Shown here: positions 1 to 59,269 of the stretch, piece by piece
Layout: each line of letters begins with the position of its first letter
Position numbering within the stretch: position 1 is the first letter of the stretch
Virus record (IMG/VR): IMGVR_UViG_3300028581_003812
Location: 1-59,269 of that record
Source: a virus
Direction: 5' to 3' (one strand)
DNA length: 59,269 nt
The notes under the pieces: model-generated
Database searches by the model: none
The model's input: the letters and a program-made list of their open reading frames with translations, nothing else
What the model was told of the DNA's origin: nothing
Position numbers and translations under genes: made by a program

Positions 1-344
1 TTTTTCATGGTGCTGCACAGGCCGACAGTGTGGCAGGGTTCTGGGATGGCAGTGAAGAATTTCTGGAGCAAATTAACAAAGTGTCAGCTTTGAACCGCAG
101 AAATAAAATTACAGTGCAAGCGCCATTGATTGACAAATCTAAGAAAGAAATCATCAAACTGGGCATAAAACTTGGAGTGAATTTTAGTCAGACTTGGACC
201 TGCTATGAGGGAGAAGCACAGGCTTGTGGTGAATGTACTGCGTGCTCTTTGAGAATTAAAGGCTTCATAGATGCAGGGTACATAGACCCAATTTCTTATA
301 AAATTACAATACCTTGGAAAAAGTATAACTGCAAATCAGCATAA
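1..344 (+). CDS. queC: 7-cyano-7-deazaguanine synthase QueC, C-terminal part (5' end outside window)
   Basis: QueC makes preQ0 from 7-carboxy-7-deazaguanine using ATP and ammonia. The gene is cut by the window edge; the open frame enters at base 3 without a start, so the internal GTG at 30 is probably not the true start. The visible part has the family's C-terminal signature: a WTCY segment followed by Cys-x8-Cys-x2-Cys-x2-Cys (zinc site) and then LRIKGF. The upstream segment GAAQADSVAGFWDGS fits the substrate-facing stretch of QueC. The N-terminal ATP-binding loop is not visible. Phage QueC usually serves queuosine or archaeosine-like modification of tRNA or phage DNA; which applies here cannot be told. 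The gene converges on, and overlaps by 9 bases, the minus-strand leucine-rich repeat gene. Confidence 0.85.
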   Translation, partial: FHGAAQADSVAGFWDGSEEFLEQINKVSALNRRNKITVQAPLIDKSKKEIIKLGIKLGVNFSQTWTCYEGEAQACGECTACSLRIKGFIDAGYIDPISYKITIPWKKYNCKSA

Positions 345-1427
345 GGTATTATCAGCTACTGTAGGCTGATTATCAAATGTGGCCGTCCAGCCTGGTTTAG
401 TTGGGCAGTAATAAACGGTGCCTGTGAAATACATGCCGTTTTGTCCTAATGTGGGTGGACTGCCTTTGAAATAGAGTTTATTGCAACTATTGCAATTTCT
501 AAACGGGCCTTGTCCAAACACAGTCACACTACTGGGAATAGTAAAGCTAGGTATGTTACTACAACCTATAAATGCAAAGGTTCCTAAACTAGTAACGCTA
601 TTAGAAATGGTTATACTTGTTAATTTAGTGCAATAATAGAAAGCTAACTCTGCAATACTTGTCACGCCATCAGGTACAGTATATGTGGTTCTACTGGGAC
701 CGATCGGGTGTATTAACAATTGACTTTTGTTTTTATTAAATAGCACTCCTTGTGCATCATTGCTAAAATGCAGGTTGTTGGGACTAACTGCAAAAGCAGA
801 TAGCGCGTCACATCCAGTAAAAATGTTATTAGATATAGTATTACTCGGCTGACCACCTGTAACAAAGCTACCGCTCAGACCACTGCCAATGGTCACACCG
901 GTTAAGGATCTGCAACTGTTACACATCCTGTCGCCAATGGTGTTAACACTGTCTGGTATAGTTAAGCTTCTTAACAAGAGACATCTTTCGAATGACCATT
1001 CACCAATAGAGGTCACACCATTGGGAATTACAATATTACGCAAACCGGTGGTTCTTTGAAAATCAGAGCAAGATTGGAACGCATAACTCCCAATACTGAT
1101 CACACTGTTGGGGATGGTAACACCAGACAAGGATTGACAATTTTGAAATGCACTTCTACCAATGGCCTGCACACCATCATCCATGTTAGCATTAATGAGA
1201 GTTTTTCCTGTTCTGGTGTAACTTGCTTGTGTTATGGTAGTGTCACGGGACGTGGATGTTGTGCCATCTGAGTATGTAAAAACTGAGATGGGAAGGTTAT
1301 AGAATTTGCGCCAAGCCTGATTATTATACACCCAACCACCTTGCATTGTTCTCCATGCTCCTGAATCATATGCAGAAAGACCTTTGATGTTCCTCCAAGC
1401 CTTGTTTGAATAGATGCGCATGCTCAT
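336..1427 (-). CDS. BspA-like leucine-rich repeat (LRR_5) adhesin, probable tail fibre part
   Basis: 363 residues. Residues about 60-345 are a run of LRR_5/BspA-type repeats of about 23 residues with the pattern (L/V)xxVTIPxSVxxIGxxAFxxC, for example VTIPNSVISIGSYAFQSC. Such solenoids occur in bacterial surface adhesins and some phage receptor-binding proteins. The N-terminus has three spaced AWR motifs (AWRNIKG, AWRTMQG, AWRKFY), similar to short Trp-rich modules in phage fibre tips. The ATG has neither a clear ribosome binding site nor the TAAATA element seen before other late genes. The preceding short gene (1440-1625) is in the same frame, separated by one TGA and four sense codons, so this may be the distal part of a single fibre protein made by readthrough. 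A role as host-contact protein is inferred. Confidence 0.75.
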   Translation of the reverse strand: MSMRIYSNKAWRNIKGLSAYDSGAWRTMQGGWVYNNQAWRKFYNLPISVFTYSDGTTSTSRDTTITQASYTRTGKTLINANMDDGVQAIGRSAFQNCQSLSGVTIPNSVISIGSYAFQSCSDFQRTTGLRNIVIPNGVTSIGEWSFERCLLLRSLTIPDSVNTIGDRMCNSCRSLTGVTIGSGLSGSFVTGGQPSNTISNNIFTGCDALSAFAVSPNNLHFSNDAQGVLFNKNKSQLLIHPIGPSRTTYTVPDGVTSIAELAFYYCTKLTSITISNSVTSLGTFAFIGCSNIPSFTIPSSVTVFGQGPFRNCNSCNKLYFKGSPPTLGQNGMYFTGTVYYCPTKPGWTATFDNQPTVADNTLC

Positions 1428-1439
1428 AAAAGAGCCGTA

Positions 1440-1625
1440 TCAGTATTGATACCAGATATCACCTTCAGAACCAGCAACAGATGGGGCAAGAGTACTCACT
1501 GTTCGCCCTGTTGACAGTATGGATGAAACAGGGGTAGACAACGTACTGGTACCATTACTATACGGAATAAGATCACTGCGCGTTGGAGCTGATCGAGTTA
1601 ACTCAGATATCGTTACATCTGCCAT
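1440..1625 (-). CDS. Short fibre anchor protein (shared N-terminal module)
   Basis: 61 residues. The first 38 residues match the N-termini of the proteins at 13921-14865 and 18653-19756: MADVTIS at the start, a Thr/Ser-Pro turn, then PYSNG and a TLSTPVSSIL-like segment. In those genes the module precedes a C1q-like or glycine-rich domain, so it is probably a virion-attachment module (inference). Here it stops at TGA after GDIWYQY. The same frame reopens at once into the leucine-rich repeat protein. A GGAG lies 7 bases before the ATG, a reasonable ribosome binding site, within the end of the upstream gene (2 bases between stop and start). It could be a free short protein, the N-terminus of a readthrough product, or one half of a broken fibre gene. 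Confidence 0.65.
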   Translation of the reverse strand: MADVTISELTRSAPTRSDLIPYSNGTSTLSTPVSSILSTGRTVSTLAPSVAGSEGDIWYQY

Positions 1626-1627
1626 AA

Positions 1628-2527
1628 TTAATCTCCATAACTAAATCCACCGGAGTCGTATCCGCGGCGACCTGGCAGCGCTCCCGTGCCACGTAATTCA
1701 CTGGTCGGTAAATCATCTTCAGGGTATTCTTCAACAGTTTCTACTTCACCGGTACCTTCACCTTCCTTCTTCTCTGATGCAGGGGTGAAGCTGTTCTTAA
1801 ATTTTAATGAGTCAATAAAGTCTTGCACCACCTCTTTGTCGTTGGCCATGGTTTGATCATAGGCACGCGTAATGGCTTCAATTACTTCATTCTTGAGTTC
1901 AGGCGAATCATAAATGTCACCCTGTTCAATTGTTATTTCATCCGGTAGCTCCACAAATATTGGCATCCATTCCTTAATAAAACGAGTATTGGTATTTTTT
2001 AAAAATACATTTGCATTGGTTACTCCCACTGGTGCAGAAGGCGTTTCAGCTGCGCCACTTGTCAATGATTGACCAGACACACCTGCATCAATGGCTTTTT
2101 TAACTGCCACAGGGCTTGCAGAAGTACCACCCTCCATGTCCACCTTTACCACATTCAATAAATTATCAACAACTCTTGCAGTGTACTTGGCATCAGTACC
2201 ACCAAGCTTGAGCTCATTCTTGATGAGCTTCTCCAGCTCAATTCTGAATTTCATTTTTGAACCTGGATAAAACATGGAGTATTCCTTGCCATCAACTACA
2301 TGTGCCTCTGGTTTGAATAGTTTGGTTTTGATGGCCAGCAGCAAGTTGTTAGCTATTTCTGTCTTAGATTTACCATCTCTGGCTGCAGCTTTGCCAATGC
2401 CATAGCCTCCACTAGGACTTTTTTCAATATCCCCAGTGTAACCTATGTCATCCCCATAAATGGGTGCTTCCATGATGGGTTTTCTGGCATTATATGCTTC
2501 AAATATGTGTTTACAGTCATTATTCAT
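1628..2527 (-). CDS. Virion-associated protein of unknown function, possible prohead-internal protein
   Basis: 299 residues, not assigned to a known family. The C-terminal third is acidic and rich in Glu, Thr and Gly, ending in a Gly/Tyr-rich tail (GYDSGGFSYGD). Residues 60-140 look helical and charged. Near the N-terminus are two I-x-E tripeptides (HIFE-A and PIME-A), the consensus at which T4 prohead protease gp21 cuts; this suggests, without proving, a packaged or core protein processed in the prohead. A late-type TAAATA element lies 7 bases before the ATG, on the strand opposite to the amidotransferase promoter. It appears co-transcribed with the downstream fibre anchor and LRR genes. Confidence 0.6.
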   Translation of the reverse strand: MNNDCKHIFEAYNARKPIMEAPIYGDDIGYTGDIEKSPSGGYGIGKAAARDGKSKTEIANNLLLAIKTKLFKPEAHVVDGKEYSMFYPGSKMKFRIELEKLIKNELKLGGTDAKYTARVVDNLLNVVKVDMEGGTSASPVAVKKAIDAGVSGQSLTSGAAETPSAPVGVTNANVFLKNTNTRFIKEWMPIFVELPDEITIEQGDIYDSPELKNEVIEAITRAYDQTMANDKEVVQDFIDSLKFKNSFTPASEKKEGEGTGEVETVEEYPEDDLPTSELRGTGALPGRRGYDSGGFSYGD

Positions 2528-2534
2528 CTTGAAA

Positions 2535-2541
2535 TATTTAA
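2535..2541 (-). promoter_or_regulatory. Late-type promoter element
   Basis: TTAAATA on the minus strand with 7 bases to the ATG of the 1628-2527 gene. The divergent amidotransferase promoter lies within 20 bases. Confidence 0.5.
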
Positions 2542-2550
2542 TCTTTTACT

Positions 2551-2566
2551 TATAATAAATAGGAGG
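2551..2566 (+). promoter_or_regulatory. Promoter -10 element and strong ribosome binding site for the amidotransferase
   Basis: TATAAT at 2551-2556 is followed by AGGAGG at 2561-2566. The Shine-Dalgarno ends 9 bases before the ATT at 2576. This is one of the few strong Shine-Dalgarno sites in the window and it points to ATT, not the downstream GTG, as the start. Confidence 0.6.
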
Positions 2567-2575
2567 TAATATAAT

Positions 2576-3259
2576 ATTTGTGGCATATTTGGAGCTAAAG
2601 ACTTTGCGAATTACGTGAAGCTTTACAAAGAAAACAGGAAACGAGGTACGTTTTCCTATGGAGGCCTACTGATTGGCAGCAAAGTGCATGCCATACTCAA
2701 AACCCCTGGAGTCGCTAATCTTACCAACAAGCTCATCATTGAGTATGGTAAAACCAAGAGACACATAACTGATTTCAACGTTTTCTTAGGCCATACACAA
2801 GCACCTACATCTTCACAAAGAGCATTTACAGCCAAGACATCCCATCCCTTTCAGTACAAAGAGTGGATAGTTGCACACAATGGTGTACTGACAAATGACA
2901 AGGAATTAAAAAAACTCATACCAGACAAGAAGGCTTATAATGTTGTGGATTCATCTGTGATTGCACCTTTGCTGACAAAGCATCACAAGGAAACAAAAGA
3001 TGAAATTGTTGCAATCAAAAATACATGTTCCATGTTGAAGGGCACTTTTGGTCTCTGGATATACAATCAACAATCGGCCAATGTGTATCTGGCAAGGTCA
3101 GGCAGCACTCTGTTTGCTGATTATCTCAACAACATGTTTTCATCAACCAAGTACAGTGATTTTGTTGCCCTGGATGAAGGGTTAATTTACCTGTTAACCA
3201 CAGAAGGCATAACTGCTGTGGGCAAGTTTGCATCCAATTCGCCATTCTTCACATCATGA
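2576..3259 (+). CDS. Class II glutamine amidotransferase (Ntn-type), probable ATT start
   Basis: About 227 residues from an ATT codon. Class II amidotransferases release ammonia from glutamine with an N-terminal Cys nucleophile freed by methionine removal. Here the frame reads ATT then CGIFGA, the exact family N-terminus, so ATT must serve as start for an active enzyme. AGGAGG 9 bases upstream supports this. Starting at the GTG at 2615 would delete the catalytic Cys and oxyanion region. Further family motifs are GHTQAPT (about 72-78), VAHNG (about 99-103, oxyanion hole), DSSVIAPLL and LKGTFGLWIY. There is no synthase domain, so the ammonia acceptor is unknown; partner domains in this family make glucosamine-6-phosphate, asparagine or purines. 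The gene overlaps the next glycosyltransferase by ATGA, suggesting coupled translation and perhaps sugar chemistry. Confidence 0.82.
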   Translation: MCGIFGAKDFANYVKLYKENRKRGTFSYGGLLIGSKVHAILKTPGVANLTNKLIIEYGKTKRHITDFNVFLGHTQAPTSSQRAFTAKTSHPFQYKEWIVAHNGVLTNDKELKKLIPDKKAYNVVDSSVIAPLLTKHHKETKDEIVAIKNTCSMLKGTFGLWIYNQQSANVYLARSGSTLFADYLNNMFSSTKYSDFVALDEGLIYLLTTEGITAVGKFASNSPFFTS

Positions 3260-3936
3260 AGATAGCGTTCTATAGTGTCACAAGAAACAAGATTGAAGGC
3301 ACACCCTTTCATCGCAGTATTAATAAAATAATTAGAGCTATCCCCAATGAGCTTATAATGTATCATTACAAGGAAAACAATACTGAAGGTCTCAGCAAAT
3401 GTTACAATGCTTTTCTAAAAGAACATAGTAAATTCTATGATTATATTGTGTTTGTTCATGATGATGTGTACATAGATGATTTCAACATTCATGAAAAGCT
3501 AGAAACACATCACAAAGACTTTGATATAGTAGGATTAGCAGGTGGCATTAATCCCAAGATGCAAAAATTAGCTCTTTGGCATTTAATGTGTGGTGGCATA
3601 GGCGGTTCAAATCTGCGCGGCGCAGTTGCTCATTCAGTAAATGATAAGCAGATTTTTATGACTAGCTTTGGTCCCACACCCAGCAGGGTTACCATACTGG
3701 ATGGGTTATTTCTAAGTGTAAACACCAAACGTATTAAAGAAACAGGGTTTAAGTTTAATGAAAACTACACGTTTCATCATTATGACATTGCCAGCTGTTT
3801 GGATGCAAATAAATTAAAATTAAAATTAGGTGTTGCTCCTATTTGGGTGGTGCACAAATCTCCCGGGCTATCTAATGTTAATGATGATGTTTTTATCCAT
3901 AGTCAAGAGAAGTTCTTGCAAGAGTACAATAATTGA
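3256..3936 (+). CDS. Glycosyltransferase, GT-A fold (StrF-like / GT2-like)
   Basis: 226 residues. It resembles the short StrF-type glycosyltransferase-like family. It opens with IAFYSVTRN, has a SKCYNAFLKE segment, and carries FVHDDVYI (about 77-84), where the Asp pair fits the DxD-type nucleotide-sugar/metal site. LDGLFLSVN and a late FHHYDIASC follow, as in the acceptor-binding half of GT2-like enzymes. No membrane segment is seen, so it would act in the cytosol. It starts inside the amidotransferase stop (ATGA overlap), implying coupling. Donor and acceptor are unknown; glycan, DNA-base or virion-protein modification are all possible. Confidence 0.7.
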   Translation: MKIAFYSVTRNKIEGTPFHRSINKIIRAIPNELIMYHYKENNTEGLSKCYNAFLKEHSKFYDYIVFVHDDVYIDDFNIHEKLETHHKDFDIVGLAGGINPKMQKLALWHLMCGGIGGSNLRGAVAHSVNDKQIFMTSFGPTPSRVTILDGLFLSVNTKRIKETGFKFNENYTFHHYDIASCLDANKLKLKLGVAPIWVVHKSPGLSNVNDDVFIHSQEKFLQEYNN

Positions 3937-3960
3937 TTATCTTAAACAAGATACTATCAT
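3933..3960 (+). promoter_or_regulatory. Sigma-70-type promoter for the helicase gene
   Basis: TTGATT at 3933-3938, 16-base spacer, TATCAT at 3955-3960, then 6 bases to the ATG. If used, transcription would start about at the start codon. Confidence 0.5.
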
Positions 3961-3966
3961 AAGTTC

Positions 3967-5295
3967 ATGGCAAGGTTAGATCTAGATTACTTTGAAATTA
4001 TTATTGCTTTTAAGGCTCTGACAGATGAAACCTATCTGGCTTCCATTGTTGACTACTTAAAGCCAATATACTTCAAGAACAAGGATATAAAAGCCATCTT
4101 TGCCATCATATCTGACTTTTATGAAAAACGAGGCACAAAGCCAACCATAACTGAAATCAAGTCATACTTAATTACTGATGAACTCAAAACATCACTTAAA
4201 AATGTTGTCACACTCTTTAATAATGTAGATAAAAATTTTAATCTGGATGAGCTTTCAGCCAATACAGAGATATTTTTAAAAGAAAAAGCAGTTTACTACA
4301 CCATGATGGATGTAGTAGATGACATTCAGAAGAGTACTGTTGACACATCCAAAATATTAGACAAGTTTGAAAAGGCTTGTAGCCTGTCTTTAACCACAGC
4401 GGTGGGGTTGGACTTGTTCACTGACATAGACAGAGTAATTACCGATTTAAATTCTAATGAGAATTACATTCCATCTGGATGGAAATGGCTAGATGATAAA
4501 ATTGGTGGTGGGTTTCTAGAGGAAGGCAGAGCATTATATTTGTTTGCTGGTGAAACCAACATAGGCAAAAGTATTTTCCTGGGCAATGTTGCCATTAATA
4601 TTGCCAATCAAGGCAAGACAGTGTTATTGGTGTCACTTGAAATGCCTGAGTTAATTTATGCCAAACGCCTTTGTTCCAGTGTATCAAAGATACCCCTCAG
4701 TCAGTTGAAAGTAGAGTCTGAAACACTTAAAAACCAAATCAACGAATATTGTGTAGAAAAACCCAATTCAAAAATTATTATCAAAGAATTCCCACCTGCG
4801 TCCATATCTTGCAATCATTTGAAAGCATTTATTAAAAAACTAATTCAAAAAGGAATTAAAATTGATGCCATAGTTCTAGATTATGTTAATTTGCTGCACA
4901 CCTCCATAGGTGATACAAGCTATGAGCGAATTAAAATTTGCACAGAACAATTGCGTGCATTGTCTTATGAGTTTGCATGTCCAATTATTTCTGCCACACA
5001 GTTGAATAGAGATGGGTATGAAATAACTGATCCAGGATTGAAGACAATTTCTGAAAGTATAGGTCTTGCAATGACTGGTGACGTCATTTTGAGCATCTGG
5101 CAAGACGACACAGATAGAGAGCTTGGTATTATTAAAATGGGCTTCATGAAGAACAGGTTAGGACCTAATTTCGGTCATTGCTCCATGAGAATTGACTATT
5201 CCACCCTGACTATCACAGAAGACGAACATATGAATGATACAGAAGCCAGTACATCATCTATAAATACACTCTCAAAATTGTCCCTGGGCAATTGA
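3967..5295 (+). CDS. 41: Replicative DNA helicase, T4 gp41 / DnaB family
   Basis: 442 residues, close to T4 gp41. This is the hexameric 5'-3' helicase that unwinds the fork and works with the gp61 primase. It has an N-terminal helical domain (1-150), then a RecA-type motor: Walker A AGETNIGKS (about 194-202), a SLEMPE segment (223-228) as in DnaB enzymes, Walker B IVLDYVNLL (302-310), and SATQLNRDG (342-350) as motif H4. The C-terminus is acidic and Ser/Thr-rich. It is followed by a run of small genes leading to gp32, resembling the T4 replication gene clusters, although T4 order is not kept exactly. Assignment is firm. Confidence 0.93.
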   Translation: MARLDLDYFEIIIAFKALTDETYLASIVDYLKPIYFKNKDIKAIFAIISDFYEKRGTKPTITEIKSYLITDELKTSLKNVVTLFNNVDKNFNLDELSANTEIFLKEKAVYYTMMDVVDDIQKSTVDTSKILDKFEKACSLSLTTAVGLDLFTDIDRVITDLNSNENYIPSGWKWLDDKIGGGFLEEGRALYLFAGETNIGKSIFLGNVAINIANQGKTVLLVSLEMPELIYAKRLCSSVSKIPLSQLKVESETLKNQINEYCVEKPNSKIIIKEFPPASISCNHLKAFIKKLIQKGIKIDAIVLDYVNLLHTSIGDTSYERIKICTEQLRALSYEFACPIISATQLNRDGYEITDPGLKTISESIGLAMTGDVILSIWQDDTDRELGIIKMGFMKNRLGPNFGHCSMRIDYSTLTITEDEHMNDTEASTSSINTLSKLSLGN

Positions 5296-5311
5296 TTTAT
5301 ACCATTTCTAC

Positions 5312-5317
5312 TATAAT
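5312..5317 (+). promoter_or_regulatory. Promoter -10 element
   Basis: TATAAT 9 bases before the GTG of the 5327 gene, between the helicase stop and this start. A weak -35 (AATTGA) lies 16 bases upstream. Confidence 0.4.
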
Positions 5318-5326
5318 TAGTTGTAA

Positions 5327-5611
5327 GTGAAAGGATATGATCCTACTGAACGGCTAAATGAATATGAGCAAACACATTTGTTTTTATCTTTTTGTTCGCT
5401 AATAACTCTGTTGCATACTAAAAAATTGAATTTAGCAAATGTATTTATTTTATTGCTTAAAAATAATAATGTGAGATCCTTGTTTCTAAAGTATTGTGAA
5501 TTAAGAAACGATTTTAGCGCAATAAAATTTTTCTTGCAATTTGACTCAGGACTGTATAAAAGTAAGTATGTTATGAAATTCCTAAACACACACAAAAAAA
5601 ATCTGCTATGA
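5327..5611 (+). CDS. Small protein of unknown function in the replication cluster
   Basis: 94 residues from a GTG start. No family is recognised. The sequence is Leu/Phe-rich and probably all-helical (FLSFCSLITLLHTKKLNLANVF), ending in a basic tail. It has no clear membrane helix or catalytic motif. It sits between the gp41 helicase and the bS21-like gene, whose ATG overlaps its TGA by four bases, so the two are probably translated together. In T4 the late-transcription co-activator gp33 lies next to gene 59, but no gp33 signature is seen here and position alone does not support that name. A minus-strand open frame of similar length overlaps it; the operon context and promoter favour the plus strand. 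Confidence 0.55.
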   Translation: MKGYDPTERLNEYEQTHLFLSFCSLITLLHTKKLNLANVFILLLKNNNVRSLFLKYCELRNDFSAIKFFLQFDSGLYKSKYVMKFLNTHKKNLL

Positions 5612-5814
5612 AACACAACGCAATAGTTAAACTGGATCCGAAAAAAAGTAAAGACAAGGCCTATTTTGATAGGGCTTGGAATAAATTTAATCGTGAATTC
5701 TTGAATTCTGGAGTTCTAGAAGATCTTAAATTAAAGAGGTGCTATTATAAACCCAGTGCACTCAAGAAAGTTAAGAAACAGATTGTGCGGTTCAAGTGGA
5801 AACACTTAAAGTGA
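5608..5814 (+). CDS. rpsU: Ribosomal protein bS21-like
   Basis: 68 residues, strongly basic. The core aligns by eye with bacterial bS21. An FDRAWNKFNREF helix matches the ALRRFKR region, then SGVLEDLKLKRCYYKPS matches the AGVLxExRRRExYEKPS signature, followed by a basic K/R helix. bS21 is a late-joining small-subunit protein near the anti-Shine-Dalgarno that affects initiation. Phage homologues are known from marine and huge phages and are thought to replace or compete with host bS21. The N-terminal extension (MKHNAIVKLDPKKSK) is slightly longer than usual. Start ATG overlaps the upstream TGA; its own TGA overlaps GTG of the next gene. Placement in a replication operon suggests early or middle expression. 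Confidence 0.75.
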   Translation: MKHNAIVKLDPKKSKDKAYFDRAWNKFNREFLNSGVLEDLKLKRCYYKPSALKKVKKQIVRFKWKHLK

Positions 5815-6452
5815 TATCTGAATACGATAAACTTGTATACAACTCATATCTAAAAACTTCTCGATCGAGAAACAAACTGCCATACAAATTTAGAAAAAAT
5901 TTTGAAAAGGTAGATGATAGAACTTTTGTACAAATTAAAAAACTGTCATCATTCTTAAAGAGATTTCCTCACATAAAAATTGATGAGTTCTTCAATGCAC
6001 CCTACAACCTGTATCCAGACGAAACATATTTTCCTATTGAATATTTTACATCTTTAAAAGCAACAAAAGCTTATACGCTATTTCAAAAGAAGAAAATTAA
6101 TGAAGATCCAGATAGCCTGGATCAGCTTCAAAATATCAAGGAATCATTGATGTTCATAAACAGCTTTTGCAGACAACAAAATATTGATCCACTCAGTTAC
6201 ATTCATCACAAAACAAACAACGAATTTTCATTTCTCATTCATCTAAAAGAGCACAAGGTGAATGTATACACTCTTCTGGGTTTTGTTAATTTTGAAAAGA
6301 ATCTCAAGACAAGAGATGCAGGAGTTGCAAAATTTATCATAGGTGAAGATGTCTATAATAACATTCAAAATTACAGAACACGTCTGTTTAATTCTCACAA
6401 AGCTGTTCGTCTGGTTGAGCTGGGTATCAAGAAAATTTCAAATAGTTCTTGA
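5811..6452 (+). CDS. Possible helicase loader, T4 gp59-like
   Basis: 213 residues from the GTG at 5811, which overlaps the bS21 stop as GTGA; a GTG at 5796 would add five residues. Length matches T4 gp59 (217) and, as in T4, the gene lies directly upstream of gp32. The N-terminus (VYNSYLKTSR...KLPYKFRKNF) resembles the gp59 opening in spacing of aromatic and basic residues. The C-terminal half (FSFLIHLKEHKVNVYTLLGFVNF) resembles the helical domain that touches gp32 and gp41. The family has no catalytic motif, so the call rests on size, helical character and position. gp59 would load gp41 on forked, gp32-coated DNA. An unrelated helical protein remains possible. Confidence 0.5.
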   Translation: MISEYDKLVYNSYLKTSRSRNKLPYKFRKNFEKVDDRTFVQIKKLSSFLKRFPHIKIDEFFNAPYNLYPDETYFPIEYFTSLKATKAYTLFQKKKINEDPDSLDQLQNIKESLMFINSFCRQQNIDPLSYIHHKTNNEFSFLIHLKEHKVNVYTLLGFVNFEKNLKTRDAGVAKFIIGEDVYNNIQNYRTRLFNSHKAVRLVELGIKKISNSS

Positions 6453-6473
6453 TTTATTCAACAAAGCCATTAT

Positions 6474-6479
6474 TATAAT
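6474..6479 (+). promoter_or_regulatory. Promoter -10 element before gp32
   Basis: TATAAT with 4 bases to the ATG. TTGATT lies 19 bases upstream of it, a long spacer, so the -35 is doubtful. Confidence 0.4.
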
Positions 6480-6483
6480 AAAT

Positions 6484-7338
6484 ATGAGTACATTTACCAC
6501 ATCAATGTTTGAGAGTATCAAAGGCGCACTAACCAAGGACAACGGACCCACTGCTTCCAAGATCAAGGATTATCTTCGATGCGAGGTTGGTAATACTTAT
6601 ACTGTAAGATTGCTGCCTAACGTTAAGGATCCGTCCAAAACGTTTTTTCATTATTATTCCTATGGGTGGAACAGTCTTACAACTGGCCAGCTTGTCACTG
6701 CCATAAGCCCCACCACATGGAATCAGCGTGATCCTATTGCAGAAGAGCGCTTTCGTGTGCTTCGCAATGGAACTGACAAGGAAAAGGAAAAGGCTCTTGC
6801 CATCAAGCGTCGTGAAAATTGGATGGTAAACATATTTGTAATCAATGATCCAGTTAATCCGGATAACAACAACAAAACCAAGGTGCTTCGATTTGGTCGA
6901 CAACTGCACAAGATCATCATGGATGCCATAGAAGGTGAAGAAGCAGAAGATCTGGGCCCTCGTATTTTTGATCTGTCACCCAAAGGATGCAACCTGCGTA
7001 TCAAAGTGGAAAAGCAAGGTGATTATCCCACATATGTGTCTTCTAAGTTCTCCACACCAAAAGAAATTGAAGGTCTTGACGAAGATTCCTATAACAAGAT
7101 TTATAGTGGTGCTTATGATTTGGAATCATATGTCTCAGTCAAGAGTTATGATGAGCTGAAAGGATTACTGGATGCTCATTATCATTGCACTAAGGATGTT
7201 GAAGATAGTGAAGTAATCACTACCAAAACATCAGCTCCTACACCAGTGGTTGAAGTGGTTGCAATTAAAAAGCCAGCAGCTGCAAAAACCACAGCTGAAG
7301 AAGATGACTCCATCAGTGAACTGTTAAAAGACTTATAA
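6484..7338 (+). CDS. 32: Single-stranded DNA binding protein, T4 gp32
   Basis: 284 residues from the ATG at 6484; an in-frame start 47 codons earlier lies inside the previous gene and is rejected, because MSTFTTSMFESIKGAL is the typical gp32 N-terminus and TATAAT lies just upstream. gp32 coats single-stranded DNA and organises the replisome and recombination. The OB-fold core holds HYYSYGWNSLTTG, the WMVNIFVINDP strand and the FDLSPKGCNLRIKV segment. The C-terminus is acidic and ends SISELLKDL, the flexible tail that recruits partners such as gp59 and gp61. The Cys3-His zinc cluster of T4 gp32 is not visible. It is followed without a gap by the 7338 gene. Confidence 0.92.
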   Translation: MSTFTTSMFESIKGALTKDNGPTASKIKDYLRCEVGNTYTVRLLPNVKDPSKTFFHYYSYGWNSLTTGQLVTAISPTTWNQRDPIAEERFRVLRNGTDKEKEKALAIKRRENWMVNIFVINDPVNPDNNNKTKVLRFGRQLHKIIMDAIEGEEAEDLGPRIFDLSPKGCNLRIKVEKQGDYPTYVSSKFSTPKEIEGLDEDSYNKIYSGAYDLESYVSVKSYDELKGLLDAHYHCTKDVEDSEVITTKTSAPTPVVEVVAIKKPAAAKTTAEEDDSISELLKDL

Positions 7339-7748
7339 TGGATACATTTGAAGAGCTGTCGTCTGAAGACCTAAAGATGACAGCTCTGCAGTTCATAGGG
7401 CAAAACCTCTCTGGCCCCTTAAAAGAGCTGGACAGCTTTATAATCAGTAAAAATCCGACTCTTCAAGGTAAAACACTGGACCCGCATAGGATTATCAATT
7501 CAATTCCCGGGTTAATGCAATCCCCTGTTGCAACAAATGTGGTTAATGCAGGTGTAAATGTGCAACAACACCCCGTGCAGCAGCAGTACATCAACCCACA
7601 TGTGGTTGTTGAAACTTTTCAAAAAGATGACAATCAATTGGAATTTGATTTTGAAAAAAAAGCTCGGTATTCAGATATCTTAGATGCACTTGTTGATATT
7701 AAAACAAAACTCTCTCGCATTGAAGATAGATTAGGAAACAAAGATTGA
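7338..7748 (+). CDS. Unknown protein between gp32 and gp45, possible clamp-binding protein
   Basis: 136 residues. The start ATG overlaps the final A of the gp32 stop, so it is co-translated with gp32. No known family is recognised. The N-terminal 60 residues look helical; a Gln/Val-rich linker (VQQHPVQQQY) follows, then QLEFDF near residue 100, then a charged helix (YSDILDALVDIKTKLSRIEDRLG) likely to form a coiled coil. QLEFDF resembles the QLxLF-type and gp43-like C-terminal peptides that bind sliding clamps, and the next gene is the clamp. A clamp-tethered accessory or transcription factor is an inference from this short motif only. Confidence 0.6.
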   Translation: MDTFEELSSEDLKMTALQFIGQNLSGPLKELDSFIISKNPTLQGKTLDPHRIINSIPGLMQSPVATNVVNAGVNVQQHPVQQQYINPHVVVETFQKDDNQLEFDFEKKARYSDILDALVDIKTKLSRIEDRLGNKD

Positions 7749-7769
7749 TATTCTCATCTAAGAGGTTAT

Positions 7770-7777
7770 TATAAATA
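7770..7777 (+). promoter_or_regulatory. TATAAATA element before the clamp gene
   Basis: A perfect T4-late octamer only 2 bases before the ATG. At T4-late geometry transcription would begin just inside the gene; read as sigma-70 (TATAAA, 4 bases) it would start near the ATG. Its use is uncertain. Confidence 0.35.
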
Positions 7778-7779
7778 CA

Positions 7780-8511
7780 ATGACCCTTAGCATTGCCAAC
7801 AAAGATAACTTTTTAAATAATTTTCTTTCTCCCTTAAGCAAGATAACAGACAGTGCTGTCATTAATGTCAATCCAGGCAAAATTACATCACTCATTTCCA
7901 CTAGTGATAACACCATCATTGTGGATAGCAATTATTCAGATGATAAGATCGATGCAATAAAGACACTCAACATACCTGATTTAAAAAAGTTATCTCGTGT
8001 AATAAGCTGCATTGAAGAGCAGAGTTTTAGTTTGGATATATCATCTAATTTTATTGGGTACTCGTCTAACAATGTTCGCTTCAAATACCATTTGTATGAT
8101 GATGGAATCATAAGTTCACCAAAGCTCAATGTAGAAAAGCTCAAGTCTTTTTCATTTGATGGAAGCTTCACCCTGCCGTATGCAGCTGTGGTTAATCTTG
8201 TCAAAGGCAGCTCCATTAGTACTGAAACTAATAAAATCTATATATCTGTTAAAGACAAGCTAGTTGTTGGTGAGCTCACTGATAAAACAAGGGCCAATAT
8301 AGACTCTTATGGTATTCAAGTTGCAGATAATTATGATGGGACGCAGTTTGCCACAGCTATACCGTTGAATTTCGAGATATTTAGAATAATTTCTTCTATG
8401 AGATTCAAAGAGCTGCACACACAATTAATAACTAAGATGGGAGTGCTCACATTCGACTTAACACTTGACAATGCTCAATTTAAGTTCGTCATATCAGCAC
8501 TGGCAAATTAA
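7780..8511 (+). CDS. 45: Sliding clamp, T4 gp45
   Basis: 243 residues against 228 for T4 gp45. gp45 is the trimeric ring that tethers the polymerase to DNA and, in T4, activates late transcription through gp33 and gp55. It shows the two-domain clamp pattern: an N-terminal domain with NFLSPLSKITDSAVINV and a strand-rich middle, and a C-terminal domain containing the LNFEIFRIISSMRFKELH helix and the closing FVISALAN strand. The gp44 clamp loader is about 26 kb away instead of adjacent as in T4. Its last base overlaps the ATG of the following gene, so translation is coupled. With late-type promoters present in the window, a clamp-dependent late system is plausible. Confidence 0.87.
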   Translation: MTLSIANKDNFLNNFLSPLSKITDSAVINVNPGKITSLISTSDNTIIVDSNYSDDKIDAIKTLNIPDLKKLSRVISCIEEQSFSLDISSNFIGYSSNNVRFKYHLYDDGIISSPKLNVEKLKSFSFDGSFTLPYAAVVNLVKGSSISTETNKIYISVKDKLVVGELTDKTRANIDSYGIQVADNYDGTQFATAIPLNFEIFRIISSMRFKELHTQLITKMGVLTFDLTLDNAQFKFVISALAN

Positions 8512-8888
8512 TGAGCAGAAATAAACTAAGAACAGCTGGTTACTTCATTAAGCGATTGCGCGATAACGGTTTCATTGTTATCAAACTCTTTGGTGTGTAT
8601 GCAAAGGATGACCCCCGTATTTGGACCATCATGGTCAATCCAAGTGAAGCTTCCATGTTAATCACATGTTACTTTAATAAAGAAAATATAAATGAAATTC
8701 TCTTTGAAATACATGATGGTGGCAAGAGGGTGCCAAAGAATTTTTTCATAAGAACTGATAGCATAGAGGTGATAATAGATTACTTGTTAAAACATGGTGT
8801 TACCAACAACATATATTATCACGGCCGTGATAGATACATGTCCAAAAGATTAAATATTTATGATGAAAGACAAGAAACCTCAAAATAA
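8511..8888 (+). CDS. Conserved T4-like small protein of unknown function
   Basis: 125 residues, starting on the last base of the clamp stop. It is basic and probably compact: KLRTAGYFIKRLRDNGFIVIKLFG, then DPRIWTIMVNPSEASMLITCY and a helical C-terminus ending in charged residues. The Trp-Thr-Ile-Met-Val-Asn-Pro stretch suggests a small beta-sheet fold, but no catalytic motif is visible. In T4 the gene after the clamp is rpbA, an RNA-polymerase-binding protein of similar size (129 residues). Position and length match, but sequence similarity could not be judged, so the name is withheld. The next gene overlaps its end by 29 bases. Confidence 0.65.
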   Translation: MSRNKLRTAGYFIKRLRDNGFIVIKLFGVYAKDDPRIWTIMVNPSEASMLITCYFNKENINEILFEIHDGGKRVPKNFFIRTDSIEVIIDYLLKHGVTNNIYYHGRDRYMSKRLNIYDERQETSK

Positions 8889-9183
8889 CAAAGAGAGCTT
8901 TGATCCCAATGCAAATAAGGATGTCAAAGAGCTCACGCACAAAGCACTTGTTTCATTTCTCAAAGATCAATTAAAAGATAAAGCTTCTAATAAAACTGAT
9001 TTGGATGTGCTCAGTGTACAGATCAGTGAGTTCTTAAATTCATTTATTTTGATTGGATACACTTTGCAAGGGGAGCCAGTATCTATGATATCAGCTCACA
9101 ATCAACAGGAAGCAGACAGCTTGGGGACACTGCTGAATAAGTTCATGTTCAACAGTAATAATAAAGATTTTCCTGGAGAATAA
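8860..9183 (+). CDS. Conserved small T4-like protein of unknown function
   Basis: 107 residues, overlapping the previous gene by 29 bases. The first ATG is used; a second ATG follows immediately. The N-terminal 35 residues are polar and probably disordered (MKDKKPQNNKESFDPNANKD). The rest is helical with a conserved-looking end: EFLNSFILIGYTLQGEPVSMISAHNQQEADSLGTLL. No enzyme motif is seen. TTAAATA lies 3 bases before the ATG, off the usual spacing. It belongs to the clamp operon and precedes the reductase gene, which has its own promoter-like element. Confidence 0.6.
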   Translation: MMKDKKPQNNKESFDPNANKDVKELTHKALVSFLKDQLKDKASNKTDLDVLSVQISEFLNSFILIGYTLQGEPVSMISAHNQQEADSLGTLLNKFMFNSNNKDFPGE

Positions 9184-9193
9184 CTCTCCTTAG

Positions 9194-9199
9194 TATAAA
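9194..9199 (+). promoter_or_regulatory. Promoter -10-like element
   Basis: TATAAA 8 bases before the GTG of the reductase gene; no convincing -35 element was seen. Confidence 0.3.
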
Positions 9200-9207
9200 C
9201 TATTGTA

Positions 9208-10101
9208 GTGACTAACATACTAATTCTTGGCAACGGGTACGTCGGCAAGCATCTCTACAATCATTTGTCAAAAAATAATAATTTGCATGTGTCCATAGTG
9301 GGCAAGAATGATGTAAATTATTTTGACCAAATAGCTTTAAAGAAATACATACGTGAAATGTACAATCTATTTCACAATGTTGCTGACGATTTTATTATTT
9401 TAAATTGTTCAGGGTTCACAGGCAGACCCAATGTTGATGAATGTGAAATTAAAAAAGAGTTATGCTTGAAATACAATACAGAGCTGCCTGTGTTCTTAAG
9501 CAATTTTTGCAAGAGAAACAAGTTGTGGCTCATAAATGTTTCCAGCGGCTGCATTTACAACGGTTATGAGAAAGATTTTACAGAACTGGATGTGCCTAAT
9601 TTTGGCATGTACAGTAATGCAAGCAGCTTTTATTCCAAGTGCAAACATTTGAATGAAATTTTAGTAAACAGCGATGTGACTACCAATTTAAGAATAAGAA
9701 TGCCATTTTGCTCTTATAATTCTGATAGAAATATAATTTGTAAAATTTTACAATATGACAATTTAATTAGTTATGATAACAGTTTAACCAGCTTAGAAGA
9801 CTTCAGTGTTTTTATTGAAACATTTATAAACAATCTGCATTACAGAAACAATCCTGGCATTTATAATGTAGTAAATCCAGGCAGAGTCAGTTCCAAACAA
9901 ATCGTGCAACTCCTTTCTTCTAATAATTTAATTAATAAGAATTGGAACTTTGTTGATTTAAAAGACATTAAAACAAAAGCAAATCGTTCCAATTGTGTGT
10001 TGTCAGATGCTAAAATAGCAGACATGGGGCTGCAGCTACCACCAGCAATGGCATCACTGGAATCAAGCATAAAGGAGTTGGCAAATGAACTTGGTAATTA
10101 A
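9208..10101 (+). CDS. NAD(P)-dependent sugar epimerase/reductase, RmlD-like SDR
   Basis: 297 residues from a GTG start. It is an extended short-chain dehydrogenase with the nucleotide motif GNGYVG (8-13), a CSGFTGRPNVDECE segment like the RmlD/WcaG acid-rich loop, Ser at 112-113 in VSSGCIYNG, and YSKCK (Tyr142, Lys146) as the YxxxK catalytic pair. C-terminal NNPGIYNVVNPGRVSSKQIV is typical of dTDP-4-dehydrorhamnose reductases and epimerases that reduce or epimerise nucleotide sugars. It may prepare a sugar donor for the phage glycosyltransferases (inference). The next gene starts 17 bases inside its end. The sugar substrate cannot be read from sequence. Confidence 0.75.
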   Translation: MTNILILGNGYVGKHLYNHLSKNNNLHVSIVGKNDVNYFDQIALKKYIREMYNLFHNVADDFIILNCSGFTGRPNVDECEIKKELCLKYNTELPVFLSNFCKRNKLWLINVSSGCIYNGYEKDFTELDVPNFGMYSNASSFYSKCKHLNEILVNSDVTTNLRIRMPFCSYNSDRNIICKILQYDNLISYDNSLTSLEDFSVFIETFINNLHYRNNPGIYNVVNPGRVSSKQIVQLLSSNNLINKNWNFVDLKDIKTKANRSNCVLSDAKIADMGLQLPPAMASLESSIKELANELGN

Positions 10102-10459
10102 ATTAAAATTATTCTTAAAGAACTTTTTCGCAAAAAAACATCCCTGCGCACGGTATGTTTATGCCATAACTGGTGGTGTATTCTTGGGTGAGATGTTCAC
10201 CCTGATGGAAAAAAATAAATCTTCCAGAGAATATGTCTTCTTATCTTTACCTGATATGCATCATAGAACTGTTTCTTATGAAAAATTTAAATTTGGAATA
10301 GAGAATAAAATCATAGATATTGTCAAGAGAATACCCAAGGATGTGTACAACACGTGCAAAAAGCAATATGCGGCCAATTTAAAAGCAGTTAAAACCTCCT
10401 CTAGTGTTTCTATTGGCAAGATGATGAGCAGTGGAAAACCAGCTGAAAAGGATAAATAA
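10085..10459 (+). CDS. Conserved T4-like protein of unknown function
   Basis: 124 residues, overlapping the reductase by 17 bases. The N-terminus is basic and hydrophobic (LVIKLKLFLKNFFAKKHPCARYVYAITGGVFLGEMF) but is not a clear membrane helix. The centre SREYVFLSLPDMHHRTVSYEKFKFGIENKII looks like a compact folded domain, and the tail is Ser/Lys-rich. No catalytic motif is recognised. Its stop TAA is embedded in the ATAAATA element that precedes the next gene. Confidence 0.55.
   Translation: MNLVIKLKLFLKNFFAKKHPCARYVYAITGGVFLGEMFTLMEKNKSSREYVFLSLPDMHHRTVSYEKFKFGIENKIIDIVKRIPKDVYNTCKKQYAANLKAVKTSSSVSIGKMMSSGKPAEKDK
10452..10458 (+). promoter_or_regulatory. Late-type promoter element
   Basis: ATAAATA, then exactly 5 bases to the ATG at 10464; it overlaps the stop codon of the upstream gene. 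Confidence 0.5.
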
Positions 10460-10463
10460 CATT

Positions 10464-10646
10464 ATGGACTTCATTGACCCCAAACCCATCACATCACCTA
10501 TCAGCGGTCACTTGGTAAGGCCTGTTCTGAAGACATACATCAGAGGAGACAAGGTAATTGTGGAAGCTGAGTACATTGACCCCGCTTCTGGTACGTTCAT
10601 CCGCAAGGGTGTAGTGTCTGCAGAAGACGTAAAAAAGAACAACTAG
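10464..10646 (+). CDS. Small conserved protein of unknown function
   Basis: 60 residues from the ATG at 10464. A longer in-frame version starting at 10431 would overlap the upstream gene and ignore the promoter element. The sequence MDFIDPKPITSPISGHLVRPVL, then VEAEYIDPASGTFIRKGVVSAEDV, looks like a small beta-sheet protein. The repeated IDP turns and closing RKGVV are the only notable features. No function is suggested. The primase follows 37 bases downstream with its own sigma-70-type promoter. Confidence 0.55.
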   Translation: MDFIDPKPITSPISGHLVRPVLKTYIRGDKVIVEAEYIDPASGTFIRKGVVSAEDVKKNN

Positions 10647-10649
10647 TTC

Positions 10650-10677
10650 TTGTTTTTTTATTTGGATCAGTTATAAT
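10650..10677 (+). promoter_or_regulatory. Sigma-70-type promoter for the primase gene
   Basis: TTGTTT at 10650-10655, 16-base spacer, TATAAT at 10672-10677, then 6 bases to the GTG start. Confidence 0.5.
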
Positions 10678-10683
10678 AAGCAC

Positions 10684-11715
10684 GTGCTAGTACCGCAAGA
10701 ATACATACTGCAAAAATTTTATCAGTACGCTGGCTATCCAAAATTCAAGCGTCAAAGCAACACATACATGGCCGGTTGCCCCATATGCAGAGAAGGCAAA
10801 TCGTGGCTCAAGAAGAGAAGGTGCATATATGTTGTGGATGATAATATTGTCTGTTGTCACAATTGTGGGTGGTACAGCGACACAATCAAATGGATACAAG
10901 AGGCATCTGGTCTAACATTCAACGAGATACTACATGAATCCAGAGAGTTCGACATTCTACCTTTGGAACAATTGCAACAAACACATGAACTGCCCAGAAA
11001 AATTAACATGGAACGACTGCCTGTTGATTCAATCAACATTTTTGATGCCAATCAGGTGCAGTATTACAGAGACGACAAGACAGTTCAAGCCGCACTTGAA
11101 TTAATGAAGATGCGCAAGATGGATAAAGCGGTGAATCGACCAGATACATTGTGGGTGTCTCTGAAGGATAAAGTGCATAAAAATCGTATCATCATACCTT
11201 TCTATGATGCAAATAATGAAATCATATTCTATCAATCACGCTTAATTTTTGATAAAGATGCAAAGTTCTACCCCAAATATCTCAGCAAGATAAATGGCGA
11301 AAAATCGCTTTATAATATTAACAAAATATGCAACGACTTGGATTACATTTTTATTTTTGAAGGACCCATTGATGCATTTTTCGTAAAGAATGGCACAGCA
11401 GTAGCTGGTATTCAGGAAACTAGCAGCAACACCTTTTCAAAACTGCAGCAAGATCAATTGCAGTCATTTAAATTTTTTAAGAAGATTTGGGTATTGGACA
11501 GTCAGTGGAGAGACAAGGCAAGCAAAAGCAAAACAAAGAAGCTTATTCAGAGTGGTGAGTGTGTGTTCATCTGGCCTGAGGACATGGGCAAGCAATACAA
11601 AGATATCAATGATTATTGCATGGATAAAAACGTATGTAGCATTGACCCAAATTTTTTCATTAATAATAGTTTTGAAGAGATCAAAGCCAACTTGGCTTTA
11701 TCTGTCGTTCGATGA
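10684..11715 (+). CDS. 61: DNA primase, T4 gp61
   Basis: 343 residues, the length of T4 gp61 (342), from a GTG start. The N-terminal zinc domain has CPIC (32-35) and CCHNCGW (57-63). The catalytic TOPRIM core has IFEGPIDAFFV (about 224-234), where the Glu and later Asp bind metal; IWVLDSQWRDK further on fits the second acidic motif. gp61 works with gp41 to lay RNA primers for lagging-strand synthesis. The gene ends 18 bases inside the convergent minus-strand gene 11698-12111. Assignment is firm. Confidence 0.9.
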   Translation: MLVPQEYILQKFYQYAGYPKFKRQSNTYMAGCPICREGKSWLKKRRCIYVVDDNIVCCHNCGWYSDTIKWIQEASGLTFNEILHESREFDILPLEQLQQTHELPRKINMERLPVDSINIFDANQVQYYRDDKTVQAALELMKMRKMDKAVNRPDTLWVSLKDKVHKNRIIIPFYDANNEIIFYQSRLIFDKDAKFYPKYLSKINGEKSLYNINKICNDLDYIFIFEGPIDAFFVKNGTAVAGIQETSSNTFSKLQQDQLQSFKFFKKIWVLDSQWRDKASKSKTKKLIQSGECVFIWPEDMGKQYKDINDYCMDKNVCSIDPNFFINNSFEEIKANLALSVVR

Positions 11716-12111
11716 AATCAAATAACCCTTGAGTGATTCACTCAGGGAACTCAATTCTGCTGCAAGACGTGCAATCTTCTTTTTCTCACTGCGAGCAATG
11801 TCCTCAAAAATTGAATCACAAGGAGCAGCATGCAGCTGCACTTGCATGGAACCTTGATCTGTGCCATTCAAAAATTTTATAAATTCATCAATTCTACCCA
11901 CCCATTCTTGCAATTTTTGACCTTGTTCAGCTTTTACATTGTCAACAAGCTTCTCACGACCTGGACTTTGCACATCAAAATCTTCAGGCTTGGCAGTGTT
12001 CAGTGTCTGTGCCATGGCTTGTCTGTCTGTTTCAGGGGCAGCTACTGGTGCTGCTGCAGGCGCTTCATCAGCTTCTAATACCAGGCCAAAAGTACGTTCA
12101 AACAGATTCAT
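11698..12111 (-). CDS. Virion-type protein of unknown function with possible prohead protease site
   Basis: 137 residues. MNLFE-RTFG carries an L-x-E site, the T4 gp21 prohead protease consensus, within the first five residues. An Ala/Pro-rich linker (APAAAPVAAPE) follows, then a long helical region (EWVGRIDEFIKFLNGTD, ARSEKKKIARLAAELSSLSESLKGYL). The minus-strand isolation, late-type promoter and N-terminal cleavage-like site suggest a packaged or core head protein (inference). It converges with and overlaps the primase gene end. It is promoted divergently from 12144 over a 32-base gap. Confidence 0.6.
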   Translation of the reverse strand: MNLFERTFGLVLEADEAPAAAPVAAPETDRQAMAQTLNTAKPEDFDVQSPGREKLVDNVKAEQGQKLQEWVGRIDEFIKFLNGTDQGSMQVQLHAAPCDSIFEDIARSEKKKIARLAAELSSLSESLKGYLISSNDR

Positions 12112-12116
12112 AATAA

Positions 12117-12124
12117 TATTTATA
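12117..12124 (-). promoter_or_regulatory. Late-type promoter element
   Basis: A perfect TATAAATA octamer on the minus strand, 5 bases before the ATG of the 11698-12111 gene. Confidence 0.6.
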
Positions 12125-12131
12125 TCAAACC

Positions 12132-12138
12132 ATAAATA
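12132..12138 (+). promoter_or_regulatory. Late-type promoter element
   Basis: ATAAATA, 5 bases before the GTG at 12144, back-to-back with the minus-strand element in the same 32-base gap. Confidence 0.55.
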
Positions 12139-12143
12139 ATTTA

Positions 12144-12527
12144 GTGAAAAACAAGGTTTTGTTTGAGGATTTTACCAATTATTACAACAAATGGACATCT
12201 GGCATGGCTTCCAGGGAACTTGGCGCACAACGAGTTACCCTGAAGGATTTATTCGATAAAACAGTGGATCAACATCCCAATGATGTAAGAGTAGAAAAGC
12301 CCCATCCTTTCCCTCTGCCCAGTGTCATAGAGCAATTGGGGGAATTGTATCTCAATGCTGGCAACTCCAAAGCTTTGTTTCAATCTTCATTGACCAACCC
12401 TTTGATCAGTCAAAACAAAAATGCCAAATTGGCCGTGGAAATCATTGTAAAAAAATTGGACAATATTCTCAAAGAGCTTAACAGCATAATTGATGTGGCC
12501 AAGAAACCTGTTGCAAAGCGCTTGTGA
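12144..12527 (+). CDS. Unknown protein, possibly virion-associated
   Basis: 127 residues from a GTG start, chosen because the late-type element sits 5 bases before it. The N-terminus KNKVLFE-DFT contains an L-x-E prohead-protease-like site at residues 6-8. The middle (ELGAQRVTLKDLFDKTVDQHP, then PHPFPLPSVIEQLGELYLNAG) is mixed, and the C-terminal 50 residues form a charged amphipathic helix. No family is recognised. The sigma-70 promoter of the next gene lies inside its 3' end. Confidence 0.55.
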   Translation: MKNKVLFEDFTNYYNKWTSGMASRELGAQRVTLKDLFDKTVDQHPNDVRVEKPHPFPLPSVIEQLGELYLNAGNSKALFQSSLTNPLISQNKNAKLAVEIIVKKLDNILKELNSIIDVAKKPVAKRL

Positions 12528-12539
12528 AGCAACTATAAT
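12511..12539 (+). promoter_or_regulatory. Sigma-70-type promoter
   Basis: TTGCAA at 12511-12516, 17-base spacer, TATAAT at 12534-12539, then 7 bases to the ATG at 12547. It is the best -35/-10 pair seen in the window. Confidence 0.55.
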
Positions 12540-12546
12540 TTTCTTA

Positions 12547-12984
12547 ATGCTTAAGAAGTTGTTATCACAAATAACTACCCTGTTGGTTGTGTCCACTCTG
12601 AATGGATTTGCATTTGTATCATTTGGATCCACCTTCATCATTGGGTTTCTCACAGGCACAGTGGTGCAATTTGGCATATACTATGGGTTCATGAATTTAA
12701 TTGAACTGTACGCTGCATTGCAAAACAAAAAATTGGAGAATGAACGGTTGAGAGAATTTTCTTTGCAAAGCCTGGAGGTCACATGTCCATGCCACAGACA
12801 AATCAAAGAGATTATTCCTGTGAGATTGAACACTGACAATCGATACAAATGTACAGAATGCAGCAAAACAGTGAGCATATTGATCACACCAGAGACAGCC
12901 ATTGCCACAGAGCCCATCATCAACACAGACATCAGCTTGCTGAATAAAAATATTGCGGAGAGGTTATCAAATGCAAATACCTGA
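12547..12984 (+). CDS. Membrane protein with C-terminal zinc-ribbon-like Cys motif
   Basis: 145 residues from the ATG at 12547, the first after the sigma-70 promoter; an in-frame ATG at 12490 lies inside the previous gene. Residues about 8-50 form two closely spaced hydrophobic helices (TLLVVSTLNGFAFVSFGS and FIIGFLTGTVVQFGIYYGF), so the protein is probably anchored in the inner membrane. A short coiled segment follows, then CPCHRQ and KCTEC about 23 residues apart, a likely zinc ribbon. The C-terminus is polar. A membrane-bound zinc protein expressed with replication genes could remodel or recruit host machinery, but no function is known. Confidence 0.6.
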   Translation: MLKKLLSQITTLLVVSTLNGFAFVSFGSTFIIGFLTGTVVQFGIYYGFMNLIELYAALQNKKLENERLREFSLQSLEVTCPCHRQIKEIIPVRLNTDNRYKCTECSKTVSILITPETAIATEPIINTDISLLNKNIAERLSNANT

Positions 12985-13029
12985 TAGCATACAAAACATT
13001 ACAACAGATGTGCCTGCCACTCAACTTCA

Positions 13030-13431
13030 GTGCAAGCATCTCGGCCAAACATTGCTCTGGAAGAAGCAATTCTGTTGATCAAAAGGCCATTGGATTCCAT
13101 GGAGCTGTCCAGCTTTGAAACAGGATTAAATTTTTACAAAACAAATTTATCCAATGATAAACTGGTGGTTAAAAATGTACTGCATTTGCTCAGTGAATGC
13201 TTTTGCACTGGCATTAAAAACAATGCAGATCTTGCTGAAAACCACAATGACATCATTGCTGCAATCAAAACACATTTTGTAGATGGGGCAATATCAAATT
13301 TTGATGCCTTTTACAATGCTTTATTTCTATTGAACAAACAAAAGAATATCCTTGACGTTAAGGAATTTACCTTCATAATTCTAGGTTATGCAATCTCACT
13401 CATCAAAAGGTCATATAACAGTAGAAACTAA
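13030..13431 (+). CDS. Unknown helical protein, uncertain start or frameshift
   Basis: 133 residues from a GTG at 13030; no ATG is available in this frame after the preceding stops. An ATG at 12971, overlapping the end of the previous gene, opens a different frame reading MQIPDSIQNITTDVPATQLQ, which stops soon after. Joining the two near 13030 would give a natural N-terminus, so a real frameshift, an assembly error or a GTG start are all possible. The protein is helical (LVVKNVLHLLSECFCTG and FDAFYNALFLLNKQK), with no recognised family. The next gene starts 44 bases inside its end. Confidence 0.5.
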   Translation: MQASRPNIALEEAILLIKRPLDSMELSSFETGLNFYKTNLSNDKLVVKNVLHLLSECFCTGIKNNADLAENHNDIIAAIKTHFVDGAISNFDAFYNALFLLNKQKNILDVKEFTFIILGYAISLIKRSYNSRN

Positions 13432-13693
13432 AACAAACAAACACAAACTCACGGTGGATGAATACACTCGATGGCTTTGTTTAATTGAAGGCTTGGACAT
13501 TGTGTCCAGGAAAGCTTCTCAATTCAAAATGGACTTGCAAAACAAAGATGTGGATTGGGTGAAGCCTCTGGCGTTTCAAAAATACATAGTGGAACGCTAT
13601 GAGTCCATGATTGAAGAAGTAAATACTAATGAGACGCTAGACACACCCAAGAAACAAAAATGCATTACATCATTGGAACCAGTTTTGTCGTAA
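13388..13693 (+). CDS. Small unknown protein
   Basis: 101 residues, overlapping the previous gene by 44 bases and the next by 34. The ATG at 13388 gives a basic leader (QSHSSKGHITVETKTNKHK); a GTG at 13453 would begin closer to the folded-looking part. The body, DEYTRWLCLIEGLDIVSRKASQF then WVKPLAFQKYIVERYESMIEE, is helical. No known domain was recognised. The multiple overlaps with its neighbours suggest one compact transcription unit. Confidence 0.5.
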   Translation: MQSHSSKGHITVETKTNKHKLTVDEYTRWLCLIEGLDIVSRKASQFKMDLQNKDVDWVKPLAFQKYIVERYESMIEEVNTNETLDTPKKQKCITSLEPVLS

Positions 13694-13929
13694 ATCCTAA
13701 TCCTAAATTGGGCATCAGGGACAAACGCTTCATGCCTGGCCAAGCTTATTCTTTATTTAACATTAGAAAAGCTGGAGACAAGGTCACATATGTTTTTGTT
13801 GACCAAATGCGTCAAAAGACAGAAGTAGAATTTAATTCTTGCAGAGATGCTGATCAGTTTATTTGCAAATTAAAAAATGAAAGAATTCCTGATTACAGTA
13901 TTAGACCCGAAGAACCGGCTTTAACCTAA
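13660..13929 (+). CDS. Small conserved T4-like protein of unknown function
   Basis: 89 residues. It is strand-rich: MHYIIGTSFVVNPNP, then RFMPGQAYSLFNIRKAG and KVTYVFVDQMRQKTEVEF, ending in a charged helix and a Pro/Glu tail. The pattern looks like a small beta-barrel or SH3-like fold, which is a guess from alternation alone. It overlaps the previous gene by 34 bases and ends 9 bases inside the convergent fibre gene 13921-14865. Confidence 0.55.
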   Translation: MHYIIGTSFVVNPNPKLGIRDKRFMPGQAYSLFNIRKAGDKVTYVFVDQMRQKTEVEFNSCRDADQFICKLKNERIPDYSIRPEEPALT

Positions 13930-14865
13930 AAGATATCCGTAAAATACACTTTGGTTATCTATAATATAGTTTTTGTTATCTGATGCACCAAAGCCTAAAG
14001 TGATTTTATCACCTGCATTTAAAGCGATTAATTGATGCCAATTTGTAGCAACTGCAGTCCCTCCTAAACTGGATGATATGTTGTGCATTAAACCAGGCAG
14101 AGCACCTTGTGAATCTCCAGATTTAGTAGTCTCAATATAACCTACACCATTAATCATAACCATAGGATACATATAATGAGTTGGCAAGGTGTCGAGTCTG
14201 AGCATACCGGAAAAACTATATACCCCTGCAACTGGTGCAGTGAACTCACTGTTTGCTGCATTGTAGTAGTTCCCATTGTTGAGAATTACACGAGGAAAAC
14301 TAATCTTAGGATAATTAGTAAGTTCGCCTAAATTTAAAATATTTAATGTTTGAGTCTCGGCTTTTACAGCAAAAGCGGGCTGAAAAGGTTTAGTAACTAC
14401 ACCAGATGAACTTATGGTCATTCTAGGCACCGCAGAATTAACTGCAAATTGTGTGTTGTTGGTACAGAAATGAAATGTACCAGTGTTACCTACATAATTT
14501 TTAACAATGATGCTGCCCATGACACTGCCTTTTTCCGTGAAATTAATTCTTGGCTCACTGAAATTGAAAGATGTGCCTCTCAATTCTAGCAAAGGAGCAT
14601 TTTTTGTGTTGAGATCAGAACCATCAGAACCCAGATAATCTTTATTTGCATCATCAGCCATAATGAAAGAAGCACTGGTTGCAGCAGTAATCAGATGTTG
14701 AAAAGAAGTTACACTATCATTTGAAGAATTAAAATACACTTTGGAGGTTTTTTGAAATATGGCGCTTACAGGTGCACCCAGGGTATTGGAACCGGTACTG
14801 TAGGGCAACAAGCTATTACCTGCAGGTGTTCCTTGTGTCAATTGAGATATGGTTACGTCTGCCAT
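13921..14865 (-). CDS. Tail fibre protein: shared anchor module plus C1q/TNF-like tip
   Basis: 314 residues. Residues 1-40 are the shared anchor (MADVTISQLTQGTP, PYSTG, GAPVSAIF). The middle, about 45-175, resembles the beta-rich stalk of phage fibres (TEKGSVMGSIIVKNYVG, VPRMTISSSGVVTKP). Residues about 185-314 resemble a C1q/TNF jelly roll: PAFAVKAETQT, YNAANSEFTAPVAGVYSFSGML, then WHQLIALNAGDKITLGFG and a closing VFYGYLL. Such trimeric tips bind surface ligands. A TAAATA element lies 9 bases before the ATG, overlapping the stop of the upstream minus-strand gene. Role in receptor binding is inferred. Confidence 0.7.
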   Translation of the reverse strand: MADVTISQLTQGTPAGNSLLPYSTGSNTLGAPVSAIFQKTSKVYFNSSNDSVTSFQHLITAATSASFIMADDANKDYLGSDGSDLNTKNAPLLELRGTSFNFSEPRINFTEKGSVMGSIIVKNYVGNTGTFHFCTNNTQFAVNSAVPRMTISSSGVVTKPFQPAFAVKAETQTLNILNLGELTNYPKISFPRVILNNGNYYNAANSEFTAPVAGVYSFSGMLRLDTLPTHYMYPMVMINGVGYIETTKSGDSQGALPGLMHNISSSLGGTAVATNWHQLIALNAGDKITLGFGASDNKNYIIDNQSVFYGYLLG

Positions 14866-14874
14866 ACAGTAAAA

Positions 14875-14880
14875 TATTTA
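14875..14880 (-). promoter_or_regulatory. Late-type promoter element
   Basis: TAAATA on the minus strand, 9 bases before the fibre ATG; it includes the TAA stop of the upstream gene. Confidence 0.4.
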
Positions 14881-15606
14881 TGAAGAATACCCTCCATAAA
14901 CATCCGAATAATCAGTCTTAGAATAATCAAAAATTTTCTTGGATGCTTCTCCTGCAGAATAATCATAAGGCTTGTCTGCCCCAGTGGCTGTATTGTTTTT
15001 GGTGTCTTCAAAAATTTGCAGATTCTGATTCTCTGGTGTTACACCAGGTTCAAAGGAGTATTCAAAACGCTTGGCTTTGATCAACCACACATAGTGTCCC
15101 ATCAATGGGTTGATCTGTGCTATGTCTTGGTCCAATCTTTGTGTTATCTCATATATGTTGCCGTTTCTAGCTCCAGGTCTATCACTGCCATACTCAGTTA
15201 ACTGGAACAGATCACCTGATTTGGGTTCTGCACCATAGCCAAACGTTTCATAGAACGCGCTTATGTGTATAAAAGATGTTACCTCATCATCTGATACCAA
15301 ACCAAACTTGCTCAGCATCAATGCATTCTCATTCAAATTGATGGCCATCACAATGTTTTGAGGTTGTGAATACACCTGGGTGGGCTGTTCACCATACAAC
15401 ATGTCTGCACTCAAAGTGGTGGTGTTGTTAACAATGTAACCCACTTGTTGACCATAGATATTGATCTGTTCTCTCCAGTAATTGGAATAATTGTTGCGTT
15501 CACAATCATTATTAGCTTTGGAAGTGTAACGAAAGCACAGATTGTCTTCAAATGTGAAAGGATATATCTTGGGTGCAGGATTCCCTGTATAATATGCCAT
15601 GCTCAT
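14878..15606 (-). CDS. Neck protein, T4 gp14-like (tentative)
   Basis: 242 residues, against 256 for T4 gp14. An early segment (REQINIYGQQVGYIVNNTT) matches the IYGxxVxYI region near the start of gp14-like neck proteins. The middle GDLFQLTEYGSDRPGARNGNIYEITQ and the later YVWLIKAKRFEYSFEPG are as expected for the beta-sheet part of head-completion proteins. The end is acidic with repeated Asp-Tyr (YDYSAG, FDYSKTDYSDVYGG). gp14 with gp13 closes the filled head and joins it to the tail. The ATG overlaps the upstream stop as ATGA and is followed by a second Met (MSM), so either could be used. Confidence 0.55.
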   Translation of the reverse strand: MSMAYYTGNPAPKIYPFTFEDNLCFRYTSKANNDCERNNYSNYWREQINIYGQQVGYIVNNTTTLSADMLYGEQPTQVYSQPQNIVMAINLNENALMLSKFGLVSDDEVTSFIHISAFYETFGYGAEPKSGDLFQLTEYGSDRPGARNGNIYEITQRLDQDIAQINPLMGHYVWLIKAKRFEYSFEPGVTPENQNLQIFEDTKNNTATGADKPYDYSAGEASKKIFDYSKTDYSDVYGGYSS

Positions 15607-15923
15607 TTTTCCAGCACAACCTTTCCTATGGTTGGATCAAATCTGATTTGAATGCCAGTGTTGCCAAGCTTCTTGGGTGTGGTGGATGAATACTGCAAGT
15701 TGAATTCATTCTCCACTTGTTTCACATCAGCCTTGTTGAGCACAATTGTGCCTGAGTTCTTACGCAACAAGCTTTGAATCTTCTGATTGCCATGCACAGT
15801 CCTGTGGCTAACTGGAACAAACCGTGATTGAGAAGACTTTGTAGCACCTAAACCTTCATGACGCTTCTTAACAAAATTGCCTTTCTTATTGAACTTGCGC
15901 CAATGATGCTTAAAAGTGTTCAT
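15603..15923 (-). CDS. Basic protein of unknown function
   Basis: 106 residues, strongly basic at the N-terminus (MNTFKHHWRKFNKKGNFVKKRHEG). The rest alternates charged and hydrophobic residues, ending IQIRFDPTIGKVVLEK, which looks beta-stranded. No family is recognised. It is translated with the gp14-like gene (ATGA overlap), and a terminator separates it from the upstream acidic gene, so it opens a head/neck transcription unit. DNA or prohead contact is possible given its charge but unproven. Confidence 0.55.
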   Translation of the reverse strand: MNTFKHHWRKFNKKGNFVKKRHEGLGATKSSQSRFVPVSHRTVHGNQKIQSLLRKNSGTIVLNKADVKQVENEFNLQYSSTTPKKLGNTGIQIRFDPTIGKVVLEK

Positions 15924-15928
15924 ACAGA

Positions 15929-15935
15929 TATTTAA
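15929..15935 (-). promoter_or_regulatory. Late-type promoter element
   Basis: TTAAATA on the minus strand, 5 bases before the ATG of the 15603-15923 gene and just downstream of the terminator hairpin. Confidence 0.55.
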
Positions 15936-15938
15936 GCA

Positions 15939-15973
15939 AAAAAAAGGCCTAATCTTAAATTAGGCCTTTTTTT
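15939..15973 (-). terminator. Rho-independent terminator hairpin
   Basis: A perfect inverted repeat: 15 bases on each side (15939-15953 and 15959-15973) around a 5-base loop. The core is AGGCCTAAT/ATTAGGCCT, flanked by A and T runs, so it could work in both directions. It follows the minus-strand acidic gene 15988-16914. Confidence 0.8.
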
Positions 15974-15987
15974 ACTTTTTAAGTTAG

Positions 15988-16914
15988 TTATTTTAATCCA
16001 GCGAGGTAAGCACCCACTTTGCTTGTCTTGCTAGCAACCACATTGGCTTTGCCTTTGGGCGAGGTGGCTGCACCACCCTTGATGCCTGCACCTACCAGAG
16101 CATGGCCTCTTTCACCGTCATTGCCAACCTTGTCAGTCACTTTGGAATCACCAGCACCACTTGTCTTTAAAGAGTTTGTTGTGTCGCCAACCTTGTTATC
16201 CTTCTTCTGAAGGGATTGACCAGCCGAAGTGGGAAGTTCTTTCATGTCAGTGGCTTCTTTGGCAACTTCTTGATTGTCTTCCTCTTCATCTTCATCCTTG
16301 TCCTTGTGTTTCTTCTCTTCGTTCTGTTCAGAAGGAATGGTGAGCTCATCTTCACCAATGGATCCTTCATCATCACCAGCACCAGCACCTTCTTCACCAT
16401 CAGCATCTTCAACACCATTGTCCAAGGCTGCCATAATAACATCATGAAGTTTCTGAGCTACATCACGAGGCAAAGTAAAAGTTACATCTTCACCGCCAAC
16501 ATCTTCACCTGTATCTCCAGAGGGAAGACCAAGAGCTTCAGCATCATTAGCTTCCACATCCTCAGGTTGACCAGTCATTACATCTTCATATAATTTATCA
16601 AAAATAGATTTGCTCATAAAAGTATTTATTGTTTGTACTTGCGTTTTTTCAAGATTTTGTGAGAATTTTTTAGGTTCATAAAAATTATCTGCTTTTGCTT
16701 TCTCTGGATCAATCATGTCTTTGTTGAATCCATCAGCATTTTCTGGGCCTGATTTTTTGGGAACAAAAGCTTTGGGATCTGCTTTGGCTTCAATGGGCTT
16801 CTTGTCTGTGGCTGTCTTGAAAGTGCCTTTGGGTGCAAATGTGTAATGCTTGCCTTCCACAATGGCCTTGTCATACACATCACCAATATTGAGTAGCGAT
16901 CTTGCAACGTTCAT
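15988..16914 (-). CDS. Acidic virion/prohead-type protein with possible internal start
   Basis: 308 residues. Residues 1-99 are basic and polar (YTFAPKGTFK and many Lys/Pro). At residue 100 comes MSKSIFDKLYEDVM, followed by a strongly acidic Glu/Asp/Gly region (100-215) and a Lys/Gly/Ser-rich C-terminus. The internal ATG (16617) has a late-type element exactly 5 bases upstream and an L-x-E site (KLYE-D) like other putative head proteins. The gene may therefore encode two products or be a fusion of two genes. Residues 18-20 (IVE-G) also fit the protease consensus. Acidic, low-complexity composition is typical of core or scaffold proteins; the exact role is unknown. Confidence 0.6.
   Translation of the reverse strand: MNVARSLLNIGDVYDKAIVEGKHYTFAPKGTFKTATDKKPIEAKADPKAFVPKKSGPENADGFNKDMIDPEKAKADNFYEPKKFSQNLEKTQVQTINTFMSKSIFDKLYEDVMTGQPEDVEANDAEALGLPSGDTGEDVGGEDVTFTLPRDVAQKLHDVIMAALDNGVEDADGEEGAGAGDDEGSIGEDELTIPSEQNEEKKHKDKDEDEEEDNQEVAKEATDMKELPTSAGQSLQKKDNKVGDTTNSLKTSGAGDSKVTDKVGNDGERGHALVGAGIKGGAATSPKGKANVVASKTSKVGAYLAGLK
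16623..16630 (-). promoter_or_regulatory. Internal late-type promoter element
   Basis: AATAAATA on the minus strand inside the coding region, 5 bases before the in-frame ATG at 16617. It supports a separate product of about 209 residues. Confidence 0.45.
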
Positions 16915-16920
16915 ATTAAG

Positions 16921-16927
16921 TATTTAA
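16921..16927 (-). promoter_or_regulatory. Late-type promoter element
   Basis: TTAAATA on the minus strand, 6 bases before the ATG of the 15988-16914 gene; shares its gap with the terminase start. Confidence 0.5.
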
Positions 16928-16929
16928 TA
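16924..16929 (+). promoter_or_regulatory. Late-like element before terminase
   Basis: TTAATA, 5 bases before the terminase ATG. It is one base short of the usual TTAAATA and overlaps the divergent element. Confidence 0.3.
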
Positions 16930-16934
16930 GATGT

Positions 16935-18644
16935 ATGCCTAAAAAACTAGAAAACAAGTATTATTTGGGTAATGAGAGCTTGCCTTCTGCAGAGTCTTTG
17001 TTTGATTATTCAGAGCATCCTGAGTGGGTACTGGACATAGCCAAGTGCAGAAAGAACATATTGTATTTTGCAGAGAATTTTTTCTTCATAACAAATCTGG
17101 ATGAAGGCAAGATGAAGATCAAGCTGCATAGCTATCAAAAAAGAATTTTAAGAAGTTTGCGAGACAGCAGATTTGTTTGTCTGTTGGCTTCACGACAGAT
17201 AGGCAAGACCACATTGATGACCATATATGCATTGTGGATTGCATGTTTCTTTGAAGACCAACGCATATTGGTGGTGGCCAACAAAGAGCAAACTGCCATT
17301 AACATTTTCAAAAGAATCAGAATGGCTTATGAAAAACTGCCCAACTACTTGAAACCTGGCACAGTGGAATATGGCAAAACTGCCATGTCTCTAGGCAATG
17401 GGAGCAGCATTGGCATTTCCACCACCAGCAGTGATGCAGGTCGAGGTGACAGTTGCAACATCCTCATTCTGGATGAGCTGGCTTTCATTGACAATCATCT
17501 GGTGGAACAGTTCTGGAGTTCTGTGTATCCAATCATTTCATCGTCCAAGAAGTCCAAGATATTTGTTGCGTCAACGCCAAATGGTACTGGCAATCTGTTT
17601 CATGATTTGTACTCTGGAGCCATTGATGGTAAAAATGACTGGAAAGCAGAAAAGGTGGATTGGTGGGAATTTCCAGGCAGAGATGAAGCATGGAAAGACA
17701 AAACCATTCGCACTCTGGGAAGCAGAGAAGTTTTTGATCAAGAGTTTGGCAATGTGTTTTTGGAAACAGGTGAGAGTGCTTTGGATGAAAAATTATTTGA
17801 AGAAATGAAATCTGAATGCATTGAACCCAAATTTATTTTCAATGAAGGCAAATATTTGCTGTGGGATGAACCAAAGAATGACCATCTGTATGTGGTGGGT
17901 GTGGACATAAGTGAAGGCATTGGTGAAGCTGCAAGTGTCATACAGATCATGGATATCACAGATTTGAGAGAAATAAAACAAGTGGCCTGTTATCATGATC
18001 GCCAAATTAGCCCTTATAATTTCACTGCCAAATTGCATGAAATATTGCAACATTGGGGGTCACCTCTGGCCATGATAGAAAGAAACAACTGCGGTTCACA
18101 AGTGGTGGACCAACTCAAGAATACCCATGCTTATGAAAACATTGTTTCTTATGGCATTAAATCTGGCCCTGCTTCATACAGTAAAATTGGTGTGCAAGCC
18201 CATACCAACACCAAGTACAAGGGCGTCATGAACATGCGCTATTGGATGAACGAAGTCAAAGCATTAAAAGTGCATGATTTGAAGACTTTGAATGAACTGA
18301 AAAACTTTGTCAGATACCCAAATGGCACTTGGGGTGCAAAACCTGGTTCAGACAACTGGGATGACAGGGTGATGAGCTTGATGTGGGCACTCATCATCCT
18401 GGAGAATGATTTGGTAGAAAAATATTTCGAAGTAGTACAATATGATAAGAACAAGAAGCCGTTAAAATTAAAAGCCTTGGATTACGGTGTTAAATATTTT
18501 ATTAATCCCACATCCATGTATTCAAATGAAAAAATGGGTGCAGATGGTCTGCCACCATTGCCCATTGTCATCTCACAAGATGGTAATGAGGAACATAATG
18601 AAATAGCTGACTTAGAATCGCAAGGTTACCGCCATTTATCATAA
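16935..18644 (+). CDS. 17: Terminase large subunit, T4 gp17
   Basis: 569 residues (T4 gp17 is 610). It packages DNA into proheads by ATP hydrolysis and cuts the concatemer. The ATPase has Walker A SRQIGKTT (86-93), Walker B LILDE (177-181) and the coupling motif STPNGTG (213-219). The nuclease domain begins at about 318 with GVDISEG (catalytic Asp at about 324), then IERN (Glu at about 382), and later NWDDRVMSL supplies the third acidic group; this is the RNase H-like fold. The N-terminal portion is shorter than in T4. The stop TAA is embedded in the promoter element of the next gene. A possible small subunit is at 33233-33700. Confidence 0.93.
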   Translation: MPKKLENKYYLGNESLPSAESLFDYSEHPEWVLDIAKCRKNILYFAENFFFITNLDEGKMKIKLHSYQKRILRSLRDSRFVCLLASRQIGKTTLMTIYALWIACFFEDQRILVVANKEQTAINIFKRIRMAYEKLPNYLKPGTVEYGKTAMSLGNGSSIGISTTSSDAGRGDSCNILILDELAFIDNHLVEQFWSSVYPIISSSKKSKIFVASTPNGTGNLFHDLYSGAIDGKNDWKAEKVDWWEFPGRDEAWKDKTIRTLGSREVFDQEFGNVFLETGESALDEKLFEEMKSECIEPKFIFNEGKYLLWDEPKNDHLYVVGVDISEGIGEAASVIQIMDITDLREIKQVACYHDRQISPYNFTAKLHEILQHWGSPLAMIERNNCGSQVVDQLKNTHAYENIVSYGIKSGPASYSKIGVQAHTNTKYKGVMNMRYWMNEVKALKVHDLKTLNELKNFVRYPNGTWGAKPGSDNWDDRVMSLMWALIILENDLVEKYFEVVQYDKNKKPLKLKALDYGVKYFINPTSMYSNEKMGADGLPPLPIVISQDGNEEHNEIADLESQGYRHLS

Positions 18645-18647
18645 ATA
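18641..18647 (+). promoter_or_regulatory. Late-type promoter element
   Basis: ATAAATA, 5 bases before the ATG of the glycine-rich fibre gene; it contains the terminase TAA stop. Confidence 0.55.
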
Positions 18648-18652
18648 ATTAA

Positions 18653-19756
18653 ATGGCAGATATATCAATATCTCAAATAAGTCAAGGAACTCCCACTACA
18701 GGCATTGTTGTCCCGTGGTCCGACGGTGCATCCACATATCAAGCACAACTCAGTTCCTTACTTACTGCTACTGGTGATATTGGCACTGCAGCCATACAGA
18801 TACCCAAAGGTACTACAAGTCAAAGACCAGCTTCTTCTGCAAACGGGATGTTGCGTATGAATACAACAACTAACTCCTTAGAAGCATACTATGACAATAA
18901 CTGGATAACAATTTCTTCATTACTACCATACACAATTTATCTCTGGGGTGCAGGTGGTGGCGGCGGAACTGCTGGCGGCTGGGGATACGGCGCTGCAGGA
19001 GGTGGCGGTGGATTTGCCTCAGGTGATATAAACCTACCGGCAGGGACTGCCTTAACACTTGTGGTAGGGCAAGGTGGAATAGTGAACGGCACATCTGTTT
19101 CATTTGGAGGAGGCGGCCAAGCTAATAGGAATAATGTAGATAACCGCTACGGGTCCAATGGTGGAGGGTACACAGGCATATTTTTAAATTCTGTCACACA
19201 AGCCAATTGCGTACTCATTGCAGGTGGCGGTGGTGGTGGTGGTTCCTCAAGAACAGGTGTAGGTAATTATGGTGGTGCAGGAGGTGGTGCACAAGCACAA
19301 GATGGTAATTCACCATATGATAATAAACCTGGGTACAGAGGCAGAGGCGCTGGCCAATCCGGTGCACCAGCACAAGCATCATGTGACGGCCTTAACACGA
19401 ACTTCCCACCTGCAGCTCTGATAGGTGGAACCTGTCAAAATAACGGTTATGGTGGAGCAGGTGGAGGTGGATATTTCGGTGGATCAGCTGGTGGATTTTT
19501 TGAAAGCAATACAATGGGTGGTGGAGGTGGGGGTTCAGGATACGTAAATTCACAATACATTCTTAATTCAGTCAATACTGCAGGGACTAATTCTCAAGGT
19601 GCAGGTAGCACTAATATATATTATACCAGCAGTGTCGGTACAGGAGGAGCACCCTCCACAGCAGGGCAAAACGGGTATGCTGTTCTAGTGAATAGAATCA
19701 CTGGTCAGATATCAAGTTATTATTACACCGGCAGCAACATAACAATAACACTTTAA
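18653..19756 (+). CDS. Tail fibre protein: shared anchor module plus glycine-rich tip
   Basis: 367 residues. Residues 1-40 are a more divergent copy of the anchor (MADISISQISQGTP, PWSDG, QAQLSSLL). A RPASSANGMLRMNTTTNSLEAY segment (55-80) resembles the short beta-hairpin repeats in fibre stalks. Residues about 95-330 are glycine-rich, with runs such as WGAGGGGG, GGGGGFASG and GGGGGGSG, like the Gly_rich_2 domain and the gp38-type adhesin tips of T4 relatives, where loops between Gly runs set host specificity. It lies between terminase and tail genes, an unusual place for a fibre. The adhesin role is inferred. Confidence 0.7.
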   Translation: MADISISQISQGTPTTGIVVPWSDGASTYQAQLSSLLTATGDIGTAAIQIPKGTTSQRPASSANGMLRMNTTTNSLEAYYDNNWITISSLLPYTIYLWGAGGGGGTAGGWGYGAAGGGGGFASGDINLPAGTALTLVVGQGGIVNGTSVSFGGGGQANRNNVDNRYGSNGGGYTGIFLNSVTQANCVLIAGGGGGGGSSRTGVGNYGGAGGGAQAQDGNSPYDNKPGYRGRGAGQSGAPAQASCDGLNTNFPPAALIGGTCQNNGYGGAGGGGYFGGSAGGFFESNTMGGGGGGSGYVNSQYILNSVNTAGTNSQGAGSTNIYYTSSVGTGGAPSTAGQNGYAVLVNRITGQISSYYYTGSNITITL

Positions 19757-19759
19757 TTT

Positions 19760-20383
19760 ATGGCCAACTTAGTATCTTACACTCAAAGCCCTTTCAACAA
19801 AGCGCGCAAAGACAAATTTTTATTTGTATTGAATTTACCTCAATGCTTGAAAGATATTTCCACCAAATTTGATCGCAACAACCAAACTGTAATTCCTGAT
19901 GCTTTGCAATTCTCTGTCTATGGAGTGAACATTCCAGAGATAGCTGTGCCTCCCATGCAGGTGAGATACTCTGGACAGACACTTAACAGTTCCAGTTATT
20001 CTCGTGATCCTTATCCTGCTGTGAATGTGAACTTCACTGTGGACAACAGATTCAATAATTATTGGTTAATATACAAATGGTTGGATATTTTAAACAACGC
20101 TGAACTGAGCATCTTTGATGCCAACAATCTGATTCAAAATAATATCAAACAAAAAACACTCAATGCAGGGTACGATTATTTGAAGTACAGATCTGATTTT
20201 TCTTTGTTTGTTTTGGATGAATATGACAAAAGAGTCATTGAATTTGTCTATAAGAATTCCTTTCCCACAGCTCTGGGAAACTTGGATTTTAATAACAGAA
20301 CTTCCACAGAATTGGAAACAACCTTCACTTTCGAGTATTCACAGCTGGAAGTATCTCTCATGGAAGATGTAGATAATTTGTGA
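19760..20383 (+). CDS. Tail-tube-like protein (gp19/gp54 fold family, tentative)
   Basis: 207 residues, 3 bases after the fibre gene, with no promoter element of its own. The pattern (KFLFVLNLPQCLKD; VYGVNIPEIAVPPMQVRYSGQTL; PYPAVNVNFTVDNRFNNYWLIYKWLDIL; ELETTFTFEYSQLEVSLM) is typical of beta-barrel tube or tube-cap proteins in contractile tails. It is longer than T4 gp19 (163), and a better gp19 candidate follows the sheath gene at 22745. This may be a second tube-like subunit, for example at the tail end or at the hub. Its place before the sheath differs from T4. Confidence 0.6.
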   Translation: MANLVSYTQSPFNKARKDKFLFVLNLPQCLKDISTKFDRNNQTVIPDALQFSVYGVNIPEIAVPPMQVRYSGQTLNSSSYSRDPYPAVNVNFTVDNRFNNYWLIYKWLDILNNAELSIFDANNLIQNNIKQKTLNAGYDYLKYRSDFSLFVLDEYDKRVIEFVYKNSFPTALGNLDFNNRTSTELETTFTFEYSQLEVSLMEDVDNL

Positions 20384-20411
20384 GAATTTTTAAAAGTTTG
20401 ATCGGAAAAAC

Positions 20412-20418
20412 ATAAATA
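20412..20418 (+). promoter_or_regulatory. Late-type promoter element
   Basis: ATAAATA, 6 bases before the ATG of the tail sheath gene. Confidence 0.55.
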
Positions 20419-20424
20419 TTTTAT

Positions 20425-22719
20425 ATGGCACGTACAATACAGAGTCCCGGGGTGCAGATTCAAGAGGTCGACTTATCATTAAATAATGTAGGAACACCAG
20501 CAACCACGGTATTTATTCCAGGGTTTGCTTCCAAAGGACCTTCTTCTGAACCCCTTGCAGTAACATCATTATCCGAATTTGAACAGATCTATGGAACACC
20601 ATCCAATTCTGCAGAGAGATATTTCTATCACACTGCAAAAGCAGTTTTCAATTCACCTTGCAATGTGATCATCTACAGATTGCCGTATGGTGCTGGTGCA
20701 GGTGTTGATACCAGTGATGAATACAGTGCATTAGTTTACCCAGTCAAAGGGTATGCCAATGGCCAAACAACAGATAATATTAACTTTGAAAATGGTGCAT
20801 ATTTCTTTGGAACACCCACACATCTCAAATTGACCCAAGAGGAATATCTCTCAATTTTACGTGGAGATGGATTCTTCTGGGCTCCTAACACGAGTGGAGT
20901 CACCACATTCAACAATGTTGCCTCTCTCAGTGGTGCTGGCATGATTGTTCTCAACAAAGCACAGTCCACCATCAATTCAAAATTTGAAGGAACATATGTT
21001 GGCATCATTGACAACACCAATTTAAACCCTGCAACACCATTTAATGATGTGAACAGCATTTACACCATCAACACACCAACAAAGGTCATTTCTAAAAATG
21101 CAGGATATGTGGAAATACCGGATGTGAGATTGAATTTCACATTATCTGCAGACTCCACAGGCTTGCAGGGCACAGTTTCCGAAGTGCTGGAAAACATACC
21201 TTCATTTGACATTTCTTCAAATCAATTTGATGACACACTTTCAGTTGGCATATTCAAGCTCCGTCAATCAGTGTTCTCCCCAGACACAATTGCTCTGGAT
21301 TATGTGTTGCAAGAAGCACGCACTGGTTCACTTGATGCCAATCGTCAAATTAACAGTCAAGCTGGTGGGCCACCTTTGAGCTTCTTCATTGAGCAACTCA
21401 ATTCTGAATCCATCAATGTCACTGTCATAACAAACCCATACATTTCCAATAAATCAGGCAAGACATGGCTTGACACAGCTGGTATACCCAGCAAGAAAGC
21501 TCGCTTATTGAGTGTTGGATTAACTAAACCTCTGCCTGGTGAATCTGCAAGTGAATACACAACTCGTGTGGGTGCACCTTCTGCAACAGTTGCTGCTTTA
21601 GCTGCTGAATATGGTGTTACAAACTCATTATACCCTCTGGGTGATTATGATGATACTGATCTTGCCACCAAAGAAATTGGTGATATTCCTGCCAAGTTGA
21701 CCATGGCCACTGAAAAGGTCAACAACGTTGACCTGTACCCAATTAACTTGAGTCTGGAAGCTGGCCTTGGAACCATTTATGTGAATTCATTCAACCCTTC
21801 AACCAATGGATATTTTGATGACACAGTTCCTTATGAATCCATGCTTGATGCTCTGGCTGTACAGAATCCTGGATCTCTGCCCGTACCAGCTGCACGTTAC
21901 AATGCTGCCATATCGCCATTCTTAAATCTTACTGAAAATCGCAAAGATCACATGTTCATTGCCGATGCCATTACAAACATTTTTGTGCAGGGCTCCAATG
22001 TGAAGACTTTGGATTCTGATTCCAATACATTCTCAACCAACATATACTGGCCCTTGAAGAATCAATTCTCAAGCACTGACACAAGTTATGCTTGTGCATT
22101 TGCAAATGTGGTAAAAGTGGCTGATACCAGTTCCAATCAACAATGTTGGGTGCCTTTTTCAGGATTTGCTGCAGCTGCCATGGCAAGCACTGACACTAAT
22201 TTTCAACCATGGTATGCACCAGCAGGATTCTCTCGTGGTGTTCTGACAGGCATAGTGGACATAGCTCTGTATCCCAAACAGAAACAACGTGATCAGTTGT
22301 ACAAAATCAATCTTAATCCTGTGGCGTTCTTCCCATCTGAAGGCTTTGTAATCTTTGGTCAAAAGACCATGCAAAAGAAGCCCAGTGCATTTGATCGCAT
22401 CAATGTGCGCAGATTATTCTTGAATCTGGAAACAGCCACGCGTGACACAGTGAAATATTTCATATTTGAGCCCAACACACTGTTCACAAGAACCCAGATC
22501 ATCAACAGCTTAACACCTTTGTTTGATAACGCTAAAAATACACAAGGCATATATGATTACCTTCTGATTTGTGATGAGAGAAACAACACACCTTCAGTGA
22601 TTGATGATAATAGTGTAGTGATTGACGTATATATTAAGCCTGTACGTGCTGCTGAATATATCCTTTGCAATTTCTATGCTACTAGAACCGGAACAAACTT
22701 CCAGGAAATAGTAACTTAA
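20425..22719 (+). CDS. 18: Tail sheath protein, T4 gp18
   Basis: 764 residues, longer than T4 gp18 (659). It forms the contractile sheath. The N-terminus RTIQSPGVQIQEVDLS is the classical sheath opening, followed by TTVFIPGFASKGPSSEPL and SEFEQIYGTP. The C-terminal domain has VRRLFLNLETATRDTVKYFIFEPNTLFTRTQI, the strand-rich region that joins neighbouring subunits, and ends in VYIKPVRAAEYILCNFYATRTG. Extra length lies in the middle, which carries surface domains in T4. It is followed by the tube gene, the usual T4 order. Confidence 0.92.
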   Translation: MARTIQSPGVQIQEVDLSLNNVGTPATTVFIPGFASKGPSSEPLAVTSLSEFEQIYGTPSNSAERYFYHTAKAVFNSPCNVIIYRLPYGAGAGVDTSDEYSALVYPVKGYANGQTTDNINFENGAYFFGTPTHLKLTQEEYLSILRGDGFFWAPNTSGVTTFNNVASLSGAGMIVLNKAQSTINSKFEGTYVGIIDNTNLNPATPFNDVNSIYTINTPTKVISKNAGYVEIPDVRLNFTLSADSTGLQGTVSEVLENIPSFDISSNQFDDTLSVGIFKLRQSVFSPDTIALDYVLQEARTGSLDANRQINSQAGGPPLSFFIEQLNSESINVTVITNPYISNKSGKTWLDTAGIPSKKARLLSVGLTKPLPGESASEYTTRVGAPSATVAALAAEYGVTNSLYPLGDYDDTDLATKEIGDIPAKLTMATEKVNNVDLYPINLSLEAGLGTIYVNSFNPSTNGYFDDTVPYESMLDALAVQNPGSLPVPAARYNAAISPFLNLTENRKDHMFIADAITNIFVQGSNVKTLDSDSNTFSTNIYWPLKNQFSSTDTSYACAFANVVKVADTSSNQQCWVPFSGFAAAAMASTDTNFQPWYAPAGFSRGVLTGIVDIALYPKQKQRDQLYKINLNPVAFFPSEGFVIFGQKTMQKKPSAFDRINVRRLFLNLETATRDTVKYFIFEPNTLFTRTQIINSLTPLFDNAKNTQGIYDYLLICDERNNTPSVIDDNSVVIDVYIKPVRAAEYILCNFYATRTGTNFQEIVT

Positions 22720-22732
22720 ATGCTAGGAGGAG

Positions 22733-22739
22733 ATAAATA
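22733..22739 (+). promoter_or_regulatory. Late-type promoter element
   Basis: ATAAATA, 5 bases before the tube ATG. AGGAGG lies just upstream but too far (14 bases) to be the ribosome binding site. Confidence 0.55.
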
Positions 22740-22744
22740 ATTTT

Positions 22745-23290
22745 ATGGCCGATGTAAATCAATTAATTCAAGACTTCTACACAGCAGCAACCACCAGAGA
22801 ATTCGCACGCGATTTTAACTTCCGTGTGCTTTCCATCAATACTGGTGGTGCCAGCACAGTCACCTTTGATCAGAACGATCTGGTATATGTTAAAACAGCT
22901 ACATTGCCTGCTCGTTCGATCACCAACGTTCAAGTGCCTTACATGGGCTTGAATTTTAATCTTCCTGGCAATGTGGTTTATCCCAACAGTGAAGCGTATG
23001 ACCTGGTATTTTACGCAGATTCACAATCTCAAATTCGTCAAAAGTTTGAGCAGTGGTCCAGAGACATATTTGATGACTCTAACTCCACAGGAAACTATTT
23101 CTCTCCCAAGCAGACTGCCATCATTGACTTGGTTCAGCTGGATAATCAGATGAACGCAGTTGCTCAATATCAGCTGGTGGGCGTATCCATACGCAATGTG
23201 GGTCCATTGGCTTACAATATTGCTGCTGGCACTGGCCAAACTATTGAATTTACAGCTACTATATCATATCATTACTGGAGAAAGCTGTAA
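22745..23290 (+). CDS. 19: Tail tube protein, T4 gp19
   Basis: 181 residues against 163 in T4. It forms the inner tube through which DNA passes. Features are an N-terminal helix (DVNQLIQDFYTAATTREFARDFNFRV), VKTATLPARSITNVQVPYMGLNFNLPGN as the loop and strand at the hexamer interface, the SQIRQKFEQWSRDIFDDSN helix, and a C-terminal QLVGVSIRNVGPLAYN followed by IEFTATISYHYWR, a typical tube ending. It directly follows the sheath gene, as in T4. Confidence 0.87.
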   Translation: MADVNQLIQDFYTAATTREFARDFNFRVLSINTGGASTVTFDQNDLVYVKTATLPARSITNVQVPYMGLNFNLPGNVVYPNSEAYDLVFYADSQSQIRQKFEQWSRDIFDDSNSTGNYFSPKQTAIIDLVQLDNQMNAVAQYQLVGVSIRNVGPLAYNIAAGTGQTIEFTATISYHYWRKL

Positions 23291-23305
23291 TTACTGCTGT
23301 TTGAA

Positions 23306-23312
23306 TTAAATA
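23306..23312 (+). promoter_or_regulatory. Late-type promoter element
   Basis: TTAAATA, 5 bases before the GTG of the 23318 gene. Confidence 0.5.
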
Positions 23313-23317
23313 CTTAG

Positions 23318-24226
23318 GTGAATAATCCATTCACCGATGCTTTAAACTCTTTAGGTCAAAACTTCACAGGCTTGGGCACTGGTCAAAATCCTGCTTTTGC
23401 TCCTCAAGCAGCAGAGCTCTTCGGGTTCAATATCCCAGGTGTGCCACTCATAAGTCCACGGGATTATTTTCTCGTGCAGATGGAATCGTGGTTCACTGCC
23501 ATACCCAACACATCACAATGGGTCATAGTCATTGACAATTACCCCCAGGCACTAAGAACTAACATCATTCAAGGATTGGAACGGCATGATGGTTCAAGAA
23601 AAGGGTTTGATATTGATGCAGCTAAGAACATACTGAATAGTTTTCCTTTGCAAAAGATTGTTGGATGCCTCTTTGCACATGCCATCACCATACCCACTGA
23701 GCAATTTGCTGTTGCAACAGCTTCTGTTGCAAATAACAGAGGGTTTTTACCAGGCATTTTGGGAAGCTCCAGAGAAACAGAAGCCCCTTCACTGGTAATT
23801 GACTTCAAAGAAACAAACACATCTTTCATAGACTTTGTAATACGCCCATGGGTCATTCTGGGCTCGCATTTTGGCATGTGTGCACGACCAGGTGATGTTG
23901 AGAATAGAAAAGACCCCAAAAATATGAAAGTTAACATGACTTTGCTTGAGTATACATTCACTTATCACAGCATATCCATGATACCTCGCAAAGTATTTCA
24001 TTTTTATAACTGCATGCCATATCAAATTGCTGAGCAATCCTTAGATTACTCAGATCCAAAGCTCACAACCTATGCAACTCGCTGGACCTACTCTAATTAT
24101 ACAGTGGAGAACAACTTGTATCTGCCTGTTGCAGACATAGTCAATCGTATAGCCAATGGAGCCATACCAAGAGTGACAAGTTTTCAAAATGGTATTGGCA
24201 GCATAAACCCTCTTGGATTCATTTAA
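23318..24226 (+). CDS. Baseplate-tube junction protein, T4 gp54-like (tentative)
   Basis: 302 residues from a GTG start (T4 gp54 is 320). The centre and C-terminus look like a tube-type beta-barrel: VIDFKETNTSFIDFVIRPWVILGSHFG, MTLLEYTFTYHSISMIPRKVFHFYNCMP, then ATRWTYSNYTVENN. Such proteins start tube polymerisation on the baseplate. N-terminal residues 1-60 are Gly/Pro/Asn-rich and the middle (DIDAAKNILNSFPLQKIVG) is helical. gp48 is a closer match for the 27875 gene, so gp54 is the better guess here. It ends one base before the next gene, so the two are linked. Confidence 0.55.
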   Translation: MNNPFTDALNSLGQNFTGLGTGQNPAFAPQAAELFGFNIPGVPLISPRDYFLVQMESWFTAIPNTSQWVIVIDNYPQALRTNIIQGLERHDGSRKGFDIDAAKNILNSFPLQKIVGCLFAHAITIPTEQFAVATASVANNRGFLPGILGSSRETEAPSLVIDFKETNTSFIDFVIRPWVILGSHFGMCARPGDVENRKDPKNMKVNMTLLEYTFTYHSISMIPRKVFHFYNCMPYQIAEQSLDYSDPKLTTYATRWTYSNYTVENNLYLPVADIVNRIANGAIPRVTSFQNGIGSINPLGFI

Positions 24227-25069
24227 ATGCTTTTTTTTATTAATTTCAGGGTGCCAACCCTTGACATAGAGGTAAAGTTAAAAGAGGTCTCCTTTAAAAC
24301 ATTTAAAACCATCAACAAATTCTTAATCAATCAAAACAATGGCCACATAAATGAATTTTTTGATGCAATTCTGATGGAATGTCTGGTTGAAAAAGACATT
24401 TTTCACAAATTAACTAATTTTGATAAATTCTGCGCTTTATTCTTACTCAGATGCACTTCCATTTCACCCACCATTGAATATACAGACAAAGGAATGAATG
24501 TTAAAAAGCCCTTACTGCCATTTTTAAACAAGTGCTTGGATTTTAAAACTAGTTTTTCCAAACAAATACATGTTGATGCTTATGAAATACTGTTAAATCT
24601 GCCAGATACACTTTTTTTTAACGACATTTTTGATGCATTTTACAGTTGCATACACAAGGTGCACACAAAAAACGGTGAAATTGATTTCCATAGTGTCAAT
24701 AAGGTAGATTTTATAGATGATTTGTCTGCAGAAGTGATATCTCGTATAAAGGATTATAGCGACAGCATCAAAGCAGATTTTTCTAGTCTAATTTTTGATG
24801 TTATAGCCAACGAATCTGACAATAAACTCACATTATCACCATTTGATTTGTCTTTTTTTGAAGTTTTAAAAGCTTTATACACATCCAATCTTAAAAATAT
24901 CTTTGAGCTACAGTATATTCTTGTGAGTAAACTAAATTACTCTGCTGATTATGTGGACAACAACACACTCACTGAAAATCTAATATTATGCAATATTTAC
25001 GAGCAAGAAATGCTGAAGCTCAAAGAAGAACAAGAAAATATTGATAAAACTGTGCCCCTAAATAAATAG
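24227..25069 (+). CDS. Unknown tail/baseplate assembly protein, possible chaperone
   Basis: 280 residues, beginning directly after the gp54-like stop. It is Lys/Asp/Phe-rich and mostly helical (FKTFKTINKFLINQNNGHINEFFDAILMECL; VHTKNGEIDFHSVNKVDFIDDLSAEVI), with a charged C-terminal helix (EQEMLKLKEEQENIDKT). No catalytic motif is seen. In contractile-tail phages the genes directly before the tape measure often encode chaperones or hub assembly factors such as T4 gp26 and gp51. This gene and the next fit that position, but sequence evidence is weak. The late-type element of the next gene overlaps its stop. Confidence 0.5.
   Translation: MLFFINFRVPTLDIEVKLKEVSFKTFKTINKFLINQNNGHINEFFDAILMECLVEKDIFHKLTNFDKFCALFLLRCTSISPTIEYTDKGMNVKKPLLPFLNKCLDFKTSFSKQIHVDAYEILLNLPDTLFFNDIFDAFYSCIHKVHTKNGEIDFHSVNKVDFIDDLSAEVISRIKDYSDSIKADFSSLIFDVIANESDNKLTLSPFDLSFFEVLKALYTSNLKNIFELQYILVSKLNYSADYVDNNTLTENLILCNIYEQEMLKLKEEQENIDKTVPLNK
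25061..25068 (+). promoter_or_regulatory. Late-type promoter element
   Basis: AATAAATA, 5 bases before the ATG at 25074, covering the stop of the upstream gene. Confidence 0.5.
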
Positions 25070-25073
25070 CTTT

Positions 25074-25823
25074 ATGGAGAAATTCAATGACGCGTTGGTC
25101 TCTTTGGATGGTTTAAACAAAGAATTAGAATTGTTTGTGCCTTCCCTGGGTAAAAAAGTTAAATTCAAAGGGCTCACCACAAAGCAGCAAAAAGATGCAG
25201 TAAAGAGCGCCTTAGAGAAAGTTTTCTCAGGCATAAGCTTCTCATTGCTAGTCAATTCCATCATAAATGAAAATAGTTTTGAGAAAGTGGAGTTTTTAAC
25301 TTGTGATAGAAGTTATCTGCTGGTAGCCTTAAGAGCAGCATCACTGCAAAAACTCTACAAAAAAGATGACAAAGAAATTGATTTAAGCTTTGTACTGAGT
25401 AATAATTTTTCTGTGCCATCTGCATTAAAAACCGCAGAAATTACTGATGATAATATAAAAGTTAAGCTGTCCATACCCACACTTGCACGTGATACTGCCA
25501 TCAACATTGAAACAAAAAAGAAAATAGCGCCTCTTCCTGATGATGATAACTTGGCCAAAGAAGCTGTTGGTGAAATATACATAAATGAGCTGGCCAAGTA
25601 CATAGATGTTGTTTCCATCACCTCTGCAGGCAATGTCATTGATCTGGAGTTTGATAAATTGTTCTTATCACAAAAGATTCAAGTCATAGAGAAGCTACCC
25701 TTGAGTATCAATAATAAATTAATCGATTTTATTAATGAAGCTAAAGCATTTGAAAAGAAGTATTTCGAAAGAGATGGTGTTTCAGTAGATATTGACATTG
25801 ATCAAACACTTTTCACAGTATAA
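25074..25823 (+). CDS. T4 gp26-like baseplate hub assembly protein or tail chaperone (tentative)
   Basis: 249 residues, somewhat longer than T4 gp26 (208). The N-terminus ELELFVPSLGKKVKFKGLTTKQQKDAVKSAL resembles the start of the T4 baseplate-protein family: a short beta motif followed by a helix. The later part has EIYINELAKYIDVVSI and a C-terminal acidic helix with a DIDIDQTLFTV ending. It lies between the 24227 protein and the tape measure, where chaperones or hub factors are normal. It could interact with tape measure helices during assembly (inference). Confidence 0.5.
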   Translation: MEKFNDALVSLDGLNKELELFVPSLGKKVKFKGLTTKQQKDAVKSALEKVFSGISFSLLVNSIINENSFEKVEFLTCDRSYLLVALRAASLQKLYKKDDKEIDLSFVLSNNFSVPSALKTAEITDDNIKVKLSIPTLARDTAINIETKKKIAPLPDDDNLAKEAVGEIYINELAKYIDVVSITSAGNVIDLEFDKLFLSQKIQVIEKLPLSINNKLIDFINEAKAFEKKYFERDGVSVDIDIDQTLFTV

Positions 25824-25835
25824 TAGTATTTTTCC

Positions 25836-25842
25836 TTAAATA
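25836..25842 (+). promoter_or_regulatory. Late-type promoter element
   Basis: TTAAATA, 5 bases before the tape measure ATG. Confidence 0.55.
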
Positions 25843-25847
25843 TATTA

Positions 25848-27866
25848 ATGGAAAAGGATGATACAAGCTCCAAGTTTGCAGCTGTATTGAACCTCTTGTC
25901 AGGCAATCCTGAAGATAAACAGTTAAAATCAAGGATTGCAGAAAAGCTCACCAAAGACAAGCAGGATGATGAGAGAAAGACCAGGTACAATCAAAAAGAG
26001 AGACTATATCAAGCTGTGCCCATTGTCATTGATGGATTCACCATGGATGGCACCAAAGGCTTAGTCAAAACACTCAAAGTGGCACTTGATGGCATGTTCA
26101 ATGTGGATGCCAAGAAGCCTGAAATCAAATTCCCCTGGTTACGAATGATACTCACTCTGTTGGCTTTTGCTGCTGGGCTAATCATAGGAGTTATTGCTGG
26201 TGCCATAAAAAGTATCAAGGATTGGGGTATGCTTGCAAAACGCCTGTTAGGCACATTGGGTGGAACCCTGCTGGGTGCATTTGACAGATTAAGAAAGTCA
26301 AAACTAGGTCAAATAGTGGATGAGTTGTTTGCTAATATGAAGGGTGTTTTTGTTAATTTGATTGAAAGAATTAAAAAAACTAAAACTGGCAAAATGATTG
26401 AAGAAATTTTTGATGCTTTGAGATCCAAATTTACTAATGTATTAGAAAATATAAAACAATTCAAACCTTCTGCATTTATTAAAAGTAAATTTAGTCTGGT
26501 CACAGAAGCTATTGAACTAATTTTTAATGCAATTAAAACTGCCATAAAAGAAAACGTAATTGTCACCACAGTTAGCAGAGTTTTTAATACCATTGGCGAA
26601 TTCTTCAAGCCATTGACCGATTTGCTACCCAAAATGCAAGGAGTCAAGCCATTTAAAATACTTGAACCCATTCTTGGCTTTTTTGATGACATTTTTAAAC
26701 TGGTGAGTGGGCCTTTCAAAGCTGGTCTTGCCCTAGGAAAAACTCTTGGCCGAGCATTGGGGCCCATTTTTGCTATTTTTGAGGTTTTCATAGGACTTTA
26801 TGAATCTTTTACGGATCCCAAGCTCAAAGACAAATCTTTCTTGCAAAAAGCAGTCACAGGTGTGGTCAAAGGCATAATTGAATTTTTTACTGGTATTACC
26901 AAACTAATTGGGTTAGATTTGTTTAATTTTGATGAAATAAGAGACAGAATAGATAAAATTTTCAGCGCATTCAAACAAGGCTTTCTGCCTGGCATAATGG
27001 TCTTAATAAACCAACTGGTGAGTACTATGACTTCCATACCCATGAAGATTGTAGGCTGGATTGTTGGCTGGTTTGACAAAGATGCTGGTAATGAAATTAA
27101 AGAACTGGGCAAAAACTATGATTATTTTGAAACACTTAAAACCCTTTGGAATTCTATCAAAGAAGTGGTCAGTCTGGCTTTTAATTGGTTCAAAGACATC
27201 TTCACTTGGGATAATATAAAATTAACTTTAATGAACAGCAAAGATTTCTATGTGAACAAATTTCATAGCCTTGTGGATAGTTTTAAAGACATTGTTCCTA
27301 AAATAATTGACTGGCTAAAGAGTTTATTTACCTGGGAAAATTTAAAAAACCTGTTCCTCAACACTACACCTGCAGGAGCAGTAATAAAAACAGCACTGTA
27401 TGTTGGCAAGAAGATCAAAGGAGCTGCGTCCAATGAATCAACAGGCCAACCTGTACCTGTTGGTGATTTAATAGATGACAATCAACGCACCATGTATTCC
27501 AAGCGCGGTGCATACTCATTTGATAAAAATGATCAAATTATAGCCATGAAGAAGGGTGGTCCCATTGAAGGAGTACTCAAAACATATGATACTCAAACTT
27601 CCAAGTCCATGGACCATGTAAAAAAATCACTTGAAGCTTTAGGCAAAAGACTGGAAACACACTTCAGTAAAACTGAAAAGTTTTATGATGCAGAATATAA
27701 GCTTTTAGCTGCTAATAACCAGGCATTGCTGCAGCTCAAAGACATGCCTAAACCCAGTTCAAATGTTATAGTGAATAACAGTTCAAACAGCACAGTGTTT
27801 AGCCAGAAAACCAATTCAAATAATGAATATAGATTTGATCTTGCTGGCAAGACATACGCTTATTAA
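25848..27866 (+). CDS. Tape measure protein, T4 gp29-like role
   Basis: 672 residues. The long helical middle contains repeated segments of about 60 residues built around LFxNxKGVFVNLIERIKKTKTGKMIEEIF-like motifs, and at least two hydrophobic stretches (WLRMILTLLAFAAGLIIGVIAG; LGRALGPIFAIFEVFIGLYES), as usual for tape measures that insert into the host membrane. The C-terminus is a coiled region (KSMDHVKKSLEALGKRLETHF) with an Asn/Ser-rich end. Its length should set tail length. Position between the gp26-like and gp48-like genes supports the call. Identity to T4 gp29 itself is not shown by motif. Confidence 0.65.
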   Translation: MEKDDTSSKFAAVLNLLSGNPEDKQLKSRIAEKLTKDKQDDERKTRYNQKERLYQAVPIVIDGFTMDGTKGLVKTLKVALDGMFNVDAKKPEIKFPWLRMILTLLAFAAGLIIGVIAGAIKSIKDWGMLAKRLLGTLGGTLLGAFDRLRKSKLGQIVDELFANMKGVFVNLIERIKKTKTGKMIEEIFDALRSKFTNVLENIKQFKPSAFIKSKFSLVTEAIELIFNAIKTAIKENVIVTTVSRVFNTIGEFFKPLTDLLPKMQGVKPFKILEPILGFFDDIFKLVSGPFKAGLALGKTLGRALGPIFAIFEVFIGLYESFTDPKLKDKSFLQKAVTGVVKGIIEFFTGITKLIGLDLFNFDEIRDRIDKIFSAFKQGFLPGIMVLINQLVSTMTSIPMKIVGWIVGWFDKDAGNEIKELGKNYDYFETLKTLWNSIKEVVSLAFNWFKDIFTWDNIKLTLMNSKDFYVNKFHSLVDSFKDIVPKIIDWLKSLFTWENLKNLFLNTTPAGAVIKTALYVGKKIKGAASNESTGQPVPVGDLIDDNQRTMYSKRGAYSFDKNDQIIAMKKGGPIEGVLKTYDTQTSKSMDHVKKSLEALGKRLETHFSKTEKFYDAEYKLLAANNQALLQLKDMPKPSSNVIVNNSSNSTVFSQKTNSNNEYRFDLAGKTYAY

Positions 27867-27869
27867 GTA
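27863..27869 (+). promoter_or_regulatory. Late-type promoter element (TAAGTA variant)
   Basis: TTAAGTA, 5 bases before the ATG at 27875; it overlaps the tape measure stop. Confidence 0.4.
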
Positions 27870-27874
27870 ATCAT

Positions 27875-29137
27875 ATGGATCATGTGTTCTCAGTATCTAA
27901 ATCAAGAGCTTTCACAGGCTTTGACCCAGAGAATGATGCTGAACCACCCATTCTAGTATCACCCAACAATACCCCACTGGGGGCTGGACAGGGATCTAGC
28001 CTCAACACACCCTTGGGCAATACAGTTGATGTGGTTCGCAACTTCTACTGGACTTACAGCAAGCTAGGTGATGCTCGGCAAGAAGTGCCCAAGATTTATT
28101 TAAAAGAGTTGAAACTAAAGACAAATGCTCTCATTTCACAGTTGAAATACTCTTATGGTGTGACAAAAGAGACTGTGCAAGCGTTGGTAGGCGAATTACC
28201 AGATGCACTTAAAACTGCCATGACTTCTTACATAGGCAATACAGTTGCACAAGGTGAGAATTTTTTGCAGACTCTTTTGCCGCAAACAGTAGATAATAAT
28301 CCTGTATATGCAAAAAATCCTCAGCTCAATCCTTATAAAAATTTGTACATCACAGACCCCACTGGATGGGAATTTGTAATGCCATACTTCGAAAATTACA
28401 GCAACATGCAATCTAACACCTTTTCACAAGATGCAAATAATCCTTTTGTTGGGTTGATTAGCCAAGCAGCAGCTGGTGTGACTGACATTGCCAGTGCCAT
28501 GAGCATGCTGAGAAGCCCAACACAAATAAGTTTTGTTGAAAAATCTAAATTTTATAATTACAGTGAAGAAGGAGAGGAATTTACGTTCATGTTTCCTCTT
28601 ATCAACACAGGATCAGTTACTTTTGAGGATGTTATTAGAAATTGGGAATTAATTTTCTTGCTGCTATATAATAACAAACCTTCAAGAAAGAATAAATCGT
28701 TAATTGAACCACCAGTACTCTATCAAGTTGAAATACCAGGTGTAAAATTCTTGCCATTTTGTTATGTGTCACAAATGGCAGTAGACTTTCAAGGATCCCG
28801 TAGAGAGCTCTCATTTGACTTGCCATACATTGATAATTTAAACCTGGATGCAGCACCTCCAACAAGATTACCTGCAGGTTCGTCTGTGTTTAACAATTTA
28901 TTAAACAGAGTTTTTAATAGCACACCACAGGTCAGAGGGTTTGTTAATACTTCAACCCCCAGAAAAATCAATGCCATTATTCCTGATGCATATATTATCA
29001 AAATTACCTTAAAAAGCTTAATTGCGGAATCAAAGAATTTCATGTATTCTATTCTAAATCAAGGATCTCTTGTTTCCACAAGAACCATAGGAGATCAAGC
29101 ACAAGAAATAGTAAGAAATATAATTCCCGGTATTTAA
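27875..29137 (+). CDS. 48: Baseplate tail-tube cap, T4 gp48-like
   Basis: 420 residues (T4 gp48 is 364). The C-terminal section RKINAIIPDAYIIKITLKSLIAESKNFMYSIL is the typical gp48 end. The middle beta-rich part (EEFTFMFPLINTGSVTFEDVIRNWELIFLLLYNN; PPVLYQVEIPGVKFLPFCYVSQMAVDFQG) resembles the tube-like fold of gp48/gp54. Residues 1-45 are polar and probably extended. It caps the hub and helps start the tube. It lies between the tape measure and the gp53-like gene, as part of the hub/wedge cluster. Confidence 0.65.
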   Translation: MDHVFSVSKSRAFTGFDPENDAEPPILVSPNNTPLGAGQGSSLNTPLGNTVDVVRNFYWTYSKLGDARQEVPKIYLKELKLKTNALISQLKYSYGVTKETVQALVGELPDALKTAMTSYIGNTVAQGENFLQTLLPQTVDNNPVYAKNPQLNPYKNLYITDPTGWEFVMPYFENYSNMQSNTFSQDANNPFVGLISQAAAGVTDIASAMSMLRSPTQISFVEKSKFYNYSEEGEEFTFMFPLINTGSVTFEDVIRNWELIFLLLYNNKPSRKNKSLIEPPVLYQVEIPGVKFLPFCYVSQMAVDFQGSRRELSFDLPYIDNLNLDAAPPTRLPAGSSVFNNLLNRVFNSTPQVRGFVNTSTPRKINAIIPDAYIIKITLKSLIAESKNFMYSILNQGSLVSTRTIGDQAQEIVRNIIPGI

Positions 29138-29145
29138 ATTAATTA

Positions 29146-29152
29146 TTAAGTA
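29146..29152 (+). promoter_or_regulatory. Late-type promoter element (TAAGTA variant)
   Basis: TTAAGTA, 5 bases before the ATG at 29158. Confidence 0.4.
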
Positions 29153-29157
29153 TTAAT

Positions 29158-29523
29158 ATGTTAGGTGTTAAACAAAATTCTATTCAAAACTTGCCACAAC
29201 TTAAAAATACACGTTATGAAAATATTTTTAAGCTGTACACTACAGGCAACAAGCAGTATTATTACAACCTGTTGCAGTCAATTTACCTGCCTCAAGACAT
29301 AGATGATAATTACATCCTGTATCAACAGATCAATCAAAAAACTCCATGGACCATCATAAGTTTTAATGCATATAAGACAATAGATTTATGGTGGTTAATA
29401 TGTCTGACAAATAAGATTTATAATCCAATAAAATTTCCTGAAGCAGGCTCTGTTGTTAAAATTATCAAACCTCAATACATAGCTACAGTTTTAAGTGAAA
29501 TTAAACAAGCAGTAAGAGCATAA
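29158..29523 (+). CDS. 53: Baseplate wedge protein, T4 gp53-like
   Basis: 121 residues, shorter than T4 gp53 (196). It contains the LysM-like core of the family: TPWTIISFNAYKTIDLWWLICLTNKIYNP, followed by EAGSVVKIIKPQYI, the WWLI...N...P...G signature of gp53 and P2-type tail protein X. The N-terminus YYYNLLQSIYLPQDI includes aromatic contact residues. gp53 bridges wedge and hub. It is followed with a one-base gap by the gp27-like gene, so these hub genes form one unit. Confidence 0.62.
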   Translation: MLGVKQNSIQNLPQLKNTRYENIFKLYTTGNKQYYYNLLQSIYLPQDIDDNYILYQQINQKTPWTIISFNAYKTIDLWWLICLTNKIYNPIKFPEAGSVVKIIKPQYIATVLSEIKQAVRA

Positions 29524-29524
29524 T

Positions 29525-31096
29525 ATGGCCAATATTATAGTCAATACATCAGGCGATAGTGACTTTAAAGATGTAATTAATAATAACACCTATCGCTTTA
29601 AGGTGGGACTGGCTTCAGCTGATGGCAGATATCAGGAATTAAAAATAGGTGCAATAAATTCTTTAGTTATTGAAGACAATTTTACAGAGTTCTATCACAA
29701 AGGATATATTGTTTTAAATAATAATTTTGATGCTGTAGAAAGAATTTCAGATTTTTTTAACAAGGAAAAATCATCCGTATCAACTACTTTTACACCAAAT
29801 AAAGGATTCATATTTAAAGGTGATTGTAGAGATTTGTTAATCATAGACATCTTACCCAAACTAGATGAAGGTGTTGGGTATGCTGATAGTGCAGCCGGTA
29901 ATAACGTATTTAGATTGCTATTTAATTTTGCCATATATAACACTGAAGAGGTTGCTGGCAGTTTGCCTGGTGAAAAATACAAAAAGCTGTATTTTTGGGA
30001 TTTATATTATGAGATCTTAAGAGAAAAAAATTCATATTTCTCTACTGCTAATTATGTGGACAAAGAAAATGTAACAGAATTATCAGACGACGACAGAGCA
30101 ATATACACAGGTGACGCCATTAAGAACTTTTTAAAAGACTTTTTCAATGAAAAGGATGGCTTGCCTGTAATCATAAGTGATAACAATTTTGATCAAGGAT
30201 CCACAAAAATATTTTTTTCTGCCCCTGCTAGTTACAAAGGAATAGATTGTCTTACATACTTATTAGAAACACATGTCTCTAGTAAGGCTAACAACTTTGA
30301 TCAAAGCTTCCTAAGACTAAATAGAAGTTCACAGGAATTTACGTTTGAAAGTTTAGGCAAATCATTTTCCAAGGCATTAAACAATAATAGTAGTTCTGCT
30401 GGCGCATTAATTGGTGAAGAGTATTCAGAGACATTTAAATTAGGTACATATTCAGACAGTGATAATGGATACCAAATAGAAAAAGTCAGCTTCACACCAT
30501 CTAATGCTCTTTATTTAGGCAAATATGGCACTATTAATAATTTTACATATGATCCAATGCCTGGAGAAATTTCACAAAATGAATTGGCATCTTATTTAGT
30601 TCATAGCTACAGTACTGGTGAAAAATCTTTTAATGTGGATGAGAATGGAAATTCTATAAACGCTGTATTAAGTGCGTATTTTACCAATTATGTAACACCT
30701 TTTAACAAGCTCAGTTATGACAATGCATATTCTAACTTTTTTCCTGGTGAATACAGACAGATGCAAAAAAATGTAAGAAATATTTTTTCTGTGGTGGAAG
30801 ATGACCCCGACCAACGTCTAAGTGATGGAAGAAACAGGGCTTTATTTAGCTCTGTATTTTTTAATAACTCAGTTTTATTCAGAGTGCCTGGCAGTACACA
30901 CAGACAGGCTGGTAAATTCATAGGAATTGATAGAGATGGTGCACAGCCTTACAGTGATTTTGATAGTAAAATCCTGGGTGTCTATTATGTAATTCAAGCA
31001 AGACATATTTTTGAAGGCAATGAATACTATAATGATCTTCGCTGTGTCAAGACCTATAGTTATGACAATCTCTTCCTAAATACTAAATCAAAATAA
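29525..31096 (+). CDS. Baseplate hub protein, T4 gp27-like
   Basis: 523 residues (T4 gp27 is 391). The C-terminal region VLFRVPGSTHRQAGKFIGIDRDG, then SKILGVYYVIQARHIFEGNEYYNDLRCVKTYSYDNL, matches the hub signature found in gp27-like and gpD-like proteins, where a beta-barrel ring adapts the tube to the needle. The N-terminal half has the paired SLVIEDNFTEFYHKGYIVLNNNFDAVE pattern common to such hubs. Extra length falls in the middle, about 150-300, possibly an added surface domain. Adjacency to the 3D-domain protein suggests that protein replaces the gp5 lysozyme. Confidence 0.62.
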   Translation: MANIIVNTSGDSDFKDVINNNTYRFKVGLASADGRYQELKIGAINSLVIEDNFTEFYHKGYIVLNNNFDAVERISDFFNKEKSSVSTTFTPNKGFIFKGDCRDLLIIDILPKLDEGVGYADSAAGNNVFRLLFNFAIYNTEEVAGSLPGEKYKKLYFWDLYYEILREKNSYFSTANYVDKENVTELSDDDRAIYTGDAIKNFLKDFFNEKDGLPVIISDNNFDQGSTKIFFSAPASYKGIDCLTYLLETHVSSKANNFDQSFLRLNRSSQEFTFESLGKSFSKALNNNSSSAGALIGEEYSETFKLGTYSDSDNGYQIEKVSFTPSNALYLGKYGTINNFTYDPMPGEISQNELASYLVHSYSTGEKSFNVDENGNSINAVLSAYFTNYVTPFNKLSYDNAYSNFFPGEYRQMQKNVRNIFSVVEDDPDQRLSDGRNRALFSSVFFNNSVLFRVPGSTHRQAGKFIGIDRDGAQPYSDFDSKILGVYYVIQARHIFEGNEYYNDLRCVKTYSYDNLFLNTKSK

Positions 31097-31097
31097 T

Positions 31098-33236
31098 ATG
31101 GTACGCACATCCACAAAAACTTGTTATCCAGACTTAGTTGATGCACACATTGCCAATGACATAAACTCTGTTAAAAAATTTACAAATTATTTAAATTCCA
31201 TAGGCAGCATCAATTATGATCCCAAGCTTGATTCTGCTGCAACCTCATCCTCCATAGTAACAAAATCCACAACATCTCCACTCTATGTAAATAATAAACC
31301 CACTTCAACTATTAATAGTGATGGATCATATGAAGTGGAAGCGCGTATCACTTTCTATTCACCAGATGAGCCAACTTCCGATTACAACACACGTCAAGGA
31401 TTAGCATCAAAAACTGATGTTTATGGTAAACTACAACAGGGCAAGAGTGTTGCAATTGACCCAGCCATAATTCCATATGGAACTAACATATCCATTCCAT
31501 CATTAGGGGATAATTTTATTGCCATGGATACAGGTGGCGCAGTCATAAGACGCACAGCAAGTCGCAACACTGGTGGTCAACCAGTTATTGATGTGTTTGT
31601 TAGTTCATATGCAGAGCAGTTAAAACTTGAGCGCAATTATCCTTCAGTTATTAAAGTTAAAGTCAATCAATCTGCTCCATTTACAGCCTCTCCAGTTGCT
31701 TTCACCTCACCTGTCACTACCTCTGAAATAACTTCTGTTTCATTAAATGAATTGTCAATAGCAGGAGGCAAGAGAGATCTTAATGGAGATCTCACCCCAC
31801 AAGCTGCAACATGCATTGATTATCATAACCAGGTTAAGAGTGGCAATCCAATTACAAATATTTCAGATTTTTTCTCTAAATTAGACAAAGACGTTTTAAG
31901 CAATTATGATAATGACTTTATTTTCTTCTGGTATAAGAAATATAAAAATGCCATAGAAGTTATCAAAGAACAAACTGAGTTGCAGGATAAATCTTTTTTT
32001 GATGAACCTAGTGACAGTATTGGGCTATTAGCCAACTCGCGAGTAAAATTTGATGATGCTGTTTCACCCTTATTCGATTTAAATTGCTCTTTTGGTGCGC
32101 CCAATACCATACCCACACAATTAGCTAATAAATTAAGCAATAGTGCAAGAGATGTGAATGAAGAGTTAAGCATAAAAACATCCACTCTGATGAAAACCAA
32201 CTTAATCAACTTGCAACGAGTCAATGACACCTACAATATTGCATCTGACTCCACACAGTCTCATGGTTTAAACTTAATAACAGATTTAAATTATTATCTG
32301 GATGCATACAATTCGCTTCCCAGCCTTGTTAGCAGCATAACCACTGAACTGGGGCGAACTTATGAATATGTCTGTTATTTTAGCAACATTAATGATAAAA
32401 CTGGGTATAACCCCAGAGATTACTTGTCCTGCAACATTCAAAACATGCCAAACATACAATATTCTGCTAATGTGGAAAACACTTTACAGAATTTTGACGC
32501 TGCTCATAATCCTGTTAAAGAGTCACGATCTTCTAGAACCATAGCCAAAGCATTGGGTAATGTAGTGCAAACATCAGAGCAACCCAAATTCACTACAAAA
32601 GAAATTAATAACAGATTCAAGTATACAGCAAGAACTTTCAATCTGCCTAAACCTGCATCTCTCACACAATCTGCTCAAGCAAAACTCAATGCAGCTCTTA
32701 GCAATATTAAAATACCAAACGCAAACTTGTCACTTCTTAACAATGAAATTAATAGATTGGGCATATCCAACTTGCCTGGCGGTCAAGCCCTCACTGCACC
32801 TGTTACATATCTAACAAAATCAGTTAACAATATAAATTCATTAGTACAATCTCCAACGTTAAATATGCCTAATATATTACCTTCCCTGGACCCAGGGTCG
32901 TTTCCTGAAATTGCTGCTCTAATAACTGATACCAACTTTAGTGATTTAAAAATTACTAATCCTATTGCTCTGCTTCAATCTGCAGAGCAAATAAAAAATG
33001 TAGCTTGTAACTTCAGATTGCCAGTCATCGGCGATGTTGACTTTGGAGATTTTCTAACTGGCGATTTGGATTTTGACATAGAGTCGTTGGAAGCTAAATT
33101 TAGAAGCATTACTTCCAAGTTCCCCAAGGAAGATGACTTTGTCAAGTTCTTTACGAAACTTGTACCAGACTTTAAGGGTGTTTGGAAAGACTTTTATAGC
33201 AGATTTTTCGAATGCAGCAACAAGAGTGATTCTTAA
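31098..33236 (+). CDS. Hub/tail protein with N-terminal 3D (RlpA-like) peptidoglycan-cleaving domain
   Basis: 712 residues. Residues about 79-190 form a 3D domain, a double-psi barrel of lytic transglycosylases: Asp121 in IDPAIIPYGT, Asp144 in MDTGGAV, Asp165 in IDVFVSS. These three Asp give the family its name. The domain probably cuts peptidoglycan during tail entry, filling the role of the lysozyme part of T4 gp5. The remainder is a large, mostly helical structural region (about 220-712), rich in Asn/Ser/Leu and ending in acidic segments (DVDFGDFLTGDLDFDIESL). The gene follows the gp27-like hub gene with a one-base gap. It ends 4 bases inside the convergent small gene 33233-33700. Confidence 0.72.
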   Translation: MVRTSTKTCYPDLVDAHIANDINSVKKFTNYLNSIGSINYDPKLDSAATSSSIVTKSTTSPLYVNNKPTSTINSDGSYEVEARITFYSPDEPTSDYNTRQGLASKTDVYGKLQQGKSVAIDPAIIPYGTNISIPSLGDNFIAMDTGGAVIRRTASRNTGGQPVIDVFVSSYAEQLKLERNYPSVIKVKVNQSAPFTASPVAFTSPVTTSEITSVSLNELSIAGGKRDLNGDLTPQAATCIDYHNQVKSGNPITNISDFFSKLDKDVLSNYDNDFIFFWYKKYKNAIEVIKEQTELQDKSFFDEPSDSIGLLANSRVKFDDAVSPLFDLNCSFGAPNTIPTQLANKLSNSARDVNEELSIKTSTLMKTNLINLQRVNDTYNIASDSTQSHGLNLITDLNYYLDAYNSLPSLVSSITTELGRTYEYVCYFSNINDKTGYNPRDYLSCNIQNMPNIQYSANVENTLQNFDAAHNPVKESRSSRTIAKALGNVVQTSEQPKFTTKEINNRFKYTARTFNLPKPASLTQSAQAKLNAALSNIKIPNANLSLLNNEINRLGISNLPGGQALTAPVTYLTKSVNNINSLVQSPTLNMPNILPSLDPGSFPEIAALITDTNFSDLKITNPIALLQSAEQIKNVACNFRLPVIGDVDFGDFLTGDLDFDIESLEAKFRSITSKFPKEDDFVKFFTKLVPDFKGVWKDFYSRFFECSNKSDS

Positions 33237-33700
33237 TCTTTTACAACTTCTGCATCAATAATCTTAGCACTGTTGTTTGCACTGTCGATAAGCATCTTGA
33301 AGACCTGCTCTCTTGTAGCCAACAGCTTGGTATTACTATCCACTTCCTTGAGCTCTCTTCTGGATGCTATGTCCATTTCTTTTGCTTTTATGAGCGCTTC
33401 ATTGCGCTTGTCAGTAACTATGATTTTATTTAGTGTTTCAATGGCAGTTGCTGTTGCAGCTATGAGATCAGAGAGTGAACCCACATCTTTACTTTCAGGC
33501 GCTGAAGAGATATAATCCTTCACATTGGTCATTACTTCCAAGCTCTCTTCCACCAGCTTGCCAGCTTTCTCTATAACAAATCTTTCCATGTTATCCTTGG
33601 TAAGTGGATTTGATTCCTTTTTGACTGACTCAGCTTTTTTATTGGCATCTTTCAATTGATCCAATAAAGTACCTACCATCTCGTTAAGCTCTTCACTCAT
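33233..33700 (-). CDS. Possible terminase small subunit, T4 gp16-like (tentative)
   Basis: 155 residues (T4 gp16 is 164). It is nearly all helical and charged: KAGKLVEESLEVMTNVKDYISSAP, then DVGSLSDLIAATATAIETLNKIIVTDKRNEALIKAKEMD, two long helices forming a coiled-coil core as in gp16-type small terminases. N- and C-terminal tails are polar. gp16 recognises DNA and regulates gp17. The gene is far from gp17 (about 16 kb away) and on the opposite strand, unlike T4, so this call depends only on helix pattern and size. It could also be a coiled-coil head protein. Confidence 0.4.
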   Translation of the reverse strand: MSEELNEMVGTLLDQLKDANKKAESVKKESNPLTKDNMERFVIEKAGKLVEESLEVMTNVKDYISSAPESKDVGSLSDLIAATATAIETLNKIIVTDKRNEALIKAKEMDIASRRELKEVDSNTKLLATREQVFKMLIDSANNSAKIIDAEVVKD

Positions 33701-33705
33701 AATAT

Positions 33706-33713
33706 TATTTATC
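33706..33713 (-). promoter_or_regulatory. Late-type promoter element
   Basis: GATAAATA on the minus strand, 5 bases before the ATG of the 33233-33700 gene. Confidence 0.5.
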
Positions 33714-33739
33714 GTATATTGATTTTTATAAACCTAATA

Positions 33740-33745
33740 TATAAT
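33740..33745 (+). promoter_or_regulatory. Promoter -10 element before dUTPase
   Basis: TATAAT, 6 bases before the ATG at 33752; a weak -35 (TATTGA) lies 17 bases upstream. Confidence 0.4.
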
Positions 33746-33751
33746 AAGATT

Positions 33752-34216
33752 ATGTACAATATAGACAATACAGATCCTAATACTAAGTTTTTGCCAAGGT
33801 TAAAATTTGAAAAAACGCATGATTTAGCCAAATTACCCACAAAGAATCATGAGCATGACACTGGGTATGATGTATATTCCATTGAAGATGCTGATATACC
33901 CGCACGAGGAAGCGCCACAGTAGGCGTTGGTCTAAAATTTGCTTCCATTCCAGAGGGTTACTGGGTGAAGGTTGAATCGCGTAGCGGTCTAGGGTTTAAG
34001 CATGGTATCATGGCACATCCAGGCATCATTGATTGTGGATACAGAGGTGATGCTGGTGTGAAACTTTACAATTTTACTGATATTCCCTATCAAGTGAAAG
34101 CTGGTGATAGGATTGCCCAGTTTGTTGTGTACTTGAATTTTTCAATGCCTGTGGAATGGGGCATTATGGAAGAAACTGTACGAGGTGACAAGGGGTTTGG
34201 TTCATCAGGTAAATAA
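33752..34216 (+). CDS. dut: dUTPase (trimeric)
   Basis: 154 residues from the ATG at 33752; an in-frame TTG 11 codons upstream is less likely. The enzyme hydrolyses dUTP to dUMP, keeping uracil out of DNA. All five motifs are present: 1, DTGYDVYS; 2, ESRSGLGFKHGI; 3, GIIDCGYRGD (catalytic Asp and Tyr); 4, GDRIAQFVV; 5, RGDKGFGSSG near the C-terminus, the lid over the active site. Length is standard. Its last base overlaps the gp44 ATG, so it is expressed with the clamp loader, consistent with a role during DNA synthesis. Confidence 0.93.
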   Translation: MYNIDNTDPNTKFLPRLKFEKTHDLAKLPTKNHEHDTGYDVYSIEDADIPARGSATVGVGLKFASIPEGYWVKVESRSGLGFKHGIMAHPGIIDCGYRGDAGVKLYNFTDIPYQVKAGDRIAQFVVYLNFSMPVEWGIMEETVRGDKGFGSSGK

Positions 34217-35145
34217 TGAATTTGGATTTTAAAAATCTTTGGGTCGAAAAGTATAGACCGGTTGAATTGACAGATTTTATCATATCTGAAAAAAACAAAT
34301 CCATCATTGAATCCTTCTACACCACCAAAGAAATACCAAACCTATTATTTTTAGGCACACCTGGATTAGGCAAAACAACACTAGCTAAAATTATTGTAAA
34401 AAGCATCTTAGATTGTCAGTACCTGTATATTAATGCCAGTGATGAAAATGGCATTGATACAATTCGTAGCAAGGTAACCAGTTTTGCACAAACAAAAAGC
34501 TTTGATGGCAAAATAAAAGTTATTATCTTGGATGAAACAGACGGCTTGTCTCTGGATGCTCAACGTGCTCTTCGCAATACAATGGAAGAGTTCGCTAAGA
34601 TTACCAGGTTCATTTTGACTGCTAATTACAAACATCGAGTCATTGCTGCATTGCAAAGTCGTTGTCAAAGCCTGGATTTGACACCACCCCTGGACGGAGT
34701 TGTTAGAAGATGTGTGTTCATATTGAAAAATGAGACTATTGCAATTGATGCAACACAAAAAAGCTTGCTACTTGACTTTATAAAATCCAATTACCCAGAC
34801 TTACGCAAATGCATAAATGAGCTTCAAAAAAATTCTATTGACAAGAAGCTTAGCTTAGTTTCAAATAATAATAATGATGTTCTTAATTTAATATTTCAAG
34901 AAGTTAAGAATAAAAATGTTCTAGCATTGCGCAAGGCATTAATAGAAAATGAATCTAAATTTAATAATGATTACACTACTCTGTTGAGACATTTATTTAA
35001 TTTCATATATAACGCCGAGCTCACTGATGACATGAAACGCATCCACTTGCTCACATTATCTGAATATATTTACAGAAGCAGTTTTGTAGTGGATCAAGAA
35101 ATCAATTGTTTTAGCTGCCTGATAGCGCTATCAAATATTACTTAG
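34216..35145 (+). CDS. 44: Clamp loader ATPase subunit, T4 gp44
   Basis: 309 residues (T4 gp44 is 319). It opens the gp45 ring with gp62 and loads it on primed DNA. AAA+ motifs: Walker A GTPGLGKT (47-54), Walker B ending DETD (106-109), sensor 1 TAN (135-137), SRC motif SRC (148-150), then the collar domain. The N-terminal WVEKYRPVELTDFI is characteristic of RFC/gp44 proteins. No gp62 candidate is recognised nearby, unlike T4 where 62 and 44 are adjacent. The end overlaps the convergent gene 35138-35746 by 8 bases. Confidence 0.92.
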   Translation: MNLDFKNLWVEKYRPVELTDFIISEKNKSIIESFYTTKEIPNLLFLGTPGLGKTTLAKIIVKSILDCQYLYINASDENGIDTIRSKVTSFAQTKSFDGKIKVIILDETDGLSLDAQRALRNTMEEFAKITRFILTANYKHRVIAALQSRCQSLDLTPPLDGVVRRCVFILKNETIAIDATQKSLLLDFIKSNYPDLRKCINELQKNSIDKKLSLVSNNNNDVLNLIFQEVKNKNVLALRKALIENESKFNNDYTTLLRHLFNFIYNAELTDDMKRIHLLTLSEYIYRSSFVVDQEINCFSCLIALSNIT

Positions 35146-35746
35146 GCAGGTATTGATAGGTGTAGCTAGCTGGGTCAGCTGCACCTTTCACTGGCTCAGA
35201 AGGAATTCTAATGTTAGTATTTTTCAATTCTCTATCACCTTCTGACAACTTGCCATCACCTAAATCGGATAGTTTGGTTTGATTTGGAGCAAGGAAAGGT
35301 GTTTCGTTCTGCTTATCTTTAAAAACCTTGGGCTTGATATGAGCTCTACGACTTGGATCATCTTTTTTGAACACTTCTGGCACACTGGGCAGATTGGGGT
35401 ATGAGGAGGGCTCTGTTTCTGCAATATGAGCTGGTATGGTGCAAAAATCACCATATCTGCCAGGTGCAGTTTCAGTAGTAATATCCAGATTAAATTGTGT
35501 ACCATTGTAATCAGTATTGCCTGCACCCCCCACATTTGGTCTCACATTCTTAACTGCAGAGACTCTCAGATGTAATCCGCTGCTAACCATTTGTTTGAGT
35601 TTTTCCTGTGTGTTGGTGCCCAATGATCTAAACCATGGATCACTAAATGCATCTTTCTTAAATTTTATGATATCACCAGCTAAAAACCCTCCTAGAGTGT
35701 ACCTTTGCATGGCAGATTCGTACAATTTGACAAAGTTCCTGTTCAT
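35138..35746 (-). CDS. Virion-type protein of unknown function with possible prohead protease site
   Basis: 202 residues. N-terminal FVKLYE-SAMQRY has an L-x-E tripeptide, as in other minus-strand genes here. The first 110 residues, with YTLGGFLAGDIIKFKKDAFSDPWFRSLG, look like a folded domain, and RYGDFCTIPAHIAETEPSSYP follows. The C-terminal 70 residues are Pro/Ser/Lys-rich and probably extended. It ends just past the gp44 stop. Late-type promotion and the L-x-E site suggest an internal head protein; the specific role is unknown. Confidence 0.58.
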   Translation of the reverse strand: MNRNFVKLYESAMQRYTLGGFLAGDIIKFKKDAFSDPWFRSLGTNTQEKLKQMVSSGLHLRVSAVKNVRPNVGGAGNTDYNGTQFNLDITTETAPGRYGDFCTIPAHIAETEPSSYPNLPSVPEVFKKDDPSRRAHIKPKVFKDKQNETPFLAPNQTKLSDLGDGKLSEGDRELKNTNIRIPSEPVKGAADPASYTYQYLPK

Positions 35747-35752
35747 CTCAAT

Positions 35753-35758
35753 TATTTA
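35753..35758 (-). promoter_or_regulatory. Late-type promoter element
   Basis: TAAATA on the minus strand, 6 bases before the ATG of the 35138-35746 gene. Confidence 0.45.
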
Positions 35759-35804
35759 ATGTTTTTATTATGCATAAAACTGTTTTTAAACAAATAAAGT
35801 TTAG

Positions 35805-35811
35805 ATAAATA
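35805..35811 (+). promoter_or_regulatory. Late-type promoter element
   Basis: ATAAATA, 5 bases before the GTG of the gp25 gene; it opens the baseplate wedge unit. Confidence 0.55.
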
Positions 35812-35816
35812 ATAAC

Positions 35817-36296
35817 GTGGCCACCATTAAAGTCAATTCCATTGCTCAGCCCAAAAAACCATCTAGTAAGTTCACGTACACAGATTTAATGCTGGATCTG
35901 GAATTTAGCTACACACAAAACAATGAATTTCTTAAGAACAAGGAAATTAAAGACTTGGAAATCAATTATGACTATGCCGCAATTAGAAATTCCATCTTCA
36001 ACATCATAACTACAATGCCTGGACAAAGAATTTTAAATCCATACTTTGGAACCAATATTGATAGGTATCTTTTTAACAGAGTTAGCGAAATTAATGCAAG
36101 AAGCATAGGCAATGAAATTCTGCAATCTATATCAAATTTTGAACCAAGAGTCACAGTTCAAAACATTGATATTGCAGTGGATGAAATTTTGCAATCTTAT
36201 GTAATAACCCTGTCCCTAAATATTGCCACCGTTGAAACTGCAAGTAGCTTTCAACTAGTTGGCACTCTAAGTAACACTGGATTCTTTTTCAATTAA
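35817..36296 (+). CDS. 25: Baseplate wedge protein, T4 gp25
   Basis: 159 residues from a GTG start (T4 gp25 is 132). It carries the family signature: DLEINYDYAAIRNSIFNIITTMPGQRILNPYFGTNIDRYLFNRVSE, with the GQRxxNPxFG motif that meets the sheath. The rest continues the beta-sheet fold (VTVQNIDIAVDEILQSYVITLSLNI). gp25 primes sheath assembly and forms a wedge core with gp6 and gp53. The gp6 gene starts 3 bases downstream, as in many contractile tails. The N-terminal 25 residues are an extra extension. Confidence 0.88.
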   Translation: MATIKVNSIAQPKKPSSKFTYTDLMLDLEFSYTQNNEFLKNKEIKDLEINYDYAAIRNSIFNIITTMPGQRILNPYFGTNIDRYLFNRVSEINARSIGNEILQSISNFEPRVTVQNIDIAVDEILQSYVITLSLNIATVETASSFQLVGTLSNTGFFFN

Positions 36297-36298
36297 TT

Positions 36299-38155
36299 AT
36301 GGCAACACAATTCAATAATTTTCAATTATCGCAAGATGGTTATGTGGCATTTGACGCTATAAGTTTAAAGAGTTTGATCAATGCACGGTTGAATGATAGC
36401 AATGTATTTACAGATCAAAATTTTGAAGGTAGCAATATCTCCTCACTTATAGACATTATTGCCTATGCTTATCACGTTTTAATATTCTATCTGAACAGAA
36501 CCAGTTCAGAAAGCACATTTACAACTGCTGAGCTTTATGAAAATATTAACAAAATAGTAAAGCTACTCAATTATAATCCCATAGGCATACAGACACCCAT
36601 ACTCTCTTTCCTTGCTCAAGCTAACGAAAATTTACCAATAAACATTTACACAATACCAAGATACTCCTACTTTACTTTGAATGGTGTTAACTACTCTTTC
36701 AATAAGGACATAACTTTCTCAAAAAGTGTGAATGGTGTAGAACAGTTAACTGATTTGCAAGAAAATAATCTTTTATATCAAGGTGCATATTTGGAGTATC
36801 TTACGTATGTGGCTACTGGCGAACCATTTGAACTTGTAACCATGACTATAGTAGATGGGCGAAATAATAATCTCCTAATAGATCATTTCAATATTGATGT
36901 GTATGTTAAAGATAACACCATAGACAGCCCCAAGTGGGAAAAGTGGACCCCCTCACAATCATTATTTTTAGAAAAAAGTAATTCAAAAGCTTATGAAATT
37001 AGATTGAATGAAAACCAGAGATATGAAATTAAATTTGGTAATAATGTTACTGGCAAAAAGCTCAATGAAAACGATAATGTAGCTATATACTATCTGCAGT
37101 CAAATGGTAAATCTGGTGAGATAGGCCCGGGAATTCTTGATAATAACAAGATGTTTTTTTATAACACTCCAAGATTTTTAGAAATTAAAAATGATAATAT
37201 TCCTGAAAATCTTCAGTTAATGACAGCTCAGCAAGCTACATACATAAAATTCTCTAATATTGATGCATCAACCAGTTTTCAGGATATTGAATCACCAGAG
37301 AGCATAAAAAATAATGCCATTAATACTTTCCGCAGTCAATACAGACTCATCACCACATCAGATTTTATAAATTACATTTCCAAAAATTATAGCAACATAA
37401 TCTCTTCTACACAGGTCATAAACAACTGGGACTACATCTCAGGCCATTTGAAATATTATTTTGATCTCGGTGTCTCAAAGCCCAACTTAGAGAGCAGGGT
37501 GTTATTCAATCAAGTTAAGTTTGCTGATTCATGCAACTTTAATAATATCTACATATATGCTGTGCCTAAATTAGAAAAACTCACCTCACTAACTACTAGA
37601 GCAAACTATTTAAATGCTGCTCAAAAGCAAATTATCTTAAATGACTTGCAGCAGGTCAAATTGGCTACTGCAGAGGTTATTGTTAATGACCCTGTCTATG
37701 TGGCTGTCGATTTGGGCATAACTACTCCTGGAGAAATTCTATCACCCTCAATTGCAGATACCACATATCTGGAAATAACAAGAGATGTGACTGCCAAAAG
37801 AAATCCAGAAGCTCTCAAAGAGCAGATAAAGAATATTTTTGCCAATTACTTTTCAATTTTAAATAACAATCTGGGAGTACTCATAAGTCTCACAGACATC
37901 ACAAATAGTATCAAATCACTTGAAGGGGTAAATAATATTTCCACAGTACGCATTGTTGATGGAAACACTGTCCGTACACCTGGCATTAGCTTGTTAATAT
38001 ATAACCCTGTTTATCCTGAGAATGACATTAAAATTACCACACAAGATATACAATTGCCTTATTTTAAATTTCCCTACCTCTACAACCCATTAGACTTTGC
38101 TAATAAGATAACAATAATTACTCCATCCATTCAAACTATTCAACAGGAGTTCTAA
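36299..38155 (+). CDS. 6: Baseplate wedge protein, T4 gp6
   Basis: 618 residues (T4 gp6 is 660). gp6 is the main ring-forming wedge protein. The N-terminal helix SNISSLIDIIAYAYHVLIFYLNRTSSESTF followed by AELYENINKIVKLLNYNPIG is the typical gp6/gpJ opening. The C-terminal domain AKRNPEALKEQIKNIFANYFSILNNNLGVLISLTDITNSIKSLEGVNNI is also characteristic. A central region with beta strands fits the core. It is followed with an overlapping A by a 1153-residue gene; an AGGAG site inside its end serves as ribosome binding site. Confidence 0.87.
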   Translation: MATQFNNFQLSQDGYVAFDAISLKSLINARLNDSNVFTDQNFEGSNISSLIDIIAYAYHVLIFYLNRTSSESTFTTAELYENINKIVKLLNYNPIGIQTPILSFLAQANENLPINIYTIPRYSYFTLNGVNYSFNKDITFSKSVNGVEQLTDLQENNLLYQGAYLEYLTYVATGEPFELVTMTIVDGRNNNLLIDHFNIDVYVKDNTIDSPKWEKWTPSQSLFLEKSNSKAYEIRLNENQRYEIKFGNNVTGKKLNENDNVAIYYLQSNGKSGEIGPGILDNNKMFFYNTPRFLEIKNDNIPENLQLMTAQQATYIKFSNIDASTSFQDIESPESIKNNAINTFRSQYRLITTSDFINYISKNYSNIISSTQVINNWDYISGHLKYYFDLGVSKPNLESRVLFNQVKFADSCNFNNIYIYAVPKLEKLTSLTTRANYLNAAQKQIILNDLQQVKLATAEVIVNDPVYVAVDLGITTPGEILSPSIADTTYLEITRDVTAKRNPEALKEQIKNIFANYFSILNNNLGVLISLTDITNSIKSLEGVNNISTVRIVDGNTVRTPGISLLIYNPVYPENDIKITTQDIQLPYFKFPYLYNPLDFANKITIITPSIQTIQQEF

Positions 38156-41100
38156 TGGCTAATCAAATAAACTATTATTATGTTTATTTTAACATTAAGG
38201 ACTATACTGATTCGTTTGCCTTATCCAGCTTCACACTATCTAATACCCCATTAACTTTTTATCCAGATTTTGAAAGATCTTTTTCGCAATTAGATTTGGA
38301 GAATATTTCTACAAATCTAGTTAGGTGGAATTTTGGTGATGGAACATTTTCTAATGAACTAACTGCAGTGCACAAATACCAATGGCCTGGTGATTACACA
38401 GTCACCCTCACTGTTTATGATAGGAACGGCAATGCATTCGATAGTTCCTATCAGCCCATTGTCAACATTTACAACTATTTAAATGATCAGCTGCTTTTCA
38501 ATGATTATAGAAAGTTTGTTTATGATGTGCCTGCTAGCAAGATAAATGATCCATTAACTGTAAAGAGATACTCCAGTTGGCAGTCTTACAATGCATTAAG
38601 TGCTGAAGGATATACTATAAATCTTTATGCATCTGGAGCTGCAGGGGATTATTTGAATGTGGATAATTTCTTTGATGATAAATGGTCCCACCTAAGAACA
38701 CTTAGTAGGTTTTATGAGAAACAGCCTGTGGGTGATGTGTTTGAATTTGCTCCTGTGAGTAAACTAATAACATCAAATACAGAGTTGTATGTTAAAGTGC
38801 AAGATAAAATGCTAGTAAGTTGTGCGGGAGATGATCAAGGCAGCGTGCTGGTTGGTACTACAGGTAGCTCAGAATTTTATTATGCAGATGACAAGGTAAA
38901 GAATTATACCTCAAGAGAGTCACCTATTTTCTTATTTGCTACTCTGGATAATAGTAAATTTAAGGATGAATATTCACAAATTAATAATGTATTTGAGTAT
39001 ATTGCATATCCGCCAGTAGGATTTCAAAACATTAAACAAACACAATTACCAATTATTAAGGTTAGACACAACCCTGCCTCCAAACTTTCTATTACAACAA
39101 CAGGTATTGATGGTGAAGGACCTCTCTCGTCAACACGGTTCAATATACCAGAAATAAGTTGGCGCAATACTGAAATACCTTTTGTAATTAAATTCAAAGA
39201 CAAAGACAATTTCACAACAAAAACGTACCCACCACTGTCTTCTTCTATAACAACCCCATCTCTGTCGTCACTTTCAGCATATGACTTGCAATTTGGCATA
39301 ATAACTTATAACAACGGGGAAGTCAAGCCGCTCACTAGTGTTACATATTATGATGATTTCACAAATGAAGCGCCACAGTCTATTGGTGGATTTTATAAAG
39401 GATATTTTGTACCACAAGAAACTGCTCTCAATTGCGTTTTAACAGCATCCATGGTTATTAGAGACCCAACTAATTTCCCTAAGGATAGCTTCTTTGGCTG
39501 GGTGGCACTGCCTGAATATAACATGCTGTTAAGATTCTTCACAATTTTAATTTATACATATTGCCCGGGTATCCTATCTCTCACTGTTTCAGCTGATGGT
39601 AGATTTTTTGATTCCGATAACAACAGAAACATATACGCTATTCAAATTGCACCATCTGGCTCAACATTTGAAGAAGAGTATAACACTTGGTTTGCTGATG
39701 GTGCAAGTGATAGAATAATAAAGTTTAATAATACTGGGGCGTTAATATCTTCCTTTTCGCTATCTTCTTATCCATATTTAAATTTTGCTACCGGATTAAT
39801 AGAAAATCGTAATTTTCTTTCCAATATACTTTCTAGTGCTGCTCCCGCTAGCCTAGCACTTGATGGTGGCAATGACCTATGGATAGCTTTAATGGATTCA
39901 TCATCTGCTATTAAAATTGATAGGTTCAATGGGTATGTTAAAGCTGTTGCTTACCCATGGAGTGTTCTGAGAACATACAATTTAAGTGGGGATTACAATA
40001 TACCAGAATTACAGGGGTTTGCTGGTGAGCAGTTCCTCATGCCCTCCAGTATAGACACAGATATTAATAATGATATATGGGTATCTTATACAAACCCTGC
40101 ATCAAACTTTCTTGTAAAATATGACACCCTGGGTAACATGATTACTTCTGTTCCTATGCCATGGATGCATTCACCAGTTGAAATTTGCATTGATAGAAAC
40201 AAATTTGTTTGGCTAACAACCTATAATCTATCTGTGACTTCCAAAGAATTTTCTACTAGAAATGATCTGCTATATAAATTTGATACTGCTGGTAGGCTAG
40301 TAGATGGTTATCCGTTGGAAGGATTCAAGCTTATAGGTAATATATCAGTGGACGGAGGCCAAAATGCGTGGGTAATAGAAAATGCTGATACTTTAACCCG
40401 CATAGATGCCGTTAGTAATGAAAGAACATACTTTATTGTAGGATCAGGCAATACTACTAATTATATTCAGAGCATAGGTGGCATTGCATGTGATACATCA
40501 GGGTTTGTTTGGGTTATCAATGACTGGAACAACAGAATATTCTACATTGATACACTAGCGCTTACAGCTGGTCCTCTCTCATCTTACAATAATGTAACAC
40601 TTAATTATCCACCTTCCAGCATAATGAACAATGTAACTGCTTTTGAAGAAAAAAGATGGCAAGCATACGGTGATTGGACTGGCACAAGATGGCTAAACAA
40701 ATACATTGACAATGTTTCAAACTACAGAGTTGTTTCAGGTACATCAAATATGTTTAACATTTATACAGATAATGGTGAATATGACCTTTACAAGATAAAT
40801 GAAGATTTTGATGCCAAAGGATTTTACAAATCATTTATATTTACTGAAAATTTAGAAGATAAACCCATATTCTTTGATAAGTTTTTAGGTAATATTGTAG
40901 GCGGTGTATCAGCTCAGCCCTACGAATTAGGCAAAACTATATATGAAAAAATTGCTAATTATGTTAGCAACACCACAGACATTGATAGTGCTAATCTAGA
41001 TAAACTAATCTCTTTTTGCAAAGCTCTATCAATACAATTTGAGCAATATAACTATAATTATCCACCTCAGCTTAGACGCTTAGTAGATATCTTATCGATA

Positions 41101-41616
41101 AAACACAAGAAGCTCTGGGGGGAGACAAACAAATACAACTATAATTTTGGCTCCACTAATAATCCTGGCATCAATCTGGGTACACAGATATCTGTAATTA
41201 CAGGATCTCTATCCTCTGGAGTACCAATAGTAGCATATGAAAAGTTTTCTGAGATTTATAACGTGGTAAACAGCAATCTCATCAACACACCTTCTGGTTT
41301 ATTACCATATACTACCAAAATTTCACTTTCTGACTTTAGTCCTGATTGGGGCTGGGGATTAGTTGCACCAGCAGCAATAACTGGTGTTAATATCTCTAAT
41401 TACTATAAGTTCTATGAATATAATAACTCGTTCAATAATAGTCATTTAGATAATATAATAGATTGGAATAACCCACTCAACACGCTGAATTACAGTAACA
41501 GCTCATTTGCGAGCTGGAGTGAAGATAGCGGAACAATGCAGAATTTATTAAGTTACGAGATCTCCAAAGGCTTAAAATTATTTTTAAGCGGTAGTGATAT
41601 AGTGTATAATAATTAA
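38155..41616 (+). CDS. Giant baseplate/tail structural protein with PKD-like and beta-propeller-like domains
   Basis: 1153 residues. Residues about 30-108 form a PKD-like domain: VRWNFGDGTFSNELTAVHKY, then WPGDYTVTLTVYD. Residues about 565-800 contain repeating SLALDGGNDLWIALMDSSSAIKIDRFNG-type blocks, about six, resembling Vgb/NHL beta-propeller repeats (DxxNxxWVSxxxxxFLVKYDxxG). The C-terminal 300 residues hold two aromatic-rich regions. By position after gp6 it could stand in for T4 gp7 (1032 residues), a wedge protein, but sequence evidence for gp7 is not visible. AGGAG lies 5 bases before the ATG. Propeller and PKD domains often mediate glycan or protein contact. Confidence 0.65.
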   Translation: MANQINYYYVYFNIKDYTDSFALSSFTLSNTPLTFYPDFERSFSQLDLENISTNLVRWNFGDGTFSNELTAVHKYQWPGDYTVTLTVYDRNGNAFDSSYQPIVNIYNYLNDQLLFNDYRKFVYDVPASKINDPLTVKRYSSWQSYNALSAEGYTINLYASGAAGDYLNVDNFFDDKWSHLRTLSRFYEKQPVGDVFEFAPVSKLITSNTELYVKVQDKMLVSCAGDDQGSVLVGTTGSSEFYYADDKVKNYTSRESPIFLFATLDNSKFKDEYSQINNVFEYIAYPPVGFQNIKQTQLPIIKVRHNPASKLSITTTGIDGEGPLSSTRFNIPEISWRNTEIPFVIKFKDKDNFTTKTYPPLSSSITTPSLSSLSAYDLQFGIITYNNGEVKPLTSVTYYDDFTNEAPQSIGGFYKGYFVPQETALNCVLTASMVIRDPTNFPKDSFFGWVALPEYNMLLRFFTILIYTYCPGILSLTVSADGRFFDSDNNRNIYAIQIAPSGSTFEEEYNTWFADGASDRIIKFNNTGALISSFSLSSYPYLNFATGLIENRNFLSNILSSAAPASLALDGGNDLWIALMDSSSAIKIDRFNGYVKAVAYPWSVLRTYNLSGDYNIPELQGFAGEQFLMPSSIDTDINNDIWVSYTNPASNFLVKYDTLGNMITSVPMPWMHSPVEICIDRNKFVWLTTYNLSVTSKEFSTRNDLLYKFDTAGRLVDGYPLEGFKLIGNISVDGGQNAWVIENADTLTRIDAVSNERTYFIVGSGNTTNYIQSIGGIACDTSGFVWVINDWNNRIFYIDTLALTAGPLSSYNNVTLNYPPSSIMNNVTAFEEKRWQAYGDWTGTRWLNKYIDNVSNYRVVSGTSNMFNIYTDNGEYDLYKINEDFDAKGFYKSFIFTENLEDKPIFFDKFLGNIVGGVSAQPYELGKTIYEKIANYVSNTTDIDSANLDKLISFCKALSIQFEQYNYNYPPQLRRLVDILSIKHKKLWGETNKYNYNFGSTNNPGINLGTQISVITGSLSSGVPIVAYEKFSEIYNVVNSNLINTPSGLLPYTTKISLSDFSPDWGWGLVAPAAITGVNISNYYKFYEYNNSFNNSHLDNIIDWNNPLNTLNYSNSSFASWSEDSGTMQNLLSYEISKGLKLFLSGSDIVYNN

Positions 41617-41619
41617 ATA
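41613..41619 (+). promoter_or_regulatory. Late-type promoter element
   Basis: TTAAATA, 5 bases before the ATG at 41625; it lies directly after the 1153-residue gene stop. Confidence 0.55.
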
Positions 41620-41624
41620 CTTTA

Positions 41625-44600
41625 ATGCTCGATTCAAGCAGATTCATTGACGAACGTATATCCACATCTGTAACTTCCTTGATACCTGTTGAAAATCCTA
41701 TAGATGCAGATAAACCACTCACTTTTATAGAGTGGCTGAAATATAATAACAGCCTATTCACAAATGCAGACGATTTTCTATTGAGGTATCAATCTTATCT
41801 TAACAATTGGTATGAAATAAAAGGCAAATCAAAAGATATTATTGAGATGGAAATAAGAAAGAGCTATACATCTCTTATTAATGAAATTGTTTTAAGTTAT
41901 GCTTCTTCAGAAGAAAAGCGTTTCTTAAAAAATATCGATTTTAATAATAAAAGAGATCTGGCTATAGCTGTACCATTTTTTGCAAAGAAAATTAAAGATA
42001 TATGCTTATATTACAGCACATTGCGTGATGATGTTAAAACCGCCCAACTCAGATACAATTTAAAAGGTTCTAATTTGGGTATTGAGAAGTTAGTTTACAA
42101 TGAGATTTCAAAGTCATTAGAAGCAGATGACTTGGTTGATATTGTTAGAACTCTTAATTTGTCTTTATCTGATATAAGAAACAATCTGGTAATTAATTTA
42201 GAAGATATTTTTGATACATATTCGTATTATTTAGATAATAGTATCAACCAATCACCCTCTGCCAACGGTATAACTAACGGAGAAGGGCAGGACTACTCTT
42301 CAGCAAACACCTATGATATCAATCCAAGCCTATTCTTAGACTTTAACTCTTCCATTGTTCAAGCCATTTCTTCTTATCCTTTCTTTCTAATTGAGCTAGG
42401 CACAAACAATTTCAGTATAAATCTTAAACCTGAATCAACTGACTTGAATCTTCTTAAAGATAGTGATTATATTAACACAGTTAACACCGAGGTACAAGGC
42501 AATTTAAATTTAAACTTACAAATCGCTGCAGCTAAAAAATACATAGGTACAGAATTTTATTTTCTCTCTACTAACAGCACTAATACAGCGTTTATTTCTG
42601 GTATACTCTTTACACCTGACAATGAGTTTGCAAACTATTTAAATAAAAGATTTCCATCTATTGCAGCCATTCCATCCACAGAATATTTAAAAACTGCAAA
42701 AGAGATTGGGTTATTTTTTAAACCCGATAAAATTGGATTATCAGTTTTTAATAATTTTAAAAATAATTACAGTGTTAAATCATTAAGCGCTAACACAGTT
42801 TATGTTTTTCCAAACCCTGAAAAATATGGTAATGTATCCAGCTTAACCAAGGAGAGCTTCAATTCACCGCTAGAGTTTTATGATAACTCATACCTACTCA
42901 AGCTCGACTTTTCAAATCAATTTGCTTTTGGTGATGCCACTAATAACTCTTACCTGCAAACGTTTAGGAGCTATCAGTCGCGCGAACAATCAAACTTAAT
43001 GCCTCTGCAGGGGTTAGCGCGCTACACAGATCCACAAGATTTCTTTAAAGGTGAGTTTAGATCCATATGGTCAAATAGTGACATCTACCCTCTCATACCG
43101 CAAAATCTTTTTCCCATTGACAACAGAGTAGAAAAACTCTATTCGCTAGACAAAACATTAGTGCAATTCAAGAGTGACGTATACGGCAACGATTACAGTT
43201 TTTATAAAGAAGTATACCCAAAAAAATCTCTTTCAAATATTTACGTAGATCAAGATTCCAGAGGCATAAAATACTGCTTTGCCTTTGATGGACATTTGTT
43301 TTATGACCCTGTCTCTGGATCTAATTTTAATTATGATTTGGTTGATGAAAATAAAGGGTATTCAGGAGTAACATTTAGAGCGGTAACTCAAATTCCACCA
43401 GGATCCGGTTATTTTACTCGCGGACCCAACTCACTCACCCCCTCACCCCTTTCAGCTCAATATTATAATAATGGAATACCCAATTACTTGTATTCAGATC
43501 AACCAACACCTGTTATTTCATATCGATTTCAGCCTGAGACGTATTGCAGTGATGTGGCCACTGTAACTTACCTTTGCAATTCATTTGATGGCGTCGGTTT
43601 TGTGTCATCAGACGGTACCATTCTGCCAGATGTGCCATCAGATACTCCAACCTATGATCCCTTCACAGATATATTATATTATGTTGAACTGGCCGATGGT
43701 GGTAGTTGTCCTACAAACTCACCCACATATATTGCTAATTTTGTAAACCCGCCTTCATTTAGCTTTGCACCTCCTCTTTCTGCACTTTCATATGCAGATG
43801 GATTTAAATTTTTAGTAAATGGTGATAATCCTTGTGGTGGTAATGTAAAAAGATCTGCCGTATATACTGAAAAATCACAATATTTAAATTATAGAGTGCC
43901 TTACAGATCCACAGCAGTAGTTGAAACCCAACCCGGGTTAACTAACAAGAGATCTCTTTATGAAACCAAGTTTATTGATTTTGGTGAACTCTATGTAAGA
44001 AATTCTAACTCCTCTTTACTTGCACCTGCATCTGCTGCTCTCAGTGCTCTGTACTACAAATATGATGAATTAATAAACAATGAACTGGATGAAAAATTAA
44101 TTAATTTTGACGTCTTCTATGATGTAATAAATTTCGAAACAGAGAATTACTTAATTTTTGATAAAATTAAATATAATTACACATCAAACTTACCGATAAC
44201 TAATTCTAATGCGGATTGTTTTTTCGCCAGAGGTGAAAATAAAAAGTTTGAGAAGTTTTCCACAATTTGGTTTAATGAAACTGAAAATAAGCTATATTTT
44301 TGTAGAACTGTGCTGTTTAATGAATTAAGTGCCACAAACTATAAAATAATTTATCCAGAAATTTACGAAATTTCTTTGAATACCATGACCTCTTCTAAAA
44401 TATATCCACAAGACACCAACATTAATTTAACTGTTGACAAGCTTAAATTATTTTCTTTAATAGGGAAAAATATTAATTTAAATATTGTGGAAATCGAAAA
44501 ACCACTACTAACTTATGACGATGAAACATCAAATTTTACAATCACATATCTAGGCAAAGATCTTTCCAATGTATTCTACATAAATAAAATATACTTTAAA

Positions 44601-44780
44601 TATATCAATGGTGTCATAACTATATTAAATGCGTTTATGCATAAAATAGATCAAAATGTGGTGAGTATAAATTTTGCAAATGTAGGCACATCTGTACCAT
44701 CACCTGTATTTTCCACATATAATGTAAGAGGAGCTACTGCTGGATCAGTATCTGGCGGAGTATTTTCATTCGGAGTATAA
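41625..44780 (+). CDS. Giant virion structural protein of unknown function
   Basis: 1051 residues. The N-terminal 200 residues are helical and read like a virion assembly domain: [35 protein letters not shown], then [53 protein letters not shown]. The remainder is beta-rich with Ser/Thr/Asn and many aromatic residues, as in fibre or wedge proteins. Cys pairs near 640-720 may form local cross-links. It has its own late-type promoter and is followed with a one-base gap by the lectin-like gene. It may be the wedge or fibre protein taking the place of T4 gp10-like parts, but the exact role is not known. Confidence 0.6.
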
Positions 44781-44781
44781 T

Positions 44782-46410
44782 ATGTCTTATTACGTTCTAA
44801 CTAACAATGATAAAGCATCTGTATTATACTCAAAGATGCTTATTGATACAACCAGAGATTTTTATGTTACTTTTGACTACGCGTGCTATGGCAATACATC
44901 ATTAGGTGCACATGGGTTTTGCTTATTTCTAGTTGACATAGCACAATCAAGCCTGATATACGGCAGCCCCGGTCCAGGGCTGGGTGTAACTGCACTTACT
45001 GCAGATCTAGGTGGCTCTAACATAAGAGGCTTCCAGGGCATACCCAATACCTCACTTTGTGTTGGTTTCGATATCAATGGAATTTATGGCAGCAACAATA
45101 CAGGACTAAATGGCCCATCAGCAATTGTACCCAACAGCATCACTCTCAGATCGTCACAGACCAGTGGATTTAGATTTTTATATAGAACGGATAATTTAGC
45201 AAGCTCTACGTTTAGTACACCCTTATCACTATATAAAGTGGCCACAGATGCCCCGGCATACAACACTTTTCGTATCAAAATTACTGACTTTGGCTCCAAG
45301 GTTGAAGTAGATCATAAGGATGCGCAGTCATTAATCTTCACTAATTATGTCACATTTAAATTGCCGTATACTTTGCCTAGCATAATTTATCCTTGCTTGT
45401 CCTTTAGCTCCAATACACCTTCAGCGAGAATGAAAGTTGGTAATATGAATGTGAATGCATATCTGACCACACCCACACCCACACCTACTATCACACCTTC
45501 CAACACTGTAACACCCACTGTCACCCCCACTATTACTGTATCACCCACAGTAACACCCACATTCACCAAGACACCCACTGTCACCCCCACTATTACTGTA
45601 TCACCCACAGTAACACCCACACTGACATTATCTAATACAGTAACACCTACGATAACACTTTCACCCACAACAACCCCCACAGTAACACCCTCACCAAATG
45701 CGACATTAACACCCACATTAACACCCACAGTTACACCCACAATAACACTTTCACCCACAGTAACACCTACCATAACTGTTTCCAATACATCAACACCCAC
45801 ACCCACACCCACACCCACATACACCCCCACACACCCACCCACACCTTCTACTACACAATCACCCACCCCCACCCCCACACAAACAAGAAACCTACCTGAG
45901 TACCTTTTCTTTGCTTCAACTGAAACAAATATTGATATAATTAACAATGCTCCAGCAAGCCCATACCCAGTCAATATTCCAGTTACAGGTGTTGATCAGA
46001 CTGTCAAAAAGGTGGCACTAGTTTTAAGTGGTTACACACATGGCTTCCCATATGATGTAGGCATGCTGTTAGTTGCTCCAGATGGCACTGCTGTTGTGCC
46101 TGTTTATCAGATTGCAGCATCAGAAGGGTTTGAGGCCAATGATGCTGATGTCATACTAGATGATAGCAGCACTAGTGCATGGGATGGGTATTCTTCTGGC
46201 ACATATCATACAGTCAATACAAATGACCCGTCAGCTGTCTTTAACGGCTCTGGTGCTAGACCAGCACCACCATACAATTTGGACTTGACTGTGTTCAACC
46301 AAGTGTCTTACAGCGGCATTAATGGTACTTGGAAGTTGTATATTGAAGACTTCTTTATACGCGATTCCGGAACTTTGTTCCGAGCAGGGCTGAGAATTTA
46401 TTACAATTGA
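44782..46410 (+). CDS. Modular adhesin: L-type lectin domain, Thr/Pro-rich stalk, P-domain
   Basis: 542 residues in three parts. Residues 1-225 resemble an L-type (concanavalin-like) lectin: [63 protein letters not shown]. Residues 229-370 are a Thr/Pro-rich mucin-like linker built from [13 protein letters not shown]-type units. Residues 375-542 fit the P/Homo-B domain: [29 protein letters not shown], then [30 protein letters not shown]-domains are Ca-binding beta sandwiches. This suggests a tail adhesin with a carbohydrate-binding head and a long rigid stalk. GGAG lies 6 bases before the ATG. It is the last gene before the glycosyltransferase island. Confidence 0.72.
45466..45891 (+). repeat. 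Thr/Pro-rich codon repeat array
   Basis: Coding repeat of ACACCC-like units with strong C bias on the plus strand. Within it a segment of 50 bases is exactly duplicated with a 60-base period (45511-45560 and 45571-45620). The antisense strand yields a long artificial open frame of Val/Gly repeats. Confidence 0.9.
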
Positions 46411-46427
46411 TTTTCTTCTACTAGATA

Positions 46428-46435
46428 TTAAAATA
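46428..46435 (+). promoter_or_regulatory. Late-type promoter element (variant)
   Basis: TTAAAATA, 5 bases before the GTG at 46441; one base longer than the usual motif. It opens the glycosyltransferase island. Confidence 0.35.
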
Positions 46436-46440
46436 ATTTA

Positions 46441-47688
46441 GTGAAAATTTTTATATCTATTGCTTCATACAGAGATCCTCAGCTGCCCGACACATTAAAA
46501 GATTGCATTGCTAATGCAAAAAAACCAGAAAATTTAGTATTCTCTATTTGCTGGCAAAGAGGAGACAGTGAATCACTTAATGAATTTAAAGACGATAAAC
46601 GCTTTAAGATTATAGAAATACCTGCGCAAGATAGCAAAGGTACATGCTGGGCGCGCTCCAAAATACAGGAAAACTATGACGGTGAAAAATACTACCTGCA
46701 ATTAGATAGTCACCACCGGTTTGTAAAGGATTGGGATACAAAATGCATTAAAATGGTAAAAGATTTGCAAAAGCTTGGTCATAAAAAGCCTTTACTAACC
46801 GGTTATGTTTCAAGCTTTAATCCCTCCAATGACCCAGCTGAAAGAATACATACACCCTGGAAGATGAATTTTGATAGATTCATTCCAGAAGGTGCTGTAT
46901 TCTTCTTACCTGCATCAATAGATGATTTCAAATCCAGAACATTGCCTATTCCTTCCAGGTTTGTTTCAGCCCACTTCATCTTCACTCTAGGCAAGTGGTG
47001 CCAAGAAGTGCCATATGACCCACATTATTATTTTCATGGTGAAGAGATCAATCTTGCTGTGAGATCCTACACATGGGGATATGATTTATTTCATCCACAT
47101 GAAGTTGTTGTATGGCATGAATATACTCGCAAAGGTCGCTCAAAACATTGGGATGACATCAAAGAGTGGGGTGAAATGAATAAGAAATCACATTTGAGAA
47201 ATAGAAAGCTATTTGAAATGGATGGGGAGAAAAAGGATATTGATTTTGGTAAATACGATTTTGGTAAGAAACGCTCTGTAAAAGATTATGAAAAATATGC
47301 AGGTCTTTGCTTCAAGAAGCGTGCAGTTCAAAAATATACTCTAGATAACAATCTTGCACCCAACCCTACATTGTCCAATGAGGATCTGGATATGTCCTGG
47401 TTGAAGATTTTCAAGCACTGTATTGATGTGCGATATGAACAGGTACCAGAAAAAGACTACGACTTTTGGTGTGTAGCTTTTAAAGACAAAGATGGTAAAG
47501 ATGTGCATCGTCAAGATGCAGATAAGCAAGAAATAGAAAATATGTTCAGAGACCCTGACAAATATTGTAAAGTTTGGAGATCTTTTCACTCAGAAGAGAT
47601 GCCTGCAAGCTGGATTGTATGGCCTCACAGCATTAGTAAGGGCTGGCAAGACCCCATCACTGGTCAACTCAATAATATTATTAGCTAA
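46441..47688 (+). CDS. Glycosyltransferase of the Skp1-type GlcNAc transferase family
   Basis: 415 residues from a GTG start. The opening IFISIASYRDPQLPDTLKDCIANAKKPENLVFSICWQ is characteristic of the Skp1 GlcNAc-transferase family, which acts on protein hydroxyl groups in eukaryotes. LQLDSHHRFVKDWD (about 88-101) supplies the D-x-H nucleotide-sugar motif; HYYFHGEEINLAVRSYTWGYDLFHPHEVVVWHEY is the typical C-terminal catalytic part. The last 100 residues form an extra domain. It is the first gene of the island and follows the Thr/Pro-rich adhesin, so protein-linked glycosylation is a reasonable guess. The real acceptor is unknown. Confidence 0.75.
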   Translation: MKIFISIASYRDPQLPDTLKDCIANAKKPENLVFSICWQRGDSESLNEFKDDKRFKIIEIPAQDSKGTCWARSKIQENYDGEKYYLQLDSHHRFVKDWDTKCIKMVKDLQKLGHKKPLLTGYVSSFNPSNDPAERIHTPWKMNFDRFIPEGAVFFLPASIDDFKSRTLPIPSRFVSAHFIFTLGKWCQEVPYDPHYYFHGEEINLAVRSYTWGYDLFHPHEVVVWHEYTRKGRSKHWDDIKEWGEMNKKSHLRNRKLFEMDGEKKDIDFGKYDFGKKRSVKDYEKYAGLCFKKRAVQKYTLDNNLAPNPTLSNEDLDMSWLKIFKHCIDVRYEQVPEKDYDFWCVAFKDKDGKDVHRQDADKQEIENMFRDPDKYCKVWRSFHSEEMPASWIVWPHSISKGWQDPITGQLNNIIS

Positions 47689-48383
47689 TGAACGAATATA
47701 TTAAATCTGTTCTGCAGGAATCTTACAAAACAGTTGCTCCTTTTACTGCATGGGCAACAAACAGCATTTCAGGTGATGATTGCACACACAAAAGAGCCAA
47801 ACCAGCACCTTTTTTAAAGCTTTTAAGCTGCATAAATCAAAAATATCCGTTCAAGACCATTGTGGAGATTGGTGCCATACGATATGCAGTTACACAAAAG
47901 TGCATTGATTACTTCAATCTTGACTACCATACAATTGAAGGTCCTGCGTGCTGTGCAGATGGTCACTCAACATATTTTTTAAGTAAGTTTGGAGGTGATT
48001 TTTATTCTGTAGACATTGATCCCTCCAGAATTGATGCAATTAAAAATTCATATCATCATTTAAATGAAAAACAACCGGACAACTTACATGTTAACATACC
48101 ATGTGATGGAATAGATTTTCTTAAAACCATAGATCGTAAAATCGATCTGTTATTCCTTGATGGTTGGGATGTCGGTACACCCAGTTATGCAGAAAATCAT
48201 TTATTAGCTTATACAGTAGCTAAAGTCTTTAATAAACTGTCAGATAATGTTATTATTGGCATTGACGATACTGATTTCACACCAGGATTTGCTGGCAAGG
48301 ACAATTTACTTGGCCCAGAACTAATAAAAGACGGGTTTGTACCGTTTCTACGTGGAAGATGCTCGCTTTTTATTAAATTATAA
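47688..48383 (+). CDS. SAM-dependent methyltransferase-like protein
   Basis: 231 residues, starting on the last base of the previous stop. A Rossmann-like pattern is seen: FKTIVEIGAIRYAVTQ (motif I, lacking the common GxGxG), then FYSVDIDPSRIDAIKNSYHHL (motif II acidic Asp), IDLLFLDGWDVGTP (motif IV with Asp) and VIIGIDDTDF. These fit class I methyltransferases or the related cephalosporin hydroxylase-like group that modify sugars in glycan clusters. Loss of the GxGxG loop means cofactor use is uncertain. Placed between glycosyltransferases, it may methylate a sugar (inference). Confidence 0.6.
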   Translation: MNEYIKSVLQESYKTVAPFTAWATNSISGDDCTHKRAKPAPFLKLLSCINQKYPFKTIVEIGAIRYAVTQKCIDYFNLDYHTIEGPACCADGHSTYFLSKFGGDFYSVDIDPSRIDAIKNSYHHLNEKQPDNLHVNIPCDGIDFLKTIDRKIDLLFLDGWDVGTPSYAENHLLAYTVAKVFNKLSDNVIIGIDDTDFTPGFAGKDNLLGPELIKDGFVPFLRGRCSLFIKL

Positions 48384-48384
48384 T

Positions 48385-49560
48385 ATGAAAGTATCAATAG
48401 GTGACATAGTAGACAGGTATTCAATTTGCAAACTCAAATCAGAGAGAACATCCATAGATTGCTCGTCTGAACTGCACGCACTTGAAGCTGAACTCAAGAA
48501 CTATGATGGAATTAATGGGTATGTTGATACATTATACCGGATAAACGGTGACATATGGAATCTTGAAGCAGATATTCGCAAAGGCAATGAAGATATAATT
48601 GGTTTAGAGGAAGTTGGCCGCAGAGCTATTCAAATCAGACAATTCAACGGTCAAAGAGTGGCTGTTAAAAATGACATTAACTCACTTCATAAAGAAGGTT
48701 TCGTTGAAACAAAAATTAATCACGGTAGTCATAAACAGGTACCCATAGTTGTCACACTCAGTACTGTTCCAGAAAGATTAAATCATATTCACTCGGAAGG
48801 ATTGCCTCTGGTTGTCAAGTCTTTATGCGAACAAACATATAAAGACTATGAAGTGCATTTTAATATACCTGAGATTTATAAACCAAACAATACACCATAT
48901 GTTATACCAGAATGGTTGAGTGAATATCAGCTCAAATATCCACACTTGAAGGTATTCCGTACAGAAGATTTTGGGCCACCCACTAAGCTATTGCCAACCC
49001 TGCTTCGTATTCAGGATCCAGAAACAATTATAGTTGTAGTGGATGATGATCTGGTGTATCACAGTGAACTTGTGCAAGAGCATTTCAATCATAATCAAAA
49101 AATTAATAATGCTGGTTTTGGTTATGATGGCAGATCTAATTGCGGTGAATACAGGTATAATGATTTAAGAGATGCATGGGTGCTATGCATTGATAGACCC
49201 ACAAAAACACATATTATTCAGCACTACAAATCTGCCTCTTATAGGAGAAAATACTTTGAATCTGACTTTTTTGAGCATTTCTTAGGCAAGACTCGATCAG
49301 ATGATATACTCATTTCTTATTATTTGAGATTTAAAGAGATTGATCTCATTATAATGCCCTATGAAACAGATCTGCACATGTTTGATACACCAGAAAAATG
49401 GCAAAAACATCAAGGTGTTGAAACATTTCCTGTTCTAAGACATGCTCACATGCCAGGAGCTACAGGCTGCACAAATCCTGATATGCTTAAGATTGAGGAC
49501 AGGTTTTACACCCCACCTATCTTTGAGACTTGGCTAAGAGAAAAACAGATAGTATACTAA
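48385..49560 (+). CDS. Two-domain glycosyltransferase with DUF6165-like N-terminus
   Basis: 391 residues from the ATG at 48385 (an earlier in-frame ATG at 48337 lies in the previous gene). Residues about 1-95 (KVSIGDIVDRYSICKLKSER, with Leu/Glu-rich helices) resemble the DUF6165-type domain found in polysaccharide gene clusters. From about 125 a GT-A enzyme follows: VPIVVTLSTVPERLNHIHSEGLPLVVKSLCEQ, then IIVVVDDDLVYHSELV with a DDD nucleotide-sugar motif at about 220-222, and later KTRSDDILISYYLRFKEIDLI. The fusion suggests coordination of glycan assembly. Donor and acceptor unknown. Confidence 0.65.
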   Translation: MKVSIGDIVDRYSICKLKSERTSIDCSSELHALEAELKNYDGINGYVDTLYRINGDIWNLEADIRKGNEDIIGLEEVGRRAIQIRQFNGQRVAVKNDINSLHKEGFVETKINHGSHKQVPIVVTLSTVPERLNHIHSEGLPLVVKSLCEQTYKDYEVHFNIPEIYKPNNTPYVIPEWLSEYQLKYPHLKVFRTEDFGPPTKLLPTLLRIQDPETIIVVVDDDLVYHSELVQEHFNHNQKINNAGFGYDGRSNCGEYRYNDLRDAWVLCIDRPTKTHIIQHYKSASYRRKYFESDFFEHFLGKTRSDDILISYYLRFKEIDLIIMPYETDLHMFDTPEKWQKHQGVETFPVLRHAHMPGATGCTNPDMLKIEDRFYTPPIFETWLREKQIVY

Positions 49561-50532
49561 ATGAACCGTAAGCTAGTGGTTCAATATGAGTTTCCTCATA
49601 ACGAATGGTTCCTTACCCGTTATTTTCATAGTGTTGCTAAAACTTTAGTTGATAAAAATTCAGAGATAGAGTTTACCTTCATAAACTCTGGAGATTTAAG
49701 TGAAAGGAATTCATATACACGCAATTCTGCACATATGATGACTATAACCAATCCTGATAATGGTAAGTACATACTTCAAAGCTTTTGGGATAAGAATATT
49801 TGTTTGTTCAATAAGCATCATTGGGATCCGCCCAACATGGTGCAACTTTTTTGCTCTTCCGGTTTAAACAGGGCAGAATATGACTATTTTTTTGCACATA
49901 CCCCCTGCAGGGATACTGTGCCTATTGATTATGACAACATCCTCACACCTTTTACCTATTTTCCGTACACTACAAGAGCTGCAAGAATAATAGAAGATCT
50001 ATACCCCCAAAGAAATTCAGAACATCTGGATAATAAAATGGTATTTCGTGGAGCACTTTATAATGAAAGACTGTTCCTAAGAAATACTATTCATAATGGG
50101 GAGGATATAGTAGTAGATAATATGCAAGATAGCTACAAAGATGCACCAGAGTTTTTAAAGGAGCAGATTGGCAATCTGTGTGCGCTCAGCATTAACGGTG
50201 CAGCGGAAATATGCAATAGAGACATTGAATTGTTTGGTCTTGGCATGCCTGTTCTTAGATCAGAGCTCAACATAGCTTTCCACAATCCTTTGATACCTGA
50301 TGTACACTACATTGCTGCCGGTAAATGTGATTTTAGATGCAGTACCACTCATACAGATTACAATATACTAAAAAATGCTATACTTGAAAAGTTTGAGTTT
50401 GTAAAAAATCATCGTGACTTCTGTTTACAGGTGGGTGAAAATGCCAGAAAATGGTATCTGGAGAATTGTACTATTAGCAACATGGTATCCATGTTTGAAA
50501 AATTGGTGAAGCTGGACAAGCTATTTGAATGA
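49561..50532 (+). CDS. Glycosyltransferase, CAP10/GT90-like (paralogue A)
   Basis: 323 residues, beginning directly after the previous stop. The conserved core ALSINGAAEICNRDIELFGLGMPVLRSELN, then PLIPDVHYIAAG, resembles the CAP10/GT90 signature in which a nucleotide sugar is bound near R-D-x-E. The first 130 residues (RKLVVQYEFPHNEWFLTRYFHSVAKTLV) form a likely first Rossmann-type half. It shares the core with the next gene, so the two are duplicates that diverged. It overlaps the following gene by 4 bases (ATGA). The role may be adding different sugars to one glycan (inference). Confidence 0.6.
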   Translation: MNRKLVVQYEFPHNEWFLTRYFHSVAKTLVDKNSEIEFTFINSGDLSERNSYTRNSAHMMTITNPDNGKYILQSFWDKNICLFNKHHWDPPNMVQLFCSSGLNRAEYDYFFAHTPCRDTVPIDYDNILTPFTYFPYTTRAARIIEDLYPQRNSEHLDNKMVFRGALYNERLFLRNTIHNGEDIVVDNMQDSYKDAPEFLKEQIGNLCALSINGAAEICNRDIELFGLGMPVLRSELNIAFHNPLIPDVHYIAAGKCDFRCSTTHTDYNILKNAILEKFEFVKNHRDFCLQVGENARKWYLENCTISNMVSMFEKLVKLDKLFE

Positions 50533-51449
50533 ACAATTTAATCATATATCAATCATCAAATTTTCAAAATAAATTCTTCAGATACTATCATTTGTTTTTT
50601 GATCAATTAATATGCCAATTAAAAACCAATTATATTGTTAAAGAGGATAGATTTTTTGAAAAAGCTGACGAAATTGGCAGACCCATCAGACTTTCTGATG
50701 GCAGTGAATATACTATTTTAGAATGTGAATTATTGATAGAAAACACCACAACTAACAAAATCTATTTTATTTCTGTTTGCGATTTGCTCTCAAGTTGCAG
50801 CATACATATCCAAATGAACAAGAGATTGCAAAAGGTTTTATTAAGTCAATATAATTTTAAAGAAATTGAGCTCAATATCTTACCTGCACACTCTGATAAG
50901 TTTGTTCCTTGGATATATTTTCCATATGTAAGCAACGATTTGGAGCAACATTATACTAAGCGAGCCACAGCAGTATTGAAGGACGAGCTGTTTTTTAGAA
51001 CTTCATCCTCATGGTACCGTCCGTTATTGAGATACATTGATAACAGCATTCTTAAAGACATAGAGCATATAGGCAGCTTCGACAATTACTGTAGTGATGC
51101 TATAACATATAAGATGGGCCTATCCTTAGGCGGCAAAGGTGATTTATGTTATAGAGACATAGAATACTTGGGTCTGGGCATACCCTTCATTAGATTCAAA
51201 TACAACAGTACACTCAGTCAACCTTTATTGCCAAATTACCACTACATTAATGTGGATTACCCTGAAAGCAGTGTTCGTGATAAAGATGGTACAGAGGAGT
51301 ATGCTGAATTAATTAAAAAAAGGTTTTTGGAAGTTAAAGACGATGTTAATCTTTTAAATTACATCTCCAACAATGGCTACAATTATTATAATACATATAT
51401 AAAGCATCCCAATAATGTAGCATACACTTTACAATTACTTGACCTATAG
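50529..51449 (+). CDS. Glycosyltransferase, CAP10/GT90-like (paralogue B)
   Basis: 306 residues. The core LSLGGKGDLCYRDIEYLGLGIPFIRFKYN, then PLLPNYHYINVDYPE, matches paralogue A over the same catalytic stretch. The N-terminal half (IIYQSSNFQNKFFRYYHLFFDQLICQL) has diverged much more, so acceptor choice probably differs. It overlaps paralogue A by four bases and probably depends on it for translation. A 33-base gap precedes the two-domain glycosyltransferase. No signal peptide or membrane helix is seen, so it would act in the cytosol. Confidence 0.58.
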   Translation: MNNLIIYQSSNFQNKFFRYYHLFFDQLICQLKTNYIVKEDRFFEKADEIGRPIRLSDGSEYTILECELLIENTTTNKIYFISVCDLLSSCSIHIQMNKRLQKVLLSQYNFKEIELNILPAHSDKFVPWIYFPYVSNDLEQHYTKRATAVLKDELFFRTSSSWYRPLLRYIDNSILKDIEHIGSFDNYCSDAITYKMGLSLGGKGDLCYRDIEYLGLGIPFIRFKYNSTLSQPLLPNYHYINVDYPESSVRDKDGTEEYAELIKKRFLEVKDDVNLLNYISNNGYNYYNTYIKHPNNVAYTLQLLDL

Positions 51450-51482
51450 ATTTGTCATTTTAAAGCTATACATATTCAATAG

Positions 51483-53150
51483 ATGAAAAATAAATTAACC
51501 ATTGTCACTGGTATTTTTGATCTGGGCAGAGATAATGCCGGTGAGGGGTTCAAGCGACCATTCACACATTACATAGTCAAATTTACTGAACTGCTCAAAG
51601 CACTAAAGGATTATAATGTAGTTATCTATATTGAAGAGAAGTATAAAAATTTAGTTGAAGATATACGCGATTCATCAAACACAGTAATAAGAACGAAAGA
51701 AATTGATGATTTTAGAAACAATTTTCCTTTCTATGATCAAGTATCTAAAATAAGAAAGGATGAAAAGTGGTTTAAGCAAGCTGGTTGGTTGGAGAACAGT
51801 GCACAAGCTACCATGGAGCTCTACAACCCCATGGTCATGTCAAAAATGTTCATGCTTCATGATGAAAAAATCCGCAATCCTTTTGACTCTGATTATTTTT
51901 GCTGGATTGACGGTGGTTTAACCAATACAGTACACCCAGGATACTTTTCCAAAGATAAAGTATTGGATAAACTACCTAATATTTTGGATAAGTTTTTATT
52001 CTTGTGTTTCCCATACCCTGATGGAGGTGAAATTCATGGCTTTGACCGAAACAAGCTGAACGATTTAGCTGGCACAAAAAATGTAGAGTATGTTTGCAGG
52101 GGTGGAATTTTTGGCGGCCCCAAAGATCTTATAAGTGATATTAATAGCATTTATTATAGTCATTTATGCAGCACTCTTAATGAAGGATACATGGGCACTG
52201 AAGAGAGCATATTCACGTTAATGTCTTACACACACCCTCAGTTATTTAAAAAGCATATGATTGAATCAAACGGACTAGTAAGCAAATTTTTTGAGGATTT
52301 AAAAAATATGGAGGTGCAAGAGAATAACAACATTACTCTGAATAATTACACAGGTACCAGTCTGTATGTCATTGGATTCAATTCACCTAATCAATTTGAG
52401 ACATTGTGTGAAAGTTATCTGCAACAGCCTGGCTTTATAAAAGAAACAAAGAATTACCTGTTGGATAACAGTACTGATGTATCTACCACTCCAGCTTATG
52501 AAGAGCTTTGTAAGAAATATAACTTTGAGCATCTTAAGAAAGATAATTTAGGCATATGCGGTGGCAGACAATTTGTAGCTGAGCATTTTGATTCAACAGA
52601 TTCAAAGTATTATATTTTTCTAGAAGATGATATGCTTCTATATGATAAAGAAGGTGTATGCAAGAATGGGTTCAACAGAAAAACGAACAATTTATTTTAT
52701 AAGATTTTAAAAATAATGGACAAAGAAAATTATGACTTTTTAAAGTTTAGCTTTACTGAGTTTTTTGGCGACAATTCAACACAATGGTCATGGTATAATC
52801 TTCCACAAGTTGCAAGAGAAAGATTTTTTCCTGATTACAACAAACTGCCTAAGATAGGCACAGATCCAAATGCACCAAAAACAACATATAAGAATATTAA
52901 AACTTTGGATGGTGTTGCGTATGCAGATGGTGAAGTGTATTACTGCAATTGGCCACAGATAGTGTCTAGAGAAGGTAATAAAAAAATGTTTTTAACTACC
53001 AAATGGCAACGCCCATATGAGCAAACTTGGATGTCTTACATGTATCAGCTATGCAAAGAGCAGGTATTAGCAGGTAGCATATTGTTAATGTCTCCTATAG
53101 AACATAATAGATTTGATCATTATGCAGGTAACCTCAGAAAAGAGAGTTAA
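51483..53150 (+). CDS. Two-domain glycosyltransferase: HtrL/YibB-like N-half and GT2-like C-half
   Basis: 555 residues. The N-half (about 1-270) resembles HtrL/YibB/WlaTC-like enzymes: LTIVTGIFDLGRDN, HYIVKFTELLKALKDYNVVIYIEE and YFCWIDGGLTNTVHPGYF. The C-half (about 290-555) resembles GT2: TGTSLYVIGFNSPNQFETLCESYLQQPGF, then YYIFLEDDMLLYDKEG where EDD fits the DxD-type site, and a helical end. Two catalytic centres in one chain suggest two sequential sugar additions. It closes the island; the next late-type promoter follows. A second family name is possible for either half. Confidence 0.65.
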   Translation: MKNKLTIVTGIFDLGRDNAGEGFKRPFTHYIVKFTELLKALKDYNVVIYIEEKYKNLVEDIRDSSNTVIRTKEIDDFRNNFPFYDQVSKIRKDEKWFKQAGWLENSAQATMELYNPMVMSKMFMLHDEKIRNPFDSDYFCWIDGGLTNTVHPGYFSKDKVLDKLPNILDKFLFLCFPYPDGGEIHGFDRNKLNDLAGTKNVEYVCRGGIFGGPKDLISDINSIYYSHLCSTLNEGYMGTEESIFTLMSYTHPQLFKKHMIESNGLVSKFFEDLKNMEVQENNNITLNNYTGTSLYVIGFNSPNQFETLCESYLQQPGFIKETKNYLLDNSTDVSTTPAYEELCKKYNFEHLKKDNLGICGGRQFVAEHFDSTDSKYYIFLEDDMLLYDKEGVCKNGFNRKTNNLFYKILKIMDKENYDFLKFSFTEFFGDNSTQWSWYNLPQVARERFFPDYNKLPKIGTDPNAPKTTYKNIKTLDGVAYADGEVYYCNWPQIVSREGNKKMFLTTKWQRPYEQTWMSYMYQLCKEQVLAGSILLMSPIEHNRFDHYAGNLRKES

Positions 53151-53167
53151 AAAACTATACTTTTATA

Positions 53168-53174
53168 GTAAATA
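53168..53174 (+). promoter_or_regulatory. Late-type promoter element
   Basis: GTAAATA, 5 bases before the GTG at 53180, directly after the last island gene. Confidence 0.45.
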
Positions 53175-53179
53175 ATTAG

Positions 53180-54004
53180 GTGAATTATACATATTATGTA
53201 TTGTCCAGTTACCAACCACTTGGTAAGCCTGGATTTGTTAATTCATGGTTTTTTTATGACCCAGTGTATGGTGTCAACATTAATTACCCTAACACTCTGA
53301 GTGGCAGTACATTTGATAGCACTCTGGGCACATATGTGTATCCTGCAACAACTTATGGAGGCAATTTCATACCCTGGGGCTACATAGTACAAAATTCTAC
53401 TCTGAGTGCTGATTTAGGTAATTTTAAAGGTTCAACTACTTTAACTATTCAACCTTCTTCAATAGATGAGAAGTATTTTACCACATTAAAGATTGTATAT
53501 GATTTTAATGACAACGATATAAGAGTGATTGAGAAAAGCATTGTGCAGAACGATGTGTTCAATAACGTGAGTATAGATCCTGGATCGCCTACAGATTATC
53601 CTATTTCCCATACGTACTACACTCCCACTACAACCACCACGTTTTACCCTTCAATAACAGTAATCAATGGCAACTTAGCTTTAAACATTTTTAATCTTAA
53701 ATTAACCTTAAAACAGGATTCACTCTTTGATTTTGATAATTTTCATTTAATCAATTCTGCTCAGTTAACGAAGGCAGCATCTTTAAAATATAAAAGCTTA
53801 GAAGTTATAGAGCTAGATTCACAACCGTCAAAACTCATTTCAAATTTCTTACTGTTAAGTGCAAATGCTGACGAAATTTACAATACCCCCTACCCTACAC
53901 CTTCTTTAACAATAACAAATACACCAACGCCGACACCAACAAAAACAGTGATACCCACACCCACACCCACATTAACCCCCACTCCCACTAAAACCTCACC
54001 ATAA
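53180..54004 (+). CDS. Virion protein with Thr/Pro-rich C-terminal tail
   Basis: 274 residues from a GTG start. Residues 1-230 are strand-rich, Ser/Thr/Tyr-heavy with no recognised domain (YTYYVLSSYQPLGKPGFVNSWFF, TLKIVYDFNDNDIRVIEKSI, NLALNIFNLKLTLKQDSLFDFDNF). Residues about 235-274 are Thr/Pro-rich (TPSLTITNTPTPTPTK), the same composition as the stalk of the lectin adhesin. The end is bare, so the tail may point outward or join a partner. It lies immediately after the glycosyltransferase island. Role in the tail fibre or baseplate is inferred. Its TAA stop lies in the next promoter element. Confidence 0.6.
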   Translation: MNYTYYVLSSYQPLGKPGFVNSWFFYDPVYGVNINYPNTLSGSTFDSTLGTYVYPATTYGGNFIPWGYIVQNSTLSADLGNFKGSTTLTIQPSSIDEKYFTTLKIVYDFNDNDIRVIEKSIVQNDVFNNVSIDPGSPTDYPISHTYYTPTTTTTFYPSITVINGNLALNIFNLKLTLKQDSLFDFDNFHLINSAQLTKAASLKYKSLEVIELDSQPSKLISNFLLLSANADEIYNTPYPTPSLTITNTPTPTPTKTVIPTPTPTLTPTPTKTSP

Positions 54005-54007
54005 ATA
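54001..54007 (+). promoter_or_regulatory. Late-type promoter element
   Basis: ATAAATA, 7 bases before the ATG at 54015; it contains the TAA stop of the preceding gene. Confidence 0.5.
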
Positions 54008-54014
54008 AAAACAT

Positions 54015-57000
54015 ATGGATATCATATCTTTAAATCAATTTAATTTTATAGGATTATCAGCTAACTACCCTTTTGATAACACCCTAAAAATAAATCAAAA
54101 TATGTTTTTTTCAGAACAAGGTATTAATATTGCTATTAATAATATCCTTCAAGATGTTAATGATAATAAAATAAATAATTATTCAAACCTATTTCTAACC
54201 AAGTTAGATAATTTGGATAGTAATGTTACTATCCAAACACTCAATAAATTGGACGATGAGGGGTTCTCTACATATTTTGCTTGTAATGCCATAGGCGCAT
54301 TTACGCCCACGTCACGTTTTTGGACAGTGGAAGAGCCTGACATTGATACGAATCTAGCAAGCATTGCTGTAACTGGTGTTTCAACTGAAATTAATAATTC
54401 CTATTTCTTTGATGTCGAACTTCTGACTGACAAACTGTGCACAGTCTCTCATGAAAACAACGGGATAATAAGATATCTTACTCTAGATTATACAGGCAAC
54501 TTAAGCTTTTGTAAAGAAATCGATTTATTAACTACAAATGAATACAATCCTCAAATTTTTTATTATGTTTATGCACGTAATTATGATTATTTTATATTAA
54601 TGAAAAACATTAATGATGTATGCAAATTTTTAACGTATTCAGCTGATGCTCAAGACTTAATTCTAGTGGATCCTTTGACCGGTTCTGTAGTACCCTACTC
54701 TACTACTGCTGTGTTTAGAGTTCGCCCTAGGAATGAGGAGCCCAACTTCACAAGCTTAACAGACTCATGGGTAAGTTATAAGAAAGATTTTAAAACAAAT
54801 TCGTTAACTGTTAATAATGACCGAAGCTACAGTAAAATAAAAAGTAATCTGCTTGTCAATAGTGAGTATTATAATGTTTCAGAAGATAAAAAATCTTTAG
54901 ATGTAAATTTATTATCGTTAAAAAATACTAACACATCTGAAAACAACCAATCTCGAGGCAACCCGTTCTTTAATGAAGATAATGTACAGTTCAGAGATTA
55001 TAAAACAATTTTTACAGGCTCAAATCAAATCAAAGGCAATGACAATATAGTCTTTAATTATGAAACATATACAACATCAATATTTCTTAAGAAAGATAAA
55101 GTAACATATTTTCATGTACCACAAATTTTTTACCCTTTTGTGAGACTTAATATTAATGATTCAAATCTTGTTAATGCAGGTGCCATTGCTGGCGATCACC
55201 CTTTAAAATCTGATAAAATTTTTAAGAAAAAATCTGATTACAAATATTCATCGCATTTCGGTGAAACAATTGAAGAAACAACTGGCAGCTTTTTATGTTC
55301 ATGGCTTTCTGGTAGCACAGACACCACTGTAAAACCCATATGGGTTGACAGGTACTTTAATCCCAAACGCTCTACATTTATTAGTGCTTTGTCTGCTTCA
55401 ACATACAAAGCGATCCAATACATTTCGCTTTTTGATTGTTTGACTGATAAGGCTGCAGAATTACTTGGTGATGTTGATGTTTTTGATAAACCTTCAGATT
55501 TAGTTTTTGAGCCTGGTACCTATTATGCATATCATCACTACGGTCCAAAAGATGTTGACAATTTTATTAAAACGTTTTCAAGCTATTTAGTTCAGAATAA
55601 CTTTGATTATGTATACAGCACTAATGGGTCCGTTATTAATATTGATAAAAATAATTTTGAATATGATTTAAATGGTGAGAATTACTTAATCTCTGATAGT
55701 CTTTCAGCTATACAAGCTACCAATCAATTCACTCTGGCTTTTGATGCACATTCTGATGATTGGACAAAACCCTCGGGCTACCAAATTTTAGGCAATTTTA
55801 ATCGTGATGGGTTTGGAGTTTATAATAAAAATCTGGCCACCCCGTTAATTATATTTCCTGCTGCAAGTGCGCTCTATATAACCAATACTGATTTTAAAGT
55901 ATTGAATACAGTGGAACTCAATTCAAATATTTGCGGCATTATTAGACTGCAAGGTCTAAATGATGTGTATACAATACTGGAGGATAGTAGTATAAGACGG
56001 TACAACCTTTCGTATTCAGAGACAAGAAAAATAGTTCCTAGTGATAATGCCAAATTAAACCAGCTCTATGATATTGACTACGATGAAACAAACGCATATA
56101 TTTTATATAACAATAATGTACCGCCAAATGTAACCTCTCTAGTGAAGCAGTTTAATCTAGTTAACAATGAAATACAAGACGCAACTAATGCTACAAAAAA
56201 CTGCATTCTGTTTACTAGTCCTAATTTACGCAGAACTGTAAACGTTTATAAAGATAAATTATACTTTACTAATGGATCCAAGGCAGAAAGAATTGATAAT
56301 ACTATTTTTTATCAAATTAATAATAGCTTAAGAATGTGGAAAAATATTGATTCGGCTTACTCCACAGATTTTATTGCATTTAGTGCTGCAACTAGTGTAG
56401 ATGATTTTATGTTCGATTTTGATAAAAATTTATGGTTGTTATATGATAAAAATAAATATGTTAAATTTACTAATAAGCGGAAATTCATATTATCTGGTAG
56501 CTTCGGTAACGATAGCTACGACAACTATAAATTGTTTCCCACTGCAGAGTTTGATAACACAGGATACAATAAAAAGATAATTGCATCCAGATTAGCAAAT
56601 GCAAAAACCAATTTAAACATAGTTACCATTGATTCCATTGGTAATATAGAGAAATCTACTCTTTTAAACGCTACATCAGCTAAGTTTAACAATTTTTCCA
56701 ATAGTTCGTATCTTACTAATTATCTTGCTGAAAAATACCCAGAGAGTAGCTTAAATTTTGTTGCGCAGCTAGTCAATTCCTTTGATTTAAACGATACAGC
56801 TTCCACTGAAATTGTATACAATCTTTCAGCGTTAGACCCGGGGTACCATAATTTTGCTCTTCGCTTTGATTCATATGAAGGATTCATGTATTTGTTTGTG
56901 GATGGTCAAATGCAACAGTACTCAGAATTTGCACCCAGAAAGTATAAATTTAGTAATCTGGCTTCCCGACCTTTTTTAATAGGTACCAGTTCCTATACTA

Positions 57001-57374
57001 ATGGCGTACCTCTCTTTAACTACCTTAAAAAAGAAAACTCTTACATGGTTGATAACATTAAAATTAAAAACTTTTATTTGTATGATAAGCCGTTGTTTGA
57101 TTTTGATATTATTTTTCATGCCAGAAAAGGTATGAAAATTAATGATTTAAATTTTGATCTGGCTTGTGGTAAAAGAAATTATCTGGAAGAAGTGGAGCGA
57201 TATTTCAAGGTGGATCCACCTGGTACAAAGAGCACACTCTTCAATGTGGCAATACGCAACACAGGTATCACTAACCCGGAGCTAAGATATGCTCTGGAGC
57301 AAAGAGTAAACCAAATTTTTAGTATATCTGCACCTGCGTATACTAAATTAAATAAATTTGTCTGGATAAATTAA
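54015..57374 (+). CDS. Giant tail structural protein with LamG/concanavalin-like domain
   Basis: 1119 residues. Most of it is beta-rich and Asn/Ser/Asp-heavy with no clear family. Residues about 915-1035 look like a LamG-type concanavalin fold: LDPGYHNFALRFDSYEGFMYLFVDGQMQQY, then FSNLASRPFLIGTSS and VDNIKIKNFYLYDKPL. The C-terminus (NTGITNPELRYALEQRVNQIF) is helical and could anchor it to the baseplate. It follows the short Thr/Pro-rich protein and precedes a propeller-like protein, so these probably form one distal tail structure. LamG domains bind glycans or proteins. No enzyme motif seen. Confidence 0.6.
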   Translation: MDIISLNQFNFIGLSANYPFDNTLKINQNMFFSEQGINIAINNILQDVNDNKINNYSNLFLTKLDNLDSNVTIQTLNKLDDEGFSTYFACNAIGAFTPTSRFWTVEEPDIDTNLASIAVTGVSTEINNSYFFDVELLTDKLCTVSHENNGIIRYLTLDYTGNLSFCKEIDLLTTNEYNPQIFYYVYARNYDYFILMKNINDVCKFLTYSADAQDLILVDPLTGSVVPYSTTAVFRVRPRNEEPNFTSLTDSWVSYKKDFKTNSLTVNNDRSYSKIKSNLLVNSEYYNVSEDKKSLDVNLLSLKNTNTSENNQSRGNPFFNEDNVQFRDYKTIFTGSNQIKGNDNIVFNYETYTTSIFLKKDKVTYFHVPQIFYPFVRLNINDSNLVNAGAIAGDHPLKSDKIFKKKSDYKYSSHFGETIEETTGSFLCSWLSGSTDTTVKPIWVDRYFNPKRSTFISALSASTYKAIQYISLFDCLTDKAAELLGDVDVFDKPSDLVFEPGTYYAYHHYGPKDVDNFIKTFSSYLVQNNFDYVYSTNGSVINIDKNNFEYDLNGENYLISDSLSAIQATNQFTLAFDAHSDDWTKPSGYQILGNFNRDGFGVYNKNLATPLIIFPAASALYITNTDFKVLNTVELNSNICGIIRLQGLNDVYTILEDSSIRRYNLSYSETRKIVPSDNAKLNQLYDIDYDETNAYILYNNNVPPNVTSLVKQFNLVNNEIQDATNATKNCILFTSPNLRRTVNVYKDKLYFTNGSKAERIDNTIFYQINNSLRMWKNIDSAYSTDFIAFSAATSVDDFMFDFDKNLWLLYDKNKYVKFTNKRKFILSGSFGNDSYDNYKLFPTAEFDNTGYNKKIIASRLANAKTNLNIVTIDSIGNIEKSTLLNATSAKFNNFSNSSYLTNYLAEKYPESSLNFVAQLVNSFDLNDTASTEIVYNLSALDPGYHNFALRFDSYEGFMYLFVDGQMQQYSEFAPRKYKFSNLASRPFLIGTSSYTNGVPLFNYLKKENSYMVDNIKIKNFYLYDKPLFDFDIIFHARKGMKINDLNFDLACGKRNYLEEVERYFKVDPPGTKSTLFNVAIRNTGITNPELRYALEQRVNQIFSISAPAYTKLNKFVWIN

Positions 57375-57379
57375 AACAT

Positions 57380-58999
57380 ATGAACATTTCTCAAGTATCC
57401 GCTGAAAATAACATAGTATATGATAGATATCTTTACGATAATCTTGAACTACCATATGGCATAAATGAAATCCTTATTCAAGCCAACGAAACTGTTTCTG
57501 CCAGTGTAATGAACTTAAAATTCGACTACATAAATAAAAACTTCTTGTATCTTTATAAAAATTCATTAATAAGCTCAAATATTATTCCTGTTTCTAATAC
57601 CGCTATTGCTGGTATTACAGCAAATTCGACTCTTTTCACTTGGTATTATAATTTGAGCACATCACAGTTCATACCTCTCTCCACCAATGTTGGTTTGGAG
57701 GGTATGGATCAAGTAAATTTAATGCATATACTGCAAAACCAAGGTACAGGGGCTTATTATATGTTCTTATCCTATTCTAACTATGTTAAGGTTTTTAAAT
57801 TTAATTTACAAGGTACATATTTGCAGAATGTATTTAATTTTAGTGAAATAGACCCCGGTCTCTCACAAGGCACTGGGTATGGTATAGCCTATAAAAGTAT
57901 ATCTGCTTTTGCTGCCATTGATAGATATTTTTATGTTCTAGATTCAGAGAGGTGCCAGCTAGTAAAATATGATGCAATTGGGTTCATAACAAAAAACAAT
58001 ATTTTTAATGAAAAGCTATCATATGTAAATTCAATAGGAAACTTTGGCGGTAAAACATCCAAATTGGAATTCAATAACCCAACAGGGCTAGCTGTGTACC
58101 AAAAATTTATATATGTATTAGATTCAGGTAACAGTTGTGTTAAAAAATACGATGGAGATTTAAACTGGGTTTACACATATAGGCTTTCAAAAGATTTATT
58201 AAACATTACTGCTCTTAATATAGCTTGTGATAATAGTGGCAATATTTACATTTTAACAAATAAAACTTTACTAAAATACAACAACAACTTCACATCAAAA
58301 GAAGAAATCGATTTAACAAAATATACAGGTGAAACGTTTAAAAAAATAGTTATTTCCACTACTAATGAAAATATTTTTTACCTGGTATCAGATAAAAATG
58401 TATATAAAAAGTTTACTAACCGCATAAGCCCTGACATAGGCAAATATCTTTTGTACAGGTACAACTACAACATACCTGCTGATAATATTACAGCATTCAC
58501 AACAATATCAGATGGTACAAATGATAATGTATTAATATTTACAAAAAACGGCAACACTGGTAAATTAGGTTTGTTTAAAGATAATTTGAATTTGTATGAT
58601 ATTTTAGCTCAAAGAGACTTTGATGTGTATACTTTAGGTAATATAGAAATAAACGGTCATGAATATTTTCAAAATTGGTGTATTAACAAAAGTTTAGCTA
58701 AAATTATTTTGAACCATATGCGTTTTAGAGATCAAATTATAGGTAAATTTCAAGCTAAAACTGATATTAATAATAATATAGTGTTTTCTAATACAAGATA
58801 TTTGCTGCCAGACGAATTAGATTCCATTTATTTTCAACAAGAACTCACTGCTTTCATAGGAGCAAATGAAATAGTAACCACAAGTGTTGTTAACAGATGC
58901 ATCAGATATATATACAATGCACAAATAAATATGCTTAAAGTATTGCAAGCTGAAATCCTAGGCATACCATACTTTGATAACACCATCACTTTGAGTTAA
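57380..58999 (+). CDS. Tail protein with NHL-type beta-propeller
   Basis: 539 residues, 5 bases after the previous stop. Residues about 170-330 have NHL-like blades: YFYVLDSERCQLVKYDAIG, PTGLAVYQKFIYVLDSGNSCVKKYDGDL, LNIACDNSGNIYILTNKTLLKYNN. The pattern (I/L)xVxDxxxxxVxKYD is repeated about 45 to 65 residues apart. The C-terminal 120 residues (CINKSLAKIILNHMRFRDQIIGKFQ, RCIRYIYNAQINMLKVLQAEIL) form helices, possibly a baseplate attachment. A related propeller occurs in the 1153-residue gene. Propellers here likely act in surface contact; function is inferred. Confidence 0.62.
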   Translation: MNISQVSAENNIVYDRYLYDNLELPYGINEILIQANETVSASVMNLKFDYINKNFLYLYKNSLISSNIIPVSNTAIAGITANSTLFTWYYNLSTSQFIPLSTNVGLEGMDQVNLMHILQNQGTGAYYMFLSYSNYVKVFKFNLQGTYLQNVFNFSEIDPGLSQGTGYGIAYKSISAFAAIDRYFYVLDSERCQLVKYDAIGFITKNNIFNEKLSYVNSIGNFGGKTSKLEFNNPTGLAVYQKFIYVLDSGNSCVKKYDGDLNWVYTYRLSKDLLNITALNIACDNSGNIYILTNKTLLKYNNNFTSKEEIDLTKYTGETFKKIVISTTNENIFYLVSDKNVYKKFTNRISPDIGKYLLYRYNYNIPADNITAFTTISDGTNDNVLIFTKNGNTGKLGLFKDNLNLYDILAQRDFDVYTLGNIEINGHEYFQNWCINKSLAKIILNHMRFRDQIIGKFQAKTDINNNIVFSNTRYLLPDELDSIYFQQELTAFIGANEIVTTSVVNRCIRYIYNAQINMLKVLQAEILGIPYFDNTITLS

Positions 59000-59002
59000 A
59001 TA
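58996..59002 (+). promoter_or_regulatory. Late-type promoter element
   Basis: TTAAATA, 4 bases before the ATG at 59007; its TAA is the stop codon of the previous gene. Confidence 0.5.
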
Positions 59003-59006
59003 CCAT

Positions 59007-59269
59007 ATGCAACCGTACGTTTTTAGAGTCTTGCAGCATCCAGGCGTGGTAGCCTCCACACCTATCTTACCCAGTCAAACACCAACCATGACTCCACCTG
59101 CCGGGTCACCCACCCCCACCCCTACCCCCACAGTCACTATCACGTTAACCAAGACTAACGAGCCAACACCTACACCTACAACAACACCCACCACGACACC
59201 CACAGTAACCCTTACAAATACACCTACAACCACACCTACACCCACTGGAACACCACTAATTTACTTAAA
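59007..59269 (+). CDS. Thr/Pro-rich virion protein, 5' end only (runs off window)
   Basis: The frame opens at ATG 59007 and stays open for 87 codons to the window end, so it is incomplete. A short head (MQPYVFRVLQHPGVVASTPIL) is followed by a Thr/Pro-rich region ([18 protein letters not shown], then [18 protein letters not shown]) like the stalk of the lectin adhesin and the tail of the 53180 gene. Here the Thr/Pro region is N-terminal, so an unseen domain, perhaps another lectin or receptor-binding tip, should follow. A late-type element sits 4 bases before the ATG. A mucin-like stalk role is inferred from composition. Confidence 0.65.
   Translation, partial: MQPYVFRVLQHPGVVASTPILPSQTPTMTPPAGSPTPTPTPTVTITLTKTNEPTPTPTTTPTTTPTVTLTNTPTTTPTPTGTPLIYL

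Follow-up and report, generated by a model that had tools for sequence, protein, structure and literature searches.

The question raised by the 59,269-base IMG/VR virus record analysed here (the window) is why a phage should carry a compact island of enzyme-like genes in the middle of its tail region, next to genes for proteins with long Thr/Pro-rich segments. The window is a fragment of a T4-like contractile-tailed phage (myovirus), in which genes for a terminase, a tail sheath, a tape measure, a gp6-like baseplate wedge and a clamp loader were recognized. Past the baseplate genes, the + strand carries in this order 38155 (with a PKD domain), 41625, 44782, six enzyme-like genes, 53180, 54015, 57380 (with an NHL repeat) and 59007, each gene being designated by its first coordinate (Table 1).

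A reading of the letters alone (hereafter, the sequence-only reading) had placed six enzyme genes in the tail region between two Thr/Pro genes, 44782 and 53180, with a third Thr/Pro gene at 59007. The ORFs were located in this arrangement, that at 59007 being cut by the window end. The six genes of the island (46441-53150) are co-directional, and neighbouring genes overlap or are separated by no more than 33 bases; scans for promoters and terminators gave sites at or near the shuffle level. Three of the six have a family-level match (GT60, GT2 and HtrL_YibB), while the other three are without a firm family. It should be noted that the start proposed by the ORF tool for the GT2-like gene (TTG 48337) overlaps the preceding gene, and that the ATG at 48385 is a better fit.

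Table 1. Features of the window relevant to the enzyme island and its surroundings.
Feature	Coordinates	Strand	Match or value
RmlD-like dTDP-sugar reductase, possible sugar-donor gene outside the island	9208..10101	+	2.8e-13
Structural context: gp6-like baseplate wedge and two large co-directional tail-region proteins	36299..44780	+	
Modular fibre/adhesin gene with Thr/Pro stalk	44782..46410	+	
Thr/Pro stalk of 44782 (residues 221-376), [T/S]-x-[T/S]-x register	45442..45909	+	
GT60-family transferase (PF11397), first cassette gene, putative initiator on Thr	46441..47688	+	2.8e-71
Variable cargo: weakly methyltransferase-like protein	47688..48383	+	Methyltransf_24 0.033, below cut-off; phrog_24975 1e-12
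Variable cargo: GT2-like glycosyltransferase	48385..49560	+	PF00535 exactly at Pfam cut-off, 23.3 bits
Variable cargo: glycosyltransferase by context, paralogue of 50529	49561..50532	+	no Pfam match
Variable cargo: paralogue of 49561	50529..51449	+	no Pfam match
Conserved second linked gene: HtrL_YibB domain and second GT-A-like domain	51483..53150	+	PF09612 3.5e-18
Tail-region protein ending in a Thr/Pro stalk (about 53888-54001)	53180..54004	+	
Third Thr/Pro-rich gene, running off the window end	59007..59267+	+	

The first enzyme of the island, 46441, had been likened to the Skp1-type GlcNAc transferases, and a Pfam profile search bore this out: the protein belongs to GT60, the family of Skp1 Gnt1, and scores 241 bits against the PF11397 cut-off of 21 (E 2.8e-71). 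In GT27 and GT60, two families that are akin, the usual DxD motif is replaced by DxH (PMC7185993). In 46441 this motif is D89-S90-H91 (coordinates 46705-46713), and the DSHH motif is invariant across 35 homologues, including those of the phages XacN1 and RAS14. Sequence searches of the PDB with the GT60 enzyme gave no match, whereas comparison of folds, made with a confident AlphaFold model (pLDDT 90.6), did: the first 41 PDB matches are all ppGalNAc-Ts, the best with E 1e-10 and a TM of about 0.5. Among viral models, the best matches were 'GlcNAc' transferases of uncultured phages, followed by giant-virus proteins. Judged from its family and its predicted fold, both of the peptide-O-glycosylating kind, 46441 is a putative polypeptide transferase.

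Two known enzyme groups are among the closest to this protein. TcOGNT, the polypeptide alpha-GlcNAc-transferase of T. cruzi, is a GT60 enzyme which glycosylates Thr of mucins (PMC9472816, PMC3769586) and resembles 46441 in family and DxH motif, its substrate being Thr-rich and mucin-like. However, TcOGNT is a eukaryotic Golgi enzyme, while the phage GT60 would work without a secretory pathway and is linked to YibB and to variable cargo. The GT27 ppGalNAc-transferases, which provide the best solved-fold match and initiate mucin-type O-glycosylation, belong to a different family, and show only 10-17% identity to 46441 at a TM of about 0.5.

The gene immediately preceding the island, 44782, encodes a conserved N-domain (about 220 aa), a Thr/Pro stalk and a C-terminal domain with a weak likeness to the proprotein-convertase P-domain (E=0.09, below the cut-off). 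The layout of N-domain, stalk and tip is common to members of this family from 15 phages, in which the tip is repeated or replaced. In the Thr/Pro stalks, Thr or Ser occupies every second position (about 90%), and the alternate position is mainly Pro, Val or Ile; this register is reflected in a 1.8-1.95-fold enrichment at lag 2, compared with only 0.16-0.33 at lag 1. All four Thr codons occur in the stalks, which favours selection on the stalk protein over simple slippage. Nor are the Thr/Pro arrays a product of chance, because the DNA pattern for TPTxTPT, with many matches per contig, is nearly absent when read backwards. The [T/S]-x register was also considered as a signature specific to GT60, and was ruled out as such: Thr/Pro contigs without GT60 have both stalks and register, and therefore the stalk does not require GT60.

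The other conserved member of the island is its last gene, 51483. Its product reaches 66.6 bits with PF09612 against a cut-off of 24.1, staying under the NCBIfam YibB equivalog cut-off, and its best fold matches, at a low overall TM, are to enzymes of several domains (LH3, chondroitin polymerase and LARGE1 among them). A scan for relatives of the GT60 enzyme yielded 163 loci, of which 80 were kept, and a full-length YibB-type gene on the same strand was present in 68 of them. In 43 of these 68 loci it lies downstream of GT60, past two to seven cargo genes; in the other 25 it precedes GT60, immediately or at a distance of one gene, and the cargo then follows GT60. For seven of the 12 loci without YibB, the contig breaks off within about 4.5 kb. 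In a separate test YibB was found in each of seven GT60 contigs and in none of 43 others, of which 25 were Thr/Pro contigs lacking GT60 and 18 were random. The genes accompanying this pair are less constant. In the window they include the paralogues 49561 and 50529 (33% over 125 aa), and relatives carry GT25-like, GT10-like, galactosyltransferase-like and carbamoyltransferase members. Between or beside the conserved GT60 and YibB genes, cargo is swapped from relative to relative, so that the glycan structure could change in the manner of an O-antigen serotype.

Co-occurrence of the island with Thr/Pro genes across relatives had been put forward as a check on the sequence-only reading, and the association was found, although it is not strict. 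Contigs were mostly fragments, and TPTxTPT was counted at the DNA level. The pattern occurs in 36 of 50 GT60 contigs; of 36 random ones 4 have it, with one or two matches in three cases. When contigs were picked only for a Thr/Pro array, GT60 was found in 20 of 65, compared with 1 of 61 random contigs (p=4e-6); since mean length is greater in the Thr/Pro set, the comparison is best read together with that at 35 kb or more (19 of 54 against 1 of 35, p=1.7e-4) and with the length-stratified one, where only the bin above 100 kb reaches p=0.045. In the single GT60-positive random contig, too, GT60 is closely preceded by a Thr/Pro array. On the other side of the balance, the outcome that the sequence-only reading had named as refuting, island and Thr/Pro genes each occurring alone, was seen in part: 45 of the 65 Thr/Pro contigs, many of them fragments and some over 100 kb, are without GT60, and 14 of the 50 GT60 contigs are without the TPTxTPT pattern. 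Thirteen of these 14 were examined: four have another strong Thr-rich repeat (TGSTTG, TSGTSG, TTGTQ), at a level that none of ten random contigs reached, two have a weaker one, and seven, mostly fragments, have no clear Thr-rich stalk.

All of the 14 close relatives with an intact 44782-family gene have a Thr/Pro stalk in the gene right before GT60. A lineage set was in addition chosen by the structural protein 41625, for which an alignment search found 117 loci (a single-sequence search had found one locus only). In this set GT60 occurs in 7 of 14 array-rich contigs and 0 of 16 array-poor ones; the lineage tree provides two independent contrasts only, both in the expected direction, and the gain/loss correlation test was underpowered.

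Among 50,697 phage records, GT60 of the 46441 type was found only in XacN1, CM1 and RAS14, which have 51, 22 and 22 Thr/Pro array matches, respectively. No such arrays were found in nine phages lacking GT60 (RaK2, GAP32, CBB, Atu_ph07, SCTP-2, S-ShM2, phage G, T4 and P-SSM2). The cassette from GT60 to YibB is present in XacN1 and RAS14, and the XacN1 stalks follow the same [T/S]-x grammar; its array genes include ORF369, 370 and 372, which adjoin the tail sheath genes. At least two glycoproteins have been reported for XacN1, which is a Xanthomonas phage, and its authors suggest the phage glycosyltransferases ORF328 and ORF334 as their source (PMC5852040). ORF334 is the GT60 homologue, and XacN1 resembles the window in encoding both a GT60 and a YibB homologue. 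The main text of that paper does not name the glycosylated proteins, nor does it name a GT60/YibB cassette or Thr/Pro proteins as its substrate (PMC5852040).

The same neighbourhood recurs in bacterial chromosomes, where one scan of genomes gave 29 GT60 loci. YibB is adjacent or one gene off in several of them (Saprospiraceae, Bacteroidia, Jiulongibacter, Gemmatimonadota). In several bacterial phyla GT60 adjoins a protein with a Thr/Pro stalk, and the sediment bacterium Jiulongibacter sediminis has a Thr/Pro protein next to it. One such neighbour, in Rhodocyclales, is a LapA-retention adhesin; another, in Saprospiraceae, is sorted by T9SS. Thr/Ser/Pro-rich genes make up 6 of 54 GT60 neighbours and 2 of 213 other genes in the same loci (p=0.001), a comparison that rests on few clades, two of the six being close relatives; a Thr/Pro-rich ORF of Trinickia (L548), three genes from GT60, was counted as non-adjacent.

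Because enzyme family, fold, phage and bacterial neighbourhood and co-occurrence all agree, we infer that the Thr-rich stalks are the substrate. It therefore appears probable that the island is a phage-encoded mucin-type O-glycosylation cassette, with exchangeable cargo, acting on the phage's own Thr/Pro fibre stalks; self-glycosylation of the fibres, the central proposal of the sequence-only reading, offers the best explanation of the data.

Of the alternatives, the one that survives best is that the cassette glycosylates other virion proteins, such as capsid or tail tube, the Thr/Pro genes being mere neighbours. This would have a precedent in the capsid and tail tube proteins that phage enzymes glycosylate (Freeman 2023, cited in PMC12619734), and would suit those GT60 contigs that have no Thr-rich stalks; yet it leaves aside the independent co-occurrence of GT60 and Thr/Pro arrays, the stalk adjacency in the close clade and the surface-protein stalks adjoining bacterial GT60, and we consider it unlikely. 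Alternatively, the enzymes might alter the surface polysaccharide of the host during infection, blocking superinfection or re-adsorption. The island is indeed reminiscent of an O-antigen cassette, part of the cargo is similar to the LPS family GT25, and YibB takes its name from an uncharacterized E. coli protein of the LPS region. However, no clear membrane segment was found in the island enzymes (maximum 19-residue hydropathy 1.31), unlike the Gtr-type membrane-bound transferase/flippase, and no polymerase or flippase was recognized; the fold of the lead enzyme is peptide-directed, and the genes sit in the tail region. Modification of the host surface is accordingly a decidedly unlikely role.

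A third possibility is modelled on the Skp1 pathway, with GlcNAc being attached to hydroxyproline of the stalks. Gnt1 of that pathway is a GT60 like the phage enzyme and acts on hydroxyproline (PMC6939170), the stalks are rich in Pro, and a prolyl hydroxylase (P4H) could come from the host. Nevertheless, hardly any GT60 phage record has a P4H: P4H-like genes (PF13640) occur in only 2 of 23, and in neither XacN1 nor RAS14. This scarcity makes Thr the likelier acceptor and led us to reject hydroxyproline as the main route; the constant repeat position, moreover, is held by Thr and not by Pro, so that hydroxyproline glycosylation is very improbable here. Finally, DNA-base glycosylation against restriction, which could be suggested by the modified DNA known in T4-like phages and by a weak match of the C-terminal domain of 51483 to the DNA-base glucosyltransferase family phrog_842 (1.4e-4), is extremely improbable, given the stalk genes as neighbours, the peptide-directed GT60 family, the bacterial homologues adjoining surface proteins, and the GT-A assignment of 46441 by fold match, as opposed to the GT-B folds of T4 AGT and BGT.

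If the cassette acts on the fibre stalks, as we favour, the first step in the infected cell would be the attachment of a sugar by the GT60 enzyme, probably alpha-linked GlcNAc with UDP-GlcNAc as donor, to stalk Thr in the [T/S]-x register. The cargo (the GT2-like enzyme, the two paralogues and the possible methyltransferase) would then extend and cap the chain, with the two-domain YibB/GT-A protein adding a conserved extension. The stalks would assemble as extended glycan-coated rods that hold the tips away from the tail; in the virion, where they are presumably found, the coat may serve for stiffening, protease resistance or masking.

The system had been described as one that would be novel, a claim that holds for a mucin-type enzyme with exchangeable cargo and not for the general idea, because glycosylated phage virions are already known. 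In mycobacteriophages, phage-encoded enzymes likewise modify virion proteins (Freeman 2023, cited in PMC12619734), but there the glycans are located at the C-termini of capsid and tail tube proteins, according to the same source (PMC12619734), while here Thr/Pro fibre stalks are proposed. The GT60/YibB pair and cassette exchange may set the two systems further apart. No earlier description of a phage GT60/YibB system or of fibre O-glycosylation was found in the literature searched.

The recurrence of the GT60/stalk pairing in cultured phages and bacterial chromosomes suggests that the group of large aquatic phages with this pairing probably sugar-coat their own fibres. For a still broader view the chances appear evenly balanced, namely that a GT60 initiator with its YibB/GT-A partner is a mucin-type O-glycosylation module common to phages and bacteria, that it decorates the stalks of fibres and surface proteins, whether Thr/Pro or otherwise rich in Thr, and that its cargo is exchanged by recombination, the sugar coat of the fibres changing like bacterial serotypes. 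The presence of the system in cultured phages makes it directly testable. If confirmed, it would account for the unassigned glycosyltransferase islands of large aquatic phages, would bear on how hosts and defences see phages, and would provide enzymes, small and soluble, with which Thr/Pro repeats could be glycosylated. Mucin-type protein glycosylation would then not be solely eukaryotic: phages would make mucin-like fibres with enzymes kin to the mucin initiators of parasites, and would vary the glycan by cassette exchange.

In the locus of a related phage (L008, 5369-9937), a homologue of the fibre protein (1522 aa) appears to have a duplicated N-domain, and its C-terminal end consists of RCC1-like repeats in place of the P-like tip. 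Four virus contigs carrying GT60 and devoid of Thr/Pro arrays contain Thr-rich stalks of another grammar (TGSTTG, TSGTSG, TTGTQ).

Outside the island, the window encodes an RmlD-like dTDP-4-dehydrorhamnose reductase (9208-10101), a possible donor-sugar gene. At 2615-3936 a gene resembling glutamine amidotransferases precedes another glycosyltransferase-like gene, the second one (Glyco_tranf_2_5). The other GT60 contigs G003, G007 and G028 also contain homologues of window gene 3256. The BspA-type and C1q-domain proteins are possible further host-contact proteins.

Coordinates of stalk genes, bacterial GT60 loci and candidate host-contact proteins
Feature	Source	Position	Strand
Thr-rich stalk, other grammar	G003	115867-117771	
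Thr-rich stalk, other grammar	G007	48144-51251	
Thr-rich stalk, other grammar	G010	35989	
Thr-rich stalk, other grammar	G023	40866	
GT60 beside Thr/Pro-stalk surface protein, bacterial	L537	6504-7649	
GT60 beside Thr/Pro-stalk surface protein, bacterial	L540	6941-7729	
GT60 beside Thr/Pro-stalk surface protein, bacterial	L562	9696-10523	
GT60 beside Thr/Pro-stalk surface protein, bacterial	L563	9642-10308	
BspA-type leucine-rich repeat protein	window	336-1427	-
C1q-domain protein	window	13921-14865	-

In bacterial loci, GT60 genes adjoin genes for LapA-type and T9SS-sorted surface proteins that bear Thr/Pro stalks, and this adjacency suggests a bacterial counterpart of the system.
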